Part shown: in pieces, positions 1 through 64,000 of the stretch
Position numbering within the stretch: position 1 is the first letter of the stretch
How the letters are laid out: the number at the start of each line of letters is the position of its first letter
Origin: Natrinema marinum
Lineage (GTDB): Archaea; Halobacteriota; Halobacteria; Halobacteriales; Natrialbaceae
Direction: 5' to 3'
Assembly: GCF_024296685.1 (NCBI RefSeq)
Contig: NZ_CP100763.1
Span: forward strand, 3,286,001-3,350,000
DNA length: 64,000 nt
Made by a program: the position numbers and the translations under genes
The notes under the pieces: model-generated
Told to the model about the DNA's origin: nothing
Seen by the model: only the letters and a program-made list of their open reading frames with translations
The model's database searches: none

Positions 1-1840
1 CGTACTCGACGACCGCGTAGACGAGCCGATTCTCGACGCGGTCGCTCTCGCGGTAGGAAAGCCCTCGCCAGAAGCCGGCCGTCTGCTGTTCGCCGGTGAA
101 CGTGATCGGCGTGTCGGCCGTCCCGGTCGCGTCGAGACTCCCGGTCGACCGGACCTCCACTCCCGCGTTGCTCTCGAAACTCACCGTCGCACCGGCCTCG
201 ATCGCGAGGTCGCCTCGGACCTCGAGTTCATCTTCGACGACGTAGCGGGCGTCGACGGCCTCCCACGTAACGGACGATCCCTCCTCGATCCCGTCGCTCG
301 TGGGGATCACGTCGATGCGGTCGTCGTCGTTGCCGACGTACGTGCTCGTCTCGGGGAAGAAGCCCGAACTCGGACTGCGGACCCAGGCGGCGCCGCTCGC
401 GTTCTTCGTGACCGTATTCCTGTGGAACGAGTCGACGCTCTCGTTCGAACTGACACAGACGCCGTAGCCACCACTCTCTCGAATCGTGGAGCTATCGACC
501 CTGAGCCGCGAGCCCGCGCGGACGGTGACGTTCGCAGCGACGGTGCTGTGGTAATAGCTCTCCGCACCGCCGTACTCTACGACGGCGTGGGCGAGCCGGT
601 TGTCGGTCCGATCAGTATCGCGGAACTGGAGGCCGCGCCAGTAGCCGCGGGTTTTCTGTTCGCCGGTGAACGTGATCGGATCGACCGACTCGTCCTGGTT
701 CAGTCCGACCGCTCTGAGGCTGCCGTCGTTCCGCACGTCGAGACCGGCGTCCTGTGCGAAGCTCACCGTCGCGCCGGGTTCGATCGTCAGGTCGCCGTAG
801 ACAGGAAGCACGTCGGTGGCCACGTAGCGGGCATCGACGGCCTCCCAGCTGTCGGAGACCGTTTCCGGAACGCCGTCGTTCGTCGGCACGACATCGATAC
901 GGTCGTCGTCGTTGCCGACGTAGGTGCTCGTGTCCGAGAAGTAGTGCGAACTCGAGCTGCGGACCCAGGCGGCGCCGCTCGCGTTCTTCGTAACCGTGTT
1001 GTTGTGGAACGAATCGACGGTCTCGTTCGAACTGACGCAGACGCCGTAACCACCGCTCTCGCGGACGGTCGCGTCGTTGACTCTGAGCCGCGAGCCCGAA
1101 CGGACGGTGACGTTCGCAGCGACGGTGCTGTGGTGATAGCTCTCCGCGCCGCCGTACTCGATGACGACGTGCTCGAGTCGGTTCTCGGTGCGGTCGGTGT
1201 CGCGAAACTGGAGGCCGCGCCAGTAGCCGCGGGTTTTCTGTTCGCCGGTGAACGTGATCGGTGCCACCGACTCGTCGCCGTTCATTCCGACGGCCGTGAG
1301 GCTGCCGCCGTTTCGCGAGTCGATCCCCGCGTTCCGCTCGAAGCTCACCGTCGCGCCGGGAGCCACCGTGAGCCGACCGTAGTTCGACACTACCTCCGTC
1401 AGCACGTAGGGGACGTCGGTGACACCCCACTCCACGTCCGCGGATCCGGGGATACCGCCGGACGTCGGCGCCACGCGAACTCGGTCCTTGTCGTTACCAG
1501 TGTACTCACTTCCGCCGTCGAAGTGGTGGGCGCTTCGATCCCGACACGCAGCTGCGGTCTCGTTGCCGGTGACGAGACACTGATCGAATGCGTCGAGCGC
1601 CGCATCGTATCGGAGGTAGATCCCCTCGCCAGCGTTCTCGCGGATCGTACACCGCTCGAGCGCGACGCGCGAATCGAGCAACTCGAGGCCTGCGGCCCGA
1701 ACGGTGTGGTGGCTTCGCGCTCCGCCGGCGTACTCGACCGTGACGTGGCGAAGCCGGTTATCGAGGCTGTTCGATCCGTCGAAGACCAATCCGTTCCAGT
1801 ACCCCCGCGTAGCCTGCTCGCCGGTCAGGCGGATCGGCTC
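1..1840 (-). repeat. Four degenerate tandem units of about 190-194 codons inside the beta-helix gene
   Basis: The block encoding FTGEQ recurs at plus-strand anchors near 86, 656, 1238 and 1814, spacings of 570, 582 and 576 bp. The units around 656 and 1238 are nearly identical over long stretches, so they duplicated or were gene-converted recently. All spacings are multiples of three, so the reading frame is kept. Confidence 0.85.
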
Positions 1841-2281
1841 CTCGCAGCTCCCCTGCGCGGTCAGACTCGAGCCGTCGCGGACGTGCAGGGACGCGCCGTT
1901 CGCGAACGAGACGGCCGTCCCCGGCTCGATCGTCAGGTTCGCGCCGTTGGTGACCTGGATCTCGTTCGTCACGCGATAGTGCGAACACGTGTCGCCCCAG
2001 ACGGTGTCGCTCGAGACGCTGGCAGCGACCTCGACGGGAGCATCGCAGTCGGGTCCCGGCTCCTGTTCGTCGAGCGCACACGCGCCGTACCCTGATCCGC
2101 CGCCGGAGCCGTCGTCCGTCACCGAATCGGCGTCGGTCCCGTTTGGGTCGTCAGTCCTCGAGTCGTCCTCGGGCGACGACAGGGAGAGTTCGGAGCAGCC
2201 GGCCACGGAGCCGGCGATCGATACTGTTCCGAGCGCTCGCAGAAGCGCTCGGCGGTTGGTAGGGTCGTCCGTTCCTGTCAT
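1..2281 (-). CDS. Secreted right-handed beta-helix repeat lipoprotein (C-terminus outside window)
   Basis: The reading frame is open from the ATG at 2281 down to the window edge, giving about 760 visible residues. Residues 10-11 are RR, followed by a short hydrophobic stretch and a lipobox-like VAGC with Cys29, so Tat export and lipid anchoring outside the cell are likely. A low-complexity D/S/T/G linker (about 35-60) precedes the body. The body consists of repeated blocks rich in [33 protein letters not shown] and TVTKN, typical of pectate-lyase-like parallel beta-helices. No enzymatic residues can be assigned; surface polysaccharide binding or adhesion is inference. It is transcribed divergently from EF-2. 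Confident about the fold class, not the function. Confidence 0.85.
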
Positions 2282-2590
2282 GTCTGTGTTCGACGCGACT
2301 CGCACTGCGAACGTCGGTCGCCGAGAAATCGACTGAAACCCGCCGCGCTCGCCCCCAATCGCGTCCGGGTAGCACCTCCCACCGAACCCGGATATACTCT
2401 CCTCGTGAACTGTGTTCACGACGTGAATACCGGTCGCTGTCCGTCCCTCCTCGTAGCCGCTCCGAGACCAAACTGCGTGGCATTCACTCACGCAAATTGG
2501 ACGTTCCGCCGTCCGGACGGGGTGAGGCGACGAAATCCGGCGGCGACGAAACACTACCCTTTTGACCCCGCTGGCGGTAAAGGGGTGTAT
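2282..2590. other. Divergent intergenic region between the beta-helix gene and EF-2
   Basis: No gene is visible. It holds a perfect 7-bp inverted repeat at 2404-2420. About 25 bp upstream of the EF-2 start lies a T-rich stretch near 2563-2572 (within ACTACCCTTTTGACC) that could serve as the TATA element of a leaderless EF-2 transcript. Confidence 0.5.
2404..2420. promoter_or_regulatory. Inverted repeat CGTGAAC-TGT-GTTCACG
   Basis: Perfect 7-bp arms flank a 3-bp spacer in the divergent promoter region. The size suits a dimeric repressor site, but a short RNA hairpin is also possible. No cognate regulator is adjacent. Confidence 0.4.
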
Positions 2591-4777
2591 ATGGGCCGAC
2601 GCAAGAAGATCGTCCAAGAGTGTGAACGGTTGATGGACGAACCGGAGAACATCCGGAACATCGCCATCGCCGCTCACGTCGACCACGGGAAAACGACGCT
2701 TTCTGACAATCTCCTCGCCGGTGCCGGCATGATCTCCGACGAGACCGCCGGCGAACAGCTCGCGATGGACACGGAAGAAGACGAGCAGGAACGTGGGATC
2801 ACTATCGACGCGGCGAACGTCTCGATGACCCACGAGTACGAGGGCACCAACCACCTCATCAACCTCATCGACACGCCGGGCCACGTCGACTTCGGTGGCG
2901 ACGTGACCCGCGCGATGCGCGCCGTCGACGGTGCACTCGTCGTCGTCGACGCCGTCGAGGGCGCGATGCCCCAGACCGAGACGGTGCTGCGACAGGCGCT
3001 CCGCGAGGGCGTCAAGCCGACCCTGTTCATCAACAAGGTCGACCGCCTCATCTCCGAACTGCAGGAAGGTCCCGAGGAGATGCAGGAGCGTCTCCTCTCG
3101 GTCATCCGCGACGTCAACGAGCTCATCCGGGGCATGACCGAGGACATGGACGATATCGACGATTGGACGGTCTCCGTCGAAGACGGTACCGTCGGCTTCG
3201 GCTCCGCGCTGTACAAGTGGGGCGTCTCGATGCCCTCGATGCAGCGCACCGGTATGGACTTCGCCGAGATCATGGAACTCGAGCGCGCGGACAAGCGCCA
3301 GGAGCTCCACGAGAAGACGCCCCTCTCGGACGTCGTGCTCGACATGGTCTGTGAGCACTTCCCGAACCCGGTCGACGCCCAGCCCCGTCGTATTCCGCGC
3401 ATCTGGCGCGGTGACGACGAGTCCGACCTCGCCGAACAGATGCGCCTCGTCGACGAGGACGGCGAAGTCGTCTTCATGGTCACCGACATCGCGATGGACC
3501 CACACGCCGGCGAAGTCGCCTCCGGCCGCGTCTTCTCGGGGTCCCTCGAGAAGGGCCAGGAGCTGTACGTCTCCGGGACCGCCGGCAAGAACCGCGTTCA
3601 GTCCGTCGGCATCTACATGGGCGGGGAACGCGAGGAGGTCGATCACGTTCCTGCGGGGAACATCGCGGCCGTCACCGGCCTGCGCGATGCGATCGCCGGC
3701 TCGACCGTCTCGAGCTCGGAGATGACTCCCTTCGAGTCGATCGAACACATCTCGGAGCCGGTCATCACGAAGAGCGTGGAGGCCCAGACGATGGACGACC
3801 TCCCCAAACTCATCGAGACGCTTCGACAGGTCTCGAAAGAGGACCCGACGATCCAGATTACGATCAACGAGGACACCGGCGAGCACCTGATCTCCGGGCA
3901 GGGTGAGCTTCACCTCGAGGTCATCACCCAGCGTATCGAGAAGAACCAGGGCATCCCGGTCAACACCGGTGAGCCGATCGTCGTCTACCGCGAGGCCATC
4001 GACCGTGCAAGCGACGAGGTCGAAGGCATCTCGCCAAACCGTCACAACCGGTTCTACATCTCCGCCGAGCCGCTCAGCGAGGAGATCGTCGAGACGATCC
4101 GGATGGGAGAGGCCTCGATGAACATCCCCGAACTCGAGCGCCGTGAAGCGCTTCAGGAAGCCGGCATGGACAAAGACGACTCCCAGGTCGTCGAACACAT
4201 CCACGGCACGAACATCCTGCTCGACCAGACCAAAGGGATCCAGCACCTGAACGAAACGATGGAGCTGTTCATCGAGGGGCTCGAGGAGGCCCTCGACAAC
4301 GGTCCGCTCGCCAACGAGCCGGTTCAGGGAACGCTCATCCGTCTCCACGACGCGAAGCTCCACGAGGACACCATCCATCGTGGTCCCGCACAGGTCATCC
4401 CGGCCACGCGTGAGGCCGTCCACAAGTCGCTCATCGACGGCCACATCAAGATGATGGAGCCGATGCAGGACGTCCGTATCGACGTGCCGAACGACCACAT
4501 GGGCGCCGCCTCCGGCGAGATTCAGGGTCGCCGTGGCCGCGTCGACGACATGTACCAGGAAGGCGACCTCATGGTCGTCGAGGGTATCGCACCCGTCGAC
4601 GAGATGATCGGGTTCGCGAGCGACATCCGGTCTGCGACCGAGGGCCGTGCCTCCTGGAACACCGAGAACGCCGGCTTCGAGTTCATGTCCGACTCGCTCC
4701 AGCGCGACAAGATCATGGAGATCCGCGAGCGCAAGGGCATGAAGCTCGAGCTGCCGCCGAGCATCGACTACATCTAA
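2591..4777 (+). CDS. fusA: Translation elongation factor EF-2
   Basis: GTPase that drives ribosomal translocation in the cytoplasm. The 728-residue product has the expected archaeal length. G1 is AHVDHGKT near residues 28-36, followed by RGITI, DTPGH and NKVD. Domain IV contains [11 protein letters not shown], in which His596 is the position expected for diphthamide. The C-terminus ends in LPPSIDYI. The ATG at 2591 is preferred over in-frame upstream codons because MGRRKKIVQ is the usual haloarchaeal N-terminus and a TATA-like stretch lies about 25 bp upstream. The gene appears monocistronic. Confidence 0.97.
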
Positions 4778-5052
4778 GCCCGACTCGGTTCTGCGGTCTC
4801 TTCGATTTCGTTCTGCTGTCGGCCGCGTGCCTACCGCCGGGTATCGCTTCGCGTCGCGTATCGCTCGCACACCACCCAGCAACTGCTGACCGCTTTCAAC
4901 GCTGTAAATCCCAGTTGACAGCGTGGCCAAGCTGATCGCTGGGCGTCGATGCCGTTACGTACGACTGCTGTGCGGCCTCGGTTTTGTGCGCTACTCTCGC
5001 TGTCTTTCCATGGGCCTCTCCCGGACTCGAGTACCAGTGCTTCGGCGGATTG

Positions 5053-5199
5053 CTACGCCGTCAGAACCTTCATGTAGAACGGGCCCATGACGAGGGAGAC
5101 GAACAGCGCGAGCCACCACGAGAACAGCACCAGCGCGCCGAGGACGAACGTCACGCCCACGACACCGGCGATCACTTTCTGCCTGAGATCGATGTACAT
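5053..5199 (-). CDS. Small 48-residue membrane protein
   Basis: A short frame starts with MYIDLRQK and continues as a long hydrophobic stretch (VIAGVVGVTFVLGALVLF, then WWLALFVSLVMGPFY), giving one or two membrane spans, and ends at MKVLTA. AT-rich DNA at 5200-5240 with TATA-like stretches lies just upstream. The strict hydrophobic/charged pattern and codon use look like a real gene rather than noise. It stands alone between EF-2 and serS. Function is unknown; similar single-span haloarchaeal proteins exist but I cannot name a family. Confidence 0.7.
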   Translation of the reverse strand: MYIDLRQKVIAGVVGVTFVLGALVLFSWWLALFVSLVMGPFYMKVLTA

Positions 5200-5320
5200 A
5201 ACTGTCAATCAGAAAGATAGAATATAAAACATGTGGAAATATCTAGTACCCGTTCGCGACGCTCGAGGTCGTTACTGAAACCGATACGCTTCCGGATCGA
5301 AACTCCGGTCGAGAGCAGCG

Positions 5321-6700
5321 CTACTCCCGCTCGCCGGCACCCAACGCGGACTCGCCGACCTTCTCGTGGCCTTCGATGACCTCCTTCCCACCCATGTACG
5401 GCCGCAGCGGTTCAGGAATCGTCACTGTCCCGTCCTCGTTCTGGTAGTACTCGAGGATGGCCACCATCACCCGTGGAATCGCCAGCCCGGAGGCGTTCAG
5501 GGTGTGTAAGTACTCGGCCGATTCGTGGCGCTCGGGGCGGTAGCGCAGGCCGGCTCGGCGGGCCTGGAAGTCCTCGAAGTTCGAGGCCGAGGAGACCTCG
5601 AGCCAGCGGCCGCCAGCCTCGGGGCCGTCGTCCATGTCGTCGCCTGGGGCCCAGACTTCGATGTCGTAGGTCTTGGCGGAGGCGAAGGTGAGATCGCCGG
5701 TACAGAGCTCGAGGATGCGGTAGGGGAGACCGAGTTGCCGGAGGACTTCTTCGGCTTCGTCCAGCAGGTTCTCGAGGCGGTCGTAGCTGTCCTCGGGCTC
5801 GACGAAGTTGACGAGTTCGACCTTGTTGAACTGGTGGACGCGGACGATGCCCCGCGTTTCGGTGCCGTGCTCGCCGGCCTCGCGCCGGAAGTTCGGCGTG
5901 TACGCTTGGTGTTTGAGCGGGAGGTCGTCCTTGAGGAGGATCTCGTTGGCGTACATGTTGGTGACCGGCACCTCGGCGGTGGGGCAGAGCCAGAGATCGT
6001 CGTCCTCGTACTCCTCCTCGTTACTGCCGCCGAGGCGATAGGCGTCGTCGGCGAATTTGGGGAGCTGGCCGGTGCCGCGCATCGACGCGCTCTTGACCGG
6101 AATCGGCGGGAAGAGGTCGACGTAGCCCTGCTCGCGGTGGAGATCCATCATGAACTGGACCAAGGCGTGCTCGAGTTGTGCGCCCTCGCCTTTGAGGAAG
6201 TAGAAGCCGGAGCCGGTGGTCTTGGCGGCCCGTTCCTCGTCGATGATGTCTAAGTCCTCGCCGAGTTCGTAGTGGGGCGTCACCTCGTCGGGTAACTCGT
6301 GTCCGTCGTCGAAGCCCCAGCGCCGGTCCTCGACGTTGTGACGCTCGTCGAGCCCCAGTGGGACGCTCTCGTGGGGAATCTGCGGGATCTCGAGCAGCCG
6401 TTCGTTGAGCTCCTCCTGGAGTTCGACGGCCTCGTCTTCGACGTTCTCGATCTCGGCTTTGAGCTCCCGCGAGCGCTCGATGGCCTCCTCTCGCTTCTCG
6501 TCTTCGCCTTCGCCGACGAACTTGCCGATCTTCTTGGTAATCTGGTTGCGATCGTGGCGCAGGTCGTCGCCTTCGGCTTTCAGTTCGCGCCAGCGCTCGT
6601 CGAGCTCGAGGAGTTCGTCGACGTCGACGTCTGCCCCGCGGTTCTCTAGGGCATCGCGTACCTCGTCGGGATTCTCGCGCAGATAGGTCCGGTCGAGCAT
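5321..6700 (-). CDS. serS: Seryl-tRNA synthetase
   Basis: Charges tRNA-Ser with serine in the cytoplasm. The product has 459 residues. An N-terminal coiled-coil arm rich in K/E/R (about 30-110) should contact the long variable arm of the tRNA. The catalytic domain shows class II motif 2 (NFRREAGEHG) and motif 3 (GLAIPRVMVAILE), as in the common bacterial-type SerRS rather than the methanogen type. The start MLDRTYLRENPDEV at 6700 matches the family N-terminus; longer in-frame starts would run under the divergent neighbour. The C-terminal KEVIEGHEKVGES tail is typical of the family. Confidence 0.96.
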   Translation of the reverse strand: MLDRTYLRENPDEVRDALENRGADVDVDELLELDERWRELKAEGDDLRHDRNQITKKIGKFVGEGEDEKREEAIERSRELKAEIENVEDEAVELQEELNERLLEIPQIPHESVPLGLDERHNVEDRRWGFDDGHELPDEVTPHYELGEDLDIIDEERAAKTTGSGFYFLKGEGAQLEHALVQFMMDLHREQGYVDLFPPIPVKSASMRGTGQLPKFADDAYRLGGSNEEEYEDDDLWLCPTAEVPVTNMYANEILLKDDLPLKHQAYTPNFRREAGEHGTETRGIVRVHQFNKVELVNFVEPEDSYDRLENLLDEAEEVLRQLGLPYRILELCTGDLTFASAKTYDIEVWAPGDDMDDGPEAGGRWLEVSSASNFEDFQARRAGLRYRPERHESAEYLHTLNASGLAIPRVMVAILEYYQNEDGTVTIPEPLRPYMGGKEVIEGHEKVGESALGAGERE

Positions 6701-6818
6701 TGGTATTGGTCGTGCGTTCTTTGCGCCCGGCCAAAACCGTGTCGGAAGGTCGCCTCGGCCGCGAGTCAGACGCCGCCGGCGGGAAACGCTTTTTCCGCGG
6801 GGCTTCGTCTCTCGAGGT

Positions 6819-8027
6819 ATGGACCCGCTCGAGGGCGAGACGTCGTCGGCCCCGATCGAGTACGAGCCCGTCAGCGTCAAGGACGTCCTCGTCGAGATGA
6901 AAGACACCGCGGAGTTGCTGATCGACCTCTCGTACTCGGCCGTCCTCCACCGCAGCGAGGAACTCGCGACGGAGGTGCTCCGACTCGAAGAGCGGATGGA
7001 CGTCCTCGAGATGCGGGCGCGGATGAGCCTCCTGATGGCCGCCCGGAAGCCGGCCGACGCCGAACAGCTCGCACCGGTGCTGGGGATCGTCGGCGCGGCG
7101 GACGGGATCAGCGACGCCGCCGGCGACATCGCGAAGATCGTTCTCGAGGACATGGGCCTGCCCGAGGCAATGCGGGCGGCGCTGCCCGACGCCGCGGGAA
7201 CGCTGGTTCGGGGCGTCGTCGCCGCGAACTCGCCCTACGCCGGCCGGACGCTGAAAGACATCGACCTCGAGTCGGAGACGGGCGTCCGCGCGATCGCGCT
7301 CCGGCGGGGCAGCGACTGGCTGCTCAATCCGGGGCCGAACACGCGCGTCGAGGCCGACGACGTGGCCCTCTTGCGAGGCCCCGATACGGCGATCGGCGAC
7401 GTCTACGAGACCCTGACCGGCGACGGCTACGAAGCGCCGACCGCCGAGGCCCCGGATATCGACGATCTGGAACGGGCCGTGGACACGATCATCCACATGA
7501 AGGACTTCTCCGAGCTGGCGGTCGATCTGGCATACAGCAGCGTGCTGTTCGACAGTGAGGAACTCGCCGAGGAGGTCCGCAACCTCGAGGTCGAGGTCGA
7601 TGCGATGCAGTCGCGGTTCGAGGCGTGGACGCTCCGGGCGGCCGCCGACGCGGCCGATCCGGTCGTCCTGCGAGGGTTGATCCAGCTTGGAAGCAGCACC
7701 GAACGGATCAGCGACACCGCGATCGAGATCAGCGAGGGCGTCCTGCGGGACATCGACGTCCATCCGGTCGTGCAGGCGGCCGTCCAGGAGAGCGACGAGA
7801 TCATCACCCGCGTCGCGGTCGAGGAGGGAAGCGAGCTCGACGGCACGGCGGTCACGGCCGGCGTTCCCGACGCCGAGTCGACGATGTCGGTGATCGCCAT
7901 CCGCAGACCCAGCGAGGGGTGGCTGCTGGTCGCGGACGCCGACGCCGAACTGCGCGGCGGCGACGTGCTCATCTCGAAGGGGACCCGGACGGCCGCGGCG
8001 GCCTTCCGCGAACTCGCGGCCGCCTGA
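6819..8027 (+). CDS. Tandem PhoU-TrkA_C (RCK_C) regulatory protein
   Basis: A soluble 402-residue protein with two copies of a PhoU-like helical domain followed by a TrkA_C/RCK_C domain: PhoU 1 about 15-105, RCK_C 1 about 125-205, PhoU 2 about 218-300, RCK_C 2 about 310-395. The DLSYSAVL and DLAYSSVL helices mark the internal duplication. No membrane spans or nucleotide-binding TrkA_N fold are visible. RCK_C domains gate cation transporters by binding small ligands. The gene converges on the split MgtE pair at 8151-9307, so regulation of that transporter is a reasonable inference. Potassium-channel labels in databases would rest on the RCK_C domain only. Confidence 0.85.
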   Translation: MDPLEGETSSAPIEYEPVSVKDVLVEMKDTAELLIDLSYSAVLHRSEELATEVLRLEERMDVLEMRARMSLLMAARKPADAEQLAPVLGIVGAADGISDAAGDIAKIVLEDMGLPEAMRAALPDAAGTLVRGVVAANSPYAGRTLKDIDLESETGVRAIALRRGSDWLLNPGPNTRVEADDVALLRGPDTAIGDVYETLTGDGYEAPTAEAPDIDDLERAVDTIIHMKDFSELAVDLAYSSVLFDSEELAEEVRNLEVEVDAMQSRFEAWTLRAAADAADPVVLRGLIQLGSSTERISDTAIEISEGVLRDIDVHPVVQAAVQESDEIITRVAVEEGSELDGTAVTAGVPDAESTMSVIAIRRPSEGWLLVADADAELRGGDVLISKGTRTAAAAFRELAAA

Positions 8028-8150
8028 CGGCGACTCCACCGTCCGTTCTTTAAGTAGCTCTGGTCACAAGGTAGAGCTATGACGGGAGATCGTCCGTTCT
8101 CGAGTGTTTACGTCCCACAGCCGGCGGCTCGTCGCTCGCCGTAGTGTCGC

Positions 8151-8732
8151 TCAGTTCAGGACGACGATCGCGACCCCCGAGAGGACGATCACGCCGAGGA
8201 TGTCACAGACGTTCGTGACCACCGGGATCGTCGTGTCGTCGGGGTCTAACCCTCGTGTATAGGAAACGTACGTCGCGGCGAGGCTCAACACGACGGCGAT
8301 AGCGGCGAGTACCATCCCGCTGACGACCGAGATGATCATAAGGTCGGCGAGGGGCATCGGCTGAGCGATGACCTGTCCGACGACCCAGGCGGTGACTCCG
8401 AGCGCGGAGAAGACCGTCGCAGCCAGCCCGAGAATCGCCAGTATATTCGTCCAGAGCACCTCGTCTCGAGGGTCGAACTCGAGTACCCCCAGATGCAGCC
8501 GCGTCGAGAGCCGCGAGGAGAGGATCGCGCCGAGGTTGCCGCCCATCCCGATCATCACGGGGACGAGCACGAGCAGCGTGGGGTTCGCGAGGTAGGTCTC
8601 CTCGAGTTCCGAGAGGACGTAGCCCGATCCCATCTCGAGCATCGAGAGGCCGATCAGGATGGGGAACATCGTGCCGACGATGTGCCGGATCGTCCAGGTA
8701 TCGTGCGGATCGTCGGCTCCCGCGGCCGCCAT
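8151..8732 (-). CDS. MgtE-like divalent cation permease subunit (second half)
   Basis: 193 residues with about five membrane spans. The hallmark MGGNLGAILSSRLSTRLHLG matches the MgtE/SLC41 transmembrane domain, in which acidic and Gly-rich motifs line the ion path. The N-terminal cytosolic MgtE_N and CBS domains of bacterial MgtE are absent. Its ATG overlaps the stop of the upstream paralogue by one base, so the two are translated together and probably form a heterodimer. Mg2+ or another divalent ion is the likely substrate by family. Confidence 0.85.
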   Translation of the reverse strand: MAAAGADDPHDTWTIRHIVGTMFPILIGLSMLEMGSGYVLSELEETYLANPTLLVLVPVMIGMGGNLGAILSSRLSTRLHLGVLEFDPRDEVLWTNILAILGLAATVFSALGVTAWVVGQVIAQPMPLADLMIISVVSGMVLAAIAVVLSLAATYVSYTRGLDPDDTTIPVVTNVCDILGVIVLSGVAIVVLN

Positions 8733-9307
8733 CAGAAGACCACCCCGATGACGGTGAGCGCGATGAAGAGGAAGACGACGCCGAAGACGTCGCCGAGGGT
8801 GGTGACGATCGGGCCGATCAGGTTGTCGGGATCGAGTCCGTACTGATAGCTCGCGAAGACGAGCGCTAGTAGTCCGAAGATCAGCGTCGTCGAGGTCAGG
8901 ATTCCCGCGACGAGCATGATCGAGACGAGTTCGACGAGCCTGGCGGATTCACGGCCGAGTACGTGCAGAATGCCCCACGAGAGGACGGCGATGAAGATCG
9001 AGACGCTGATCCCGTTGATGAACGATGCCGCGACGGCGTTGACCAGTCGCCGGTCCCACGAGAACTCGGGATCGATCATCCCCTGGTGGAGGCCACTCGA
9101 GATGCGCGCACCCAGCGCGCCGTAGACGTTCCCCCGCGTCGCGAGAAAGGCCGGCAGCAACAACAGCATGCCGGGAAATCGCTGGAATCCCTCGGTCATG
9201 CCCTCGGAGCCGAGCACCGCCCCCGCGAAGATCCCACCGGCGAGGCTGACCACGAGAATCGGTAGCGACTCGCGGTAGATTCGCCACGCGGATTGGCGAG
9301 CCTCCAT
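8732..9307 (-). CDS. MgtE-like divalent cation permease subunit (first half)
   Basis: 191 residues, about five spans, with the paralogous motif RGNVYGALGARISSGLHQG and a terminal TLGDVFGVVFLF segment. It is the first gene of the two-gene unit with 8151-8732. A TATA-like TTTATG at 9331-9337 (reading the minus strand) lies about 27 bp before the start, consistent with a leaderless transcript. Together the halves resemble SLC41-type duplicated transporters encoded as separate chains. No CBS domain is present, so regulation may come from the PhoU/RCK_C protein nearby. Confidence 0.85.
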   Translation of the reverse strand: MEARQSAWRIYRESLPILVVSLAGGIFAGAVLGSEGMTEGFQRFPGMLLLLPAFLATRGNVYGALGARISSGLHQGMIDPEFSWDRRLVNAVAASFINGISVSIFIAVLSWGILHVLGRESARLVELVSIMLVAGILTSTTLIFGLLALVFASYQYGLDPDNLIGPIVTTLGDVFGVVFLFIALTVIGVVF

Positions 9308-9448
9308 AGCGTCGTCTAACGCAGTCCGGACATAAACCTACCGCGGGTCGAACGCGAGGGGATCGCTCGCAGCCGTGCTGTTCAGTACCACACTTGACCG
9401 GTCGCTAACCAGTTCCCACGCGTTCGAGCGGCCCGCGCTCACCGCGGC

Positions 9449-9898
9449 TCAGAGGGCCGTCGCGGCGACGAGCCCCCACGCGAGGCCGATCGCTGCCAGC
9501 GAGCACAGCAGGTTGGCCGCGGCGTTACCAACCGCGAGCGCCCGGTCGCCGCGTTCGTACAGTCGAATCGTCTCGACGGAAAACGAGGAGAAAGTCGTAA
9601 ACGAGCCGCAGATTCCGGTGCCGGCGAGTCGCAGTACCGACTCGCTCGCGCCCGCGAAGACGAGCAGCCCGAGCGCGAAGCTGCCGACGACGTTGACGAC
9701 GAACGTCGCCAGCGGGAACCGGGAACTCGAGACGCGACGCGAGACCCGCCGGCCGACCCAGTGGCGACAGACTGCACCGATCGCGCCGCCGGTGCCGACG
9801 ACGTGAGCCGGCTCGGGGTCGAAGACGAGGGCGCCGTCGACGAGCGGTTTTGAAAAGAGCGCGGCCGCGATCATCGCAGCGTTTGGACACGCGCTCAC
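9449..9898 (-). CDS. crcB: Fluoride exporter CrcB/Fluc, subunit 2
   Basis: Small four-span channel that lets F- leave the cell. Family motifs are clear: GTGGAIGAVCRHW, then ATFVVNVVGSFALG with the conserved Asn, then GICGSFTTFSSFSVE, where the Phe-box residues line the pore. The first 25-30 residues (MSACPNAAMIAAALF...) are unlike the family, so the start may lie further in, for instance at the Met nine codons later. It overlaps the upstream crcB paralogue by 4 bp; the two probably assemble as an antiparallel heterodimer. Confidence 0.9.
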   Translation of the reverse strand: MSACPNAAMIAAALFSKPLVDGALVFDPEPAHVVGTGGAIGAVCRHWVGRRVSRRVSSSRFPLATFVVNVVGSFALGLLVFAGASESVLRLAGTGICGSFTTFSSFSVETIRLYERGDRALAVGNAAANLLCSLAAIGLAWGLVAATAL

Positions 9899-10299
9899 GC
9901 CGTTTCACCTCCGGTCGGCCGCGGCTCGCCGACGCGGCGGGCCAGTGCCCGGCCCGCGAGGACGCCGACGGCGCCGAGCGAGTAGTTCGCGGCGATTATT
10001 CCGCCGATCGCGAGCGGGCCCGACGCGAACGCGGTCTGCAGTGCGAACGTGCTGTAGGTCGTCAGCGAGGAGAGAAAGCCGGTCGCGAAGACCGTCCGCG
10101 TCTCGGAGCCGATGTGACCCGCGTACTCGGCCTCGTAGACCAGAAAGCCGAGCGCCGCGCTCCCGACGGCGTTGACGAGGACGATCGAGGGCACGTCCGG
10201 AAACAGCCCCATCGCGAACAGCCGAAGGTTCGCGCCGGCGAAGCCGCCGACGGCGATCAGCGCGAGCGTCTCGAGTCGAGCGAGCGGGTGAGCTGCCAT
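9895..10299 (-). CDS. crcB: Fluoride exporter CrcB/Fluc, subunit 1
   Basis: 134 residues, four predicted spans. Motifs are GGFAGANLRLF, IVLVNAVGSAALG and TGFLSSLTTYSTFALQ, a diverged but complete set of Fluc signatures. It is the promoter-proximal member of the pair. Paired CrcB genes encode dual chains inserted with opposite topology. I found no recognisable fluoride riboswitch between 10300 and 10428 by eye. The region upstream is shared with the divergent CDF transporter. Confidence 0.9.
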   Translation of the reverse strand: MAAHPLARLETLALIAVGGFAGANLRLFAMGLFPDVPSIVLVNAVGSAALGFLVYEAEYAGHIGSETRTVFATGFLSSLTTYSTFALQTAFASGPLAIGGIIAANYSLGAVGVLAGRALARRVGEPRPTGGETA

Positions 10300-10428
10300 A
10301 GCTGGTGATCTGGGAGACCCGTGATCGGATACAGCGGCGTTCTCAGAGGAGCGAAATGAGCGTTGCGAAAGCCCGAACCCGGTCGCGGAAGGAAAAGAGC
10401 CAAGGTTAGACTGCCTCTAAACCGAGCC

Positions 10429-11343
10429 ATGGTCAGAGACGCTGCCGCGGACGGCGGACGCAGCGGGTTCGCACGGGCGTCGTGGGCGAACGTCCTCGGC
10501 AACGTCGCCAAGATCGGCGTCGAGGGAGCCGCGGGGCTCGCCTTCGGCAGCGTCGCCCTGCTGGCGGACGCGGCCCACTCGCTGGCCGATCTGGTCGCCA
10601 GCGTCGTCGTCCTGATCTGGGGTCGCAGTGCGTTCGACGAACCGGACGACACCCATCCCCACGGCCACGACCGGATCGAACCCCTGACCGCGCTATTCGT
10701 CGGGGCCGTCATCGCCCTGCTCGGACTCAACCTGCTCTATCGGTCCGTCGAGGGCCTGCTCTACGGCACCGAGATCGAGTTCAGCGTATTGCTGCTCGTG
10801 GCGCTCGGCTTCGCGATCCTCGATATGTACCTCGTCTACCGCTACACCGTCGAGATCAACGACGTTCTCCAGTCGACCGCCCTCGCCGCGCTCGCCAAGG
10901 ACTGTTTGAACGACATTTACACGTCGATCGCGGCCATCGTCGGCGTTCTGGGCGTGCTGGTGAATCTCCCGCTGCTCGATCCCGCCGCCGGCGGCCTCGT
11001 CAGCCTTCTCGTGGTCTATCAGGGCGTCGAGATCGGCAAGGAGAACGTCGACTACCTCATCGGCGCCGCGCCCGGTCCCGAAAAACGCGGCGAGATCACG
11101 GAAGCGCTCCGGCGACACCCGGCCGTCAAGGGCGTCCACGATCTGGCCGTCTTCTACGACGGGCCCGTCCTCGAGGTCGAGGTCCACGTCGAGGTCGACG
11201 GTGATATGCCGTTTCGCGAGGCCCACGACATCGAGTCGGAACTGGTCGACCGCCTGCGCGCGCTCGAGGAGGTCGGCGACGCGCACGTCCACCTCGATCC
11301 CTCGGGGATCGGCGAGTGGAAGGAGTCGGTCGACGAGCGCTGA
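10429..11343 (+). CDS. Cation diffusion facilitator (CDF) metal exporter
   Basis: 304 residues, six predicted spans plus a C-terminal cytosolic domain. Span II carries ADAAHSLADLVAS (Asp47, His50, Asp54), the metal-site region of CDF proteins, and the cytosolic HPHGHDRIEP loop is the usual His-rich signature. The C-terminal part (about 210-300) with VHDLAVFYDGPVLEVEVHVEVD is the ferredoxin-like dimerisation domain. The ATG at 10429 was chosen because the in-frame extension upstream is basic and unrelated to the family. Zn2+, Mn2+ or Fe2+ cannot be distinguished. It ends exactly where the convergent histidine kinase ends. Confidence 0.9.
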   Translation: MVRDAAADGGRSGFARASWANVLGNVAKIGVEGAAGLAFGSVALLADAAHSLADLVASVVVLIWGRSAFDEPDDTHPHGHDRIEPLTALFVGAVIALLGLNLLYRSVEGLLYGTEIEFSVLLLVALGFAILDMYLVYRYTVEINDVLQSTALAALAKDCLNDIYTSIAAIVGVLGVLVNLPLLDPAAGGLVSLLVVYQGVEIGKENVDYLIGAAPGPEKRGEITEALRRHPAVKGVHDLAVFYDGPVLEVEVHVEVDGDMPFREAHDIESELVDRLRALEEVGDAHVHLDPSGIGEWKESVDER

Positions 11344-12483
11344 TCAGGCGGCGTCTCCGTCGCCGCCCGCACGCGGCAACGCCACGACGAACGTGCTGCC
11401 GTCGGGCCCCGTCTCGGCGAGTTCGACCGTCCCGCCGTATCTGTTCGCGAGGATCCGCGAGAAGTAGAGCCCGAGCCCGTGGTTGTCCGACTTGCGCTCG
11501 AACAGCGTCTCGCTGTTGGCTTCGGGAATCCCCGGTCCGTCGTCTGCCACGGTGACGGTGACGCTCTCGGCCGTCACGTCGACGGTCACGCGGACGCGGG
11601 CGGTGTCGCCGTCGTTGTGCTCGACCGCGTTCTCGAGGAGGTTCGCGAAGATCCACCTGAGCCCCTTGTTCCCCCTGACGGCGACGGCGTCGGGTAGGTC
11701 GGCCTCGAAGACGGCAGTGTCGAACCGGACGCGGCAGTCGGCCAGTTGCTCCTCGAGTACGGCGACGAGGTCGACGGTAGAGCTGGTTTCGGGGCCGCGG
11801 TTGGCGTCTAACATCGCTCGCACGTCTTCGATGACGCCGATGAGGTCGTCGCTCTCGCGTTCGATCGTCGCGAGCCGGTCGCGCCTTCGCTCGTCGTCGC
11901 ACTCCTGGCGAAGCAACGTCGCGTGGCCGCCGATGATCTGCGAGGAGTTCAACACCTCGTGTCGCAGGAGGTCGTTCAGGTAGGTCAGCAGCTCCCGCTC
12001 GTCGGCGAGCTGCTCGGCGCGGACGGTGGCGGCCGTCGCCTCGACCTCGCGCTGGATCGCGCGTGCCTCGACGTAGCCGACGGCGAACCCGCCGACGGCG
12101 CCGGCGTTGGCGGCGAACTGCGCCCATGAAACGTTCCCCGCGAGCGACCAGGGGTAGACGGCCATCGTCAGGAGGTTGATCAGCAGAAAGCCGAGCGCGC
12201 CGCCGAAGAACCACTCGAGGACGCGGCCGTAGCGTGAGGGGTCGATGTCGCTGTGCTCGAGACGGTAGCCGCCCCAGACGAGTCCGAGCGCCGGCCCGCC
12301 GATCAGCGCGAGGCTGAGCACGACGGTGGTCGCCTCGAGCACGTCGGCGAAGGCGATCCACCAGCCGACGAGGAACGCAAACGAGAGCCCGCCGAAGCCG
12401 CTGACCACCCGGGGGAGCGCCTCTTGGGGCGGCCACAGCGCGGACGGGCGCAGGTCGAGCAGGCCCGGCGTGTCGTGGCTCAT
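11344..12483 (-). CDS. Membrane-bound sensor histidine kinase
   Basis: 379 residues. About four transmembrane helices lie between residues 24 and 140 with little extracellular loop, so it probably senses within the membrane. An H-box LLRHEVLNSS gives His175, the N-box is FANLLENAVEHN (about 279-290), followed by VADDGPGIP and GLGLYFS, so the ATPase domain is complete. No receiver domain or partner regulator is adjacent. The start MSHDTPG is preferred; it overlaps the stop of a 14-codon mini-ORF as ATGA (see 12480-12524). Stimulus unknown. Confidence 0.88.
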   Translation of the reverse strand: MSHDTPGLLDLRPSALWPPQEALPRVVSGFGGLSFAFLVGWWIAFADVLEATTVVLSLALIGGPALGLVWGGYRLEHSDIDPSRYGRVLEWFFGGALGFLLINLLTMAVYPWSLAGNVSWAQFAANAGAVGGFAVGYVEARAIQREVEATAATVRAEQLADERELLTYLNDLLRHEVLNSSQIIGGHATLLRQECDDERRRDRLATIERESDDLIGVIEDVRAMLDANRGPETSSTVDLVAVLEEQLADCRVRFDTAVFEADLPDAVAVRGNKGLRWIFANLLENAVEHNDGDTARVRVTVDVTAESVTVTVADDGPGIPEANSETLFERKSDNHGLGLYFSRILANRYGGTVELAETGPDGSTFVVALPRAGGDGDAA

Positions 12484-12524
12484 GTCGGCGGGGATCGCGT
12501 CGGTTTCGGGGCGGTTCGAACCAT
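12480..12524 (-). CDS. Possible leader mini-ORF upstream of the histidine kinase
   Basis: ATG at 12524 opens a 14-codon frame (MVRTAPKPTRSPPT) whose TGA overlaps the kinase ATG as ATGA. A TATA-like element, GTGTAAAA on the plus strand at 12547-12554, is centred about 26 bp upstream, so a leaderless transcript would start at this ATG. The arrangement suggests translational coupling by termination-reinitiation. No homology is claimed; chance is possible. Confidence 0.35.
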   Translation of the reverse strand: MVRTAPKPTRSPPT

Positions 12525-12636
12525 CTACCGTGTGCAAGAGAGCGGAGTGTAAAATCTGTAACGGCTTCCATCCAATCGAGGCTTGCCGGTTACCCGCGAC
12601 GCGAGCTTTTATCCCGCCCGATAACGGGTTCCCGGT

Positions 12637-13557
12637 ATGGAAGTCGGAGACGTGCGCGAGGTCGCGGCCGGTGACTGTTCGGATCTCTACTACCTCGACA
12701 CGGGCATGTACGGGACGAGTGAGTACGGTGCCGTCTACATTCTCGACGATGACCGACCCGCGGTCGTCGACACCGGCATCGGCACGAACTACGATCTGCT
12801 GCTCGAGGCGCTCGACGAGGTCGGCATCGGTCGGGACGATCTCGAGGTGATCGCGGTGACACACATCCACCTCGACCACGCCGGCGGCGCGGGCCTTCTC
12901 GCTCGCGACTGTCCGAACGCCGACGTCTACGTCCCCGCGCTCGGAGCCGCCCACCTGGCCGATCCCTCGCGGCTGGTCGCGGGGACGAAAGCGGCCGTCG
13001 GCGAGCAGTGGGAGTACTACGTCGAGCCCGAACCGATCCCCGAAGAGCGGATCGTCGACATCGAGGACGGGGACGCGATCGACCTCGGTGCCCACGAGTT
13101 ACGCGTTCACGCGGCCCCCGGTCACGCTCCTCATCAGGTCGTCTTCGAAGATCCGGCGAACGACGCGGTCTTCGTCGCCGACGCCGCCGGTATCTGGGTG
13201 CCCCAGACCGCGGAGATCAGGGAGACCTCGCCGCCCTCGCAGTTCGACCTCGAGGGCTGTCTCGCCGACGTGGAGACGCTCAAAGCGCTCGATCCGGATG
13301 TCTTTCTCTACCCCCACTTCGGACCGCGCTACGTCGGCGACGACGCCGGGGCGGCGCTCGGCGAGTACGCGACCGTCCTCTCCGAGTGGGTCGCGGCGGT
13401 CGAGGAGAAACGCGACGAACTGGGCGACGACGAGGCGGTGGTCGACCACTTCGCCGAGACGGCGGCGATGGACGACGTCTGGGGCGAGGAGAAGTCGAGC
13501 GCGGAGGCGGTGATGAACACGCGCGGCGTACTGGGCTATCTCGAGGGCCGGGAGTGA
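12637..13557 (+). CDS. Metallo-beta-lactamase-fold hydrolase
   Basis: 306-residue soluble protein. The zinc signature THIHLDHAG gives His76, His78, Asp80 and His81; APGHAPHQ, VADAAG and YPHFGP supply later metal ligands. It resembles glyoxalase II/MBL hydrolases that cleave thioesters or similar substrates; the exact reaction is unknown. A TATA-like CTTTTA at 12606-12611 lies about 28 bp before the ATG, fitting a leaderless transcript. An inverted repeat CCCG-ATAA-CGGG follows the TATA element. The C-terminal region (about 245-300) is acidic and helical. Confidence 0.88.
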   Translation: MEVGDVREVAAGDCSDLYYLDTGMYGTSEYGAVYILDDDRPAVVDTGIGTNYDLLLEALDEVGIGRDDLEVIAVTHIHLDHAGGAGLLARDCPNADVYVPALGAAHLADPSRLVAGTKAAVGEQWEYYVEPEPIPEERIVDIEDGDAIDLGAHELRVHAAPGHAPHQVVFEDPANDAVFVADAAGIWVPQTAEIRETSPPSQFDLEGCLADVETLKALDPDVFLYPHFGPRYVGDDAGAALGEYATVLSEWVAAVEEKRDELGDDEAVVDHFAETAAMDDVWGEEKSSAEAVMNTRGVLGYLEGRE

Positions 13558-13665
13558 GCCGCCGGTCGCGACAATCAACGTTCGGTTCTTTTCCGTGTAC
13601 GGATTGATTTCCGCCGTCTGAGTGGTTTTTCGACGGCCGCGGCGCGGCTGATAAACGCGCAGACG

Positions 13666-13692
13666 GATGAAATCCGTTTCATCACGTTTTAT
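13666..13692 (+). promoter_or_regulatory. Operator-like palindrome plus TATA box of the acyl-CoA ligase at 13719
   Basis: A perfect inverted repeat GATGAAA-TCCG-TTTCATC occupies 13666-13683. It directly abuts TTTTAT at 13687-13692, about 29 bp before the ATG. The position, overlapping the expected BRE/TATA zone, suits control of initiation. The regulator is unknown; a fatty-acid-responsive factor would make sense given the target. Confidence 0.55.
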
Positions 13693-13718
13693 CGCACGGG
13701 AGCTACTCTCACGCGTAT

Positions 13719-15677
13719 ATGGATTGGCTGGACACCGAACGGGAGTACGAAGACGAGGTCACTGGGGAGACGACGCTCGCGCGGATGTTCGAGGAATCGG
13801 CCGAGCGAAATACGAATCGACCGGCACAGAAGTACAAGGGGGGTATCTACGACCGATCGCTGACCGATTCGGTCCTGCCCGCCGCGACGCCCGGCGAGTT
13901 CCGGACGATTTCCTACGCCGAGATGCGCGATATCGTTCGCACCCTCTCGGCGGGCTTTCGAGATCTGGGAGTCGAACGGGGGGATCGCGTCGGCCTTTTC
14001 TCGAACACGCGGATGGAGTGGGCTCAGTCCGATTTCGCCTTGCTGTCGGCGGGTGCGGTCATCACCACCGTCTACACGAGTTCCTCGCCCGATCAGGCCC
14101 GGTATCTGCTCGACGACCCCGACGCCGACGGCGTCATCGTGGAAAACGAGGACCTCCTCGAGACGGTGCTGGAAGTCGAGGACGACCTCGACCTGGAGTT
14201 CATCGTCTCGATGGACGAGATCGAAGGCTACGACGACCGCGACGATATCCTGACGCTGGGGGAGGTATATGACCGCGGCGAAGACACGTTCGATCTCGAG
14301 GCCTACGAGGCGCGGATCGACGAAACGGAGTGGGACGATCTGGCGAGCCTGATTTATACCAGCGGGACGACGGGCCAGCCGAAGGGCGTCCAGCTGACCC
14401 ACGGCAACTTCCGGTCGAACGTCAACGCGAACCGGAAACGGTTCGCGCCGCGCCCGGACAGAGACGACGACGTGCCGGTGTTGGACGAGGAGTCGGTGGC
14501 GGTGTCGTATCTGCCGCTGGCACACGTCTTCGAGCGGACGGCGGGACACTTCGTTCCCTTTGCAAGCGGTGCCTGTATCGCCTACGCGGAGAGCCCGGAC
14601 ACGCTCCAGGAGGACTTCAGCACTGTTAGCCCGACGACGGCGACGAGCGTTCCGCGGGTATACGAGAAGATCTACGACGGCATCCGCGAGGAGGCCAGCG
14701 GCTCGAGCGTTTCCGAGCGAATCTTCGAGTGGGCGACGGACGTCGGCGTCGAGTACCAACAGACCGACTCGCCGGGCGCACTGTTGAAAGCCAAACAGGC
14801 GGTCGCGGACAAACTCGTCTTCTCGTCTGTCCGCGAGGCGCTGGGCGGCGAGATCGAGTTGCTCATCAGCGGCGGCGGTAGCCTCTCGCCGGAGCTCTGT
14901 CGGCTCTACCACGCGATGGGGCTGCCGATCTTCGAGGGGTACGGCCTGACCGAAACGAGCCCGGTCGTCTCGACGAATCCACCGGACGCCGCCAAGATCG
15001 GCACCATCGGGGCGCCGATTTCCAACGTCGAGGTAAAAGTCGACGAGTCCGTGGCCGATCAGGCGGCCTTCACCGACGACCCCGGCGAGGTCGGCGAACT
15101 CCTCGTGAAGGGGCCAAACGTCACGCAGGGCTACTGGAACAAGCCCGGCGCGACCCGGAGCGCGTTCACGGAGGACGACGACGGCGACCGGTGGTTCCGC
15201 ACCGGCGACATCATCCACATCCGGCCCGACGGCTACCTCGAGTTCCGCGACCGCGCCAAGCAGATCATCGTCCTCTCGACGGGGAAAAACATCGCGCCCG
15301 GCCCGCTCGAGGACGCCTTCGCCGCCAGCGAGGTCGTCGAGCAGGCGATGGTCGTCGGCGACGGCGAGAAGTTCATCGCTGCGTTGCTGGTTCCCAACAC
15401 GAACCACGTCCGCTCGTGGGCCGAGGAGGAGGGGATCGACCTGCCCGAGGACCCGCAGGCGATGTGCGACAACGAGCGCGTCCGCGAGTACATCCAGCAG
15501 GAGGTCGACCGGGTCAATCAGAACTTCGAGAAACACGAGACGATCAAACAGTTCGAACTCGTGCCCCAGGAGTTCACCGAGGAAAACGACATGCTCACCC
15601 CGACGATGAAAAAGAAGCGCCGCGTCATCCTCGAGCGCTTCGAGGACCGCGTCGATCGCCTCTACGAGGACGCCTGA
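13719..15677 (+). CDS. Long-chain fatty-acid--CoA ligase (FAA1/FadD15 type)
   Basis: 652-residue ANL-superfamily enzyme that activates an acid with ATP, then forms the CoA thioester. The P-loop motif is YTSGTTGQPKG near residue 210, followed by GYGLTETSPV, the TGD motif WFRTGDI and FRDRAKQIIVLSTGKN, which is the FAA1-type A8 region. The length and the N-terminal GGIYDRSLTDS-like extension also fit long-chain ligases rather than acetyl-CoA synthetase. The ATG at 13719 sits about 29 bp after a TATA box. It stands alone, preceded by a perfect palindrome that may regulate it. Confidence 0.92.
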   Translation: MDWLDTEREYEDEVTGETTLARMFEESAERNTNRPAQKYKGGIYDRSLTDSVLPAATPGEFRTISYAEMRDIVRTLSAGFRDLGVERGDRVGLFSNTRMEWAQSDFALLSAGAVITTVYTSSSPDQARYLLDDPDADGVIVENEDLLETVLEVEDDLDLEFIVSMDEIEGYDDRDDILTLGEVYDRGEDTFDLEAYEARIDETEWDDLASLIYTSGTTGQPKGVQLTHGNFRSNVNANRKRFAPRPDRDDDVPVLDEESVAVSYLPLAHVFERTAGHFVPFASGACIAYAESPDTLQEDFSTVSPTTATSVPRVYEKIYDGIREEASGSSVSERIFEWATDVGVEYQQTDSPGALLKAKQAVADKLVFSSVREALGGEIELLISGGGSLSPELCRLYHAMGLPIFEGYGLTETSPVVSTNPPDAAKIGTIGAPISNVEVKVDESVADQAAFTDDPGEVGELLVKGPNVTQGYWNKPGATRSAFTEDDDGDRWFRTGDIIHIRPDGYLEFRDRAKQIIVLSTGKNIAPGPLEDAFAASEVVEQAMVVGDGEKFIAALLVPNTNHVRSWAEEEGIDLPEDPQAMCDNERVREYIQQEVDRVNQNFEKHETIKQFELVPQEFTEENDMLTPTMKKKRRVILERFEDRVDRLYEDA

Positions 15678-15919
15678 GAGCGCGCCCTCGAGCGTTCGCC
15701 GGTCGGTGATGGCACCCCGTGAGGGCTGCCGCTTGCCGGTCGGTGACGACGCCCGACGTGTCTCGCCGACCATCCGTTCGACCGAGGGTGCGAACCGTCG
15801 GCCGCCGCTACCGGTGGCTCTTCTCGTAGGAGTTAACCCATTGGAGTGTCTCCGTCGAAACGAATGGACGTGCTAGCAGTGTCGCCGTATCGACCGTCCG
15901 CCGCTCTCCAGTCGCGACT

Positions 15920-17788
15920 ATGACCAGCGCAGGTGGTGGCGATCTCCTCATACTCGTCGCCGTAATCGTCGCACTCGGTGTCTTCTCGCAGCTGTTATCC
16001 GCGAAGTTTCGGGTTCCGAGTGTCCTCTTTCTCATCGTCGCCGGCGTCGCGATCGGGCCGGAGGGACTCAACGTCCTGTCGATCGAGTCGCTGGGCGGAA
16101 GCAGCGGGCTCTCGACGATCGTCGGGTTGAGCGTCGCCATCATCGTCTTCGAGGGCGCGTTTCATCTCAAACTCGACAAGCTCAGGGAAGCACCCGCGGC
16201 CGCGGTGCGGTTGACGACGATCGGGGCGGCGATCGCGTTCCTCGGAACCGGTGCCGCGGTCTGGTACTTCCTCGACGCCCACTGGACCATCGCGCTGTTG
16301 ATCGGCGCGCTGCTGGTCGCGACCGGGCCGACGGTCATCACGCCGATCCTGAAAGTCGTCCCCGTTCGCGATCAGGTCGCGGCGACGCTCGAGACGGAGG
16401 GGATCGTCAACGACGTGACGGCGGCGATCCTCGCGGTCGTCCTGTTCGAGGCGATGGCCTCGAGGCCGAGCCTCGATGTCTACTTGCAGTTGTTCGCCGA
16501 GCGGTTAGGGACGGGCCTGCTCGTCGGTATCATCGTCGCGACGGTCATCTGGGCGCTGCTCCAGTACGTCGATCTCTCACCGGACAACGCGCCCCAAAAT
16601 GCGCGCTTGCTCACGCTAGCGGGTGCGATCGTCGCCTACGGCGCGGCCAACTACATCTTCACCGAGGCCGGCGTCGCGGCCGCCGCGACCGCCGGACTGA
16701 TCCTCGGCAACGCCGGGCTCCCCTACGAGGAGGAGATCGAGGCGTTCAAAGGCGATATTACGCTGCTCGTGCTCTCCTTTGTCTTCATCACGCTCGCGGC
16801 GCTGCTCGAGTTCGAGCAGCTGTTCTCGCTCGGGCTCGGCGGCGTGGCCGTCGTTCTCGCCGTGATGTTTATTTTGCGGCCGCTGCTGGTGTTCCTCTCG
16901 ACTCGCGGCGATCGGTTTACGTTCCGCGAGACGCTGTTCATGAGCTTCGTCGGCCCGCGGGGGATCATCCCGGCGTCGGTCGCGACGCTGTTTGCGATCC
17001 GGCTGCAGGAGACCGATCCGGCCGGCGCGGATCTGCTCGTCGGAACGGTCTTTCTCGTTATCCTGGTGACGGTCGTCCTCGAGGGCGGCTTCGCCAGACA
17101 GATCGCGGAGAAACTCGACGTGATACCAATGCGTGTACTCATCGTCGGCGGCGGCCGCGTCGGTCGCTCGCTGGCAGAACGGCTCGAAGCGCGCGGTGAA
17201 AACGTGGTACTGATCGAAGACGATCGAGAAGCCCTCGAAAACCTCCGAAACGACGGGTACACCGCCCGCGAGGGCGACGGGACCGACGTCGAGGTGTTAC
17301 GATCTGCCGGCGCGGAGAACGCTCGCATCATCGTCGCGGCGACCGGCGACGACGACGTGAATCTCCTCGTCGCGCAACTCGCGAAGTCGCGATTCGACGT
17401 CGAGACGGTGGTCGCCCGCGCGAATAACCCGTCGAACGCGTCGGCGTTCGAGGACCTCGGCGTCGAGACGATCTCGGCGGCCGAATCGACTGCGTGGGCG
17501 ATCGACAACGTGATCGAACGACCCGCGCTCTCGAACTGGATGTCCGAACTCGGCCGCTCGGGCGACGTCCAGGAGATCAAGGTCACCGACGCCGACCTCG
17601 TCGGCAAGCAGGTCGTCGACGTCGGAAAGGAACTCCCGAACGGCGTCCTCATCGCGCTCGTCAGCCGGAACGGGACCAACGAGGTTCCCTCCGCGGACGT
17701 GGTCTTAGAGGAAGGCGACCACATCACGCTCATCGGTCGGACCGAGGCGGTCCGCGAAGCGATCGAACGCTGCGGGACGCCGGTGTAG
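15920..17788 (+). CDS. CPA1-type cation/H+ antiporter with C-terminal TrkA domains
   Basis: 622 residues. The first about 400 form a 12-13-span NhaP/Kef-like antiporter core, including ATGPTVITPILK and EGIVNDVTAAI, where the Asn-Asp pair is the probable ion-binding site. From about residue 410, VLIVGGGRVGRSLAERL begins a Rossmann-type TrkA_N domain with GDGTDVEVLR, and a TrkA_C domain ends the protein. The fusion indicates nucleotide-regulated Na+ or K+/H+ exchange in the cytoplasmic membrane. A 240-bp gap before it shows no gene. Confidence 0.92.
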   Translation: MTSAGGGDLLILVAVIVALGVFSQLLSAKFRVPSVLFLIVAGVAIGPEGLNVLSIESLGGSSGLSTIVGLSVAIIVFEGAFHLKLDKLREAPAAAVRLTTIGAAIAFLGTGAAVWYFLDAHWTIALLIGALLVATGPTVITPILKVVPVRDQVAATLETEGIVNDVTAAILAVVLFEAMASRPSLDVYLQLFAERLGTGLLVGIIVATVIWALLQYVDLSPDNAPQNARLLTLAGAIVAYGAANYIFTEAGVAAAATAGLILGNAGLPYEEEIEAFKGDITLLVLSFVFITLAALLEFEQLFSLGLGGVAVVLAVMFILRPLLVFLSTRGDRFTFRETLFMSFVGPRGIIPASVATLFAIRLQETDPAGADLLVGTVFLVILVTVVLEGGFARQIAEKLDVIPMRVLIVGGGRVGRSLAERLEARGENVVLIEDDREALENLRNDGYTAREGDGTDVEVLRSAGAENARIIVAATGDDDVNLLVAQLAKSRFDVETVVARANNPSNASAFEDLGVETISAAESTAWAIDNVIERPALSNWMSELGRSGDVQEIKVTDADLVGKQVVDVGKELPNGVLIALVSRNGTNEVPSADVVLEEGDHITLIGRTEAVREAIERCGTPV

Positions 17789-17812
17789 CGCCGGCGGCCA
17801 CCGGAATCGGGG

Positions 17813-18382
17813 TCAGTCTTCGCCGGGGAGAATATCGCCGAGCGAGCCACCGATCGCCATCGCCGTGAAGACGACCGAGGCCTGACACAGCGCGAGCCAC
17901 GGTTCGCTCCACCGAACGCGACCCCACAGCGTCAGTAGTCCCGCCGCGGTCGCGAACGCGATCACCAGCACCCAGACGGGCCGTCGCGGCACGACGCCGA
18001 CGTACGGATCGTGGATCTGTACCTCCCGAAAGTCGGCGACGTAGAGGATCCCGACGACGAGTGCGGCGGTGAACGCCAGATTCGCGAGCAACAGCGCCGG
18101 ATGTGCGGCCAGATGCGTGCCGACGGTGATGACGCCGTCCTCGACCAGCATCGGCAGCCCGACGATGACGCTGCCGACGAACGCCTCGGCTTTGTCCTTG
18201 CGCGTGAACTCGGTGATCACTTTCCCGACCGCCGCGTTGTGCGAGAGCCTGTCGACCAGCCGCATCGTCCGACGCACCTCCGTCCGCTCGTCGGCCGTAT
18301 CGACCGTCTCCTCGAGTGCCTCGAGTTGCTCGTAGACGTCGTCGATCGTCGGCTGCTCGAGGAGGTCGTCCGGCCGCGACAT
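17813..18382 (-). CDS. DUF2391-like integral membrane protein
   Basis: 189 residues: an N-terminal cytosolic helical segment (about 1-65, rich in E/D/R) followed by four or five spans, ending in the conserved-looking AMAIGGSLGDILPGE. The arrangement matches haloarchaeal proteins usually labelled DUF2391/TIGR02587; function is unknown. The start MSRPDDLLEQ at 18382 is supported by a TATA-like GTTTATCA (minus strand, centre about 18409) 27 bp upstream. It converges with the antiporter gene and diverges from the AOR-family gene. Confidence 0.8.
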   Translation of the reverse strand: MSRPDDLLEQPTIDDVYEQLEALEETVDTADERTEVRRTMRLVDRLSHNAAVGKVITEFTRKDKAEAFVGSVIVGLPMLVEDGVITVGTHLAAHPALLLANLAFTAALVVGILYVADFREVQIHDPYVGVVPRRPVWVLVIAFATAAGLLTLWGRVRWSEPWLALCQASVVFTAMAIGGSLGDILPGED

Positions 18383-18531
18383 GAGCGAGCCCAGACGCCG
18401 CGGGATGATAAACGCACCCGAACGTGTGACTGTCGTGATCGGTTGCATTCGGCCCCGATCGTTCGATACACGGGCCCTCGCCGCTCGAAAAACCGATACC
18501 GTTTTGCGCCCGTGACCACCACTGTGGTATC

Positions 18532-20217
18532 ATGAAACACGTACGGGGACCACTGTGCTCGATCGACCTTGGCGAGCGAACGGCTGAGACCGAGGCAATC
18601 GACGACCTCCTCGAGTCCTATATCGGCGGCCGGGCGCTCGGGACGAAACTCGCCCACGATCGGGTCCCGTTCGACGCCGATCCGCTGGGAGCGGACAACC
18701 GGCTCTACTTCGCGACGGGGCCGATGCAACACTCGACGATGAGCTTCACGGGACGGATGTCGGCGACCGGCGTCTCGCCGCTGACCGACGGGCTGCTCTC
18801 CTCGAACGCCGGCGGGTTCCTCTCGCGGAACTTCACCGGAACCGGCTACAGCGCCGTCGAACTGACCGGCGAGAGCGATGAGCTCGTCATCGTCCACGTC
18901 ACCGACGAGGGCGTCGAGTTCGAGGCGGTACCCGACCTCGCGGAGGCGACCGTTCCCGAGACCTGCGAGTACATCGAGGACGAACACGGCCTCGGACCGG
19001 AGCACACCACGGTCATCGGGCCGGCCGGCGAAAACGAGGTCCGATTCGCTTCGATCATGACCTCGAAGGAACGGGCCTTCGGCCGCGGCGGGCTCGGCGC
19101 CGTGCTGGGCGCGAAGAACGTCAAAGCAATCACCTTCGACGGCGATTCGACCCGCGAGGTCGAGATTCCGCCGGTCCAGATGCAGATCCACGGCGAGGCC
19201 GCTCAGGCCGACCACCCGATGAAGGCACAGGGGACGACCTCGGTCGCGGAGTACGCGAACATGGTCGAAGCCCTGCCGAGTTACTACTTCGAGGAGCTGT
19301 CCTTCGAGGGGATCGACGGGATCAGCGGCGACCGCGTCGAGGAGAAGAAGTACAAGAAAGGCACCTGCTCGGCGTGTGCCTTCGCCTGCAAACTGCCGAC
19401 CCGCGACGAGGAGTCCGGCCTCGAGACCGAAGGGCCAGAGTACGAGACGCTGATGGCCTTTGGCTCGAACTCCGGCATCGACGACATCGTCGACCTGATG
19501 AAGTCGAACAAGCTCTGTGACGAGTACGGGCTCGACACCATCTCGGCTGGCGACACCGTCGCGGCCTACCTCGCGAGCGAGGACGAGTTCGGTAACGCCG
19601 ATCTCATCCACGATCTCGTCGAGAAGATCGCCCACCGCGAGGGCGTCGGCGACACCCTCGCCGAGGGCGTCGACCGAATCCACGACGACCTCGGCGTCGA
19701 GAACTGGACCGTCAAGGGCATGGAGTTCTCCGCCCACGACGGCCGCACCCTGAACGGCCAGGGGCTGGCATTTGCCACCTCGAACCGCGGCGCAGACCAC
19801 ATGTACGCCGAGTTCTACCCCTACGAGTACCCGCTTGTCGACGCCGACGACGCCTTCGACAAGGAAGGCCTCGAGGGCAAGCCGCCGAAGGTCGTCGAAC
19901 TCGAGAACGTCAACGCGATCAAAGACAGTGCCGTCTTCTGTAAGTTCTCGCGGGACTTCCTGAGCCACGAGCGCATGGAGACGCTGCTCGACGCCGACTA
20001 CGAGGACTTACTCGAACTCGGCGGCGAGGTCGTCGCGATGGAACGCCACTTCAACAACCAGCGCGGCTTCGACAGCGACGACGATGCGCTACCCTACGAG
20101 ATTCCGGACTTCGAGCAGGGACTGGCCGAGTACTACGACGAACGCGGCTGGAACGACGACGGGACCGTCCCCGATGCGGCGCTCGAGGGCGGCCACGGCG
20201 CGCCGGCCGACGACTGA
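18532..20217 (+). CDS. Aldehyde:ferredoxin oxidoreductase-family tungsto/molybdoenzyme
   Basis: 561 residues. AOR-family enzymes oxidise aldehydes using a bis-pterin W or Mo cofactor and pass electrons to ferredoxin through one [4Fe-4S] cluster. Cluster ligands are visible as CSACAFAC (Cys279, Cys282, Cys286) and Cys470 in AVFCKF. The N-terminal domain has IGGRALGTKL, TGPM and SSNAGGF typical of the pterin-binding sheet. Length is slightly shorter than hyperthermophile AOR. A TATA-like CGTTTTG centred near 18504 lies 28 bp before the ATG. A [3Fe-4S]-type ferredoxin is encoded at 28202, but pairing is speculative. Confidence 0.92.
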   Translation: MKHVRGPLCSIDLGERTAETEAIDDLLESYIGGRALGTKLAHDRVPFDADPLGADNRLYFATGPMQHSTMSFTGRMSATGVSPLTDGLLSSNAGGFLSRNFTGTGYSAVELTGESDELVIVHVTDEGVEFEAVPDLAEATVPETCEYIEDEHGLGPEHTTVIGPAGENEVRFASIMTSKERAFGRGGLGAVLGAKNVKAITFDGDSTREVEIPPVQMQIHGEAAQADHPMKAQGTTSVAEYANMVEALPSYYFEELSFEGIDGISGDRVEEKKYKKGTCSACAFACKLPTRDEESGLETEGPEYETLMAFGSNSGIDDIVDLMKSNKLCDEYGLDTISAGDTVAAYLASEDEFGNADLIHDLVEKIAHREGVGDTLAEGVDRIHDDLGVENWTVKGMEFSAHDGRTLNGQGLAFATSNRGADHMYAEFYPYEYPLVDADDAFDKEGLEGKPPKVVELENVNAIKDSAVFCKFSRDFLSHERMETLLDADYEDLLELGGEVVAMERHFNNQRGFDSDDDALPYEIPDFEQGLAEYYDERGWNDDGTVPDAALEGGHGAPADD

Positions 20218-20334
20218 GCGCTCGCGGTCGCCGATCGGCGTTCCTCTCAGTAGACCGCAGCACGATCTCTTTCCGTAGACGGCGCGTGAACTGGGAGTAC
20301 GTACAGACGAAGCGCCTACCGTTTAGTGTAGCAG

Positions 20335-20886
20335 TTACACGGTTCGAAGATCGTCTGTCGCCTGTGACCGGATGGCGGCTGCCGCAACTTCGTCGGCCCG
20401 CCTGATGAGTTCCGCTTCGATCGTCGCCGGCTCGACCGTCGTCCGACTCGTGTGGGAGAGGACGATATGTGCCAGCTCGACCGGCAAATCCGCCGCTGCA
20501 ACGACGTAGACACCGTAGTAGGGGTGTCCAAGCAAGTTGTAAACTGGCGTCTCGGCCAGCCCGTCGAATTCGGCAAGTTTGCTCACGTCGTGGATGAGCG
20601 CACCAGCCACTACAGTATCCAGTGAGAGGTCGATCTCACGCCGCTCACGGAGCGTCTCTGCGAGTGTGACGGCACAGGCGGTTACGTCCCGAACGTGGCT
20701 CACCAGCCGTTCGTTCTCCAATCCTAACGCACGCTGTGTCGGGGGTAGCCACGGAACTTCGGTGAGGTCGTCGATATCGTTCGCTTCGATGGCTGTCGCC
20801 CACGCATTGACGACGCCTGCTCGCAGATCGTCGTCCTCGATCGTCTCGAGTTCGGGGAACGCGGCCCTGACACCATCCTCGCTCAT
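20335..20886 (-). CDS. HD-domain metal-dependent phosphohydrolase
   Basis: 183 residues. The HD signature is seen as VSHVRDV (His64), GALIHDVSK (His99-Asp100), LGHPYYG and VLSHTS, the usual ligand order for HD hydrolases acting on nucleotides or nucleic acids. The ATG at 20886 is chosen over an upstream GTG because a TATA-like ACAAATATTTG at about 20911-20921 lies about 30 bp before it. The substrate is unknown. It is followed by TraB with 57 bp between. Confidence 0.87.
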   Translation of the reverse strand: MSEDGVRAAFPELETIEDDDLRAGVVNAWATAIEANDIDDLTEVPWLPPTQRALGLENERLVSHVRDVTACAVTLAETLRERREIDLSLDTVVAGALIHDVSKLAEFDGLAETPVYNLLGHPYYGVYVVAAADLPVELAHIVLSHTSRTTVEPATIEAELIRRADEVAAAAIRSQATDDLRTV

Positions 20887-20943
20887 GCCTCTGGTGTCTC
20901 TATTCAGCACTACAAATATTTGTCTCGCAGTTACTGACTGCCG

Positions 20944-21708
20944 TTACTGTATCGGGATCCGGGTCACCGATCGAGCGGGCGCTCTGATCGGCACCGTCGT
21001 GGCCGATACTGCGTCTCTGTCCAACTCCTCCGACTCGAGGTCGGCCAGCCCTCGCTCGACCCCGTTGTGGTGGCCCGCGCCGATCACCGCGACCACGTCG
21101 TAGCCCTCTCGACGAAGCACGTGGAGCCGTTCGGCCATCGCGCGGTCGCGCCGGTCGATCAGCACGTCGGCGACTTCGGGGAGGAGGTGCCGCAGGTGAT
21201 CGATCGCCGGCTGTACGTCGTCGCCATCTCGAACGTCGTCGAGCGGCAGCGACAGCATCTCGAACTGGGTCGCGTACTGCTCGGGCCCCATCGCCCACGT
21301 GCGGATAATCAGCTTCGGGAGCGTCTCCGGGCCCAGCCGGCGCGAGATTTCGGTGACGGTCTCGGCGATCGGCTCGTCGATGAGCGCCACGTCGCGGTCG
21401 AGTTCGGCGGCGGTCTCGACGGCCGTCTCCATATCCGTCTGTTCGGGCTCGAGCCCGTACAGCCGGACGACCGTCCGCTGGATCGCCCGCAGGGTGGCGT
21501 AGGTCGCCGCGGCCGGCGGCGGTAGCTCGTGGGCCAGTTCGGTCGATTCCGGCCGGTCGCGATCCTCGAGCCGCTCGAATCGCGTCTCGTCGAGTTCGAC
21601 GGCGACGAGGTCGGGATCGATTTCGCGGATCGTCTCCCGCACTCGGCGGCGATGGACCGCCGAGAAGTGGACGCTCGGGACGAGGGTGATGGTGCCGGTA
21701 GCTGTCAT
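20944..21708 (-). CDS. TraB/PrgY-family protein, short form
   Basis: 254 residues. TraB-family signatures are VPSVHFSA near the N-terminus, DLVAVELDETRF and VAVIGAGHHNGV near the C-terminus, proposed catalytic Glu/His motifs of the TIKI/TraB/EreA fold. Many haloarchaeal TraB proteins carry a C-terminal membrane domain; none is present here, so this is a soluble, short version. The start MTATGTITLVPS was chosen because upstream codons have no family character. Its role, perhaps peptide processing or inhibition, is not known. Confidence 0.8.
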   Translation of the reverse strand: MTATGTITLVPSVHFSAVHRRRVRETIREIDPDLVAVELDETRFERLEDRDRPESTELAHELPPPAAATYATLRAIQRTVVRLYGLEPEQTDMETAVETAAELDRDVALIDEPIAETVTEISRRLGPETLPKLIIRTWAMGPEQYATQFEMLSLPLDDVRDGDDVQPAIDHLRHLLPEVADVLIDRRDRAMAERLHVLRREGYDVVAVIGAGHHNGVERGLADLESEELDRDAVSATTVPIRAPARSVTRIPIQ

Positions 21709-21788
21709 CTCGCTCGCCCGTTCGACGGCCACGGGCTTGAAGCCACGACCCCGCGGCGGGTGGCTGCCGACGGCGCTCGAGTACCCCG

Positions 21789-22106
21789 TTATCCGTCTTC
21801 GTCGTCGTCCTCGAGCGGCGAGAGCCGATCGTCGCCCCGCGACGGCAGTGGCGTGTCGTCGGCTCGAGAGGGGTGGACGTTGAAGTTGTTCCCCCGGTAG
21901 GGGTCGGTCTCCGGGTCGTAGGAGAGCTCGCTGCGCTCGAAGAGGTAGATGAAGAAGCCGATGATGGGGATACAGAAGGTGATCGCCGCCCATTTCTTCG
22001 GGGGCTCTAAGCCGACTCGTCCGGCGTCCCAGTAGGCGACGGCGGTCAGGCCGAGGTGCCAGGCGAGCGGAATCCCGACGATGATCGCCTGTAGGGCCGT
22101 GCTCAT
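21789..22106 (-). CDS. Small conserved membrane protein (PLDc_N-like)
   Basis: 105 residues. Two hydrophobic helices (about 5-25 and 38-56) are separated by a short polar loop; the second, AITFCIPIIGFFIYLFER, resembles the phospholipase D nuclease N-terminal membrane hairpin. The C-terminal half (about 57-105) is acidic, Pro-rich and probably disordered (YDPETDPYRGNNFNVHPSR). No catalytic residues are present. It is a stand-alone gene upstream of TraB on the same strand, 80 bp away. Function unknown. Confidence 0.75.
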   Translation of the reverse strand: MSTALQAIIVGIPLAWHLGLTAVAYWDAGRVGLEPPKKWAAITFCIPIIGFFIYLFERSELSYDPETDPYRGNNFNVHPSRADDTPLPSRGDDRLSPLEDDDEDG

Positions 22107-22476
22107 GCGTGTCCTGACGGGCTCGAGCTACCTAAATCGCCGGTCGTCCGTTCGAACCGATCGGTCGGTATTTCGACTGAAAACGGGTTCTGCTCGAGCC
22201 ACAGTCCAGGAGGTGCGCTGGATCGAGATGGGGTGAGTCACCGTCTCCGCTTCGGACGAAACGAAGCGCTTCTGCTCCCCTGGCAACACGGAATCGCAAC
22301 GTCCTCCCCAACCGATTCGCTCACTCACGCCGTTCGTTCGCTCATCCCTCGCGCAACATCGTCGCCCGTCCACGCTAGCGCTCGGCCGGCGACAGCGCGC
22401 GCCACCGCACGTGAATCGCACCGCTGGCTATCGCTCACCCTCTTAAAGAAACGGAAAATTCGAACGACTGCTCGTC
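22107..22476. other. Gene-free 370-bp gap with a dispersed GC-rich element
   Basis: No convincing frame exists. Between 22299 and about 22400 lies a block with imperfect short repeats of TTCGTTCGCTC and CGCGC type. Its first 19 bp match a segment at 61417-61435 with one difference (see repeat entries). Confidence 0.6.
22299..22336. repeat. Dispersed intergenic element, copy A
   Basis: ACGTCCTCCCCAACCGATT at 22299-22317 matches 61417-61435 except for one base. Both copies continue into TCAC and GCCGTTCG; copy B carries about 6 extra bases that form a hairpin. Both are intergenic. Confidence 0.55.
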
Positions 22477-23613
22477 TCAGTTGACGTCGAACTCGATCGC
22501 CGCACCCTGGCCGAAGCCGACACAGAGCGTCGCGAGACCGCGGCCGCCGCCGCGCTTCTGGAGTTCGTTGATCAGCGTGACCGGCAGGCGGGCACCCGAG
22601 GCACCGAGCGGGTGACCCACGGCGATCGCGCCGCCGTTGACGTTGAAGATCTCGGGGTCGATGCCGAGCTCGTCGCGGGAGTACAGCGCCTGGCTGGCGA
22701 AGGCCTCGTTGAGTTCGACGAGGTCGTAGTCGTCGATGTCGCGGCCGTTGCGCTCGAGCAGCCCCTTCGTGGCCGGGACCGGGCCGATGCCCATGACGGT
22801 GGGGTCGACGCCGGCGACGTTGTTCTGGCCGACCTCGGCCATGATCTCGAGGTCGTGTTCCTCGGCGAAGGCCTCGCTCGTGATGAGCAGGGCAGCCGCG
22901 CCGTCGGAGATCTGGGAGGCGTTACCGGGCGTAACGGAGCCGTCCTCTTTGAACACCGTCGGGAGCTCGGCGAGCTTCTCGGCGGTGGTGCCGGGACGCA
23001 GGCCCTCGTCTTCCTCGACGGTGCCGTCTTCGGTCTCGATCGGGACGATCTCGTCGTCGAAGCGGCCCGATTCGGTGGCCTCGACGGCGCGTTGCTGGCT
23101 GCGCGCGGCGTACTCGTCCTGTTCCTCGCGGCTGACGCCGTACTCTTCGGCGACCTTCTCGGCGGTCATCCCCATCTGGAGATCACCGAGGTCGTACATC
23201 TCGGCCAGTCGCGGGCTGATGTCCTCGAAGCCGCCGCCCATCGGGACGCGGCTCATGCTCTCGACGCCGCCGGCGATGATGGCATCGCGGTTGCCGGCCG
23301 CGATGGCGTCCGACGCGGAGATGACCGACTGCATCGAGGAGGCACACCAGCGGTTGATCGTCGTCGCCGGGACCGACTCGCCGAGTTCCGACAGCAGGGC
23401 GATGACGCGGGCGAGGTTGTTGTCCTGCTCGCCGCGCTGCTGGGCGCAGCCCCACATCAGGTCGTCGATCTCCTCGCCGGAGAGACTGGTCTCCGCGAGA
23501 ATCTCGTTGATCAGCGGCACCGACAGCTCCTCGCTGCGAACGTCGGCGTACACGCCGTCTTCTTTCCCCTGTGGCGTCCGGACCGCCTTCACTACGACCG
23601 GTGTCTGTGACAT
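22477..23613 (-). CDS. Acetyl-CoA C-acyltransferase (thiolase II)
   Basis: 378 residues; cleaves 3-ketoacyl-CoA with CoA in beta-oxidation or condenses acetyl-CoA in reverse. Catalytic elements are present: nucleophile Cys90 in [15 protein letters not shown], His334 in [12 protein letters not shown] and Cys364 in LCVGFGQG. The usual CxSG after the nucleophile reads CASS, a mild variation. The ATG at 23613 follows a TATA-like TTTAAGT (minus strand, 23637-23644) at leaderless distance. No beta-oxidation partner is adjacent; the acyl-CoA dehydrogenase and hydratases lie about 20-35 kb away. Confidence 0.93.
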
Positions 23614-23766
23614 ATACTACCGAATGTCCCTCACGGACTTAAATCCGGTCGAACTCCCGTTCACAGGCGAACCGTTTACGGGCCGACGAGCCACCGACGC
23701 TGCCGTCACGGCCGATTGCGGGACTCGAGACCGATCCAGCGGGATCGAGACCGGCTCGCTCGAGAA

Positions 23767-23785
23767 CAACCCTTATCTCGGGTTG
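23767..23785 (+). promoter_or_regulatory. Inverted repeat bracketing the TATA box of the 23802 gene
   Basis: CAACCC and GGGTTG (6-bp perfect arms) flank TTATCTC at 23773-23779, which is positioned about 26 bp before the ATG at 23802. A protein bound here would cover the TATA element. Confidence 0.4.
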
Positions 23786-23801
23786 CTGGTAATACGCGGG
23801 C

Positions 23802-24464
23802 ATGGACGAGGACGGACCGAACGCGGCTCGACTCGACGGTGACGCGGACTCGGCGACACACACCGAAAGCGCTGACGACGCCGCTCCCGACGACTCGGGT
23901 GCGAGCGGCCCCGTGGACGCTGACGGCGGATCGATGCCGAGCGTTCCGGATCCGGAACCGCAGGACGACGACGTGCCGGAAGACGTCCGAAAGTACGCCC
24001 GATTCAAGAAGATGGACGGCGCGCAGTACGACCGGGTCAACGAGTTCCTGCGCGACCGGACTTACATCACCGCCCGCGAGTGGGCCATCGCGCGGCTCTG
24101 TTCGGACTTCCGGACCGAGACCGGCGTCGAGATGACGAAGATCGGCGAGAACCTGCCCGAACTCGTCCCGTTTATGACCGACACCTACACGCCGCAGGCG
24201 GTCAATCAGGCCCGTTCTTCCTTCGAAGAGAAGGTCCGCACGGCCGGCGCGACGTTCCTCTATGGCGCGATGTGTGACTTCTTCACCGCCGAGGAACTCG
24301 ACGACGTGATGTACGAGGCCACCGAGGTCGCCAAGTTCCTCCTCGAGGTCGAGGGCGTCGACCTCTCCGTCGAGGACGAACTCGAGGCCGAAGAGCGCAT
24401 CTCGAGCGTGATGCGCGAGGTCCGCGAGGCCAGCGAGGAACTCCGCGAGCGGGACGCGGAGTAG
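23802..24464 (+). CDS. Haloarchaeal conserved protein (possibly DUF5806)
   Basis: 220 residues. The first about 60 are a disordered acidic D/S/A/P-rich tail. The rest is a compact helical domain starting at VRKYARFKKMDG and containing REWAIARLCSDFRTETGVEMTKIG, then a C-terminal helix rich in E/R (about 185-220). I recall such proteins as widespread haloarchaeal unknowns, perhaps DUF5806, but cannot confirm the number. No membrane segment, no catalytic motif. A palindrome surrounds its TATA box. Confidence 0.75.
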   Translation: MDEDGPNAARLDGDADSATHTESADDAAPDDSGASGPVDADGGSMPSVPDPEPQDDDVPEDVRKYARFKKMDGAQYDRVNEFLRDRTYITAREWAIARLCSDFRTETGVEMTKIGENLPELVPFMTDTYTPQAVNQARSSFEEKVRTAGATFLYGAMCDFFTAEELDDVMYEATEVAKFLLEVEGVDLSVEDELEAEERISSVMREVREASEELRERDAE

Positions 24465-24555
24465 CTCTCACTCGCGAGTGGACGAGAAATCGGGATCGCC
24501 GGGCGGGGCCGACAGAGAACTATAATGTGGCTGCAGTGACTCGGTCGGCATACGA

Positions 24556-24984
24556 ATGAACGGCTCACGCGACGCGCAGGCGACTTCCGTCGACGACGGG
24601 GGGCCGCCGCTCGAACTGATCGCGCTCGGCGTCGGTGCCACGGACGTCCCGGTGTTCGCGTACGTCAGCCTCGTGCTGTTCGACGACCTGCTGTTCGGCG
24701 CGGTCGTCGGGCTCGTCATCGGACTCGGAATGTACCTCCTGTTGCCGAAGGTCATGGCCGACGAGAGCGAGGCCGGCGACGAGGTCCCGTCGGCCGATGT
24801 CGGCACGCGACTCCGCGGTTTCCACCGAACCGCGGCCGGGCTCGCGCTCCCGCCGGCCGGGATCGTCTTGTTCGGGTGGCGGTTCGTCTCGGAGACTCTC
24901 CTCACCGGCCTCCTCCTGGCCCTCCTCGCCGCGGCGGTGATCTACCTCTCGCTGGCGGTGTTGCTTCCCCAGCGCCTCGCGTAA
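24556..24984 (+). CDS. Four-span membrane protein of unknown function
   Basis: 142 residues with four hydrophobic segments arranged as two pairs (about 20-42, 48-66, then 93-112 and 116-138) split by an acidic loop near 70-85. The motif IVLFGWRFVSETLLTGLLL is not one I can assign to a family. A TATA-like ACTATAAT at 24520-24527 is about 30 bp upstream of the ATG, supporting a leaderless message and the start. It is a single gene between the DUF5806-like protein and an aldehyde dehydrogenase. Confidence 0.75.
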   Translation: MNGSRDAQATSVDDGGPPLELIALGVGATDVPVFAYVSLVLFDDLLFGAVVGLVIGLGMYLLLPKVMADESEAGDEVPSADVGTRLRGFHRTAAGLALPPAGIVLFGWRFVSETLLTGLLLALLAAAVIYLSLAVLLPQRLA

Positions 24985-25073
24985 CGACGGCGAGTCGGGC
25001 GGCCGCTCGAGCCCTGGCCCGTTGCGCTTGCGCGTCCGCTCTTTTTGTTCGCTCGAGCGCTAACCCGCGTTGT

Positions 25074-26546
25074 ATGACCGACCTGCCTCTAGAACCCGAG
25101 AACGGCTGGAACTCGCTGTATCTCGCCGGCGAGTGGGCTGACGCCGGCGACCGAGACGCGATCAGCGACGCAAACCCCTACACGCGCGAGGAGCTCACGA
25201 CCGTCCCGGCGGGCACCGAAGCGGACGTCGACGCGGCCTACGAGGCCGCGGCCGAGGCACAGGCGGAGTGGGCAACACAGCCGCCACAGGCCCGATCGGG
25301 CGTGATCAGCGCCGCGATCCAGTACGTGGACGACCACCGCGAGGAGATCGCCGAGTTGCTGACCGTCGAGAGCGGCAGCACGCGGGTCAAGTGCGAAGCC
25401 GAGATTCAGACCGCCCGCGGGATGATGCAACAGGCCGCGAGCTACCCGTTCCGCATGGACGGCCAGCACTCGGACTCGATCACGCCGGGGAAAGAGAACA
25501 TCGCGCAACGAGTTCCCGTCGGCGTCGTCGGCGTCATCTCGCCGTGGAACTTTCCGCTACACCTCTCGATGCGCGCCGTCGCGCCCGCGATCGCGGCCGG
25601 CAACGCCGTGGTCCTCAAACCCGCCTCGAGCACGCCGATCACCGGCGGGCTCTTGCTTGCGCGGATATTCGAAGCGGCCGGCGCGCCGGAGGGCATTATC
25701 AACGTCGTCACCGGCCGCGGCTCCGACATCGGCGACGCGGTCGCCGGGCACGAGACGCCGCGGGTCATCGCCTTCACCGGCTCGACCGAGATCGGTCAGC
25801 GCGTCGCCGAGAAGGCCGCCGGCAACTGCGCGCTGCCGGCCCTCGAGCTCGGCGGCAACAACGTCCACGTCGTCACCGAGAACGCCGACCTCGAGCGGGC
25901 CGTCGACGGCGGGACGTTCGGCTCGTTCCTCCACCAGGGCCAGATCTGCATCTCGATCAACCGCCATCTGGTCCACGAGGACGTCTACGACGACTACGTC
26001 GACGCGCTGGCCGACCGGGCCGCCTCGCTGCCGACCGGCGACCCGCGCAACGAGGAGACGGTCGTCGGCCCCATCATCGACGAGAGCCAGCGCGATCAGA
26101 TCGTCGACTACGTCGAGGAATCGGCCGACCAGGGCGCGACCGTCGCGGCCGGCGGCGACCACGACGGCCTCGTCGTCGAGGCCACGGTCCTCGCCGACGC
26201 CGACAACGACATGGCCGCGGCCTGCAACGAACACTTCGGCCCCGTCGCGCCCGTGATCCCGTACTCGAGCGACGAGGAGGCGATCGAACTCGCCAACGAC
26301 ACGATCCACGGCCTCTCGGGCTCGGTCCACAGCGAGGACTTAGAGCAGGCCCGCGTGATCGCGGACGGGATCGAGACGGGAATGATCCACATCAACGACC
26401 AGCCGGTCAACGACGAGCCCCACGTCCCCTTCGGCGGGATGAAACAGTCCGGCGTGGGCCGGTACAACGGCGACCAGATCTTGGAGGAAGTGACGACGAC
26501 GAAGTGGATCTCGGTCCAACACGAGCCCCGCGAGTACCCGTTCTGA
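25074..26546 (+). CDS. NAD(P)+-dependent aldehyde dehydrogenase
   Basis: 490 residues; oxidises an aldehyde to the acid. Catalytic residues are Asn159 (SPWNFP), Glu258 (ALELGGNN) and Cys292 (GQICIS); the FTGSTEIGQ motif (about 234-242) binds NAD(P). The C-terminal PFGGMKQSGVGRYNG is standard. Overall it looks closest to benzaldehyde/salicylaldehyde or succinate-semialdehyde type ALDHs, but substrate cannot be fixed. The ATG at 25074 (MTDLPLEPENGW) is supported by a T-rich element about 29 bp upstream; longer in-frame starts lie in the preceding gene. Confidence 0.93.
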   Translation: MTDLPLEPENGWNSLYLAGEWADAGDRDAISDANPYTREELTTVPAGTEADVDAAYEAAAEAQAEWATQPPQARSGVISAAIQYVDDHREEIAELLTVESGSTRVKCEAEIQTARGMMQQAASYPFRMDGQHSDSITPGKENIAQRVPVGVVGVISPWNFPLHLSMRAVAPAIAAGNAVVLKPASSTPITGGLLLARIFEAAGAPEGIINVVTGRGSDIGDAVAGHETPRVIAFTGSTEIGQRVAEKAAGNCALPALELGGNNVHVVTENADLERAVDGGTFGSFLHQGQICISINRHLVHEDVYDDYVDALADRAASLPTGDPRNEETVVGPIIDESQRDQIVDYVEESADQGATVAAGGDHDGLVVEATVLADADNDMAAACNEHFGPVAPVIPYSSDEEAIELANDTIHGLSGSVHSEDLEQARVIADGIETGMIHINDQPVNDEPHVPFGGMKQSGVGRYNGDQILEEVTTTKWISVQHEPREYPF

Positions 26547-26654
26547 GGGACTCGAGCCGAGCCCGGAAGAGGCGCTCGAAGTGAGCCCCCACGCTTCGGC
26601 CGACGAACCAGCCGGTTTCGGAACGTTTGAGGCGCGCTGGTAGGAAGTGCGGCT

Positions 26655-27812
26655 GTGTCCCGCGACCGACTCTTTGCCTCCCTCTGCGGCTTCGTCTTTC
26701 TCATCAATCTCGCCAGAATCGTCTTCGCGCCGCTGTTGGACGTCTTCATCGCCGAGTTCGGGATCACCGAGGCGACCGCCGGCCTCATCGCGACGCTCGT
26801 CTGGGTCGGGAGCGCCTCTCTCCGACTTCCCACCGGCTGGCTGCTCACGCGAGTCCCCCGACACCGAATCGTGCTCGGCTCCGGCGTCGTGCTCGCGCTC
26901 TCGAGTGCCATCGCCGCGACCGCGACCACGGTCCGCCACCTCATGGCCGGGGCCTTCCTCATGGGCATCGCCTCCGGGATCTACTTCGTCTCGGCGAACC
27001 CGCTCCTGAGCGAGCTCTACCCGGCCCGCGTCGGCCGCGTCATGGGGATCCACGGGGCCTCGAGCCAGATCGCCGCGGTGATCGCCGCGCCGTTCGTCGC
27101 GCTCGCGCTCGTCGTCGACTGGCGGCTCTCGCTGTGGGCGATCGCCGCGGGTGCGGCGGTCATTACGGCCGTAACGTGGATCGCCGCGAAGCGGACCGAC
27201 CTGCCGGACGCCGGCGCGGCAGATCGCGACTTCGTCGCCGGGGCGCTCTCGGAGTGGCGGATCATCGCGACGGCGCTGGCGATCGTCGGCGCGGCCGTGT
27301 TCGTCTGGCAGGGCGTGTTCAACTTCTACGAACTCTATATGCAATGGAAAGGGCTCTCGGACCGGACCGCGGGCGCGTTGCTCACGCTCGTCTTCGCCGC
27401 CGGCGTCCCCGCCTTTTTCGTCGGTGGCGATCTCGCCGATCGGCTCCCACAGGTCCCCTACCTGCTCGGCATCGTCGGCGCGTTCGCCGCGGCGCTTCTG
27501 GCGCTGACCGCCGTCGAGGGCCTGTTCGCGATCGCCGCCGTCACCGCGGTCCTCGGCTTCGTCGTCCACGCGCTGTTCCCGGCCACCGACACCTACCTCC
27601 TCGATACCCTCCCCGATTCGACCCGAGCCAGCGCCTACGCCGTCTTCAGCTCCGTCTGGATGCTGACGCAAGCGCTCGGCTCGTCCGCGGTCGGCTTCTT
27701 CCTCGAGCGCGGCTACACTTACGATGCGGTGTTCGCCGGTGCCGCGCTGTGTCTCGGCGCGACGATCGTCGTTCTGGCCGCGCTCGAGCGGGCGGGGCGA
27801 CTCCCGAGTTAG
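26655..27812 (+). CDS. MFS transporter
   Basis: 385 residues, 11-12 predicted spans with the two-halves pattern of the major facilitator superfamily. The loop after span 2 has LPTGWLLTRVPRHRIVLG, a version of the MFS motif A. The initiation codon is GTG (GTG TCC CGC GAC); an AT-containing ACGTTTGAGG lies about 29 bp upstream. Many of its features (ITEATAGLIATLVW, ELYPARVGRVMGIHG) match haloarchaeal MFS proteins annotated without substrate. It is a single gene; export of a small organic molecule is only a guess. Confidence 0.9.
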   Translation: MSRDRLFASLCGFVFLINLARIVFAPLLDVFIAEFGITEATAGLIATLVWVGSASLRLPTGWLLTRVPRHRIVLGSGVVLALSSAIAATATTVRHLMAGAFLMGIASGIYFVSANPLLSELYPARVGRVMGIHGASSQIAAVIAAPFVALALVVDWRLSLWAIAAGAAVITAVTWIAAKRTDLPDAGAADRDFVAGALSEWRIIATALAIVGAAVFVWQGVFNFYELYMQWKGLSDRTAGALLTLVFAAGVPAFFVGGDLADRLPQVPYLLGIVGAFAAALLALTAVEGLFAIAAVTAVLGFVVHALFPATDTYLLDTLPDSTRASAYAVFSSVWMLTQALGSSAVGFFLERGYTYDAVFAGAALCLGATIVVLAALERAGRLPS

Positions 27813-27912
27813 CTCCGACTGCCGATCCGCTGTTTCGGGTCCGACACTGGTGGCGCTCGAGTGGATACCGTTCATGACCTGTAGATGACTCTCAGCGTCG
27901 AGTCGCGGCGAC

Positions 27913-28001
27913 ATGCGAGGCTTGGGATTTGAACCACGGGAAGACGGTCGCTCACTCCGTTCGCGCTGCGACTTCCCTGATTCAAATCCCGCGTCTCGCA
28001 T
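27913..28001. repeat. 89-nt hairpin of two inverted tRNA 3'-end-like sequences
   Basis: Arm 1 (27913-27943) contains ATGCGAGG, TTGGGATTTGAAC and GGGAAG; arm 2 (27972-28001) is its imperfect reverse complement. The stem extends through GTCGC at 27947-27951 and GCGAC at 27968-27972. Arm 1 resembles the 3' end of the tRNA-Leu at 28031-28058 (same TATGCGAGG, TTGGGATTTGAACC). It looks like a tRNA-derived element or decayed attachment site. Confidence 0.7.
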
Positions 28002-28031
28002 ACACGACTCTCACTATCGTTCGAGTCGGTA

Positions 28032-28115
28032 TGCGAGGGTTGGGATTTGAACCCAAGGACTCCTACGAGAGCGGGTCTTAAGCCCACCGCCGTTGGCCTG
28101 CTTGGCTACCCTCGC
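28032..28115 (-). tRNA. tRNA-Leu (anticodon UAA)
   Basis: 84 nt on the minus strand. Acceptor stem GCGAGGG pairs with CCCTCGC; the discriminator is A. The anticodon stem GTGGG/CCCGC encloses CTTAAGA, so the anticodon is UAA and reads UUA. A long variable arm (class II, as expected for Leu) and a T arm TTGGG-TTCAAAT-CCCAA follow. No intron is present. The CCA is not encoded. It is flanked downstream by the tRNA-like hairpin. Confidence 0.96.
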
Positions 28116-28201
28116 GCAGAACGCAGTCGACCGTTGTCACGGGGTGGGGATGTGCGTTTCGGTGTGCTCTCGACGACTGTCGATTGCACTGTGGAACGGT
28201 C

Positions 28202-28543
28202 CTACCAGTCGACGCTCAACGTGCCGTCGCCGTGGGGATCGGGCGCGATCTCTTCGTCGGTCCGGCGGTCGACGACGTGGATGCAGCCGTCGTCTTTCTT
28301 CGCGGGACAGACCTCGGCCGCACGGACGTTGTGCTCGAGATCCTCCTCGCCGAAGAAGTACTCGTTGGGCTGGGCCATGCCCGAGGCGATGGACATCTCC
28401 CAGTTGGCGCTGACCTCGGCGCACTTGCCCGCGCCGAAGCACTTGTTGGCCTCGAAGATGATCTTGTAGGGCTTCTCCTCGACCGGCGGCGCGTCGCTGG
28501 AGCCGACATCGCTGGCGCGCTGGATGCCGTCGTCGTCGCTCAT
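28202..28543 (-). CDS. Single-cluster [3Fe-4S]-type ferredoxin
   Basis: 113 residues. Cys35, Cys41 and Cys79 (CFGAGKC, then VCPAKKDDGC) are the likely ligands; the second Cys of the usual CxxCxxC is replaced by Ala38, the pattern of [3Fe-4S] ferredoxins that donate electrons to P450s and other enzymes. Cys87 also lies near. An acidic N-terminal tail (about 1-22) is typical of halophiles. It acts as a cytosolic electron carrier. The redox partner is unknown; no P450 is in the window. The gene sits just downstream of the tRNA-Leu and is co-oriented with the SDR. Confidence 0.85.
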   Translation of the reverse strand: MSDDDGIQRASDVGSSDAPPVEEKPYKIIFEANKCFGAGKCAEVSANWEMSIASGMAQPNEYFFGEEDLEHNVRAAEVCPAKKDDGCIHVVDRRTDEEIAPDPHGDGTLSVDW

Positions 28544-28612
28544 GTGTACCCGTTCGAGCGAGCCGTCTTTCGCGTTACGGTTGGTGCGAACGACAGGGAC
28601 AGCCGCCGATCG

Positions 28613-29563
28613 TTACGCCGGCACCTCCTCTTTCGGCTCCGGCAGATCGTACGTGACGCCGGTCAACTCGCTCGAGACTCGCCACAGCCGACGGGCCGTC
28701 TCCTCGTCGTAGGAGCGATCCGAGGAGGCCTGTCGCTCGGGGGTGCCGCGCATGTTCTGGAAGCCGCCGGGGCCGTAGTATGCGCCGCCCTCGGCGTCGG
28801 TCGCGGTCGCGGCGTACAGCGTCGGCAGCGCGCCCATCTCGGCCGACTGCGCGAGGACGGTGTTCGTCACCTTCATCGCGGCCTTTCGGAGCCGGCTGCC
28901 GCTCTGTTCGGGGCCGCGGAACTGCAACTGGGTGTTCGCGTAGCCCGGATGCACTGCCATGCTCTTCGCGTGGGCGTCCGCGGTGAGCAATCGCCGCTCG
29001 AGTTCGTAGGCGAAGAGGACGTTCGCCAGCTTCGACTGGGCGTAGGCACCCCACTTGTCGTAGGACACCTCGCTCTGGAGATCGTCGAAGTCGATCCGGC
29101 CGCGCTCGTGGACGCCGCTCGAGACGGTGACGATCCGCGAGTCGGGTTCCTCGTTGAGGTGCAGGTTCTCGAGCAGGAGACCGGTGAGCGCGAAGTGCCC
29201 GAGGTGGTTGACGCCGAACTGGGTCTCGAAGCCGTCTTCGGTTTCCGAGCGGGGGATCGCCATCACTCCGGCGTTGTTGATGAGCACGTCGATCGGCTCG
29301 TCGCCGAGGCGGTCTGCGAAGGCGCGAACGGAGTCGAGATCGCCCAGATCACACTCCTCGACGCGGAGGTCGGCGTCGGGGATGTCGCCGCGAACGTCGT
29401 TGGCGGCCTCCTCGCCGCGCTCCGTGCTTCGACAGGCCATGATCACCGTCGCGCCGTTGCGTGCGAGTTCGCGGGTCGCCTCGAGACCGATGCCGCTGTT
29501 CGCGCCCGTGATGGCGATCGTGCGTCCGTACTGGTCGGGAACATCGTCGGCTGTCCAGCCCAT
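28613..29563 (-). CDS. Short-chain dehydrogenase (retinol dehydrogenase/WWOX-like)
   Basis: 316 residues. The nucleotide-binding TGANSGIG (about 19-26), NNAG (about 96-99), a Ser near 148 in VTVSSGVH and the catalytic pair Tyr174/Lys178 in YAQSKLA are all present. The R after the first beta-alpha pair (ACRSTERG) suggests NADP preference. The arrangement matches the RDH/WWOX group of SDRs with a longer C-terminus, reducing or oxidising carbonyl/hydroxyl groups of lipophilic substrates; the actual substrate is unknown. Co-oriented with the ferredoxin, 69 bp apart. Confidence 0.92.
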   Translation of the reverse strand: MGWTADDVPDQYGRTIAITGANSGIGLEATRELARNGATVIMACRSTERGEEAANDVRGDIPDADLRVEECDLGDLDSVRAFADRLGDEPIDVLINNAGVMAIPRSETEDGFETQFGVNHLGHFALTGLLLENLHLNEEPDSRIVTVSSGVHERGRIDFDDLQSEVSYDKWGAYAQSKLANVLFAYELERRLLTADAHAKSMAVHPGYANTQLQFRGPEQSGSRLRKAAMKVTNTVLAQSAEMGALPTLYAATATDAEGGAYYGPGGFQNMRGTPERQASSDRSYDEETARRLWRVSSELTGVTYDLPEPKEEVPA

Positions 29564-29668
29564 ACCCCGCGCTACGCCGTCCGTCCCCTAAATCACCACC
29601 CTGCAGACGGCGCTCGAGCGGGGTCGGGTCGCAGGGGTGGCGTCGCGCTCGTGGTTCCCGGACGCCGG

Positions 29669-32600
29669 TCACTCCTCCCCGTCACCCGGGACGGCGAGGG
29701 TAAACGAAAACGTCGACCCCTCGCCGGGCTCGGAGTCGACCCAGATCTCGCCGCCGTGGCGCTCGACGATGCGTTCACAGAGCGCGAGCCCGATGCCCAT
29801 CCCGTCGTACTCCTCGCGGCTGTGGAGCCGATCGAAGATCGTGAACACCCGGTCCTGATCGTCCTGCGCGATGCCGATCCCCTCGTCGTCGACCGAGATC
29901 ACGTACTCGCCGTCGCGGCGGTCGGCGCTGACGTGGATCCGCGGGGGCTCGTCGGCGCTGTAGGTGACCGCGTTGCCCAGCAGGTTCTGGAACACCTGTC
30001 GAAGCTGATTGGCGTCGCCCTCGACGCGCGGGAGGTCAGCGACCACGATCTCGGCGTCGGTCTCCTCGATCTGGAGCTGGAGATCCGCGAGCACGTCGTC
30101 GACGACCGCGTTCAGATCCGTCGGTTCGAACGGGTCGCCCCGCGTTTCGATCCGCGAATACTCGAGTAAGGCGTCGATCATCTGGCGCATCCGCTCGGCG
30201 CCGTCGACCGCGTACTCGAGGAACTCCTCGCCGTCCTCGTCGAAGGCGTCGCCGTATCGCTTCTCGAGCAACTGGAGGTAACTCGTCACCATCCGCAGGG
30301 GCTCTTGCAGGTCGTGTGAGGCGGCGTAGGCGAACTGCTCGAGTCGTTCGTTCGACTCCTCGAGCTTGCGTTGATACTCCCGGCGTTCAGTGACGTCCTG
30401 AACGACGATCATGCCGGCGAAGATCTCGTCGTCGGCGTTTCTGACCGGCAGCGTGTGGGCGTACAGGTGTCGGTCGTAGAGCTCGAGGTCGAAGGAGTTC
30501 GACTCGCCCTCGAGGGCGGCGTGGAAGTACGACTCGCACTCCTCGACCAATCGGTCGGGATAGATCTCGTAGACGGTGGTTCCGACGCGGTCGTCCGCGT
30601 CGACGCCGACCTCCTCGAGCAGCTGGCCGCCGACGGCCGTGTACGTCAGGTCGTCGTCGAACAGGGCCACCGACCCCTCGGGGAAGTTCTCGACGAGCGT
30701 TCGGTACCGGCGTTCGGACTCCTCGAGTTGGCGTTCACGGGCCTTCCGCTCGCTGATATTCCGAACGATGCCGACGCGGTACCAACCGCTATCGTCGTCG
30801 GGCAGCATCGAGAAAGTCGCCTCGGCGGGGACGCGCTCGCCGTCGGCCGTCTCGACTGCCGCCTCGATCGTCGGCCAGTCGATCTCTCCCTCGGCCGCGG
30901 CCGCCTCGAGCTCGCGTAGGCGCTCGATCACCGCATCGTCGACGACCACGGACGCGTCGGTACCGACGAGTTCGTCGGGTTCGTAGCCGAGCATCTCGGC
31001 GTACGTCTCGTTGACCATGGTAAACTGGCCGTCGCCGTCGACGACGTAGACGCCGTCGTTGACTTCCTCGACGATCGTCTCGTAGCGCTCGAGGTGGCGC
31101 TCGCGTTCGACGCGGTCGGTCACGTCGCGGCCGATGCCGGCCAACACCGCGTTCCCCTGGGGGTCCTCGAGCGCGGACGCGGCGAACTCGAAGGGGATAG
31201 CGGTTCCGTCTTTCGTCAGCAGGTCCAGTTCGATGGTGGCCGATCCCGTCTCGAAGGCCTCGCCGATCCGCTCGGTGACGGCCGCGCGATCGTCCTCGGC
31301 GAAGAAATCGAGCGGCTCCATCTCGGTGATTTCCGCGTCCGTATAGCCCGTCACCTCGCACAGGCTCTCGTTCCAGCGCTGGAGCCCGCCGTCTGCTCCG
31401 ATGACGTAGAACACGTCGTCGATCGCGTCGAGGATGTCGTCGACGTACTCCTTGTACTCCTCGAGGCGACGCTCGCGCTCGCGGAGTTTCCGTTCGCGTT
31501 CTTTGCGTTCGGTGATCTCCTGGACCATGACCATGCCGGCGAAGATCTCGCCGTCGTCGTCCGTGACGGGGACCGTGTGCGCGAGCCACTCTCGGTCGTG
31601 AAACGACACCTCGAACGTCTCCGTCTCGCCGGCCAGTGCGGCTTCGAACTTCGGCTCGAATCGCTCAGCTAACTCCGGCGGGTAGCGGTCCCAGAGGGTT
31701 TCGCCGATGACTGCCTCCGGGCCGTCACTCAGCTCGTCGAAGGCCGAGCCGCCGGCGATCCGATAGCGCAGGTCCTCGTCGAACAGGCCCACCGCGCCGT
31801 TGGGGAAGTGTTCGACGAGCGTTCGGTATCGGCGCTCGCTCTCGGCGAGTTTGCGCTGGTACTCGCGGCGCTCGGTGATATCCGACAGGGTGACGACGGC
31901 GCGGCTCACGTCGCCGTACTCGTCTCTGACCGGCATGCCGTGCTCCATGATGATGCGCTGTTCGCCGTCGAACGCGCTGATCTCGTAGACGTTCGGCTCC
32001 GTCACCTCGGCTCCGCGGAGGACCTGGGACATCGTCCAGTCCTCCGGAGCGACCGGCTCGCCGGTCTCCGCCCACACCGCGGGATACTTGTCGTACTCCG
32101 CGACCGACTCGGCGTCGAACACGTCACCGCCCCAGATCTCCTTCGCCGTGTCGTTGGCTCTGACCAGCGACCCGTCCGCGTCGGCGACGACGACGCCGAC
32201 CGGGAGGATCCCGACCAGCGTCTCCAACTGCTCCGTGGTCCGCCGGCGCTCGAGTTCGGCCTCCTTGCGCTCGGTGATGTCGGTCAGCGCGCCGGGGAAG
32301 GTCAGCGGTTCGCCGTCGTCGGCACACTCGACGCGACCGCGTGCGACGACCCAGCGGAGATCGCCGTCGGCGTTCCAGACGCGGTATTCGCACTCGTACT
32401 CGCCGCAGCGATCGACGGCGTCCTCGATCGCCGTGACGACCCGCTCGCGGTCGTCCTCGTGGATGGCGTCGATGAAGCGATCGAGCGAGACGCCTCGATG
32501 GGCCGCTTCGGGGTCGACGCCGAACGTCCGGGCGAACGACGGGCCAACGACTATCTCGTCGGTCCGAATGTCCCACTCCCATGTCCCGACTGCGCCGGCT

Positions 32601-34249
32601 TCCGTCGCCGCCTCGAGCTGAGACTTGGCGTCCCGGAAGTACCGTTCGCGTTCCTTCTGCTCGGTGATGTCCTGGGCCATCGTCATCCCGGCGAAGACAT
32701 CGCCGCGCTCGTCGGTGATCGGCACCGCGTGGAGGAGCCATTCGCGGCCGGCGTACTCGAGTTCGACCGAGCGTTCGTCGCCCGCGAGCGCGGCCTCGAA
32801 CGCCGGCCGGAGTTCGGCGGCGGTCTCGGCGGGCCAGACGTCGTCGAAAGCTTTCCCCTCGAGATCGCGGGGCTCGACGGGGAGCCGGTCGAACCCCTGG
32901 CCCGCGGCCAGCGTGTACTGGAAGTCGTGATCGAACAGCGTGACGAGCCCGTTCGGGACGTGCTCGGCGATGGTCCGGTAGCGCTGTTCGGACTCCTCGA
33001 GTTCGCGTTCGCGTTGCTTGCGCTCGGTGACGTCCTGGACGACGCCGACCGCACGAGTCGGTTCCCCCTCGCCGTCGAAGTGAAACTCCCCTCGAGCCGA
33101 TATCACGCGCTGTACGCCGTCGGTTCGGAGTATCCGGCACTCGAAGTCCCACTCACCAGTTTCGAACGCCTCCTCGAAGCGCCGTTTCACCTCCTCGCGG
33201 TCGTCGGCGTGGACGTGGCCGATGAACGTCTCGAAGCCCCACTCGTCGAGCGGATCGTCGTAGCCGAAGATGCGGTCGTGCTGTGGGGAACGAACGGACG
33301 AGTCTCTGGTCTGGAGGTCGAGCTCCCACGTTCCCATCTCTCCCGCCTCCAGAGCGAGTCGCAACCGCTTTTCGCTCTCCCGCAATTCGCGCTCGCGTTC
33401 CTTGCGCTCGGTGACGTTCCGGAAGTACACGGAGAGCCCGGTCTCGGACGGATAGGCCCGAACCTCGAACCACGCCTCGAGGGGCTCGGGATAGTACTCC
33501 TCGAACGAGACGGTCTCTCCGTCCGCTATCGCCTGCTCGCACTTCGGTTTGAACTTCCGCCCGAGCGTTGCGGGAAACTCCTCCCAGATGCGGGCCCCGA
33601 CCAGTCGCCGTCCGTCGGGGTTGATCAGCTCCTGTGCCCGCTCGTTGAGGTAGGTGAACCGCCACTCCTCGTCGAGCGCGACGAAGGCATCCGTGATCCG
33701 GCCGTACACCTCCTCGGGGTCGCCCCGTGCCCCGTTTTGTTCGATGGCCGACTCGAGGATTTCGGCGACGCGGGCAACGAACGCGGCGTCGCGCTCGGAA
33801 ACCCCTTCTCGCTCGCTCGCGTACGCGCCCAGAACACCCCACGGGTCGTCTTCCGAGCCGATGCGGACGCTCACGCCGCTTGTGATGCCGTGGTCGGCGA
33901 CTATTTCGGCGGCACCCCCGTCGTCGAGCAGGTCGTCGACCACGGCCGGTTCCGACGTGCGGAGTGCACACCCCGGTTGGGAGCGCGCATCCATCGGCAC
34001 GGTCGCTACCCCGATCGACCCCTCGCTCCAGCCGACACCCGCACGCAGCACGCTCTCGGCTCCGCCCGGCAACAACTCGAAGACGGCGGCGTACTCGGTT
34101 CCCAGCGTCTCCGCGACGGCGGCCGTCGCATCTCGGTACAGTTCCTCGAGATCGTCCGTCTCCAGCGCCTGCTGGCTGAGATCCGCGACCACCTGCTGCT
34201 GGCGGAGCCACGCACCGTGTGTCGGATCTCTGGGTGAAGACGGTCCCAT
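29669..34249 (-). CDS. Very large GAF/nine-PAS soluble histidine kinase
   Basis: 1526 residues and no membrane span, so it is a cytosolic sensor. An N-terminal GAF domain (about 15-175) is followed by nine PAS domains, each ending in an ERKxRERxLxESE linker. It then has a HisKA region with AASHDLQEPLR (His1312), the N-box NQLRQVFQNLLGNAV, a VDDEGIGI box and GMGIGLALCERIV. The PAS domains beginning RYRTIAEHVPNG, RYRTLVEHFPNG and RYRTLVENFPEG are near-copies, showing internal triplication. No receiver or HTH protein is adjacent. The ligand, perhaps redox or a small molecule, is unknown. Confidence 0.93.
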   Translation of the reverse strand: MGPSSPRDPTHGAWLRQQQVVADLSQQALETDDLEELYRDATAAVAETLGTEYAAVFELLPGGAESVLRAGVGWSEGSIGVATVPMDARSQPGCALRTSEPAVVDDLLDDGGAAEIVADHGITSGVSVRIGSEDDPWGVLGAYASEREGVSERDAAFVARVAEILESAIEQNGARGDPEEVYGRITDAFVALDEEWRFTYLNERAQELINPDGRRLVGARIWEEFPATLGRKFKPKCEQAIADGETVSFEEYYPEPLEAWFEVRAYPSETGLSVYFRNVTERKERERELRESEKRLRLALEAGEMGTWELDLQTRDSSVRSPQHDRIFGYDDPLDEWGFETFIGHVHADDREEVKRRFEEAFETGEWDFECRILRTDGVQRVISARGEFHFDGEGEPTRAVGVVQDVTERKQRERELEESEQRYRTIAEHVPNGLVTLFDHDFQYTLAAGQGFDRLPVEPRDLEGKAFDDVWPAETAAELRPAFEAALAGDERSVELEYAGREWLLHAVPITDERGDVFAGMTMAQDITEQKERERYFRDAKSQLEAATEAGAVGTWEWDIRTDEIVVGPSFARTFGVDPEAAHRGVSLDRFIDAIHEDDRERVVTAIEDAVDRCGEYECEYRVWNADGDLRWVVARGRVECADDGEPLTFPGALTDITERKEAELERRRTTEQLETLVGILPVGVVVADADGSLVRANDTAKEIWGGDVFDAESVAEYDKYPAVWAETGEPVAPEDWTMSQVLRGAEVTEPNVYEISAFDGEQRIIMEHGMPVRDEYGDVSRAVVTLSDITERREYQRKLAESERRYRTLVEHFPNGAVGLFDEDLRYRIAGGSAFDELSDGPEAVIGETLWDRYPPELAERFEPKFEAALAGETETFEVSFHDREWLAHTVPVTDDDGEIFAGMVMVQEITERKERERKLRERERRLEEYKEYVDDILDAIDDVFYVIGADGGLQRWNESLCEVTGYTDAEITEMEPLDFFAEDDRAAVTERIGEAFETGSATIELDLLTKDGTAIPFEFAASALEDPQGNAVLAGIGRDVTDRVERERHLERYETIVEEVNDGVYVVDGDGQFTMVNETYAEMLGYEPDELVGTDASVVVDDAVIERLRELEAAAAEGEIDWPTIEAAVETADGERVPAEATFSMLPDDDSGWYRVGIVRNISERKARERQLEESERRYRTLVENFPEGSVALFDDDLTYTAVGGQLLEEVGVDADDRVGTTVYEIYPDRLVEECESYFHAALEGESNSFDLELYDRHLYAHTLPVRNADDEIFAGMIVVQDVTERREYQRKLEESNERLEQFAYAASHDLQEPLRMVTSYLQLLEKRYGDAFDEDGEEFLEYAVDGAERMRQMIDALLEYSRIETRGDPFEPTDLNAVVDDVLADLQLQIEETDAEIVVADLPRVEGDANQLRQVFQNLLGNAVTYSADEPPRIHVSADRRDGEYVISVDDEGIGIAQDDQDRVFTIFDRLHSREEYDGMGIGLALCERIVERHGGEIWVDSEPGEGSTFSFTLAVPGDGEE

Positions 34250-34346
34250 TCTACCCGTACACAGAAGCGCTGGCAGTAAAATATCTCGGTCGATAGCGAT
34301 TCGCTACGGAACGGCGGTGGACCCGTCGGTCGCAATCGACGCGCAG

Positions 34347-34865
34347 TTACTCGTAGTCGACGGAGACCGACTCGAGGACGACCTCTTCCCGCGGCTGGTC
34401 GTTCGGGCCGGTGTCGACGCTGCCGATCTCGCGAACGACGTCCATCCCGTCGATGACCTTGCCGAAGACGGAGTGGCGGTCGTCGAGGTGGGGCTGGGGA
34501 TCGAGCGTGATGAAGAACTGCGAGCCGTTCGTGTCGGGGCCGGAGTTGGCCATGCTCAGGATACCCTCGTCGTCGTGGCGAAGGTCTTCGTGGAACTCGT
34601 CGTCGAACTGATAGCCGGGGCCGCCGCGACCGGTCTCGGTCGGGTCGCCGCCCTGAATCATGAAGTCCTCGATGACGCGGTGGAAGGCCACGTCGTCGTA
34701 CAGCGGTTCGCCCTCGATCTCTTCGCCCGTCTCGGGATCGGTCCAGGTCTTGCCACCGGTCGCGAGCCCGACGAAGTTGTCGACGGTTCGCGGCGCGCGT
34801 TCGTCGTAGAGTTCGACCTCGATATCGCCCTTGTTCGTGTGCAGGGTTGCAGTTACGTCTCCCAT
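34347..34865 (-). CDS. Cyclophilin-type peptidyl-prolyl cis-trans isomerase
   Basis: 172 residues; speeds proline isomerisation during folding. Active-site segments are FHRVIEDFMIQGGDPT, NSGPDTNGSQFFIT and HLDDRHSVFGKV, complete for a cyclophilin, although the usual Trp position reads His. An acidic insert (about 45-55, DPETGEEIEGE) is a halophile-like loop. Start MGDVTATLHTNKGD is natural for the family. No signal peptide, so cytoplasmic. It precedes about 1.1 kb of gene-poor DNA. Confidence 0.95.
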   Translation of the reverse strand: MGDVTATLHTNKGDIEVELYDERAPRTVDNFVGLATGGKTWTDPETGEEIEGEPLYDDVAFHRVIEDFMIQGGDPTETGRGGPGYQFDDEFHEDLRHDDEGILSMANSGPDTNGSQFFITLDPQPHLDDRHSVFGKVIDGMDVVREIGSVDTGPNDQPREEVVLESVSVDYE

Positions 34866-35405
34866 ACGTCGGGGTCGACGGGCCGACTGAAAACGATAGT
34901 GGTCTCGAGCCGCGATCGCGTTTCAGCCGAGGACGAGGGACGGAACCGTACGGGTCGGCCGATCGCTGATCGAACCGCCCGTGTCATCGAGGGTGTCGCT
35001 CCTCCAGTGAGAACGGGAAACTGTGCAGAGTCGTCGACGACCTTCGGGTCCGCCTCGTCCAGAAACGATCAGCTCTATATGTAGTATGACAGGCTGGTAC
35101 TTCGGGTCTCGACCCCATCGATCGGCGATGCGCGACCGGACGGTGGGCGACGGCACGGATCCGGATCGCCGTGCGGTCGATGACCTCGAAACCGGCGCAG
35201 CGAACACCGATATCGGTCGCACGTCCGCGTCGGTTCCGTATCGGATTCCCGCTATGTATCCGCCCTATCCGCCGGGATCTCCAATATGTGCTCGAAGCAT
35301 CCTCGGGCCCCCTCGAAACGGGACGCGTCGACGACGCGGATCCGCTCCGCTGCGGTGTCGGGACCCCGAGCGCCGCGTTGTCGTCGCGACTGCCGGTTCG
35401 GGGCG

Positions 35406-35657
35406 ATGTCCTCGGAACTCGAACACGAACGAAAATATATCATCTATTATGGGATCGATAAATGGTCGGATATCATATCATCTTTCGTCGGTACGGAAAC
35501 CGGCGAGAAGGGGGCGCTGCTGCTCGAGCCGATGCGTCGGCGCCGGGAGTACCGCCGTGGGTACGGTGATCGACCGCACTACCGAACGGACACGTCACGG
35601 TCTCGAGAACGAGCGCCCCATCCCGAAAGGGTAGCGGAGGACGGTGCGTACGAGTGA
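35406..35657 (+). CDS. Doubtful small hypothetical protein
   Basis: 83 codons from MSSELEHERKYIIYYG, with a plausible N-terminal domain (YIIYYGIDKWSDIISSF) and an R/E-rich C-terminus. AT-rich codons in the first third contrast with neighbours, suggesting foreign or decaying DNA. No TATA at leaderless distance is clear and no family is recognised, so it may be non-coding. Confidence 0.25.
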   Translation: MSSELEHERKYIIYYGIDKWSDIISSFVGTETGEKGALLLEPMRRRREYRRGYGDRPHYRTDTSRSRERAPHPERVAEDGAYE

Positions 35658-35871
35658 CTGTGATTCACCGACGCGGACAACGACACGGTGCGGAGCCCGT
35701 CCTCGCCATACGCCTTATCACCGGACGATCATATAACGGTGTCGACTGTTTGGACCCGTCTCGAGGGTACAGTGGACGAGCGATCGGCAGCGAGCTCGGG
35801 GCATTACCGGTCGAGTCCGGTAGACGGGCCAAACCGCTGTCCGCAGTGCGATCGCCGAATCGGCACGTCCC

Positions 35872-35935
35872 CGCGCCGTATCGAAGCGGGAGGGTCACTC
35901 GCGCCGTATCGAAGCGGGAGGGTCACTCGCGCCGT
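35872..35935. repeat. 28-bp tandem direct repeat, 2.3 copies
   Basis: The unit beginning CGCGCCGTATCGAAGCGGGA is repeated exactly at 35872-35899 and 35900-35927, followed by eight bases of a third copy. It lies about 90 bp past the livF stop, in non-coding DNA. Slippage duplication is the simplest explanation. Confidence 0.8.
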
Positions 35936-36020
35936 CGGAGAAATGGGTGGTATCGGTCGCGGACGAACGGTCACGCGCCGACGCGAACGGTATCCCATCG
36001 ATCGGGCGCGTTCCGCGTCC

Positions 36021-36719
36021 TCAGTCGACGCCGAGGTACGCGTCCCTGATGTGTTGGTCGGCTCTGAGGTCCGCTGTCGCACCGGACCGGTGGATCCGTC
36101 CGTTCTCGAGCAGGTAGGCGTAGTCGGTGTGTTCGAAGACGAAGAACGCGTTCTGTTCGACGATGAAGAGCGTGAGGTCGTCGTACAGTTTATCTATCGC
36201 CTCCGAGAGATCGTCGACGATCACCGGAGCCAGACCCTGGGTCGGTTCGTCGACCATCAACAGGTCGGGATCGGCCATGAGGCCCCGACCGATGGCCAAC
36301 ATCTGCTGCTCGCCGCCCGACAGCGTGTTGGCGTCTTGGTCGCTTCGCTCCTCGAGCCGCGGGAAGACATCGAAGACGCGCTCGAGTTGCGTCTCGGTAT
36401 CGTCGGCGGCGATCGCGCCCAGCTCGAGGTTCTCCCGGACGGTCATCGGACCGAAGAGGTTGCCGGCCTCCGAGACCTGGACCAGTCCCCTGTCGACGAG
36501 CTCGTTCGTCGAGAGCTCGCTCACCTCGGTCCCCCGGTAGGTGATCGACCCGTCGTACTCCTTGCGGCCGGAGATGGCCTTGAGCATCGTGGTCTTTCCG
36601 GCCCCGTTGGGGCCGATGAGTCCGGTCTGGGAGCCGGCCTCGAGCGAGAGGTCGATGTCGTTCAGCACCGCGGACTGGCCGTAACTGACCGAGAGATCGT
36701 CGATCTCGAGGAGGCTCAC
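36021..36719 (-). CDS. livF: Branched-chain amino acid-type ABC transporter ATPase
   Basis: 232-residue cytosolic ATPase of a HAAT-family importer. Walker A is GPNGAGKTT, signature LSGGEQQML, Walker B LLMVDEPTQGLAP, all intact. Compared with LivG it lacks the extra insertion, as expected for LivF. It is the last gene of the five-gene minus-strand unit and overlaps livG by 4 bp. Such systems import Leu/Ile/Val but also urea, benzoates and other carboxylates; here the nearby CoA ligases favour a catabolic acid, which is inference. Confidence 0.92.
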   Translation of the reverse strand: MSLLEIDDLSVSYGQSAVLNDIDLSLEAGSQTGLIGPNGAGKTTMLKAISGRKEYDGSITYRGTEVSELSTNELVDRGLVQVSEAGNLFGPMTVRENLELGAIAADDTETQLERVFDVFPRLEERSDQDANTLSGGEQQMLAIGRGLMADPDLLMVDEPTQGLAPVIVDDLSEAIDKLYDDLTLFIVEQNAFFVFEHTDYAYLLENGRIHRSGATADLRADQHIRDAYLGVD

Positions 36720-37468
36720 GCGTCGGTCACCTCCTCGCTACGCTCGCCGATGTAGGCCGACTGGACCTCCTCGTCGGTGACGATCTCCGACGGGGGCCCG
36801 TTGGCGATGATCTGTCCGTAGTTCAGCACGACGATTCGGTCGACGAACGACCGGAGCCAGCGGAGGTTGTGATCGACGATACAGATCGTGACGCCCTCGT
36901 CGTTGAGGGTCTCGATGATCTCGACGATCTCGTCGGCCTCGTCTTTCGTGAGGCCCGCGAACGGCTCGTCTAACAGCAGCAACGACGGTTCGCAGGCGAT
37001 CGCTTTCGCCAGCTCGAGCTGCTGTTTCTCCTTGTGCGTCAGGTCCGCCGGCTGCTCGTCGGCGACGTGGGCGAGATTCGTCATCGCCAGCGTCTCGTCG
37101 ACGAGATCGCTTCGCCGGCGGCTGGTCCTGAACTTCCTGAGGGAGTTCGGGACGACGGAGACGCGGACGTTGTCCCGGACCGTGACGTCGTCCATCAGCG
37201 TCGACTCCTGGTAGAACTGCGCGATGCCCCGCTCGGCGATCTCGTGGGTCGGTTCGTCCGTGATGTCCGCCCCGTCGAACGTGATCGTTCCGTCGCTGAC
37301 CGGGAGAACGCCGAAGATCAGCTTGAACAGCGTCGATTTCCCGGCACCGTTCGGACCGATGAGTCCGAGGATCTCGCCGTCGTCGACGGAGAGGTCGACG
37401 CGGTCGATGGCGGTGAGCCCGCCGAAGGCCTTGGTCACGGACGAGAGCTCGAGGATCGGGTCAGTCAT
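36716..37468 (-). CDS. livG: Branched-chain amino acid-type ABC transporter ATPase
   Basis: 250 residues. Walker A is GPNGAGKST and Walker B LLLLDEPFAGLTKDE. The signature segment reads LTHKEKQQLELAKA instead of a Gly-containing LSGGQ-like sequence, a departure that exists in part of this family and leaves hydrolysis mostly to the LivF-side site. The ATG at 37468 overlaps the livM stop by 8 bp and is preferred to a GTG nine bases earlier. The C-terminal GPPSEIVTDEEVQSAYIGE is the usual LivG ending. Confidence 0.9.
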   Translation of the reverse strand: MTDPILELSSVTKAFGGLTAIDRVDLSVDDGEILGLIGPNGAGKSTLFKLIFGVLPVSDGTITFDGADITDEPTHEIAERGIAQFYQESTLMDDVTVRDNVRVSVVPNSLRKFRTSRRRSDLVDETLAMTNLAHVADEQPADLTHKEKQQLELAKAIACEPSLLLLDEPFAGLTKDEADEIVEIIETLNDEGVTICIVDHNLRWLRSFVDRIVVLNYGQIIANGPPSEIVTDEEVQSAYIGERSEEVTDA

Positions 37469-38435
37469 CTGTATCACCGTCGATGATCTCCTTGGTTCGT
37501 TCCCAGGCGAATCGGGTCAGCCCCTTCGGGAAGACCAGCACGACGACGAGCGCGAACGCGTAGAGGATGGCGAATCGGATATCGCCGAGGGGAGACAGTA
37601 GCTCCCTCGCGACGATGAAGAAGTACGCGCCGCCGATCGCGCCGTAGATCGTCCCGGTCCCGCCGATGACGGCGGCGATGATCAGGACGATCGAGACGTG
37701 GAGGTCGATCGTCGTCGAGGGAGCGACGATCCCCACGTAGAAGGCGTAGATGATCCCGCCGAGCGAGGAGAACAGCGCGGAGACGACGAACGCGCCGACT
37801 TTGAACTTCGTCGGGTTGATAGCGGCGCTCGCCACGGCGAGCTCGTTGGCCTTGATGCTGCGGAGTACGAGCCCGAAGTCGGAGGCCGCCAGCCAGTACA
37901 GCGCGAGGAACGTCACGATCATGAACACCACAGAGAGGTAGTAACTCTCCATGACCGACAGCAGGGGGAGCCCCTGCAGTCCGAGCCGCCCGCCGGTGTA
38001 GCCCGAGAAGATCGTCACGAACTTCAGGCCCAGCAGCGGCAACAGGATGGTGATGAGCGTGAAGTAGACGCCGCTGGTTCGCAACGACGGGTAGGCGACG
38101 ACCAGGCCGGTGACGATCGACATGACGAACGCGGCGGGAATCGCTACGTAGACCGGCACCCCGAAGTTGACGGTGAGGATCCCGACGACGTAAGCGCCGG
38201 CACCGACGAAGAACGAGGGGCCGAAGTTCATGTAGCCGGTGTACCCGGAGAGGATGTCCCAGGCCATCGCGTAAATCGCGAAGATGTTCGCGATGATGAC
38301 GATCGAGTGGATGTACCTGGTCGTTACGAACGGGAGCACGAACAGCGAAGCCGCGAGCACGATCGGGACGAGATACGCCGGTCGCTCTCGGAGCGAGGTG
38401 AGCCGACCGGAGACGAGCCCTTCTTCGACGCTCAT
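37461..38435 (-). CDS. livM: Branched-chain amino acid-type ABC transporter permease
   Basis: 324 residues, about nine to ten spans. The family hallmark SGYTGYMNFGPSFFVGAGAYV and the later IGGTGTIYGAIGGAY are present. The start MSVEEGLVSGR at 38435 overlaps the livH stop as ATGA, so the genes are translationally coupled; further upstream codons lie in livH. It forms the membrane channel with LivH in the cytoplasmic membrane. Confidence 0.92.
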   Translation of the reverse strand: MSVEEGLVSGRLTSLRERPAYLVPIVLAASLFVLPFVTTRYIHSIVIIANIFAIYAMAWDILSGYTGYMNFGPSFFVGAGAYVVGILTVNFGVPVYVAIPAAFVMSIVTGLVVAYPSLRTSGVYFTLITILLPLLGLKFVTIFSGYTGGRLGLQGLPLLSVMESYYLSVVFMIVTFLALYWLAASDFGLVLRSIKANELAVASAAINPTKFKVGAFVVSALFSSLGGIIYAFYVGIVAPSTTIDLHVSIVLIIAAVIGGTGTIYGAIGGAYFFIVARELLSPLGDIRFAILYAFALVVVLVFPKGLTRFAWERTKEIIDGDTDD

Positions 38436-39295
38436 TCCAACACCTCCCGGCCGAACAGGCCCTGCGGGCGGACGAGGATGATCGCGATCAGGATGGCGTA
38501 CGCGAAGACGCCGCGCCAGGCCGGCGACCACATCGTCACGGTGAGCGTCTGTACGTAGCCGATCAGTAGCGCGGCGACGACCGTTCCCTTGATGCTACCG
38601 ATACCGCCGACGATGACGATCGCGAACGCGATGAGCAGCGGGTCGAGCCACATCGTCGGGGACGCGCTGAAGAACAGCCCGAGGAAGATGCCGGCGACCC
38701 CGGCCATCGCCCCCGAGATGAGCCACGTGAGGTAGTTGACTCGGTCGACGTTGACGCCGACGAGGGTGGCACCGACCTCGTCGAGCGACATGGCGATGAT
38801 CGACTGTCCGGTCGTCGTGTAGTTGACGAACGCCACGAACAGTCCGATGATGACGGTCGCCGACAGCAGCGCGCCGATCTCGGAGTAGGACACGGCGATA
38901 CCGCCGACATCGACGACGCCTTCGACCGGATTCGCCAGGAGCTGGTCGGGGCTCCCGTAGTGATAGGTGAACAGTTCCTGCAGGATGAACACGATGAGGA
39001 ACGTCGCCATGAACGTCTGCTCCTCGTTGTGTTCGATGTACCGAACGAGCACGAGGTACAACACCAGCGAGGCGACGGCCGCCGCCGCGACGCCGACGAA
39101 CGCCGCGACGAAGGCGTTGACCCCGTACTGGCTCACCAGCGTGAAGTAGGTGTAGGCGCTGATCAGGAAGAACCCGCCGTACGTGAGGTTCACGACCCCT
39201 CGAAGGCTCAAGATGAGCGTGAATCCCAGCGAGACGAGCGCGTACAGGGCGCTCATGATGAGCCCCGAGATGAGTATCGAGCCGACGTTTACCAT
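38432..39295 (-). CDS. livH: Branched-chain amino acid-type ABC transporter permease
   Basis: 287 residues, about eight spans. Motifs are GFTLILSLRGVVNLTYGGFF near the N-terminus and VGGIGSIKGTVVAALLIG near the C-terminus, matching LivH. The start MVNVGSILISG at 39295 lies 16 bp after the substrate-binding protein gene. It ends in VLVRPQGLFGREVLE, the standard LivH tail. It pairs with LivM. Confidence 0.92.
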   Translation of the reverse strand: MVNVGSILISGLIMSALYALVSLGFTLILSLRGVVNLTYGGFFLISAYTYFTLVSQYGVNAFVAAFVGVAAAAVASLVLYLVLVRYIEHNEEQTFMATFLIVFILQELFTYHYGSPDQLLANPVEGVVDVGGIAVSYSEIGALLSATVIIGLFVAFVNYTTTGQSIIAMSLDEVGATLVGVNVDRVNYLTWLISGAMAGVAGIFLGLFFSASPTMWLDPLLIAFAIVIVGGIGSIKGTVVAALLIGYVQTLTVTMWSPAWRGVFAYAILIAIILVRPQGLFGREVLE

Positions 39296-39311
39296 GGTCC
39301 CTCCGTGATCG

Positions 39312-40685
39312 CTACTGGCTGACCCATGGAGGGACCTCGTACTCGCCCTGTTCGATGGTCGGAACGCCGCTCGTGTCGGCATCGATGTCGTGGGCGGGCC
39401 AGATGGAGTAGGGGTAACCGCCTCCGGTCACGGGATCCGTCTGATCGAGGCCCTGCCACTGAACTTTGCGCATGTAGAAGTGATCCTTGTCCATCATGAG
39501 GTTGTGCGTGTGGTCCTCGTCTTTCCCGTGGAACTCGATGAGGCCGTTGAGCCCCTGATGGCTCGTCTCCTCGAGCTGGGCGACGAGTTCGTCCGGGTCC
39601 AGCGTCTCGGCGGAGCCGATGGCGTTCGCGAGGATGCGGATGCCGTCGTAGGTCTGGGGGTTCGGGAACACGACGTCGTCGTCGGGCTGGCGTTCGATGA
39701 ACCGCCGGTAGAACTCGGGCGATTTCGCCGACATCCCGGCCTGGAGCTGTGAGGCCGCGTAGTTCGACGTTCCGTTCGTCTGTTTCCAGTAGTTGAAACT
39801 CCCTGCCGTGGCGATGAACCCGTCGAGGAGATAGTCGAACTGGTTCTGTTTCCACGGCTGGAAGAAGTTCGTTCCGCTGAGATGTGAGAAGATCGTGTAC
39901 AGGGCGTCTACGTCCGAGTCCGCGGCGCTTTGTAGAAGCGGACTGAAGTCGTTCGTGTCCGTCGCGGGCCGTTCGTCGTACGCGAGCGTCACGTCGGTCT
40001 CGTTCTCGAAGAAATCTCGGAGGCCGGCCCCGTAGGGTTCGGTCCAGAGCGCGTCCTCGACGAGGAGGCCGACTCGATTGACGTCGAACTGCTCGAGCAT
40101 GTACTCCTGAATGTAGTCTTTCGACCACTCCACCATCTGGTTCGTGTGAACCTGCGACCGGAAGTAGTACTTGTACTTCTCGTAGTTCTCGTCGACTTTC
40201 TTGGTCGCCTGCGGCGTCCCCATCGCCGTGGCCATCGTCACCATGTTGTCCCGAGCGATCCGCTCGAGGAGCGTCATCCCGACTTCGCTGATCCAGATCC
40301 CCGAGAGGACGTCGATGTTATCGTTGTCACGGAGTTTCTGATAGGCGGTCAGTCCCTTCTGGGGATCGGCCTTCGTGTCGCCGACGAATAGTTTCGCATC
40401 CTTGCCGGCGATGCCGCCGTTGTCGTTGATGTCTTCGACTGCCGCCTCGGCACATCGAACCATACCCTTGCCGAGGGTGGACTGAGTCGCGGTGACGAGA
40501 CCGATTCGGACTTCGTCCCGATTCTGCAAACCGCTCGAGTCCCCGCTGTTCATCAGCGTACAGCCGGCGGTTGCGGCCATACTGCCGGCCCCTAACGTCT
40601 TGAGAAACGTCCTTCGGCGAGGTACATTCGATTCGTCTGACTTGTCCTCGAGTCCGACTGTAGTTTGGTCTGTGGTATCGACCAT
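39312..40685 (-). CDS. ABC transporter substrate-binding lipoprotein (LivK-like)
   Basis: 457 residues. Residues 23-25 are RRR followed by FLKTLGAGSMAATAGC, a Tat signal with lipid-anchored Cys42, so it captures ligand outside the cell. The mature part is a type I periplasmic-binding fold (Peripla_BP_6), beginning VRIGLVTATQSTLGKGM and with a hinge around 300. It is the first gene of the Liv unit and the most likely determinant of substrate. A TATA-like AATATATTA-type box (40712-40720) lies about 31 bp upstream. Size and loops resemble urea/amide/aromatic-acid binders as much as leucine binders. Confidence 0.9.
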   Translation of the reverse strand: MVDTTDQTTVGLEDKSDESNVPRRRTFLKTLGAGSMAATAGCTLMNSGDSSGLQNRDEVRIGLVTATQSTLGKGMVRCAEAAVEDINDNGGIAGKDAKLFVGDTKADPQKGLTAYQKLRDNDNIDVLSGIWISEVGMTLLERIARDNMVTMATAMGTPQATKKVDENYEKYKYYFRSQVHTNQMVEWSKDYIQEYMLEQFDVNRVGLLVEDALWTEPYGAGLRDFFENETDVTLAYDERPATDTNDFSPLLQSAADSDVDALYTIFSHLSGTNFFQPWKQNQFDYLLDGFIATAGSFNYWKQTNGTSNYAASQLQAGMSAKSPEFYRRFIERQPDDDVVFPNPQTYDGIRILANAIGSAETLDPDELVAQLEETSHQGLNGLIEFHGKDEDHTHNLMMDKDHFYMRKVQWQGLDQTDPVTGGGYPYSIWPAHDIDADTSGVPTIEQGEYEVPPWVSQ

Positions 40686-41097
40686 CACGGCCCCCGTTCA
40701 TCACTCTCTCTAATATATCTAGGGGAAAACGCTTACAAATACGACTGCGATCGGACGTTTTCGGCTCCCGTTCGATAGCCAGTAGCTTGTTCGACCAATT
40801 TTCCAGGCGGGCGAGCGCTTATGTATGCGTTCCTGAATTCGGACGTTACGGCAGTCGGACGGCATCCAGTGATCGCTGATTTCGTCAGAGCGGTGATTTG
40901 GCCGGTCACCGGTCGGACGTCGTCAACGCTCCCTCGTGACGGACCGGCTTCCTTCCTGTCGAGGCAAGTATCGATGGAGACCGCCACGACGTCGAGCCGT
41001 CACAGCCGTCGAGACGCGAACGCGTCCGTGAAACGCATTTCGTCCGCGGCCGCCCCCTTCGTCGAAACCGCAACGATGCGTGACGGTGTGACCGGAA
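40686..41097. other. Intergenic region upstream of the Liv operon
   Basis: 412 bp with the livK promoter at its left end and the stop of the convergent-side enoyl-CoA hydratase at its right end. I see no coding frame with family character and no terminator-like T tract. Confidence 0.55.
40712..40762 (-). promoter_or_regulatory. Promoter and possible operator of the Liv operon
   Basis: On the minus strand AGATATATTA at 40711-40720 is a strong TATA box centred about 31 bp before the livK ATG. Just upstream, 7-bp inverted arms GAAAACG (40725-40731) and CGTTTTC (40756-40762) flank 24 bp and could be half-sites of a regulator. The 335 bp beyond, to 41097, show no gene. Confidence 0.5.
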
Positions 41098-41871
41098 TTA
41101 GCCGATCGTGTCGGTGAACTCCGGCTCGCGGTTCTCGAGAAACGCTTCCATTCCCTCGACCTGATCGTCGGTACCGAAGCACAGCGAGAGACCGAACGCC
41201 TCCATCGTCTCGATTCCGAGCGGACCGGCGTCCTCCGCGGCGCGAATCGCGCGCTTCCCGACGGCGAGCGCGACCTGCGGTTTGGCGGCGAGCTTTTCAG
41301 CTAGCTGGGTTACGGTGGCGTCGACCTTGCTATCGGAGACGACGCGGTTGACCAGTCCGAGTTCGCGCGCCCGATCGGCCGAGAACGGTTCGCCGAGCAT
41401 GACGATTTCGTTGACGACCTTCCGCGGGAGATCCTGCACCAGCTCGGCACCGCCGACGATTCCCACGTTGATCTCCTGCTGGCCGAACGACGTCGATTCA
41501 CCGGCGACGGCGAGGTCGGTCGCACCGACCAGGATGTTCCCGCCACCGTAGGCCGGCCCGTCGACCGCGGCGACGACCGGAACGTCGACCGCCCTGATCG
41601 TGTTCATCGTCTCGTTGAACGAGTCCAGGTAGCCGATGTACGACGCCGGATCGTACGACTTCATCTCGTCGAGGTCCGACCCCGCCACGAAGACGTTTCC
41701 GTTCGCCGCGAGGATCACGGCGTGGACGGCGTCGTCGGAATCGGCCGCCTCCAGCGCTTCGGTGAGCTCCTCTAGCGTCGACGTATCCAGTGCGTTGCCG
41801 GCGTCCGGGCGGTCGAGCGTGATCGTTCGCACGTTGCCGTCGGTTTCGGTGACGATGGTCTCGAAACTCAT
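41098..41871 (-). CDS. Enoyl-CoA hydratase/isomerase-family protein lacking one catalytic Glu
   Basis: 257-residue crotonase-fold protein. The oxyanion segment is NVFVAGSDLDEM. The second catalytic Glu is present (Glu133 in GQQEINVG), but the first, normally in GGGxE, is replaced: the sequence is YGGGNILVG with Ile113 there. It may therefore be an isomerase, hydrolase, lyase or a different crotonase rather than a plain hydratase. The ATG overlaps the upstream ligase stop by 4 bp, so activation and this step are coupled on the same CoA ester. Confidence 0.87.
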   Translation of the reverse strand: MSFETIVTETDGNVRTITLDRPDAGNALDTSTLEELTEALEAADSDDAVHAVILAANGNVFVAGSDLDEMKSYDPASYIGYLDSFNETMNTIRAVDVPVVAAVDGPAYGGGNILVGATDLAVAGESTSFGQQEINVGIVGGAELVQDLPRKVVNEIVMLGEPFSADRARELGLVNRVVSDSKVDATVTQLAEKLAAKPQVALAVGKRAIRAAEDAGPLGIETMEAFGLSLCFGTDDQVEGMEAFLENREPEFTDTIG

Positions 41872-43532
41872 CCGTCGACCCTCTCTTCGATCGATTGCCG
41901 ATCTAGCTTCCCGACGTCCGTCGTCGGTAACTCGTCCACGATGACCACGTCGCAGGGCCGCTTGTAGGACGCCATGTTCTCTTTGCTCCACTCGATAACG
42001 TCGTCGGCCGTCAGTGACTCGTCGGCGAGCGTGATCGTCGCGACGACCTCCTCCCCTTTGCTCTCGTGGTCGCGGCCGACGACGACCGCGTTGTCGATAC
42101 CGTCGTGCTCTTTGAGGATCGTCTCGACCTCCGCGGGCGAGATCGAGTAGCCGCTGTACTTGATCATGTTCTTGCGCCGACCGAGGAAGTAGAGGTACCC
42201 CTCCTCGGTCATCTTGCCGATGTCGCCGGTGAGCACGTATCCGTCGTGCATCGTCTGTTCGGTCTTCTCGGGCTTGTTGTGATACCCCTTCATCACGGAC
42301 GGCGACTCGACGCTGATCTCGCCGAGTTCACCGCGGGGGACCTCCTCGTGGGTGTCCCAGTCGCGGACGACGATGTCCACGTTGTAGGCGGGGCGGCCCA
42401 TGAAGTCCTCCTCGACGACGCCGAGTCCTCGAGTGAAGGTGTCCATCGTGTGGGTCTCGCTGAGACCGTACGCGGCCTCGTACATCTCGCAGCCGGTGAC
42501 CGACTTCCAGCGCTCGCAGAGTTCGTCGGTGAGCGACTGCCCGAAGCTCGTGGCCGGAATCTCCTCGAAGGAGGTCAGGTCGTACTCGTCGCGGTCCGGG
42601 TGGTTCAACACCCCCCTGACCATCGGCGTGGTCAGCCAGGCCGTCGTCGGTCGATGGGCGCCGGCCGCGTGCATGAGCGGCTCGGTCTCGAACCGGGTCA
42701 GCAGGACGACGGTGCCGCCGTCCACGACGGGCGCGTCGACGGCGTTGAGCTTCCCGGCGACGTGAAACACCGGCATTACCGCCAGATGGCTCGTCTCCGC
42801 GTCGAACCCGTAGATCGTCGCCGTCGCCGCGGCCTTGTGGAGGACGGTCCAGTACGTGTGTTCACACCCCTTCGGCATCCCCGTCGTCCCGGACGTGTAC
42901 TGCAAGAGGATCACGTCGTCCATGTGGTGGTCGACCGACGGCGGCTCCGGGTCCGTTTCCTCGAGGGCGTCCGTGAAGTAGACCGCGTCGCCGCCCGTGT
43001 CGAGCCGATCGGCCGCGATCGCCGCCGCCATGTCCTCGTGGATCGCCGGAACCGGATCGTCCGGCAGATATTCGTCGAACCGCGCGTAGACGACGTCCGT
43101 GATGTCGGTCTCGTCCGCGACCGCCGCGATGGTGTCCGCGAAGGTGTCGTGGGCCAGGACGACCTCCACGTCACCGTCGTCGAGCTGGTACTCGAGGCGA
43201 TGCTCCTTCGACATCGGACTGCACGGGCTCACGGCCATTCCGAGCCGATGGGCGGCGTGATACCCGATGAAGTACTGCGGGCAGTTCTGGAGATACAGCA
43301 GTAGCGTATCCCCCTTCTCGTAGCCGAGCTCGTGGAGGTACGTCGCGAACCGGTCGACGCTCTCGTCGAGTTCGCCGTACGTGATCTCCCGCCCGTAGTA
43401 GTTGATCGCGACGCGGTCCGGCGTCTCGGCCGCCTGGTCCCGGAGGTACTCGTGCAGCGGTTGCTCGCCCCGCGGGAACTCGGGCTCGGGGGGAATCTCT
43501 GCTGGATAGTCGTCCGCCTCTGTCGTAACCAT
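41868..43532 (-). CDS. Acyl-CoA ligase (AMP-forming)
   Basis: 554 residues. ANL motifs are LQYTSGTTGMPKGC, AYGLSETHTMD, YVLTGDIGKM and KYSGYSISPAEVE, with the late catalytic Lys in TTDVGKLDRQ. MVTTEADDYPAEIPPEPEFPRG is a typical N-terminus for medium-chain or aryl acid ligases of haloarchaea. The start at 43532 was chosen as the first Met with family-like sequence. It is the first gene of a two-gene unit with the crotonase and diverges from another ligase. Its substrate is unknown but probably enters through the Liv system. Confidence 0.91.
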   Translation of the reverse strand: MVTTEADDYPAEIPPEPEFPRGEQPLHEYLRDQAAETPDRVAINYYGREITYGELDESVDRFATYLHELGYEKGDTLLLYLQNCPQYFIGYHAAHRLGMAVSPCSPMSKEHRLEYQLDDGDVEVVLAHDTFADTIAAVADETDITDVVYARFDEYLPDDPVPAIHEDMAAAIAADRLDTGGDAVYFTDALEETDPEPPSVDHHMDDVILLQYTSGTTGMPKGCEHTYWTVLHKAAATATIYGFDAETSHLAVMPVFHVAGKLNAVDAPVVDGGTVVLLTRFETEPLMHAAGAHRPTTAWLTTPMVRGVLNHPDRDEYDLTSFEEIPATSFGQSLTDELCERWKSVTGCEMYEAAYGLSETHTMDTFTRGLGVVEEDFMGRPAYNVDIVVRDWDTHEEVPRGELGEISVESPSVMKGYHNKPEKTEQTMHDGYVLTGDIGKMTEEGYLYFLGRRKNMIKYSGYSISPAEVETILKEHDGIDNAVVVGRDHESKGEEVVATITLADESLTADDVIEWSKENMASYKRPCDVVIVDELPTTDVGKLDRQSIEERVDG

Positions 43533-43734
43533 GCGTACAGGTACCAACCTGCATCGGGGTGACAGATAAAAATTCGGGTCAGTCGTCGGTTCCGCAACTA
43601 GCGTCGACGGCGACGGTCCCGTCGTCGCTCGGGGACATCGCTCGACCGTTCGCTCTCGGACACGGTCTCGGTTCGCCGTCTCCACCGAACCGCACGGTAC
43701 CCGACGGGGGCTCGAGACCATTGTTAACACACCC

Positions 43735-43770
43735 AAATACTTATCAATCGTAGTTATCGATTAGGGAGGT
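43735..43770 (+). promoter_or_regulatory. Promoter of the ligase-carboxyltransferase operon
   Basis: TATA-like AAATACTTATC at 43735-43745 is followed by AATCG-TAGTTAT-CGATT (43746-43762), a 5-bp inverted repeat between TATA and start, a usual place for a repressor. GGGAGGT directly precedes the ATG at 43771 but is too close to act as a normal ribosome-binding site. Confidence 0.4.
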
Positions 43771-45447
43771 ATGGGAACTCCGGAATCGTTGGACGCCAGA
43801 CCCATCGAGGAGATAACGATAGACAGTATGCTCCGAACGCGCGCCGATCGGATCCCGTCGGAGACGGCGCTGATCTACGGGCCGGACGATCGCCGCGTCA
43901 CGTACGCGGCGTTGAACGAGACCGCCAATCGCATCGCCAACGGGCTCCGTGAGCGCGGCGTCGAACGGGGATCGAACGTCTCCCTGATGGCCGCTCACCC
44001 GCTCGAGACGCTGTTAGGCATGTTCGGCATCAACAAGGCCGGCGGCGTCTACTCGCCGATCAACTTCGAATACGAGGGCGAGGCGCTTTCCTATCAGCTC
44101 AACGATACCGATCCCGAGGTGCTCGTCATCGAGGACCGGTACGTCGACCGCGTCGAGGCCGTTCGCGACGACCTCGAGGTCGGATTCGAGGTGGTAGTGA
44201 TGGACACGGGTGCGGAGACGCCGCAGACGTCGTTCGAGACGACGCCCTTCGCCGAACTCCGAGAAGGGTCCGCCGACGAGCCCGACGTCGATGTCTCCTG
44301 GAACGACACCGCGAGTATCGTCTACACGTCCGGGACGACGGGGATGCCGAAAGGGGTCGTCCTGCCCCACCGGTGGATCTTCGCGAACTACATCGCACCG
44401 AAGCGCGCCGTCCTGAACGCCGACGACGTCGTCCACACGTCGCTGCCGCTGTACCACATCGGCGGCGTCTACGCGGACGTCGTCGCCGGACTGGTCGCCG
44501 GGGGCACCGTCGCGCTCTGGGACCAGTTCTCCCCGCAGGCGTTCTGGGATCGCATCGCGGAGTACGAGGCCACGTCGGCGACGCTCATCTCGGTGATGAT
44601 GCCGTGGCTGACGAACGCCCCGGAGACCAATTCCGACCGCGAGAACACGCTCAGCAAAGTCCACATGCAACCGCTGCCGGAGGAGTACGAGACGATCGCC
44701 GAGCGGTTCGGGTTCGACATCGTGACGGTCGCGTTCGCCCAGACGGAGACCGGCTCCCCCATCGTCGGCGTCGTCCGAACGGACGAGCTCGGCGGGACCC
44801 CGGACTCGTATCGGCGCGGTCTCGGTCCCGAGGCGGTCGCCGAGCGCGCCCGCGAACTGAACCTCCCGGTCGTCGACGGCGTCGACGAGGAGCGATACAT
44901 GGGTCGCGTCCGCGACGACATCGTCGAGGTCGCGGTCCTCGACGATCGCGACCGCGAGCTCCCGCCCGGCGAGGTCGGCGAACTCTGCATCAGACCGAAG
45001 CGACCGGGACTGCTCCTCGAGCGGTACCACGCGAAACCGGAACGGACGCTCGAGGCGACTCGCAACCTCTGGTTCCACACCGGTGACGCCGCCTACCGGG
45101 ACGAGAGCGGGAACTTCTACTTCGTCGACCGGCTCGGTGACGTCATCCGCCGCCGCGGCGAGAACATCTCCTCGATGCAGATTCAGGACGCCGTCTCGAG
45201 CCACGCCGCCGTCGAAGCGGCGGCCGCGTTCCCGATCCCGGCGCCGGAGGGCGGGGAGGATCAGGTCGGACTCGCGGTCGAACCGCGAGCCGGAGACGAA
45301 CTGGACGAGGAGGCGATCGCGTCCCATCTCACCGGCCGCATCCCCGAGTTCATGCGGCCGGACGAGACGTTCGTGGTCGACGAGATCCCCACGACGGAGA
45401 CGAACAAGATGCGGAAGGTCGAACTCAGGGAGCGACTCCTCGAATGA
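43771..45447 (+). CDS. Acyl-CoA ligase (AMP-forming, CaiC/carnitine-CoA ligase-like)
   Basis: 558 residues. Motifs are VYTSGTTGMPKG, FAQTETGSPIVG in place of GYGxTE, WFHTGDAAYRDE and FVDRLGDVIRRRGENISSMQIQ, with the late Lys in TETNKMRKV. The RRRGENISS version of A8 and the overall pattern resemble crotonobetaine/carnitine-CoA ligases. The stop overlaps the carboxyltransferase ATG (ATGA), so both should act on the same CoA thioester series. Substrate unknown. Confidence 0.9.
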   Translation: MGTPESLDARPIEEITIDSMLRTRADRIPSETALIYGPDDRRVTYAALNETANRIANGLRERGVERGSNVSLMAAHPLETLLGMFGINKAGGVYSPINFEYEGEALSYQLNDTDPEVLVIEDRYVDRVEAVRDDLEVGFEVVVMDTGAETPQTSFETTPFAELREGSADEPDVDVSWNDTASIVYTSGTTGMPKGVVLPHRWIFANYIAPKRAVLNADDVVHTSLPLYHIGGVYADVVAGLVAGGTVALWDQFSPQAFWDRIAEYEATSATLISVMMPWLTNAPETNSDRENTLSKVHMQPLPEEYETIAERFGFDIVTVAFAQTETGSPIVGVVRTDELGGTPDSYRRGLGPEAVAERARELNLPVVDGVDEERYMGRVRDDIVEVAVLDDRDRELPPGEVGELCIRPKRPGLLLERYHAKPERTLEATRNLWFHTGDAAYRDESGNFYFVDRLGDVIRRRGENISSMQIQDAVSSHAAVEAAAAFPIPAPEGGEDQVGLAVEPRAGDELDEEAIASHLTGRIPEFMRPDETFVVDEIPTTETNKMRKVELRERLLE

Positions 45448-47015
45448 CGGACGACGATCCGTTCGAGTACGTCGCCGAGGCGAAACGGTCGCTTTCGGAC
45501 GAGGCCCGCGAAGACGCCGTCGAGTCCCAGCACGGGTTAGGCAAGCTGACCGCCCGGGAGCGAATCGACTACCTCCTCGACGACGGCACGTTCGACGAGA
45601 TCGGACGCCTCGCGGCACCGATGCCGACTACGCCGGAGACCGTCGACTGGGAACGCGACGACGCTCCCGCCGACGGCGTCGTGACCGGGTTCGGAGAGAT
45701 CGATGGGCGGCCGGTCGCGCTGTTCGCGACCGACTTCACCGTGAAGGGCGGCTCGATCGGTCACGCCGGCGGGCGGAAGATGAAACGCGTCGCCGAACGG
45801 GCGTTGGACCGCGGACTCCCCCTGATCATGCTCCACGACGGCGGCGGACACCGCATTCAGGAGGGGCTCGATGCGGCACCGTTCGCCCGCGGCGACAACG
45901 GGTTCTCGAAACTGCAGACGACGCTGTCCGGATGGGTGCCCGTCGTCTCGGCGATGATGGGGCCGGCCTTCGCGGCGCCGACGAACTTCGCGGCGCTCTC
46001 GGACTTCGTCCCGATCGTCGACGGAACGGGAACGATGGGCGTCGCCGGCCCGTCGCTCGTGAAAGCGGCGCTCGGCGTCGACGGCGACAAGGACGACCTC
46101 GGAAGCGCGCGGTTCCAGACGACCGAGACGGGAATGGCGGACCTCGCCTGCGAGGACGACAGAGCGTGTCTCGACGCGATCCGGACGTTCCTCTCCTATC
46201 TCCCGCGGAACGCTCGGCGCGAGCCGCCGACCGCCGATCCGAAACCGCCGACCGACGAGGCGCTCGAGCGGTTGCGGGAGGTCATCCCCGCGAACACGCG
46301 GAAGGGGTACGACATCTACGCGATCGTCGACGGGATCGTCGATCGTGACTCGACGTTCGAACTCAAACCCACCCACGCGCGGAACATCGTGACGGCGTTC
46401 GCCCGCCTCGACGGTGATCCGATCGGCGTCATCGCGAACAACCCGCGGATCAAGGCGGGCACGATCGACACCGCGGCCTCGGAGAAGGCGGCCCACTTCG
46501 CAGCGATCTGCGACGCCTATGAGCTCCCGATCGTTACCCTGACTGACGTTCCCGGAATTCTGCCGGGACCGGACTCGGAACGGGAGGGGATCGCTCGCCA
46601 CTCGGCGAAGCTCCCCTTCGAACTGGCGCGAGCGACCGTCCCCATCGCGAACGTCGTCCTCCGACGCGGCTACGGGTTCGGATACGTGGCGATGGGCGGC
46701 GGGCGTTCGCTCGACTCCGAGTTGACGGTGCTCTGGCCGACCGCCGAGATCGCCGCCATGGGGATCGAAGGTGCCGTCGACATCGCCTACGAGCGGGAAA
46801 TCGAGGCCGCGTCCGATTCCGACGCCCGCCGACGGGAACTGATCGACAAGTTCGAGGACCGAACCGACGCCGTCCGCGCGGCGGCTCGAGTCGGCACCGA
46901 CGGCGTCGTCCAGCCGGAACAGACGCGCGAGCGAATTCGGCGCGCGTTCGATCGGGCGAGCGACGCGTCCGACTCGGACTGGCCGCCGAAAAAACGCCCG
47001 ATCACGCCCATCTGA
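45444..47015 (+). CDS. Acyl-CoA carboxyltransferase, biotin-dependent beta-subunit type
   Basis: 523 residues with two crotonase-like halves. The N-terminal half has GLGKLTARERIDYLLD and GGSIGHAGGRKMKRVAE; the C-terminal half has LTDVPGILPGPDSEREGI and RRGYGFGYVAMGGG. These match propionyl/methylcrotonyl-CoA carboxylase beta subunits or the related decarboxylases. No biotin carboxylase or biotin carrier gene is within this window, so the partner is elsewhere or the enzyme acts differently. It is translationally coupled to the ligase upstream. Confidence 0.88.
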   Translation: MTDDDPFEYVAEAKRSLSDEAREDAVESQHGLGKLTARERIDYLLDDGTFDEIGRLAAPMPTTPETVDWERDDAPADGVVTGFGEIDGRPVALFATDFTVKGGSIGHAGGRKMKRVAERALDRGLPLIMLHDGGGHRIQEGLDAAPFARGDNGFSKLQTTLSGWVPVVSAMMGPAFAAPTNFAALSDFVPIVDGTGTMGVAGPSLVKAALGVDGDKDDLGSARFQTTETGMADLACEDDRACLDAIRTFLSYLPRNARREPPTADPKPPTDEALERLREVIPANTRKGYDIYAIVDGIVDRDSTFELKPTHARNIVTAFARLDGDPIGVIANNPRIKAGTIDTAASEKAAHFAAICDAYELPIVTLTDVPGILPGPDSEREGIARHSAKLPFELARATVPIANVVLRRGYGFGYVAMGGGRSLDSELTVLWPTAEIAAMGIEGAVDIAYEREIEAASDSDARRRELIDKFEDRTDAVRAAARVGTDGVVQPEQTRERIRRAFDRASDASDSDWPPKKRPITPI

Positions 47016-47112
47016 GCGGTGACTCCCGGGAGCGGAGCCCGTCTTTTCCGTCGCACACCGGAACCGTGACCCCGCTCGTTTCGACCGATCCGCGCCGCTA
47101 TCTAACTGAAAA

Positions 47113-47120
47113 TTTATATA
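47113..47120 (+). promoter_or_regulatory. TATA box of the enoyl-CoA hydratase at 47143
   Basis: TTTATATA lies 23-30 bp before the ATG, the distance for a leaderless haloarchaeal transcript. It supports the ATG at 47143 over the in-frame GTG 15 bases earlier. Confidence 0.75.
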
Positions 47121-47142
47121 ACGGTTCGTGATAGTAGGGCTC

Positions 47143-47934
47143 ATGCGAGAGATCGGAAGCGGTAACGTACTACTCGGTATCGAAAATCACCGCGCGGACG
47201 TCGTCCTGAATCGCCCGAAGCGACGGAACGCCATGAACGAGTCCCTCCTGCGGGACCTCCGGACCGCGCTCGAGGAGGTCGACGCGAACGAAGACGTCCG
47301 CGCGATGACGTTGCTCGGCGAGGGCGACGTCTTCTGTGCCGGCATGGACCTCGAGATGATGAAGCGACGCGGCGAGGAAGCGGAGTTCGAACTCGAGACC
47401 GAACTCGACGACATCACCCACTTCATCGACGACATGCGGATCCCCTCGGTCGCGAGCATCGAGGGGGCGGCGATCGCGGGCGCGTTCGAACTGGTCCTCC
47501 CGGTCGATTTCAGGATCATCAGCGAGGACGCCAAGTACGGGGTCGTCGAAGTCGAACTGGGGCTGTTCCCGTCCGGCGGCGCGACGCAGCGCCTCCCTCG
47601 ATTGATCGGCCTCTCGAAGGCGAAAGAACTCGTTCTCACGGGAGACTACATCGATCCGGTCGAAGCGAAACGGTGCGGACTCGTCCACGAGGTCGTCGCG
47701 GAGGGCGCGGACACCGACGAACGCGCCCGCGAGTGGGCGGACTCGCTCACCGAGAACGCCCCGCTCGGGATAGAGTACGGCCGGCAGCTGTTGAACTCGG
47801 CGCTCGAGACGCCCCTCGATCAGGGCCTCGAACTCGAGCGAGAACTCGGTCGGAAACTGACCGACACCGACGACTACACAGAGGGGTTCACGGCGCGCCT
47901 CGAGGGTCGCGACCCCGAGTTTCAGGGGACGTAG
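47143..47934 (+). CDS. Enoyl-CoA hydratase
   Basis: 263 residues, crotonase fold. The oxyanion-hole segment is DVFCAGMDLEMM; both catalytic acids are in place, Glu116 in AGAFELVL and Glu136 in VVEVELG, followed by FPSGGATQRLPR. It should hydrate a 2-enoyl-CoA, probably one made from the acid activated by the ligase upstream. It has its own strong TATA box, so it can be expressed apart from the ligase-carboxyltransferase pair. The next gene on the same strand is an IclR regulator. Confidence 0.92.
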   Translation: MREIGSGNVLLGIENHRADVVLNRPKRRNAMNESLLRDLRTALEEVDANEDVRAMTLLGEGDVFCAGMDLEMMKRRGEEAEFELETELDDITHFIDDMRIPSVASIEGAAIAGAFELVLPVDFRIISEDAKYGVVEVELGLFPSGGATQRLPRLIGLSKAKELVLTGDYIDPVEAKRCGLVHEVVAEGADTDERAREWADSLTENAPLGIEYGRQLLNSALETPLDQGLELERELGRKLTDTDDYTEGFTARLEGRDPEFQGT

Positions 47935-48092
47935 CGGGATCGCGCTCCCCGTTCGACCCGTCGAAACGGCGTTCGACCGATAGATAACGAACTGATACCC
48001 GTCGTGCCCGGTTAGCGGCCGCGTTTCTGCGCGATTCGCCGCGATCACGCCGCCGGTTCGGACGCGGTCACCGTTTTGTCTCAGCGACTCAC

Positions 48093-48119
48093 ATCCGATA
48101 TCATCGGATATACTTATAT
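48093..48119 (+). promoter_or_regulatory. Palindromic operator and TATA box of the IclR gene at 48142
   Basis: A perfect inverted repeat ATCCGAT-ATC-ATCGGAT spans 48093-48109. TTATA at 48115-48119 follows, about 25 bp before the ATG. Overlap with the BRE/TATA zone suggests autoregulation by the IclR protein. The same half-sites occur at 51264-51287. Confidence 0.6.
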
Positions 48120-48141
48120 TCTGACGGATACGGTATCGGGT

Positions 48142-48909
48142 ATGGCCCGGCACCAGAACGGAACGAAACCGCTCAAGTCCGTGCGGACGGCGTTCAAGAT
48201 CATCGAACATCTCAAAGAGAACGGCTCCGGGAGCGTGAAAGAAGTCTCGCAGCAGTTCGGGTTCCCGAAGAGCACGGTTCACACCCACCTCTCGACGCTG
48301 AATCAGCTCGGATATCTGGCGAACGACAACGGAACCTATCGCCTCAGCTTTCGCCTCGTCCATCTCGGTCGGTCGATCGAGGAATCACACGACCTCCGCC
48401 AGATAGTCGCCCCGGTCGTCGAGAATATCGCAGAAGAGACCGGTGAACGGGTCTATTTCGCCGTCGAGGAGAACGGACTCGCCACGAATATCGCGATTAC
48501 CGAAGGCGAAAAATCGATTCAACATCAGTTTCTGCCGGGCGGGCAGACGCGGATGCACACCACCGCCTCGGGGAAAGCGATACTCGCGTTCCTGCCGCCG
48601 GAGAAAGTCGACGAGATCGTCCGACGATGGGGGATGCCGCCGCAGGCACCGAACACGATCACGGAGCGTGAGGAACTGAACGCGTCGCTGGAATCGATCC
48701 GGGAGGACGGAATCGCTTACGCGCGCGAGGAGAGTTTCAAAGGGATGTTCGAGATCGGGAAACCGATCCTCTCCGACGACGAACGACCGCACGGAGCGCT
48801 CGAGATCGCCGGTCCGATTAAGCGATTGGATGACGAAGAGTACTGCCGAGAACTCGTCGACACGGTCGAGAAGGCGGCCAACGAGATCGAGGTAAACCTC
48901 CTGCTCTAA
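48142..48909 (+). CDS. IclR-family transcriptional regulator
   Basis: 255 residues. An N-terminal winged HTH (about 10-75) contains SVKEVSQQFGFPKSTVHTHLSTL; the C-terminal IclR effector domain (about 85-250) carries MHTTASGKAILAFLP and AYAREESFKGMFEIG. IclR proteins bind palindromes as dimers and respond to small acids or aromatics. The leaderless start at 48142 is set by a TATA box; a perfect palindrome precedes it. The neighbouring catabolic genes on both sides are candidate targets. Confidence 0.93.
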   Translation: MARHQNGTKPLKSVRTAFKIIEHLKENGSGSVKEVSQQFGFPKSTVHTHLSTLNQLGYLANDNGTYRLSFRLVHLGRSIEESHDLRQIVAPVVENIAEETGERVYFAVEENGLATNIAITEGEKSIQHQFLPGGQTRMHTTASGKAILAFLPPEKVDEIVRRWGMPPQAPNTITEREELNASLESIREDGIAYAREESFKGMFEIGKPILSDDERPHGALEIAGPIKRLDDEEYCRELVDTVEKAANEIEVNLLL

Positions 48910-49747
48910 CGGACGAGATGCCCGTTCGGAGCCATCGCCGCACTGGATCCAGCATTATCGGATCCTCGATTCGACCGGCCGACGGTGCCGAATGGATTAC
49001 GGGCATATGGATGTAAAGCAATTCGGCGACGGCTGCCTCTCGCTACCAGTTCCGGAGCGCTCTATCCTGCCGCGGATCGTCGGCCGAACCGACTACACGG
49101 ATCGAAAGCCGCGATCGATAGCTATCGTCTGTTCGAATTCATACCTCTTTCGGATACAGTTACTTTTCTCGATAATCGGCCACTATTCCCGTCTATCGAC
49201 TGCTCCCAACTGAAAACTGATCGACGATCGCTCGGAGTGCGAGTCCGGGCATCGGGAGAGCGACGAGACCGAAGTACGACTCGACGGCGACCGATATCGA
49301 CCGTCTATCGCTGTCGATTCTGCGCCGATCTTCTTCGTACGATGGCCGCTCTCCGGTGATCTGACGGTGCCTCGAGAACTTCCGAGGAACGCTACGACGA
49401 CAGCGCCCGGCAGACGTTCTCTCGTCGATAGAGTAGCCGGCTGTAGCGAGCGTGCAATCGTTGCTCCAGACGTAATGGCCTCCACACAGATACTGCAGAT
49501 TATATGTTTATAGAACGGTTCCATACCTGTACTACCAGATATGTGTCACTTTTATCGCACCAGAGCAGAGGCCGTCAATACTCGGATCAATACGTTCTCC
49601 CGTCGCGTGGGAACGCCTTAGCTACTGCGCCGAGGGTCGTTGTCGGCCCGAGAGACGAACCTTGCAGCCCTCCAACGGAACTCGTGATGGTCTCGCGTTC
49701 CGATGGCCGGCCGCAGCTACATACCGCCGGCCGTGGAACGGCATTTC
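48910..49747. other. 838-bp gene-poor gap
   Basis: No reliable gene. Frames of 70-110 codons exist but have scattered rare codons and no family character. AT-rich stretches near 49140-49170 and 49495-49515 (TTATATGTTTATA) resemble promoters without an obvious target. Decayed genes are possible. Confidence 0.5.
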
Positions 49748-50719
49748 ATGAGCGGTGGTACGCACACGGCCGAGCAGATCACGCTCGCACGGCTGCCGTC
49801 GGGGGTCGAACTGACGACGACGGTCCACACCTACCGCGGCGACGAGCCGGGGCCGACGCTGTACGTACAGGCGGCCCAGCACGGTCGAGAGGTCAACGGC
49901 ACGGAGGTACTCAGACGGTTCCACGACCGCGTTTCGCTCGAGTCGCTGTCGGGGACGATCGTCGCCGTTCCGGTCGCGAATCCGCTGACGTTCGATCGGG
50001 TCTCGTATACGACGCCGGAGCAACTCGACAGCGTCAACCAGAACATGAATCGGATCTGGCCCGGCAACGAGAACGGCAGCCTCCACCAGCGGATGGCCGC
50101 CCGGCTCTGGGAGTCGGTTACGGCGGCCGACGCTCTCGTCGACCTCCATACGGGCAGCCCCGACATGCTCCCCCACGTCGTCTACCGTGAGGGAGACGAG
50201 CGCTCGCGCAGCCTCGGCGAAGCGTTCGGGACTGACCTCCTGCTGTCCGAGCAGGCCGACGAGGACGCCCCCGGCGAGTGGCATCGACGGGACTTCGCGG
50301 GCAAACTCCGCGTCGTCGCCGCCGACGCGGGGATCCCGTCGATCACGCCCGAACTGGCACACAATAAGCAAATCCTAGAGGACGCCGTCGAGGCGGGCGT
50401 CGAGGGCCTGCTCGACGTCTGTCGCTATCTCGGCCTCCTCCCCGGCGATGTCCCCGACCGCGACCTGCCGGTGGCCCGGAATCACCTCGGCCAGGTCACC
50501 GCCGACGAGTCGGGGCTCTTCAGGCCGACCCCGTCGCTCGAGGTCGGCGAGACGGTCGAGGAGGGAACCCCGCTCGGGACGGTCTACCATCCGACGACGT
50601 ACGCGCCGCTCCACGAGGCGTCGGCCGACCGGAGCGGCATCCTCTACGCGCTCACACAAGAGGCAACGGTCACCGCGGGCGACCAACTCGCGAGCGTGGC
50701 GCTGCCTCGTGAGGCGTAG
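49748..50719 (+). CDS. Succinylglutamate desuccinylase/aspartoacylase-family metallohydrolase
   Basis: 323 residues. Zinc ligands fit His45 and Glu48 in QAAQHGREVNG and His134 in VDLHTGSPD; a catalytic Glu lies in ITPELAHNK. These enzymes remove acyl groups from N-acyl amino acids or similar amides. The C-terminal beta domain (about 225-320) with SGLFRPTPSLEVGETV resembles a lipoyl-like barrel seen in this family. I favour the ATG at 49748 over 49703 because a CTACATACC element is about 30 bp before it. The role in the catabolic region is unclear. Confidence 0.87.
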   Translation: MSGGTHTAEQITLARLPSGVELTTTVHTYRGDEPGPTLYVQAAQHGREVNGTEVLRRFHDRVSLESLSGTIVAVPVANPLTFDRVSYTTPEQLDSVNQNMNRIWPGNENGSLHQRMAARLWESVTAADALVDLHTGSPDMLPHVVYREGDERSRSLGEAFGTDLLLSEQADEDAPGEWHRRDFAGKLRVVAADAGIPSITPELAHNKQILEDAVEAGVEGLLDVCRYLGLLPGDVPDRDLPVARNHLGQVTADESGLFRPTPSLEVGETVEEGTPLGTVYHPTTYAPLHEASADRSGILYALTQEATVTAGDQLASVALPREA

Positions 50720-50827
50720 TCAGCAGGTCGAGAACCCGCCGTCGACGACCAGCCCGTGACCGCTGACGAACGAGGATTCGTCGTTGGCGAGGAACAGAAT
50801 CGCGTTCGCGATCTCCTCGCGCTCGCT
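50720..50827 (-). pseudogene. C-terminal remnant of a short-chain dehydrogenase
   Basis: The minus strand encodes [17 protein letters not shown], then [16 protein letters not shown] and a stop at 50720-50722, the typical end of an SDR. An in-frame stop lies immediately upstream (50828-50830), and nothing earlier aligns with an SDR, so only about 35 codons survive. The break coincides with a GC-rich TCGCTTCACGCGCTTCGC segment. Confidence 0.8.
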
Positions 50828-51263
50828 TCACGCGCTTCGCTCGAAGGATACGCGGTCCGAACCGTCGCTGTCGGATGCACCGGCACCGAATCGCCGCAAT
50901 CTGGAGTATCAATCTACTGTTTATTCGAAGAATCAGTCTGAAACCCATCATAACTGTAGCTGTGCGTCGTTGCCCCGTCGCTACGGCCTCGATCGAGATC
51001 GAACGTCGGTTAGTCGGGTGAATAAACGCGTAGTGAGACGTGAAACCGATTCTGCGGCAGATCCGGTCTCTCCGAGGTCGGCCGAACGACCCGGATGTCG
51101 GAAAATCGGAACCGAAACGGCTTTTGACGGCGAAAACCGGTGACATCGATCGTTGCGCTGTGCCTCGAGCGCCGGTCGAAACTAGTTCCGGGCCTGTGAT
51201 CTGAGATGGGCACTCGATCTATCGTATCGGATACTATAGTTATAAATAGAATAGGTAGGTATG

Positions 51264-51287
51264 GGCATCCGATACCGATCGGATGCC
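51264..51287. promoter_or_regulatory. Perfect 10-bp-arm palindrome sharing IclR-like half-sites
   Basis: GGCATCCGAT-ACCG-ATCGGATGCC. It contains ATCCGAT and ATCGGAT, the same half-sites as the palindrome before the IclR gene at 48142, with a 4-bp rather than 3-bp spacer. It lies about 20 bp after a TATA-like box, where a repressor would block a start. Confidence 0.5.
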
Positions 51288-51402
51288 ACTTATTGACACC
51301 GTCCGTCCCCGTCGAGACTCTTTGAATCGTATGCGAGTTTTCCACCGTTCATTCGTCTCGAACGCGCGTCCCGACCGTCTGCGCGAGTTACTCTCCAGTA
51401 CA

Positions 51403-51422
51403 TTACAAACATATGCTTGTAA
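51403..51422. promoter_or_regulatory. Near-perfect 20-bp palindrome
   Basis: TTACAAACATATGCTTGTAA differs from its own reverse complement at one symmetric pair only. It is AT-rich and about 120 bp downstream of the adjacent IclR gene's stop. A binding site for a dimeric factor is possible; no gene obviously starts beside it. Confidence 0.35.
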
Positions 51423-51544
51423 ACCAAAAGGGCCCGCGAGGCTGGTCGCGGTCGGCGATCGCTCGAGTATCGGTCGAACACTCCCGTCGAACACCATTTG
51501 GCCCGTGCGGGCAATCCACACGTCTGTTCAGCAGAGCCGAACCG

Positions 51545-52318
51545 TTATGAGAACATCATATTCACTTCGATCGTGTTCGCCGTCGACAGCAACTGGGTGC
51601 GGAGATCGTTTTCCTCCCACTCGTTCTCGAGTCGGTGTTCGGGACCGGTGACGGTGACCGCGCCGTAGACGGTGCCGTCGTTGTCGAGAACCGGCGCGCC
51701 GATCGCGCTGATGCCGGGCAAGTACTCCCCGCGAGTGTAGGCCACGCCTTCGTCACGAACCGTCGCGAGCTCGTCGGAGAGGTTCTCTCTGTCCGTAATC
51801 GTCCTCTCGGTAAAGGCAGGCAGCCCCCACTGGTCGACGATCTCGTCGACGCGCTCCTCCGGGAAGTGTGCCAGCATGGCCTTGCCGCCGGCCGAACTGT
51901 GGAGGTAGACGTGCGTGCCGATGTCGATGTCGCTGGTGAACGACCGACTCCCCTCACTGACGTTGATGATGGTGCCGAGCCCGTTCTGGTGTGTCGAACA
52001 GAGCACTCGCTGGCCGACGTCCGCCGAGAGTTCGTCCAGCGGCGTCTCCGAGGCGGCGTACAGCGGTTCGGCGTGCTTGACGTGTTCGCCGAAGGAGAGA
52101 AAGCGGAGGCTCAGGCGATATTCGTCGCCTTCCTGGACGACGTACCCCTTCGAGCGCAGCGTCGTCAGGTGAGCGTGGACCGTACTCTTGGCGAGATCCG
52201 TTCGCTCGGTGAGTTCCGTCACCCCGGCACCCCCGGCCTGCCACAGCGCCTCGAGGATGTCCAGGGTTTTCACCACTGCCGCCACCCGATTTCCCCCGTT
52301 GGTGTCCGATGTTGCCAT
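51545..52318 (-). CDS. IclR-family transcriptional regulator
   Basis: 257 residues. HTH segment TELTERTDLAKSTVHAHLTTL (about 34-54, including linker) and effector domain with YLHSSAGGKAMLAHFP and AYTRGEYLPGISAIG. The start MATSDTNGG at 52318 is supported by a TATA-like AGTTTTGG centred about 27 bp upstream; an ATG three codons earlier is possible. It diverges from the acyl-CoA dehydrogenase gene and probably controls it and perhaps more. It is clearly paralogous to the IclR at 48142. Confidence 0.93.
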   Translation of the reverse strand: MATSDTNGGNRVAAVVKTLDILEALWQAGGAGVTELTERTDLAKSTVHAHLTTLRSKGYVVQEGDEYRLSLRFLSFGEHVKHAEPLYAASETPLDELSADVGQRVLCSTHQNGLGTIINVSEGSRSFTSDIDIGTHVYLHSSAGGKAMLAHFPEERVDEIVDQWGLPAFTERTITDRENLSDELATVRDEGVAYTRGEYLPGISAIGAPVLDNDGTVYGAVTVTGPEHRLENEWEENDLRTQLLSTANTIEVNMMFS

Positions 52319-52512
52319 ACTCCGCATTCGACGAAACGAACCAAAACTGTTCCGCTCTGCTGAACGCAGTGTTCGGTCGAAAAAATCCTGCCGAGCCGAA
52401 TTTCATCGCGTTCGGTATCGGCTCCGTCGATATCGGCCGACCGACCGCTCCTATGCACATTGAAAGCCAATCACACGATAACGCTTAAGTAGTAAGTTAT
52501 GCGAGATAAGCT

Positions 52513-53709
52513 ATGGACTTCAGCGAACCGTCCGAAGCCGTGCAGATCAAGAAGGCGCTCGACGATTTCATCGACCAGGAAGTCGCTCCCCTCGAGAACG
52601 AGTACGACGAGTTCCTCGGTGCGGACTACGAAAAGGAGATCGTCGACGACGAGCATCGGCAGGTCCCCGAGTATCGCAACATCGTCGAACAGATTCGGCA
52701 GAAATCCGTCGAGGCGGGCTTTTACGGGATGACGATGCCCGAAGAGGTCGGTGGTGGCGACGTCGACATCCTCACGCGAGCGATCGTCGGCGAGCACATG
52801 TCGAACCGGCCGCCGGGTTTCCACAGTTCGATCTTCGGCGGCGCGGGCGGTCCGACCCCCATTTTGCTCGCCTGTGATGACCGCCAGCGCGAGGAGTACC
52901 TCGAGCCGCTGATGGACGGCGAGATCACGACCTGTTTCGCGCTGACCGAGCCGGGCCACGGGAGCGACGCTCACTACATGGATACCACTGCGGAGAAAGA
53001 CGGTGACGAGTGGGTCATCAGCGGACAGAAGTGTTACATCACGAACGGCCCGTACGCCGACTTCGCGATGGTGTTCGCCCGGACGAGCGGCGACGACGGC
53101 GACTTAGGCGGTATCACGTGCTTCCTCGTGGAGGACGACAACCCCGGCTTCGAGGTGGGGAAGATTCACCGTGCGATGGGGATGACTCCCGGCACGCACT
53201 CGGAGCTGTACTTCAACGACTGCCGCGTCGGCGAGGAACAGGTCCTGGGCGAGGTCGACAAGGGCTTCCAGGCCGCGATGGACTGGATCGGCGGCGGCCG
53301 GATCAACATCGCCGCCGGCTCCGTCGGGACGGCGCAGTACCTGCTCGACATGTCCGTCGAGTACGCCCGCGAGCGGAAGACGTTCGACAAAAAGATCGGC
53401 CACCGGCAGGGGATCTCGTTCCAACTGGCCGAACTCGCGACGGACATCGAGCAGGTCCGCCAACTCTACCGCTACGCCGCCTGGAAGATGGACAACGGCG
53501 AGCGCGCCCGCAAGGAGGAGTCGATGGCGAAGCTCCGCGGCGCGAAACTGGCCAACGACGCCGCCGACATCGCGATGCAGGTCCACGGCGGCGCCGGCTT
53601 CATGAAGGATCTCCCGATCGAACGCAACTACCGCTCGGCCCGCGTCTTCCGCATCTTCGAGGGGACCGACGAGATCCAGAAACGGACGATCGCCCGCGAA
53701 CTCATCTGA
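52513..53709 (+). CDS. Acyl-CoA dehydrogenase
   Basis: 398-residue FAD enzyme that introduces the alpha-beta double bond in an acyl-CoA. Hallmarks are CFALTEPGHGSDA and YITNGPYADF in the middle beta domain and RIFEGTDEIQKRTIARELI at the C-terminus, in which Glu383 is near the usual catalytic position of one ACAD class. The N-terminus is MDFSEPSEAVQIKKALDDF. A TATA-like CTTAAGTA (52484-52491) gives a leaderless start. Electrons would pass to an ETF not present here. It is followed after 9 bp by an MBL-fold gene in the same unit. Confidence 0.93.
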   Translation: MDFSEPSEAVQIKKALDDFIDQEVAPLENEYDEFLGADYEKEIVDDEHRQVPEYRNIVEQIRQKSVEAGFYGMTMPEEVGGGDVDILTRAIVGEHMSNRPPGFHSSIFGGAGGPTPILLACDDRQREEYLEPLMDGEITTCFALTEPGHGSDAHYMDTTAEKDGDEWVISGQKCYITNGPYADFAMVFARTSGDDGDLGGITCFLVEDDNPGFEVGKIHRAMGMTPGTHSELYFNDCRVGEEQVLGEVDKGFQAAMDWIGGGRINIAAGSVGTAQYLLDMSVEYARERKTFDKKIGHRQGISFQLAELATDIEQVRQLYRYAAWKMDNGERARKEESMAKLRGAKLANDAADIAMQVHGGAGFMKDLPIERNYRSARVFRIFEGTDEIQKRTIARELI

Positions 53710-53718
53710 GGGTCGACG

Positions 53719-54717
53719 ATGGACGACCCGACGGAACAGCGGACGAAAGCCGCCACCTCGCAGGTCTCCCGGCTCGACTTCGACATCGAGTGGCCGCCGA
53801 AACACGCCGCGGCCTATCTCATCGAGGAACCGGCCCCGACCCTGATCGACACCGGCGATCCGGAAGACCGCGGCGAAGCGACCATCCGCGAGGGGCTGGC
53901 CGCGAAAGGGTACGATCTCGAGGATATCGAAGCGGTCGTCGTCACTCACCCGCACAGCGACCACATCGGACAGGTGCCGCTGTTGCGCGAGGCCGGCGCG
54001 ACCGTATACGCTCCCCGGACCGTTCTCGAGCAACTCGAGCGCGACGCGACCGACCTCGCGGCGGGCGTCCGCGAGGTCGGCCGCTCGGCGGGCTACCGCG
54101 GCGAGGCGATCGAACGCGAGGTCGAGCGCGCCCAGTCGTCACTGCGGCGCAACCGGCGGTTGCTCGCGCCCGACGAGGCTGTCCCGTTCGAGTTCGACGA
54201 GCCGTTTACCGTCGCGGGCCGCGAGTTCGAAGCGATCCACACGCCCGGCCACCAGATTCACCATGCAAGCCTCGCGACGGAACTGAACGGCGAGCGCGCG
54301 CTGTTCAGCGGCGACGCGCTCATCGAGCCGTTCCGGCCCGGCGCGATCCACGTCGGGATCGACTACAAGGCCTACGACGCCGTCGACGCGTTCCACCGCG
54401 CGATGGACCGTCTCGAGGGCCGACCGTTCGATCGCGTCTACCCCGGTCACGGACCGGTCTTTACCGACTACGAGGGGGCGATCGAGAGCACGCGATCGGC
54501 GCTCGAGTCGCTCACCGGCGAGACGTTCGAGGCGGTCGCGAGCGTCGGCCCCGCGACGCCGATGGAGATCACCCGCCACCGCGCCGGCGAGGTCCGGTAT
54601 CCGGCGCAGTTGCTCGATACGCTCGGCGCGCTCGGCACGCTCGAGGGCCGCGATCGGGTCCAGTACAAAGAGCGCGACGGGGTCCGCCACTACTCGGTCA
54701 AGAAGGCCTCGCCGTGA
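53719..54717 (+). CDS. Metallo-beta-lactamase-fold hydrolase
   Basis: 332 residues. Zinc motif THPHSDH gives His77, His79, Asp81 and His82; HTPGHQIHHASL, LFSGDALI and YPGHGPVF supply the rest. A C-terminal helical extension (about 260-332) is like the LACTB2/MBL proteins that also carry a winged-helix segment. A GAGGG sequence six bases before the ATG suggests re-initiation after the ACAD gene, 9 bp away. The last 28 bp overlap the 3' end of the convergent LLM gene. It could be a thioesterase for the same acyl-CoA pathway. Confidence 0.88.
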   Translation: MDDPTEQRTKAATSQVSRLDFDIEWPPKHAAAYLIEEPAPTLIDTGDPEDRGEATIREGLAAKGYDLEDIEAVVVTHPHSDHIGQVPLLREAGATVYAPRTVLEQLERDATDLAAGVREVGRSAGYRGEAIEREVERAQSSLRRNRRLLAPDEAVPFEFDEPFTVAGREFEAIHTPGHQIHHASLATELNGERALFSGDALIEPFRPGAIHVGIDYKAYDAVDAFHRAMDRLEGRPFDRVYPGHGPVFTDYEGAIESTRSALESLTGETFEAVASVGPATPMEITRHRAGEVRYPAQLLDTLGALGTLEGRDRVQYKERDGVRHYSVKKASP

Positions 54718-55679
54718 TCGAGCGGGAGGACGATGCGGTCGGCGATGCCGCCGTAGACGTCCTCCGCCTCCGCGAGTAATTCTTCGGGCGGCGCTTCGAT
54801 CGCGAACGTCGCCACCATCTCGTCGGTGATCAGGTCGGTCATCTCGTCCCAGCGCTGCTCCTTCGAGAGTTCATGTAACTCCTCCCCGAGGGAGCGCCAG
54901 CCGTGGTGGGCGAGCACGTCGTGGTAGGTGCGGGTGCTGCCGTAGAAGGCGATTCGCCGCTTGACCTCCGCGCGGGACTGCTCGCGTTCCTCCTCGGTTT
55001 CGCCCGTCACGACGAACGGGCTCGCCGAGAGCGACACGTCCTCGAGCGAGCGGTCCCCGCGGTCGGCCCCCTCGGCGACGGTCGGCGCGATGACGTCGTC
55101 GGTGTAGCCGGGGGTGTTGAAGACGTGCATGTCCAGCCCGTCGCAGAGTTCGCCCGCGAGCCGAATGTTGTACTCGTTGACGCCCGCGATGTAGATGGGC
55201 ACGTCGGGGTGGTCGATCGGCCCCGGATTGAAGTTGTCCGTCATCAGCGAGAACGAGTAGTGCTCGCCCTGATAGTCTAAGTCGGCCTCGCCCTGGAAGA
55301 CGTCGAAGATGTGCTGGAGGGACTCGACCACTTCGCGCAGCCGCGGCCCCGGCGACTCCCAGTCGACGCTGAAGCGCCGCTCGTTGTGGCCCTTGACCTG
55401 CGTGCCGATCCCGAGGACGAACCGGCCGTCGGAGTACCGTGCGAGGTCCCAGGCGGTGTAGGCGAGCGCCATTGGACTGCGGGTAAAGGACAGCGCGATG
55501 CGTGTCCCCTGCTGGATCTCGTCCGTTCGGTCGGCGATCAGCGGATGGGGAAGGAACGCGTCGTTGTCCATCTCGGGCGTCCAGACGCCGTCGAAGCCGA
55601 GTTCCTCGGCACGCGCGGCCGCGTCGCCGGAGTCGGTTGATAAGCCGGGCACCATCGCGTCGATGCGAAGGTCTGACAT
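54690..55679 (-). CDS. Luciferase-like (LLM) probable F420-dependent oxidoreductase
   Basis: 329 residues, TIM-barrel of the bacterial luciferase family. The N-terminus AAARAEELGFDGVWTPE, the GRFVLGIGTQVKGHNERR segment and VPIYIAGVNEYNIRLAGE are typical of the F420-type group such as Mer or F420-dependent dehydrogenases in haloarchaea. It would transfer hydride between F420H2 and an unknown substrate. Its 3' end overlaps the convergent MBL gene. Its own start at 55679 is in a 100-bp gap downstream of the 2-hydroxyacid dehydrogenase. Confidence 0.88.
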   Translation of the reverse strand: MSDLRIDAMVPGLSTDSGDAAARAEELGFDGVWTPEMDNDAFLPHPLIADRTDEIQQGTRIALSFTRSPMALAYTAWDLARYSDGRFVLGIGTQVKGHNERRFSVDWESPGPRLREVVESLQHIFDVFQGEADLDYQGEHYSFSLMTDNFNPGPIDHPDVPIYIAGVNEYNIRLAGELCDGLDMHVFNTPGYTDDVIAPTVAEGADRGDRSLEDVSLSASPFVVTGETEEEREQSRAEVKRRIAFYGSTRTYHDVLAHHGWRSLGEELHELSKEQRWDEMTDLITDEMVATFAIEAPPEELLAEAEDVYGGIADRIVLPLDHGEAFLTE

Positions 55680-55781
55680 ACACGATCCTCGACGTGACGG
55701 GGCTTCAATCTATGGCCGCGTTTCGCGGCCGCTCGAGCAAAAAACGAGCACGAGGGGCGAGCCGGCCGCGTCTTCGCCCGC

Positions 55782-56720
55782 TCAGACGACCCGGTTCTCG
55801 AGGGCCTCGCCCTCGCGGAACCGGTCGTAGTTCCGCAGGAAGATGTCGGCGCAGCGCTCCCAGTAGTGGGGCGTGCTGCCCGCCATGTGCGGCGTCACGA
55901 GCACGTCGTCGCGGTCCCACAGCGGCGACTCCGCTGGGAGGGGCTCCGCTTCGAAGACGTCCAGCGCGGCTCCGCCAAGTTCGTCGGCCTCGAGCGCGTC
56001 GACGAGTGCGGGCTGGTCGACGACCCCGCCGCGGGCGATGTTGACCAGCACCGCGTCGTCCGAGAGCGTCGCGAGGGCGTCGGCGTCGATCAGCCCCCGC
56101 GTCTCGTCGGTCAGCGGGCAGGCCAGGACGAGGTAGTCGCTCGCTTCGAGGACGGACTCGAGTTCGTCCGCCCCGTAGATCTCGTCGACGCCGTCGGGCG
56201 CGTCGGTCGGGTCCCGCTTGGTTCCGATCACGCGGGCGTCGAAGGTCCGGCAGTACTCAGCCACTTTCGAGCCGATCGCGCCGACGCCGACGATGCCGAC
56301 CGTTCGGTCGCCGAGTTCGCCGCCCATGTACCGCTCCCACTCCCGCCGGCGTTGCTGGGCGACCGCCCGGTCGAAGCCCCGTTCGAAGTGCAGCAGGTAG
56401 CCGAGCACCTGCTGGCCGATCGGTTTCGCGTGGATCCCCGAGACGTTCGTCAGCGCCACGCCGCGGTCGGCCAGCGCATCGTGATCGAAGAAGTCTGTCC
56501 CGGCGCTCAGCGCCTGTACCCACTCGAGGTCGCCGGCAGCCTCGAGCACGTCGTCGGGGAGCCGGTGGGTGACGAGCACGTCCGCGTCGGCGACTGCGTC
56601 GAGGAGGTCGTCCTCGTCTTCGACGTGCTCGAGGTCGATCTCCGGCCGACGCTCGCAGATTGCGGCGACCAGTCGCGGTCCGCCGCCCGAGAGGATGTGC
56701 GGGGAGACGACGATCGTCAC
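55782..56720 (-). CDS. D-isomer-specific 2-hydroxyacid dehydrogenase
   Basis: 312 residues; interconverts a 2-hydroxyacid and 2-ketoacid with NAD(P)H. The dinucleotide motif is GIVGVGAIGSKVAEYC; catalytic Arg (NIARGGVVDQ), Glu (DVFEAEPLP) and His (VTPHMAGSTPHYWER) follow the family order. The basic TKRD after the second beta strand may indicate NADP. It starts 3 bp after the end of the acyl-CoA ligase gene, so the two are one operon. The actual acid may be a product released by the pathway. Confidence 0.91.
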   Translation of the reverse strand: MTIVVSPHILSGGGPRLVAAICERRPEIDLEHVEDEDDLLDAVADADVLVTHRLPDDVLEAAGDLEWVQALSAGTDFFDHDALADRGVALTNVSGIHAKPIGQQVLGYLLHFERGFDRAVAQQRRREWERYMGGELGDRTVGIVGVGAIGSKVAEYCRTFDARVIGTKRDPTDAPDGVDEIYGADELESVLEASDYLVLACPLTDETRGLIDADALATLSDDAVLVNIARGGVVDQPALVDALEADELGGAALDVFEAEPLPAESPLWDRDDVLVTPHMAGSTPHYWERCADIFLRNYDRFREGEALENRVV

Positions 56721-56723
56721 GCG

Positions 56724-58316
56724 TTAGCTGTCCTCCGCTTCCTCGGCGTCCTCGCTTCCGTCCGCTTCCTCGAGCTTGTACTTCTGGATCTTCCCCGACG
56801 TGGTCCGCGGCAGCTCGTCGATGAACTCGACCTCGCGGGGGTGTTTGTAGGAGGCGACGTTGTCGAGGAAGTACTCCTTGATCTCCTCGGCGGTGATGTC
56901 CTCGCCGGCCACGACGCCCGGCGCGGTGACGACGTAGGCTTTGGGCACCTCGTTGCGCCGCTCGTCCGGAATCCCGACGACTGCGCCCTCCGCGACGGCC
57001 TCGTGTTCCGAGAGGAGCTCCTCGAGTTCGCTCGGGTAGATGTTGTACCCCGCGGAGTTGATCATGTGCTTCTTGCGGTCGACGATCTCGTAGTAGTTGT
57101 CGGCGTCCCGGCGGGCGATATCGCCGGTGCGGAACCAGCCGTCGTCGGTGAAGGCCCGCTCGGTCGCCTCGGGCATCCCGTGGTAGCCCTTCATGACCTG
57201 CGGGCCGCGGACGAGGAGTTCGCCCTCCTCGCCGATGGCGACCGTCTCGCCGCTCCCGTCGACGATCTTGGCCTCGGTCATCCGGGTCGGCTGGCCGATC
57301 GTGCCGTGACGGAGGCCGAAGGTCGACCCGCTCTGGGAGTGGGTCGCGCCGTTGGTCTCGGTCAGGCCGTACCCCTCGCTCATCTCGACGCCCGCGGTCT
57401 CCTCGAACTCCTCTTGGACCGCGACGGACATCTTCGCGCCGCCCTCGCCGGCCGACTCGAGGCTGGTCAGATCGTACTCGCCGAAGCGCTCGCTGTTGAT
57501 CATGTCGACGTACATCGCGGTGACGCCGACGTAGTGGGTGATGCCGGCTTCCTCGATCAGTTCCATCGCGGCGTCGCCGTCCCAGTTGGCCGCACTCCGC
57601 AGGTAGACGCTCCCGCCCCGGACCAGCGGCTGCCACGCGGTGTGGGTGAAGCCGGTGATGTGATACAGCGGCAGCCAGACGAGGCTGCGTACGTCCTCGT
57701 CGTCGAGTTCGCTCTCCTGGGAGAGCACCGAGAACGTCTGGGCGCGGAAGTTGCGGTGGGTCAGTTGGACGCCCTTGGGCTTGCCTGTCGTCCCGGAGGT
57801 GTAGGGCAGGAGCGCCACATCGTCGTCGTCGCGCTCGACGAACGTCTCCTCGCCGCGGACATCCTCGAAGGCGTGGACGCCCTCGCTCTCGGAGTCGACC
57901 GAGATGACCGCCGGGTCCCAGTCGATCGCCTCGAGGGCCTCCTCGAGATACGGTTCTAACGCGACGTGCGTGAGGACGGCTGTGGCCTCGGTGTCCTCGA
58001 GTTGGTAGGTCAGCTCGCGTTTGCGGTACTGGGGGTTGACCGGCGAGACGATCGCGCCGGCTTTGAACGCGCCGAGCGCGCCGATCAGGTACGGCGGGCA
58101 GTTCGGCAGGTACTGCAGCATCACGTCGCCGGGTTCGATCCCGAGGTCGGCCAGCCCGCCGGCGAAGCGCGAACTCGCGGCCTGGAGATCCTCGTGAGTC
58201 AGCGTCTGTCCGTGGTATTCGATCGCCTGCGCGTCCCCGTGGTGGCGCACCGTCTCGTCGTGGAGTCGGGCGACGTTGCCGGCTCTGGCACCCTCGCTAA
58301 CGCTTGCCAAATCCAT
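56724..58316 (-). CDS. Acyl-CoA ligase (AMP-forming)
   Basis: 530 residues. Motifs are LPYTSGTTGKPKG, GYGLTETNGATH, WFRTGDIARRD and VDRKKHMINSAGYNIYPSELEE, with the late Lys in RTTSGKIQKYKL. It is closest in pattern to medium-chain/long-chain acyl-CoA synthetases of FadD3 or 4-coumarate type, but the acid is unknown. The start MDLASVSEG at 58316 is about 25 bp from a strong TATA box, which makes the five-codon-longer start less likely. The C-terminus (about 515-530) is an acidic tail. It is followed by the 2-hydroxyacid dehydrogenase. Confidence 0.92.
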   Translation of the reverse strand: MDLASVSEGARAGNVARLHDETVRHHGDAQAIEYHGQTLTHEDLQAASSRFAGGLADLGIEPGDVMLQYLPNCPPYLIGALGAFKAGAIVSPVNPQYRKRELTYQLEDTEATAVLTHVALEPYLEEALEAIDWDPAVISVDSESEGVHAFEDVRGEETFVERDDDDVALLPYTSGTTGKPKGVQLTHRNFRAQTFSVLSQESELDDEDVRSLVWLPLYHITGFTHTAWQPLVRGGSVYLRSAANWDGDAAMELIEEAGITHYVGVTAMYVDMINSERFGEYDLTSLESAGEGGAKMSVAVQEEFEETAGVEMSEGYGLTETNGATHSQSGSTFGLRHGTIGQPTRMTEAKIVDGSGETVAIGEEGELLVRGPQVMKGYHGMPEATERAFTDDGWFRTGDIARRDADNYYEIVDRKKHMINSAGYNIYPSELEELLSEHEAVAEGAVVGIPDERRNEVPKAYVVTAPGVVAGEDITAEEIKEYFLDNVASYKHPREVEFIDELPRTTSGKIQKYKLEEADGSEDAEEAEDS

Positions 58317-58336
58317 GGGTATTGGTATCATGGAAT

Positions 58337-58345
58337 GATATAAAA
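58337..58345 (-). promoter_or_regulatory. TATA box of the acyl-CoA ligase at 58316
   Basis: TTTTATATC on the minus strand, centred 25 bp before the start codon. It is one of the clearest TATA boxes in the window. Confidence 0.7.
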
Positions 58346-58511
58346 TAGTATCCATGTGTGGCGTGCTGACGCCGGGCCTGTGACCGACTCGCGGTCCGTT
58401 CGCGGCTCTCTGCACCGCCAGCGGTCACGCGAGCCGACCCGAGAGCAAGAATACGTGCATTGGTACCCTCTACCACAAGTTATTTGGGTTCGGTGACGAT
58501 ATCGGGAGACG

Positions 58512-58550
58512 ATGACACGGTCCGCGAGACGGAGGGAGACCCGTGGCTGA
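58512..58550 (+). CDS. Possible leader mini-ORF of the thiolase-like gene
   Basis: ATG at 58512 opens a 12-codon frame (MTRSARRRETRG) ending at TGA 58548-58550, overlapping the GTG start of the thiolase-like gene by 8 bp. AGTTATTTG at 58479-58487 is centred about 28 bp upstream, so a leaderless transcript would begin here. Basic composition; not a known protein. Coupled reinitiation is inference. Confidence 0.35.
   Translation: MTRSARRRETRG
58531..58536 (+). promoter_or_regulatory. Ribosome-binding site deciding the GTG start at 58543
   Basis: GGAGGG lies six bases before the GTG of the thiolase-like gene and matches the anti-SD of 16S rRNA. It lies inside the mini-ORF. It supports GTG, rather than an internal ATG, as start codon. 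Confidence 0.6.
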
Positions 58551-59691
58551 ACCGATCCTGGCGGGCGTCGCCGAGAGCGACCTCGGCGAGACCCCCGACC
58601 GGAACTGGCTCGACAACGCGGCGATCGCGACCGTTCGCGCCTTAGAGGACGCCGGCTGTGCCCTCGAGGAGGTCGACGGCGTCGCGGTCGCCGGCGGGAA
58701 CGACTACATGCCGGCGCTGATCCTTTCGGAGTACCTCGACCTCGAGGAGCCCTCGTTCCTCGAGGGCACGGAGATCGGCGGTTCGTCGTTCGAGCACTTC
58801 TGTGGCCACGTCCGCGACGCGATGGCCCGCGACGAGGCCGACGTGGTGGTCGTCGCCTACGGCTCGACGGGCAAGACCGGGCCCGGCAGGGACCAGTCGC
58901 TCGAGGTCACCCATCCCGTCGACGGCTTCGTTCGACCCACAGGCCTGTTCCGACCGCCGGGGGCGTACGCGATGGCCGCCCGCCGGCACATGCACGAGTA
59001 CGGGACGACCGAGAAGCAGCTGGCTGAGATCGCGGTCGCGACCCGCGAGTGGGCGTCGATGAACCCCAAAGCCGCTCAGCAGGAGCCGATTACCGTCGAC
59101 GACGTGCTCGAGTCGCGACAGATCGCCGAGCCGTTCAACCTGCTGGACTGCTGTCTGGTCTCCGACGGTGGCGGGGCGGTCGTCCTCGTCAGCGAGGAGA
59201 AGGCCCGCGAACTCGGGGTCCCCCCGATTTCGGTCGCGGGCGTCGCCTCGACGAGCACCCACCGTCAGGACATCAGCGAAATGCCCGACATGACGACGAC
59301 CGGCGCGGCGGTCACGGGACCGAAAGCCTTCGAGCAAGCCGGGATTACCCACGACGACGTCGACGTCGCCCAGCTATACGACTCGTTTACCTACACCGCG
59401 TTGGTGACCCTCGAGGACCTCGGCTTCTGCGAAAAGGGCGAGGGCGGCGAGTTCGTCTCGGGCGGGACGACCGCCCCCGGCGGCGAGCTCCCGATGAACA
59501 CGCAGGGCGGCGGCCTCTCGTACTGCCATCCAGGTCACTTCGGCGTCTTCGTCCTCATCGAGGCCGTCCGACAGCTTCGGGGCGATTACACGGGCGAGCG
59601 CCAGGTCGACGACGCCGAGGTCGCGGTCGCCCACGGCACCGGCGGCATCCTATCCTCGAGTAGCACCGTCGTCCTCCGGAGGGAAGCATGA
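58543..59691 (+). CDS. Thiolase-fold (SCP-x/Ltp-like) protein lacking the nucleophilic Cys
   Basis: 382 residues. The fold is recognisable from VRALEDAGCALEEVDGVAVA, DVAQLYDSFTYTALVTLEDLG and a C-terminal GGLSYCHPGHFGVFVLIEAV. At the usual nucleophile position the segment EIGGSSFEHF has Ser81-Ser82 instead of Cys, so classical thiolysis is doubtful. Its stop overlaps the DUF35 gene as ATGA. Actinobacterial Ltp2, a Cys-independent thiolase homologue, works with a DUF35 protein as a retro-aldolase in steroid side-chain breakdown; an equivalent C-C cleaving role here is inference. A non-catalytic scaffold is the alternative. Confidence 0.88.
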   Translation: MAEPILAGVAESDLGETPDRNWLDNAAIATVRALEDAGCALEEVDGVAVAGGNDYMPALILSEYLDLEEPSFLEGTEIGGSSFEHFCGHVRDAMARDEADVVVVAYGSTGKTGPGRDQSLEVTHPVDGFVRPTGLFRPPGAYAMAARRHMHEYGTTEKQLAEIAVATREWASMNPKAAQQEPITVDDVLESRQIAEPFNLLDCCLVSDGGGAVVLVSEEKARELGVPPISVAGVASTSTHRQDISEMPDMTTTGAAVTGPKAFEQAGITHDDVDVAQLYDSFTYTALVTLEDLGFCEKGEGGEFVSGGTTAPGGELPMNTQGGGLSYCHPGHFGVFVLIEAVRQLRGDYTGERQVDDAEVAVAHGTGGILSSSSTVVLRREA

Positions 59692-60113
59692 ACGCGCCCG
59701 TCGAGGACCGCCGCGAGGAGTGGGAGGGACCTGTCCCCGTCCCGACCGGCGCGACGGAACCGTTCTGGGAGGCCACGCTCGAGGGCGACCTCCTCTTTCA
59801 GGAGTGTGACTGCGGCAACCGCCAGCTCTACCCGCGGGCGGTCTGTACCGACTGCGGCGCGGAGGACCCGCCGTTCGAGGAGAGCGAGGGCGTCGGAACG
59901 ATCTACACCTACACCGTCTGCCACGTCCCCGGCGAACCCGGTTTCGGCGACCGAACCCCGTACGTCGTCGGCGCGATCGAACTCGCCGAGGGGCCGCGGC
60001 TGCTCGCGATGATCGACGCCGATCCCGACGACCTCGAGGTCGGGACGCCCGTCGCGGTACGGTTCTGGCGGATCTCCGACGAGGCCGCCATGCCGGTGTT
60101 CGTGCCGGAGTGA
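59688..60113 (+). CDS. DUF35 OB-fold/zinc-ribbon acyl-CoA-binding partner
   Basis: 141 residues. A rubredoxin-like zinc ribbon uses Cys40, Cys42, Cys53 and Cys56 (ECDCGNRQLYPR, VCTDCG). An OB fold follows (about 65-141) with GTIYTYTVCHVPGEPGF and a C-terminal FVPE. DUF35 proteins bind acyl-CoA and form complexes with thiolase-like partners. The ATGA overlap with the thiolase-like gene fixes stoichiometric synthesis. An N-terminal helix (about 1-32) probably wraps the partner. Confidence 0.92.
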   Translation: MNAPVEDRREEWEGPVPVPTGATEPFWEATLEGDLLFQECDCGNRQLYPRAVCTDCGAEDPPFEESEGVGTIYTYTVCHVPGEPGFGDRTPYVVGAIELAEGPRLLAMIDADPDDLEVGTPVAVRFWRISDEAAMPVFVPE

Positions 60114-60143
60114 GCGCCCCTTCGAAAAGCAGCGACCGTCTTT

Positions 60144-61175
60144 TCACTCGAGGTTGGCCGTCGCCGTCCCGGTCAGCAGCGTCTCGCCGCCGTCCGTCCA
60201 CGCTTCGAGTTCGATCTCCACCGTTCCGTCGGCCTCGTTGATCTCGACGACCTCGCCGCTGGCGACGACGGTGTCGCCGGGGAAGACCCGCGACTGGAAC
60301 CGGACGCCGAAGCTCGAAATATCCCGCAGTTCGAACCAGTTCGCGACGACGCGGGAGGTGACGCCGGCGGTGAACATCCCTTGCCCGAAGACGCTCTCGT
60401 TGCCCGCGGCCGTGGCGTAGGGCTCGTCGTAGTGGATCGGGTTGAAGTCGCCGCTCGCGCCGGCGTACTTGACGAACTGCTGGCGATCGAGGTCCTCGAC
60501 GACGACGTTCGGACCGGTGTCGCCGACCGCGATGTCGGCGAGGTCGCCGACGCGATCGAAGTTGCCGACGGTCGCCGGCGGCACGTCCGACTCGGCCGCG
60601 GCGGCGCCGCCGTTCGTCGCTGCCTCGGCGGATTCGCTCGAGGCGTCGTCACTCTCGCTTTCGGTGCTCTCCTCGTCGGCGTCGTCGTCGACCGCTCCCG
60701 AGGTCTCGATGGCGGTCGTGCGGTCGGTTAACACGAGTTCGTCGTCTCGATTTCGGTACTCGGTCTCGAGGACGGCGAATGTCATCGTGCCCGCACGCGG
60801 TCCCTCGCGCTGGAAGACATCCGCGAGCGTGGTCGTCCCCTCGAGGACGTCGCCGACGGCCATCGGGCGCTCGTACTCGTGGTGTTGCTCGCCGTGGAGG
60901 ACGTACTCGGGCTGGAAGGCCAGGTCGAAGCCCTTCCCGTCGACGTCTTCGGGGGTGTACCGCGGGAACCGGCCGACCTGGCTGTAGGTCAGCGGCGCGG
61001 GCACGCGGTCGTAGCCCCGCTCGGCGGCCGCCGCCTCGTCGCGGAAGATCGGGTCTTCGGACGTGATCGCGCGCGCGAACTCTTCGACCTTGCCGGCCTC
61101 GACGCGGAACTCTTCGACGGTGACGCGGCTGTCGCCAACCATCGCCTCGAGTTCCTCGATCGGTCTATTCGGCAT
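60144..61175 (-). CDS. MaoC-type double-hotdog enoyl-CoA hydratase
   Basis: 343 residues. An N-terminal FAS1-like hotdog (about 10-160) lacks obvious catalytic residues; the C-terminal MaoC domain has YAGASGDFNPIHYDEPYA, with Asp243 and His248 as the hydratase dyad. The halves are joined by a D/E/S/A-rich linker (about 160-200), probably disordered. It would hydrate a bulky 2-enoyl-CoA, as ChsH-type hydratases do in steroid degradation. It converges with the thiolase-like/DUF35 pair. AGAGGTGA six bases upstream of the ATG is a good ribosome-binding site. Confidence 0.9.
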   Translation of the reverse strand: MPNRPIEELEAMVGDSRVTVEEFRVEAGKVEEFARAITSEDPIFRDEAAAAERGYDRVPAPLTYSQVGRFPRYTPEDVDGKGFDLAFQPEYVLHGEQHHEYERPMAVGDVLEGTTTLADVFQREGPRAGTMTFAVLETEYRNRDDELVLTDRTTAIETSGAVDDDADEESTESESDDASSESAEAATNGGAAAAESDVPPATVGNFDRVGDLADIAVGDTGPNVVVEDLDRQQFVKYAGASGDFNPIHYDEPYATAAGNESVFGQGMFTAGVTSRVVANWFELRDISSFGVRFQSRVFPGDTVVASGEVVEINEADGTVEIELEAWTDGGETLLTGTATANLE

Positions 61176-61263
61176 CTCGAGTCACCTCTGTGGGCTCGCT
61201 GCCGATCGTCGCCGGTCGTTCGGTCGTCCTGCGCTGTCGGTCGGGGCCGTCTCCGCCTTGCAT
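61165..61263 (-). CDS. Possible leader mini-ORF of the MaoC gene
   Basis: ATG at 61263 opens a 32-codon frame (MQGGDGPDRQRR...) that overlaps the MaoC start and contains its ribosome-binding site. A TATA-like CTGTTATG (minus strand, centre about 61293) is about 30 bp upstream, so the ATG would be at the 5' end of the RNA. Evidence is positional only. Confidence 0.3.
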   Translation of the reverse strand: MQGGDGPDRQRRTTERPATIGSEPTEVTRDAE

Positions 61264-61416
61264 TGCCACGACGATTTGAGCACGACTGGCATAACAGTAC
61301 CTCTCTCGGAACCCGGGTCGATCGTATCCGAGGGTTGTGTGAGAGGCAGCCGGTTTCGATAGTTCATCTACCGGAGGGCAACCGAGCGTCTGCTTCCGTG
61401 GACACAAGGGATTTCG

Positions 61417-61462
61417 ACGTCCTCCCCAGCCGATTTCTCCTCACGGCGCTCCGCGCCGTTCG
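61417..61462. repeat. Dispersed intergenic element, copy B
   Basis: ACGTCCTCCCCAGCCGATT at 61417-61435 matches 22299-22317 except one base, then continues through TCAC and a 7-bp hairpin to GCCGTTCG. Both copies sit in intergenic DNA. Confidence 0.55.
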
Positions 61463-61675
61463 GATGGTTCGCGGGACCGCAGGTCCCGCGCTAACGCTCG
61501 GTCACAGGGCTCCCTCGCTCATCCACCGGAAGACGCATTGCGTCTTCCGAGCTGCTCGAAAACGCGTCGCGTTTTCGGCATCACGAGACGGCGAAGCCGT
61601 CTCGAACGACTTCGCTCGCAGGCTCGCGAAGACCTCGCACGGCGTCGGACCGCGGTTCGCCAAGGCAAACCGCGG
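61443..61675. repeat. Array of short perfect hairpins
   Basis: Successive inverted repeats: ACGGCGC/GCGCCGT (61443-61459), CGCGGGACC/GGTCCCGCG (61470-61490), CGGAAGACGC/GCGTCTTCCG (61527-61549), CGAAAACGC/GCGTTTTCG (61557-61577), CGAGACGGC/GCCGTCTCG (61584-61604), and CCGCGGTTCGCC/GGCAAACCGCGG with one mismatch (61650-61675). Arms are 7-12 bp, loops 2-3 bases, and each arm has a different sequence. Confidence 0.85.
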
Positions 61676-61808
61676 CCCAGCGCGCGCCACCCGCACGTGG
61701 TCGGCCGATCGCGTGTCGCTCGGTTCCGCTACCACTGGCCGACTCGAGCGCTCTCCCCCACACCGGTCGAATAGCTTATAATGAACGTCGATGAATCCGT
61801 AGACACGA

Positions 61809-61883
61809 ATGCCAGTCACTGTCACCGCTGGAACCGGCGTATCGGCTGCTCAGACCACGGCGAACATGGAGGGACGGCGATGA
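61809..61883 (+). CDS. Possible leader mini-ORF of the SDR gene
   Basis: A 24-codon frame (MPVTVTAGTGVSAAQTTANM, then EGRR) starts at 61809, about 30 bp after the TATA box CTTATAATG (61775-61783). It ends in TGA overlapping the SDR ATG as ATGA. GGAGGG at 61868-61873 lies inside it. The arrangement matches that of the kinase and thiolase-like genes. Confidence 0.4.
   Translation: MPVTVTAGTGVSAAQTTANMEGRR
61868..61873 (+). promoter_or_regulatory. Ribosome-binding site of the SDR at 61880
   Basis: GGAGGG six bases before the ATG. It marks this as a leadered start within an otherwise leaderless set of genes, and rules for 61880 over the in-frame ATG at 61781. Confidence 0.65.
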
Positions 61884-62653
61884 CGACGGACCAGTTCAGC
61901 GTCGAGGGTGAGACGGCGATCGTCACGGGTTCCTCGAGCGGGATCGGGAAGATGATCGTCGAGCGGTTCGCCGACGACGGGGCGAACGTCGTCGTCACCT
62001 CGCGGGAGATGGAAAACGTCGAGCCGGTCGCCGACGCGATCAACGAGAGCGACCGACCGGGCGAGGCGCTGGCGATCGAGTGCGACGTGACCGACCGCGA
62101 GGCGGTCCAGGAGATGATCGACGAGACCGTCGACGAGTTCGGCGGCCTCGACATCCTGATCAACAACGCGGGGGCGAGCTTTCAGGCGCCACCCTCGGAA
62201 ATTAGCGAGAACGGCTGGAAGACGATCGTCGACATCAACCTCCACGGCACCTTCCACTGCTCGCAACTCGCCGTCGAGTATATGCGGGACAACGGCGGCG
62301 GCCGGATCGTCAACTTCGCCAGCGTCGCGGGCACCCGGGGCTCGAAGACGATGAGCCACTACGGCGCGGCCAAAGCCGGCGTCGTCAACTTCACCACCTC
62401 CTCCGCGGCCGACTGGGCCGAAGACGGCGTCTGGGTCAACTGCATCGCGCCCGGCCTCGTCGCGACGGAGGGCGTCCGCACCCAGATGGGCGTCGAGGAC
62501 GACGCCGACGAGATCGCCCGCACCTCACCGGACCGCACCATCGGCAAACCCGAGGAGGTCGCGGACCTCGCGCAGTTCCTCGCCAGTCCGGCTTCCTCCT
62601 ACATGGTCGGCGAGACGGTCGAGATCAAGGGGCTCCCGCGTCTCGGCGAGTAG
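61880..62653 (+). CDS. Short-chain dehydrogenase/reductase (FabG/2,4-dienoyl-CoA reductase-like)
   Basis: 257 residues. The cofactor motif is TGSSSGIG (about 17-24), NNAG (about 95-98); the catalytic triad is Ser148, Tyr161 and Lys165 (FASVAG, HYGAAKAG). The C-terminus GKPEEVADLAQFLASPASSYMVGETVEIKG is typical of FabG-like SDRs. It could oxidise the 3-hydroxyacyl-CoA produced by the MaoC hydratase. Start ATG 61880 is set by a GGAGGG site and by coupling to the mini-ORF. Confidence 0.92.
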   Translation: MTTDQFSVEGETAIVTGSSSGIGKMIVERFADDGANVVVTSREMENVEPVADAINESDRPGEALAIECDVTDREAVQEMIDETVDEFGGLDILINNAGASFQAPPSEISENGWKTIVDINLHGTFHCSQLAVEYMRDNGGGRIVNFASVAGTRGSKTMSHYGAAKAGVVNFTTSSAADWAEDGVWVNCIAPGLVATEGVRTQMGVEDDADEIARTSPDRTIGKPEEVADLAQFLASPASSYMVGETVEIKGLPRLGE

Positions 62654-62716
62654 GCCGACCGGACTCGAGACACTCCCCTTGGGGACCCGAAACACGTCCT
62701 CTGTTACCACCACCCG

Positions 62717-62725
62717 TATATTTTT
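62717..62725 (+). promoter_or_regulatory. TATA box of the acyl-CoA ligase at 62752
   Basis: TATATTTTT, centred about 31 bp before the ATG, in a GC-rich context. It fits a leaderless start. Confidence 0.65.
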
Positions 62726-62751
62726 CATCCCGAACGACAAACGCGGGGCAC

Positions 62752-64000
62752 ATGGAACTCGATGTCGTCCCCGCAGAGACGCTTTTAGAGGCCCCCTACG
62801 ATGGGAACGTCGCACACCTGCTCGAGCGAGCGATAGCGGACGAGCCGGACGCGCTCGCGATCGAACACGCCGGCGAAACGATCACCTACCGCGAGTTCGG
62901 CGACCGCGTCGAGCGCTTCGCCGACGGGCTTCGGGAACTCGGCCTCGAGGCCGGCGACCGGGTCGGGCTCTACATGCCTAATGGCATTCCCTTCTGCACT
63001 GCAGTCTGGGCCTGCTGTCACGCCGGGGTCATCGCGAGCCCGCTGAACCCCGAGTACCGCCGTCGTGAGATCGCCTACCAGCTCGAGCACGCTGACGCGA
63101 AGGCGGTCCTCGTCGAGGGCGAGCCCGACGACTACGTCGTCGAGGCCGTCGCCGACCTCGAGACGGAGATCGTCGCCACGACCTCCGGCGGCGACTACCG
63201 GTCGCTGCCGGAACTGGGCGCGGCCGACGCCGACCCGGACGTGGTCGACCGCGAGGACGACGACGTGTTGCTCCAGCCCTACACCTCGGGGACGACGGGC
63301 AAACCGAAGGGCGTCCTGCTGACCCACCGCAACTTTCGGGTCCAGATCGCCCAGAGCGTCTCGAGTTACAGCGCCGGCCCGATCGAGGGCGACGGGATCA
63401 TCGTCCTGCCGATGTACCACATCACCGGGATGCTCGGCATGATGTCCTCGCTGTGTGCCGGTCGGACGCTGCACCTGCTTCGCCCCGACCAGTGGGACCC
63501 GGAACTGGTCCTCGAGAAGTTAGACGAACACGACATTCCGGCCTTCGTCGGGGTCGCCGCGATGTTCGTCGACCTGCTCGACGCCCACGAGCCCGACGAG
63601 TACGACCTGTCGACGCTGATCAAGGCGGGGCAGGGCGGGGACAAGCTCCCGAAGCCGACACAGGAGCAGTTCGAGGAGGCGTTCGACGTCCCGCTCTCTG
63701 AGGGGTACGGGCTGACGGAGACGACCGCGACGAGCCACACCATCCGGTGGTCGTCCCTTGGCAACCGGCCCGGGAGCGTCGGCCAGCCGGTTGGCCACAC
63801 GCGCTCGAAGGTCGTCGACGAGGAAGGGAACGAACTCGGCGCTGGCGAGGAAGGCGAGATCCTCATCGCTGGCCCACAGGTCATGAAGGGATACTACGAG
63901 AACCCCGAGGCGAACGACGACGTCTTCACCGAGGACGGCTTCTTCCGCACCGGCGACATCGGTATGCGAGACGAGGACAACTACTACTACATCAAGGGTC
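62752..64000 (+). CDS. Acyl-CoA ligase (AMP-forming), C-terminus beyond window
   Basis: 416 residues visible, open to the window edge. Motifs are LQPYTSGTTGKPKGV, EGYGLTETTATSH and FFRTGDIGMRD; the A8/A10 parts are missing because of the edge. The N-terminal NVAHLLERAIADEPDALAIEH is typical of fatty-acid or aryl CoA ligases of haloarchaea. It follows the SDR by 98 bp with its own TATA box. It is the fourth ligase of the 41-64 kb region, suggesting several related acids enter the pathway. Confidence 0.9.
   Translation, partial: MELDVVPAETLLEAPYDGNVAHLLERAIADEPDALAIEHAGETITYREFGDRVERFADGLRELGLEAGDRVGLYMPNGIPFCTAVWACCHAGVIASPLNPEYRRREIAYQLEHADAKAVLVEGEPDDYVVEAVADLETEIVATTSGGDYRSLPELGAADADPDVVDREDDDVLLQPYTSGTTGKPKGVLLTHRNFRVQIAQSVSSYSAGPIEGDGIIVLPMYHITGMLGMMSSLCAGRTLHLLRPDQWDPELVLEKLDEHDIPAFVGVAAMFVDLLDAHEPDEYDLSTLIKAGQGGDKLPKPTQEQFEEAFDVPLSEGYGLTETTATSHTIRWSSLGNRPGSVGQPVGHTRSKVVDEEGNELGAGEEGEILIAGPQVMKGYYENPEANDDVFTEDGFFRTGDIGMRDEDNYYYIKG

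Follow-up and report, generated by a model that had tools for sequence, protein, structure and literature searches.

Small hairpin units behind archaeal tRNA genes resemble tiny insertion elements of a hitherto undescribed type that target these genes

The window, namely the whole 64-kb stretch of DNA that was analysed, comprises bases 3286001-3350000 of the complete 3.77-Mb genome of Natrinema marinum. ARAGORN and Rfam RF00005 place a tRNA-Leu(TAA) gene on its minus strand (28032..28115). This gene is flanked by an MFS transporter gene on the plus strand (26655-27812, PF07690) and, on the other side, by a gene for a small 4Fe-4S-like protein on the minus strand (28202-28543; PF13459, under the cut-off of that family). 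Elsewhere in the window, at approximately 22300-22345 on the minus strand, lies a second haloarchaeal hairpin repeat (GCGCGAGGGATGAGCGAACGAAGTGAGCGAGTCGG..) that occurs in multiple places, including L391:1309.

Read in the sense of the tRNA, and thus on the minus strand throughout, the locus has the order R1, H1, IR, H2, R2. R1 (TTCAAATCCCAACCCTCGCA; 28032..28051) consists of the 20 nt from T54 to N73 of the tRNA, the part that is copied according to a boundary profile of 154 units. H1 (27990..28031) is a trailer hairpin, belonging to class a of the genus, together with an outer degenerate inverted copy of the acceptor and T-stem, TATGCGAGACGCG. IR (27981..27989, GGATTTGAA) is an inverted copy of the T-loop with the first T-stem bases, and is host-specific in other units. 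H2 (27934..27980) is a conserved hairpin module, AGTCGC...GCGAACGGAGTGAGC...CCGTCT, with a CCGTGG end abutting R2; two congeners (L345, L346) match it exactly over its first 44 nt. R2 (27914..27933) repeats the 3' end of the tRNA in direct orientation and is identical to R1 at 19 of 20 positions, and the R1-to-R2 spacing is 118. The initial annotation had described a hairpin built from tRNA-Leu 3'-end copies with arms at 27913-27943 and 27972-28001. These arms are correctly placed and form an inverted repeat of 27 nt (81%), and the direct repeat is exactly the 20-nt tail, whereas the inverted arm is a copy of the T-loop with weak matches past the T-stem. The folded region is more stable than 200 of 200 dinucleotide shuffles (z -4.3), and near-matches to TGGGATTTGAACC number three in the window against 0.45 expected.

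The window unit is one member of a large family and no one-off. A DNA search of the window genome (G000) matched seven further tRNA loci, four of which, Leu(tag), Ser(tga), Ser(gga) and Ile(gat), have the same anatomy; the other three are tRNA-Leu genes without a unit. Scanning the 45 tRNAs found by Rfam in this genome adds units at Val(cac), Val(gac), Val(tac), Gly(gcc) and His(gtg); weaker candidates lie at Lys(ttt) and Arg(gcg). A pattern scan of the same genome found no hairpin of this type far from any tRNA, its sole match being one unrelated palindrome.

Units were counted in four genomes by requiring an R2 that matches at 16 or more of 20 positions at a distance of 40-230 nt. By this rule, units lie in 10 of 48 tRNA contexts in the window genome, in 20 of 43 and 19 of 44 in two other haloarchaea of close species (G060 and G008, respectively), and in 18 of 36 in a woesearchaeote (G174), contexts not being quite equal to genes, as a few duplicates and one ARAGORN artefact are counted in. 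At 18 or more of 20 positions the counts are 10, 17, 18 and 10 in the same order. Upstream controls yield 1, 1, 1 and 0, the antisense strand downstream yields 2, 1, 0 and 3, and the tails of other tRNAs yield a mean of at most 0.1. Among the matches to the rule are two ordinary-looking long att repeats, one in G060 (Leu caa) and one in G174 (Cys). Coverage extends to all 42 Rfam tRNAs of G060 (30 + 12 loci), 43 of 44 fetched places in G008 and 38 of 40 in G174. Single tRNAs are followed by arrays of up to five units.

Across genomes, the pattern TTCAAATC..GATTTGAA..TTCAAATC occurs in 12 of 24 Halobacteriales genomes and in 0 of 124 further genomes from that phylum, the reversed pattern giving zero matches; such three-core scans detect the commonest T-loop only and are no census. 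A pattern scan of a species collection gave at least 120 matches. Among the 80 loci listed the majority are from Halobacteria, and two woesearchaeotes and one Paceibacterota contig appear real (L196, L224 and L251), with R2 equal to R1 at 16/20, 20/20 and 20/20 positions, respectively; the other bacterial loci listed resemble chance matches or tandem tRNAs. These 80 loci hold 95 matches, 62 of which start inside a tRNA called by ARAGORN, and many of the remaining 33 are second units or antisense readings. A literature search by titles and abstract starts found no description of such units, which does not by itself show their absence from print.

Viral and plasmid collections were searched as well. 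Pattern scans of IMG/VR revealed no real unit, the matches inspected being AT-rich chance, and blastn of a phage collection with the window unit gave no match; a virus-borne element was accordingly rejected. The earliest IMG/VR pattern was too loose, with at least 120 matches. Inner sequences above 50% G+C were inspected among the 80 loci listed, and these were taken as chance palindromes with the exceptions of L114 and L139. In L114, a prophage-like contig, a tyrosine integrase gene adjoins a perfect hairpin (1103-1163) in which an inverted tail, a loop and a tail follow one another, as in R'-H2-R; there is no tRNA around it in the stretch fetched. Of the five plasmid matches, two are units linked to a tRNA; the other three are copies of a separate repeat with an H2-like hairpin inside. 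A megaplasmid of Natrinema thermotolerans (L384; CP031304, near position 235.4 kb) has a complete unit behind the 3' portion of a tRNA-Glu, at a place where no whole tRNA is called. In three haloarchaeal plasmids (L386, L387, L388), a conserved repeat of ~160 bp has no tRNA, encloses an H2-like hairpin (GGGAAGTCGCAGCCCGCGCAACGGAGTGAGCAGGACCGTCTTCCC) and has no Rfam match.

The boundaries of the copied segment were profiled on 157 units from 232 contexts, less three tandem tRNAs, which leaves a sample of 154 that is biased in that many loci were fetched by pattern. Agreement between R1 and R2 rises at the 5' edge from 0.28 at position -3 to 0.81 at -2 and 0.98 at G53, stays at 0.95-1.00 through the tail, and falls from 0.90 at the discriminator N73 to 0.55 at the next base. 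R2 is thus a copy of the tail of its own host tRNA that extends to the mature 3' end and no further. This abrupt boundary may merely reflect that R1 has to stay a working tRNA end, and a genuine att in the window genome ends at the same base. R2 lies mostly 70-180 nt past R1 in a search that extended to ~230 nt, and neither an integrase nor any other gene was found inside the units. The fetched loci likewise contain no gene-bearing cassette except at a tRNA-Gly of Halorientalis marina (L254:2500-4290), where a 1.5-kb stretch beyond two units holds two ORFs and closes with a further tail copy without IR-H2. One ORF encodes a TrmB-type HTH/DUF7437 protein; the first resembles a PIN domain by eye, with no Pfam match at cut-off. 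This stretch is perhaps a gene-bearing insertion at the same array.

These boundaries bear directly on the proposal of the initial annotation that the repeats are att-site remnants of an integrated element, in the form that ordinary tyrosine-integrase elements crossed over in the T-loop and later lost their interior. The units do contain the direct repeat of the tRNA 3' end that such a history would leave, tRNA tails are usual targets of integrases (PMC8371274), and the hairpin of L114 stands beside a tyrosine integrase gene. The window genome, however, offers a real comparator, namely an element of ~22 kb at tRNA-Gly(tcc) with its integrase at 188640, ~0.8 kb downstream of the tRNA. Its att is 42 nt long and starts in the anticodon arm, where the unit repeat starts at T54, and it has neither an inverted arm nor IR-H2. 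(Three att copies at this tRNA, at C1 187833, 209663 and 212809, correspond to tandem inserts of ~22 kb and 3 kb.) In the woesearchaeote G174, integrase genes lie right behind two tRNAs without any unit structure; tyrosine recombinases as a general class were catalogued in all four genomes. Transfer of such remnants between different tRNAs would moreover give a tRNA the wrong tail, and the constant small size and modular build of the units are unlike random remnants. We therefore regard an origin as ordinary att remnants as very unlikely, chiefly on the boundaries and the comparator at tRNA-Gly(tcc).

Two parts of each unit follow the host, while two others travel. R2 tracks the host tRNA even where congeners altered the T-stem, and between genera it is conserved nearly as well as R1. 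Among 282 units compared with their host T-loops, 219 contain exactly one exact inverted T-loop type in IR, and in 210 of these 219 that type fits the host; 59 units contain none and four contain several. The fit extends to hosts with rarer loops (22 of 23). Beyond the IR core, the match to the unit's own tRNA is raised over the first four T-stem bases only (by 0.11-0.25) and weakly in the acceptor. In contrast, the hairpin modules are shared among hosts. In G008, tRNA-Gly(ccc) and tRNA-Gly(tcc) have a 30-nt H1 in common and differ in IR (GGAATTGAA vs GGATTCGAA), each matching its own T-loop. The best H2 match at another tRNA has a median identity of 0.85 (31 of 145 at 0.9 or above), against 0.74 at the same tRNA and a median of 0.64, with a maximum of 0.70, for shuffled queries. 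In G060, the unit of Lys(ttt) is 94% identical to that of Arg(ccg) and 90% identical to that of Arg(tct), even though the Lys tail differs from that of either Arg at 4 of 20 positions. Across 29 genomes of the genus, the H1 and H2 classes at Leu(TAA) are shuffled.

Both occupied and empty sites exist among relatives. Together with the result that hairpins of this type were not seen away from tRNAs in the window genome, this means that the conditions named by the initial annotation as refuting it turned out in its favour. Of the 29 genomes compared at Leu(TAA), 20 carry an R2 that satisfies the counting rule. The nine without one include decayed units, and in one congener (L355) a different sequence lies right behind the tRNA, an ORF similar by eye to an IS1341-type TnpB. 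In three comparisons (L370/L371, L367/L356 and L366/L365+L369), the one of the two loci that holds fewer units aligns to the sequence past R2 of its counterpart; alignment of the empty trailer after R2 and after R1 scores 89 vs 7 for L370/L371 and 39 vs 16.5 for L367/L356. The other six of the nine have their best alignment after R1 or none that is clear, as for decayed units. Between G060 and G008, 38 of 42 tRNA pairs are identical from the tRNA start to N73; the number of units nevertheless differs at 21 of the 42 tRNAs, agrees with units present at 4, and is none at 17. Two of the 21 differences, Ala(cgc) and Leu(caa), are seemingly effects of the R2 threshold. Clean empty/occupied pairs, again scored after R2 and after R1, are Glu(ctc) (115.7 vs 26), Glu(ttc) (77.7 vs 31.2) and Gly(tcc) (71.6 vs 10.2). 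Gly(ccc) is not clean, its empty trailer fitting equally after R1 and R3 (64 each), and neither are Arg(tcg) and Pro(tgg), which give no clean alignment from the tRNA end. The evidence on movement consists of presence and absence at species level; we infer that the differences between relatives are mostly insertions rather than losses. The alternative offered by the initial annotation, a mobile tRNA-derived palindrome, comes close, as units come and go precisely at tRNAs, form arrays and share modules.

Movement in this sense need not require a dedicated system. Unequal recombination between R copies could yield arrays and empty sites, and ancient units might have been altered by unequal homologous recombination, by gene conversion through the T-loop/B-box, and by template switching at hairpins in polyploid cells. 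Some 10 nt around the T-loop are common to all tRNAs, tandem units are at times near-identical (L259, L448), and IR resembles a fold-back copy of the tail. Such an account would, however, need H2 to be copied between loci through homologies of ~10 nt and new tRNA genes to be filled precisely at T54 and N73, and it has to accommodate a woesearchaeote that also has units, with its own tails. We judge it improbable.

Position in the array matters too: a perfect R2 occurs in 130 of 188 first units against 27 of 64 later ones, which is what entry of new units next to the tRNA would produce. Duplicated repeats with new units beside the tRNA recall insertion by a Cas1- or casposase-like enzyme, in which the tail would be a target-site duplication and the arrays would be CRISPR-like with the tRNA body as leader; the precedent is the A. 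boonei casposase, which recognises TCAAATC of the tRNA T-loop (PMC6614799). The duplication described there measures 14-15 bp and starts 8 bp 3' of TCAAATC, not at T54, and a casposon target-site duplication was rejected against the T54-N73 boundaries of the units. The units also lack terminal inverted repeats, and the inverted host copy would be left unexplained, so that this reading is extremely improbable.

Covariation supports the hairpin. An alignment of 18 units of a single H2 length, free of gaps, has 89.8% of its cells paired and 37 double changes against 14.3 when shuffled (0 of 500 shuffles); the unpaired upper-stem cells are mostly G-A. Sliding the alignment drops pairing to 18-40%, a control that favours the structure in that it was taken from one of the 18 sequences. 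H2 of tRNA-Leu(TAA), being of another length, lies outside this set. The sense strand gives the better fold in 117 units and the antisense strand in 27, and tandem G.A tip motifs occur on the sense strand only (42:0 in H2, 52:0 in H1). These data speak for a single strand in the tRNA sense, either RNA or DNA. G-U asymmetry was rejected as proof of RNA, there being no excess (177 in sense vs 164 in antisense folds).

A first rival reading is that of an RNA element. The tRNA transcript would continue, H1 and IR-H2-R2 would fold and act in 3' processing, in termination or as a switch, and IR would pair either with R2 or with the tail of its tRNA, while selection would keep both R2 and IR matched to that tRNA. 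The strand preference, the tips and the covariation all fit this reading, as do the match of IR to the host T-loop and the conservation of R2 almost at the level of R1; the conservation of H2 may itself stem from an RNA role. Yet the units are patchy, with numbers that differ at half of the tRNAs of two close species, old units decay, and G-U pairs are not in excess on the sense strand. Nor do the units belong to an Rfam family: tRNA alone reaches its gathering score, and the best other matches are miRNA models far under theirs. An RNA role therefore appears rather unlikely, although it ranks next after insertion, with recombination without dedicated mobility third.

Insertion is the most likely reading in this ranking. 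We give about an even chance to the view that each unit is a very small gene-less DNA element inserted at the tRNA 3' end with host-templated copies of the tail. Insertion would turn a free tRNA (body, tail R, trailer) into one whose tail reads R1-H1-IR-H2-R2. As R1 is a full tail, the tRNA would remain intact, and R2 with the old trailer would be displaced downstream. H1 and H2 would be hairpin modules that move between tRNA genes, and R1, IR and R2 would be copied from, or fitted to, the host tRNA. Small arrays would form as new units enter beside the tRNA and older ones decay farther out. The substrate would be a single strand folded as the H1 and H2 hairpins. By analogy, the order R-H1-R'-H2-R, which can be seen as the unfolded form of a tail duplex with a hairpin at each end, may arise by copying round such a hairpin-closed duplex (a 'dumbbell') or by a recombinase acting at the T-loop of a folded strand. 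Both ideas predict that host-copied bases match as they do, with R exact, IR following the T-loop, and H1 and H2 shared; they were framed after part of the data was known, and this fit is no independent test. Counting against this reading, the units have neither terminal inverted repeats nor an encoded protein, and no candidate enzyme was found.

More tentatively, the units could be the work of an archaeal DNA insertion system that writes small arrays behind nearly any tRNA gene from two travelling hairpins with inverted and direct copies of the host tail, the repeat always being made from the target. Such a system would operate in haloarchaea, in woesearchaeotes and perhaps in CPR bacteria (one case, L251). 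Should insertion be correct, the units would in our judgement rank with the smallest known elements that integrate, and they would take their repeat from the target instead of bringing it along, which none of the families tested does in this form. As a case of structure-guided insertion at tRNA genes they would be new and open to testing, alongside integrons and the origin of CRISPR arrays proposed from casposons. Should they instead act as RNA, well-studied archaea would contain a large family of tRNA tail elements that has gone unnoticed. On either reading, care is needed with trailer annotation and att-site calls in haloarchaea.

Among known systems, integrons and Xer-dependent single-strand integration invite a structural comparison. 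The consensus core of integron attC sites is GTTRRRY, and both at attC and in Xer-dependent phages the recombinase acts on a folded single strand. The units resemble these systems in their inverted core sites (IR and the core of R2) around a variable hairpin with covariation on one strand, in arrays that grow at one end and, possibly, in a folded single-strand substrate. They differ in their core, which is GTTCAAA or a host T-loop variant and not GTTRRRY, and no cassette genes or IntI were seen. A conserved one-base bulge in IR, comparable to the extrahelical bases of attC, was rejected: it occurs in 8 units against 2 by chance, and the unbulged form in 18 against 2.9.

Tyrosine-integrase elements at tRNA genes (PMC8371274) likewise target the tRNA 3' end, restore the tRNA and displace the old tail; unlike the units, they bring an integrase and kilobases of DNA. 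Casposons and CRISPR share with the units a T-loop motif as guide, a duplicated repeat and leader-side growth; they differ in a shorter duplication placed further 3', in terminal inverted repeats and in the large size of the elements (PMC6614799). The nearest published small elements that we met are the SMR-A short mobile repeats of Haloquadratum walsbyi, described together with the PATEs of that organism (PMC3119063). SMR-A are also gene-less, measure ~110 bp and lie in haloarchaeal palindromes; they have their own terminal inverted repeats, do not duplicate the target, and insert into PATEs and IS605-type elements. The units, in contrast, have ends that vary by eye and an inverted arm that follows the host; they target tRNA tails, duplicate 20 nt of them and carry an inverted copy of the host sequence.

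Follow-up and report, generated by a model that had tools for sequence, protein, structure and literature searches.

The question raised by this locus is what a thiolase-fold protein does when it lacks the catalytic Cys of thiolases. Such a protein (THL) is encoded in the window, a 64,000-nucleotide stretch of the Natrinema marinum genome (NZ_CP100763.1, positions 3,286,001 to 3,350,000), beside genes for a DUF35 protein and a hydratase, and the original prediction had read these as a possible archaeal retro-aldolase module. The features of the locus are listed in Table 1.

Table 1. Features of the THL locus, with positions in the window
Feature	Position	Strand	Details and evidence
THL, thiolase-fold protein without catalytic Cys	58543..59691	+	382 aa, GTG start; ORF, Pfam, NCBIfam, AF2, Foldseek
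THL key residues	Gly80; 279-282; 329-330		Cys position; YDSF; HP
DUF35 partner (zinc ribbon and OB fold)	59688..60113	+	141 aa; Pfam OB_ChsH2_C and zf-ChsH2
Double-hotdog MaoC/HadAB-type hydratase	60144..61175	-	343 aa; Pfam FAS1_DH_region and MaoC_dehydratas
SDR family oxidoreductase	61880..62653	+	257 aa from internal ATG; longest ORF from 61781; Pfam, NCBIfam
AMP-forming acyl-CoA ligase	62752..63999	+	continues beyond window end; Pfam
Second AMP-forming acyl-CoA ligase	56724..58415	-	divergent from THL; true start probably ~58316; Pfam
Acyl-CoA dehydrogenase (ACAD), accessory	52513..53709	+	398 aa; Pfam
MBL-fold hydrolase, accessory	53719..54717	+	Pfam
TIGR03617-family F420-dependent LLM oxidoreductase, accessory	54690..55679	-	NCBIfam 369 bits, cut-off 278
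IclR-like regulator, accessory	51545..52327	-	named via conserved Halostagnicola orthologue annotated IclR

The DUF35 gene overlaps the THL stop codon by ATGA at 59688-59691, and the hydratase and DUF35 genes are convergent and therefore belong to separate transcripts. ORFs and Pfam matches bore out the predicted arrangement, in which the ATGA-coupled pair, the double-hotdog protein, the SDR and the ligases lie together. The best PDB matches of the DUF35 partner were 9MYR_B (Shy DUF35) and 6OK1_B (ChsH2 DUF35). In the hydratase, the catalytic D243-x4-H248 (DFNPIH) is present in the C-terminal hotdog only, the N-terminal hotdog being without the motif; D243-FNPI-H248 was invariant in 8 aligned orthologues and agrees with the D-x-N-P-x-H motif of MaoC/hydratase 2-type enzymes. 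HadAB, ChsH1-ChsH2 and fused HadAB hydratases likewise have two hotdogs with the catalytic dyad in one. The window protein differs from fused HadA/HadB, scoring 128 bits in NCBIfam against a cut-off of 350, and is a haloarchaeal form of its own with an acidic linker. Its predicted structure reached a pLDDT of 47 (eight close homologues), and this model was set aside.

THL matched Thiolase_C_1 in Pfam (1.4e-62) and, over residues 6-380, the NCBIfam subfamily NF004811/PRK06158 with 460.9 bits, above the curated cut-off of 421 bits. PRK06158 is a large, mainly bacterial family labelled "acetyl-CoA acetyltransferase" in NCBIfam, and in the literature searched we found no measured activity for any member of the THL clade. 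The dN/dS values were 0.03-0.16 in the few comparisons that yielded one, most being saturated, and indicate constraint only.

We located the nucleophile position in a joint alignment of 123 sequences, in which the family stood beside Ltp2, CtSal and two paralogues that carry the Cys, L008 and L009. Gly80 of THL fell in the column of the catalytic Cys of thiolases, and counting back from the following helix and strand directly on the sequences gave the same register. The N-terminal loop shifted by up to 2 residues in other alignment runs, none of which placed a Cys at this site. The original prediction was therefore right that THL has no nucleophilic Cys; it had put Ser81-Ser82 at the nucleophile position, and since that position is Gly80, the assignment was off by one or two residues. 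Among 113 aligned PRK06158 members, Gly79-Gly80 and Tyr279 are kept in all 113 and His329, the counterpart of the HPxG histidine of Cys thiolases, in 111. The thiolase HDCF motif has become YD[S/A]F in 112 of the 113, with Ala at position 281 in 58, Ser in 54 and another residue in 1. Ser81 is found in 102 and Ser82 in 92 of these members. The SCP2-type and archaeal Cys thiolases, in contrast, begin the active-site helix with the nucleophilic Cys and have HDCF, where THL has Gly80 and YDSF; the archaeal ones also have GHPxG. Both Cys and HDC are kept in 10 Cys-bearing archaeal homologues (L008, L009 and 8 sequences from 7 non-haloarchaeal genomes of the phylum), and an ordinary thiolase at 22477-23613 of the same window has Cys90 and Cys364. 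On these alignments, the loss of the Cys together with the family-wide conservation of Gly79-Gly80 and Tyr279 is more than chance.

We compared THL with the known enzymes of this fold. In the steroid aldolase Ltp2-ChsH2(DUF35) (6OK1), the motif is YDHF, Tyr294 is the proven base and Tyr344 is the second catalytic residue (PMC12329534). THL resembles Ltp2 in lacking the Cys, in having a Tyr (Tyr279) at the Tyr294 position, in its DUF35 partner and in the MaoC hydratase of the system (ChsH for Ltp2), whereas its motif is YDSF and His329 occupies the Tyr344 position; no steroid genes were recognised at the THL locus. In the bile-acid side-chain aldolase CtSal-Shy(DUF35) (9MYR), the Cys position is Gly, Tyr302 is the proven base (Y302F nearly abolishes activity), the motif is YDCY with an essential Cys304 (C304S kills activity), and Gln352 stands at the Tyr344 position (PMC12329534). 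THL shares the Gly, the Tyr of the YD motif and the DUF35 partner with CtSal, but it has Ser281 instead of the catalytic Cys of YDC[Y/F] and His329 instead of Gln352. The DUF35 partners differ as well: the window protein and its near relatives have the zinc motif C-x-C-x10-C-x2-C, other haloarchaea a CxxC form, and Shy a C3H1 (Cys3His) zinc finger. Read from the sequences, the active site of THL is a third combination, YDSF with His329, neither Ltp2-type nor Sal-type. Since C304S kills CtSal and residue 281 of THL and its relatives is Ser or Ala, the proton relay of THL must differ. Position 281 also provides an observation against retro-aldol cleavage, as it holds neither the Cys essential in Sal nor the His of the Ltp2 motif.

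The IpfD-IpfE pair of the ibuprofen pathway, like THL and its partner a thiolase-fold protein with a DUF35 protein, releases propionyl-CoA from a non-steroid acyl-CoA (PMC9195938). This pair differs from ours in forming a separate clade and in having a ring dioxygenase as its companion where THL has a hydratase. On pIBU218 we assigned IpfD-IpfE from annotation as the thiolase-DUF35 pair by the dioxygenase; an Ltp2-clade gene beside CaiB was rejected as IpfD, the thiolase-DUF35 pair adjoining the dioxygenase elsewhere on the plasmid. The nearest solved structure is 4U4E, a PRK06158-type "thiolase" of Sphaerobacter thermophilus, which is 54% identical to THL, shares GGSSF, YDSF and SYxHPG and falls in the same clade. 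Unlike THL it is bacterial, it is known as a structure only, and we found no function for it.

By sequence, the best matches of THL to solved structures were 4U4E (2.5e-119), 6OK1 (Ltp2; 8e-51) and 9MYR (CtSal; 1e-50), so that the two proven DUF35-dependent aldolases preceded all thiolases. An AlphaFold model of THL (AF2; pLDDT 88.8, pTM 0.91) gave the Foldseek order 4U4E, 9MYR, 6OK1, again all ahead of true thiolases. A tree of 67 sequences, with SH-aLRT supports from a quick search, resolved the PRK06158 family (46 rows; support 98), Ltp2 (99), Sal (100) and IpfD (100) as separate groups, and THL fell in the first of these, outside the Ltp2 clade. The four groups lay together on one side, with the Cys-bearing thiolases apart (support 100), and an earlier tree was concordant. 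An aligned Cys or clustering with ordinary thiolases, which the original prediction had named as counting against it, appeared in none of the alignments or trees. Its equivalence of THL with Ltp2 has to be given up, given the separate clade, YDSF and His329 against Tyr344. Judged from the tree, THL is neither an Ltp2 nor a Sal orthologue. Fold and tree position alone are insufficient to establish aldolase chemistry. At the gene level, THL has the DUF35 partner of Ltp2 and Sal aldolases; this pairing is not diagnostic, because the Cys-bearing paralogue L009 (8896-10074 of its own locus) of the same genome is also paired with a DUF35 protein.

We next consider how far the gene set is conserved. 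THL and DUF35 occur together in 13 of 13 other haloarchaeal loci, the double hotdog in 12, the downstream acyl-CoA ligase in 11 and the SDR in 10; an MFS transporter is present in all 13, and remoter neighbours vary. Identity across these loci is 88-93% for THL, 71-84% for DUF35 and 64-78% for the hydratase. The hydratase, DUF35 and ligase parts thus form a conserved module with THL. The ACAD, F420, MBL and 2-hydroxyacid dehydrogenase genes were rejected as core parts, because 5 of the 13 loci are without a clear ACAD orthologue (present in 8) and more are without the F420 gene. The conserved core of the haloarchaeal loci contains no aldehyde dehydrogenase. In Halostagnicola larsenii, the orthologue sits on a 465-kb plasmid, without MaoC and SDR nearby.

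A close THL orthologue (at least 88% identity) is present in 17 of 292 Halobacteria genomes, the window genome included, and one further genome has THL split into two frames; other Halobacteria hold at most a relative of 38-48% identity. The non-haloarchaeal matches examined in the rest of the phylum were ordinary Cys thiolases. One patterned scan of GTDB species, covering bacteria and archaea, confirmed at least 591 relatives, and the 80 of them that were listed were mostly from Pseudomonadota, Actinomycetota and Chloroflexota. THL is accordingly not archaea-specific, and the view that the system is special to archaea did not survive the scan. In the trees the two haloarchaeal clades were not grouped together, and transfer of THL from bacteria, perhaps twice, is therefore likely, though not proven. 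We found no report of an aldolase of this kind in haloarchaea in the open-access literature searched.

DUF35 adjoins THL in all 80 species loci listed of the at least 591 relatives; on a Rhodococcus DK17 plasmid, no DUF35 gene adjoins the family member. We counted neighbours at the 60 loci that extend 5 kb or more to either side; the counts are descriptive rather than a comparison of MaoC frequency with that around random genes. MaoC was found in 35 of the 60 loci and any hydratase in 44, an acyl-CoA dehydrogenase in 41, and a CoA ligase or CoA transferase in 39. An SDR was near 29, and a classical 3-hydroxyacyl-CoA dehydrogenase near only 7; 11 loci have MaoC and neither of these dehydrogenases within 6 kb. 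Gene orders include DUF35-THL-MaoC(DxNPxH)-CaiB in roseobacters and, in an actinomycete MAG, a single run ACAD-DUF35-THL-SDR-HadA-HadB-ligase, the same set as in the window. On the Achromobacter plasmid pA82, one row of genes consists of two for MaoC proteins, those for a transporter subunit and a CoA transferase, DUF35 and THL, none of them annotated as a dehydrogenase. No common substrate emerged from the bacterial neighbour genes.

Of the readings considered, the most likely is that THL and DUF35 form a CoA-dependent retro-aldolase complex that cleaves a beta-hydroxyacyl-CoA after MaoC hydration, and we regard it as fairly likely. It is favoured by what the analysis shows directly, namely the gene set, the family assignment, the loss of the Cys, the conserved Tyr and His, the tree and the fold; complex formation, the reaction, the residue roles and the type of substrate set out below are inferred. 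A carboxylic acid would be taken up and activated by a CoA ligase, and the acyl-CoA would be made alpha,beta-unsaturated where an acyl-CoA dehydrogenase is present. The double-hotdog MaoC protein would hydrate the unsaturated acyl-CoA to the beta-hydroxyacyl-CoA, whose C(alpha)-C(beta) bond THL would cleave without a covalent acyl-enzyme. Tyr279 may accept the proton of the beta-hydroxyl group as an aldehyde or ketone departs, and the remaining acetyl-CoA or propionyl-CoA enolate may be held and protonated with the help of His329 and the Gly79-Gly80 backbone of the former Cys loop. In thiolases, the HPxG histidine is the oxyanion-hole histidine. Besides position 281, observations against the reading are that the literature searched gave no measured activity for the clade, that the conserved core has no aldehyde dehydrogenase, that MaoC and SDR are missing near the Halostagnicola larsenii orthologue, and that DUF35 is not adjacent in the Rhodococcus DK17 member.

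The main doubt on retro-aldol cleavage comes from the SDR, because it may make a beta-keto substrate instead of acting on the released carbonyl. In haloarchaea, the SDR that accompanies THL could act as a 3-hydroxyacyl-CoA dehydrogenase. If it oxidises the hydrated intermediate, THL-DUF35 would be a modified beta-oxidation thiolase that cleaves a beta-ketoacyl-CoA without Cys, by a hydrolytic or Ser-assisted retro-Claisen reaction. The frequency of the SDR in both haloarchaeal and species loci, an otherwise beta-oxidation-like neighbourhood and the common Ser81 and Ser82 are consistent with such an enzyme. We nevertheless regard it as unlikely: every member has Gly at the nucleophile position, HDCF has exchanged its Cys, the second of the thiolases, for Ser or Ala and its His for the Tyr of the aldolases, and the genome retains Cys-bearing thiolases for ordinary thiolysis. 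The 11 loci in which MaoC is accompanied within 6 kb by neither an SDR nor a classical dehydrogenase also argue against it.

The DUF35-partnered thiolase-fold enzymes include acyltransferases such as PhlABC (5M3K and 9SKH among the PDB matches), which would fit an enzyme running in the bond-forming direction and condensing a CoA ester in an aldol or Claisen-type reaction; a decarboxylase might also be considered, given the weak malonyl-CoA decarboxylase activity of TbSLP (PMC12329534). CtSal has no such activity (PMC12329534), and the CoA ligases, hydratase, acyl-CoA dehydrogenase and uptake transporters make a catabolic neighbourhood, so that we judge either role quite improbable. The thiolase fold, the DUF35 partner and the presence of 6ESQ among the PDB matches would also suit a divergent acetoacetyl-CoA thiolase scaffolded by DUF35, as in the archaeal mevalonate pathway, working in a thiolase/HMG-CoA synthase complex. 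This is highly improbable, as THL is without Cys and HDCF, a scan of ten proteins of the neighbourhood found no HMG-CoA synthase family, the DUF35-paired paralogue L009 retains its Cys, and the patchy spread in Halobacteria is unexpected for a core pathway.

With Ltp2-type chemistry, a tertiary alcohol can sit at the beta carbon, and to our knowledge no dehydrogenase oxidises such an alcohol, which would explain the need for an aldolase of this kind. Beta-branched acyl-CoAs resist ordinary beta-oxidation because hydration gives a tertiary alcohol. Among the DUF35-dependent aldolases of the thiolase fold, the PRK06158 family is probably a third class. More tentatively, we suggest that THL could be the archaeal branch of this class of CoA aldolases, with a Tyr-His site, no Cys and no paired Tyr, spread across hundreds of bacterial species under the label "acetyl-CoA acetyltransferase", and that haloarchaeal THL may cleave beta-branched acyl-CoAs.

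The module is compact and conserved and is therefore directly testable. If the retro-aldolase reading is true, "acetyl-CoA acetyltransferase" (PRK06158), a very common annotation, would be wrong for a large family, and a third route from thiolase to aldolase, with the thiolase histidine retained, would be added to those of Ltp2 and Sal. CoA-dependent retro-aldol cleavage is known mainly from steroid side chains; it would then be a general catabolic step that extends into archaea.

The N. marinum genome encodes another thiolase-like protein without the Cys (locus L007, about 515-525 kb), which carries the YDSF motif and shares 46% identity with THL, the Cys-less thiolase-fold protein of the window. 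Within the same locus, an additional thiolase-like protein is paired with a DUF35 protein, and YAPF replaces YDSF. At a further locus of this genome, L010, we found a thiolase-like protein that reads SSSGG at the Cys site, bears an HDMF motif and retains GHPxG; zinc cysteines are seemingly absent from the short OB-fold-like partner 3' of its gene. This protein is a Cys-less type distinct from THL.

THL-family members also occur as a tandem pair (L079), with the second member reading GGCSF, that is, with a Cys one residue past the Gly. In the L028 region, one THL orthologue is broken into two overlapping frames, reflecting either gene decay or a sequencing error. On the ibuprofen plasmid pIBU218, the Ltp2-clade lipid-transfer protein and the genes accompanying it are separate from the thiolase-DUF35 pair adjoining the ring dioxygenase.

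Coordinates of the loci and window features
Location	Coordinates	Feature
L007	7403-16802	Cys-less YDSF thiolase-like protein, own DUF35, MaoC, 3-hydroxyacyl-CoA dehydrogenase, CoA transferase, HpcH-like aldolase
L007	10896-12077	YAPF thiolase-like protein
L010	8470-9986	SSSGG thiolase-like protein and partner
L079	9971-12292	Tandem THL-family pair
L028 region, genome G163 contig C48	93679-94811	Split THL orthologue
L139 (pIBU218)	4573-6137	Ltp2-clade lipid-transfer protein, DUF35, enoyl-CoA hydratase, CoA transferase
Window	29669-34249	Sensor-kinase-like ORF, 1526 aa
Window	36021-47934	Branched-chain-type ABC transporter, two acyl-CoA ligases, two enoyl-CoA hydratases, carboxyl transferase

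Within the window, the sensor-kinase-like ORF looks, from the appearance of its sequence, to contain PAS-type domains repeated many times. The content of the transporter and ligase region suggests a broader island for carboxylic-acid catabolism.
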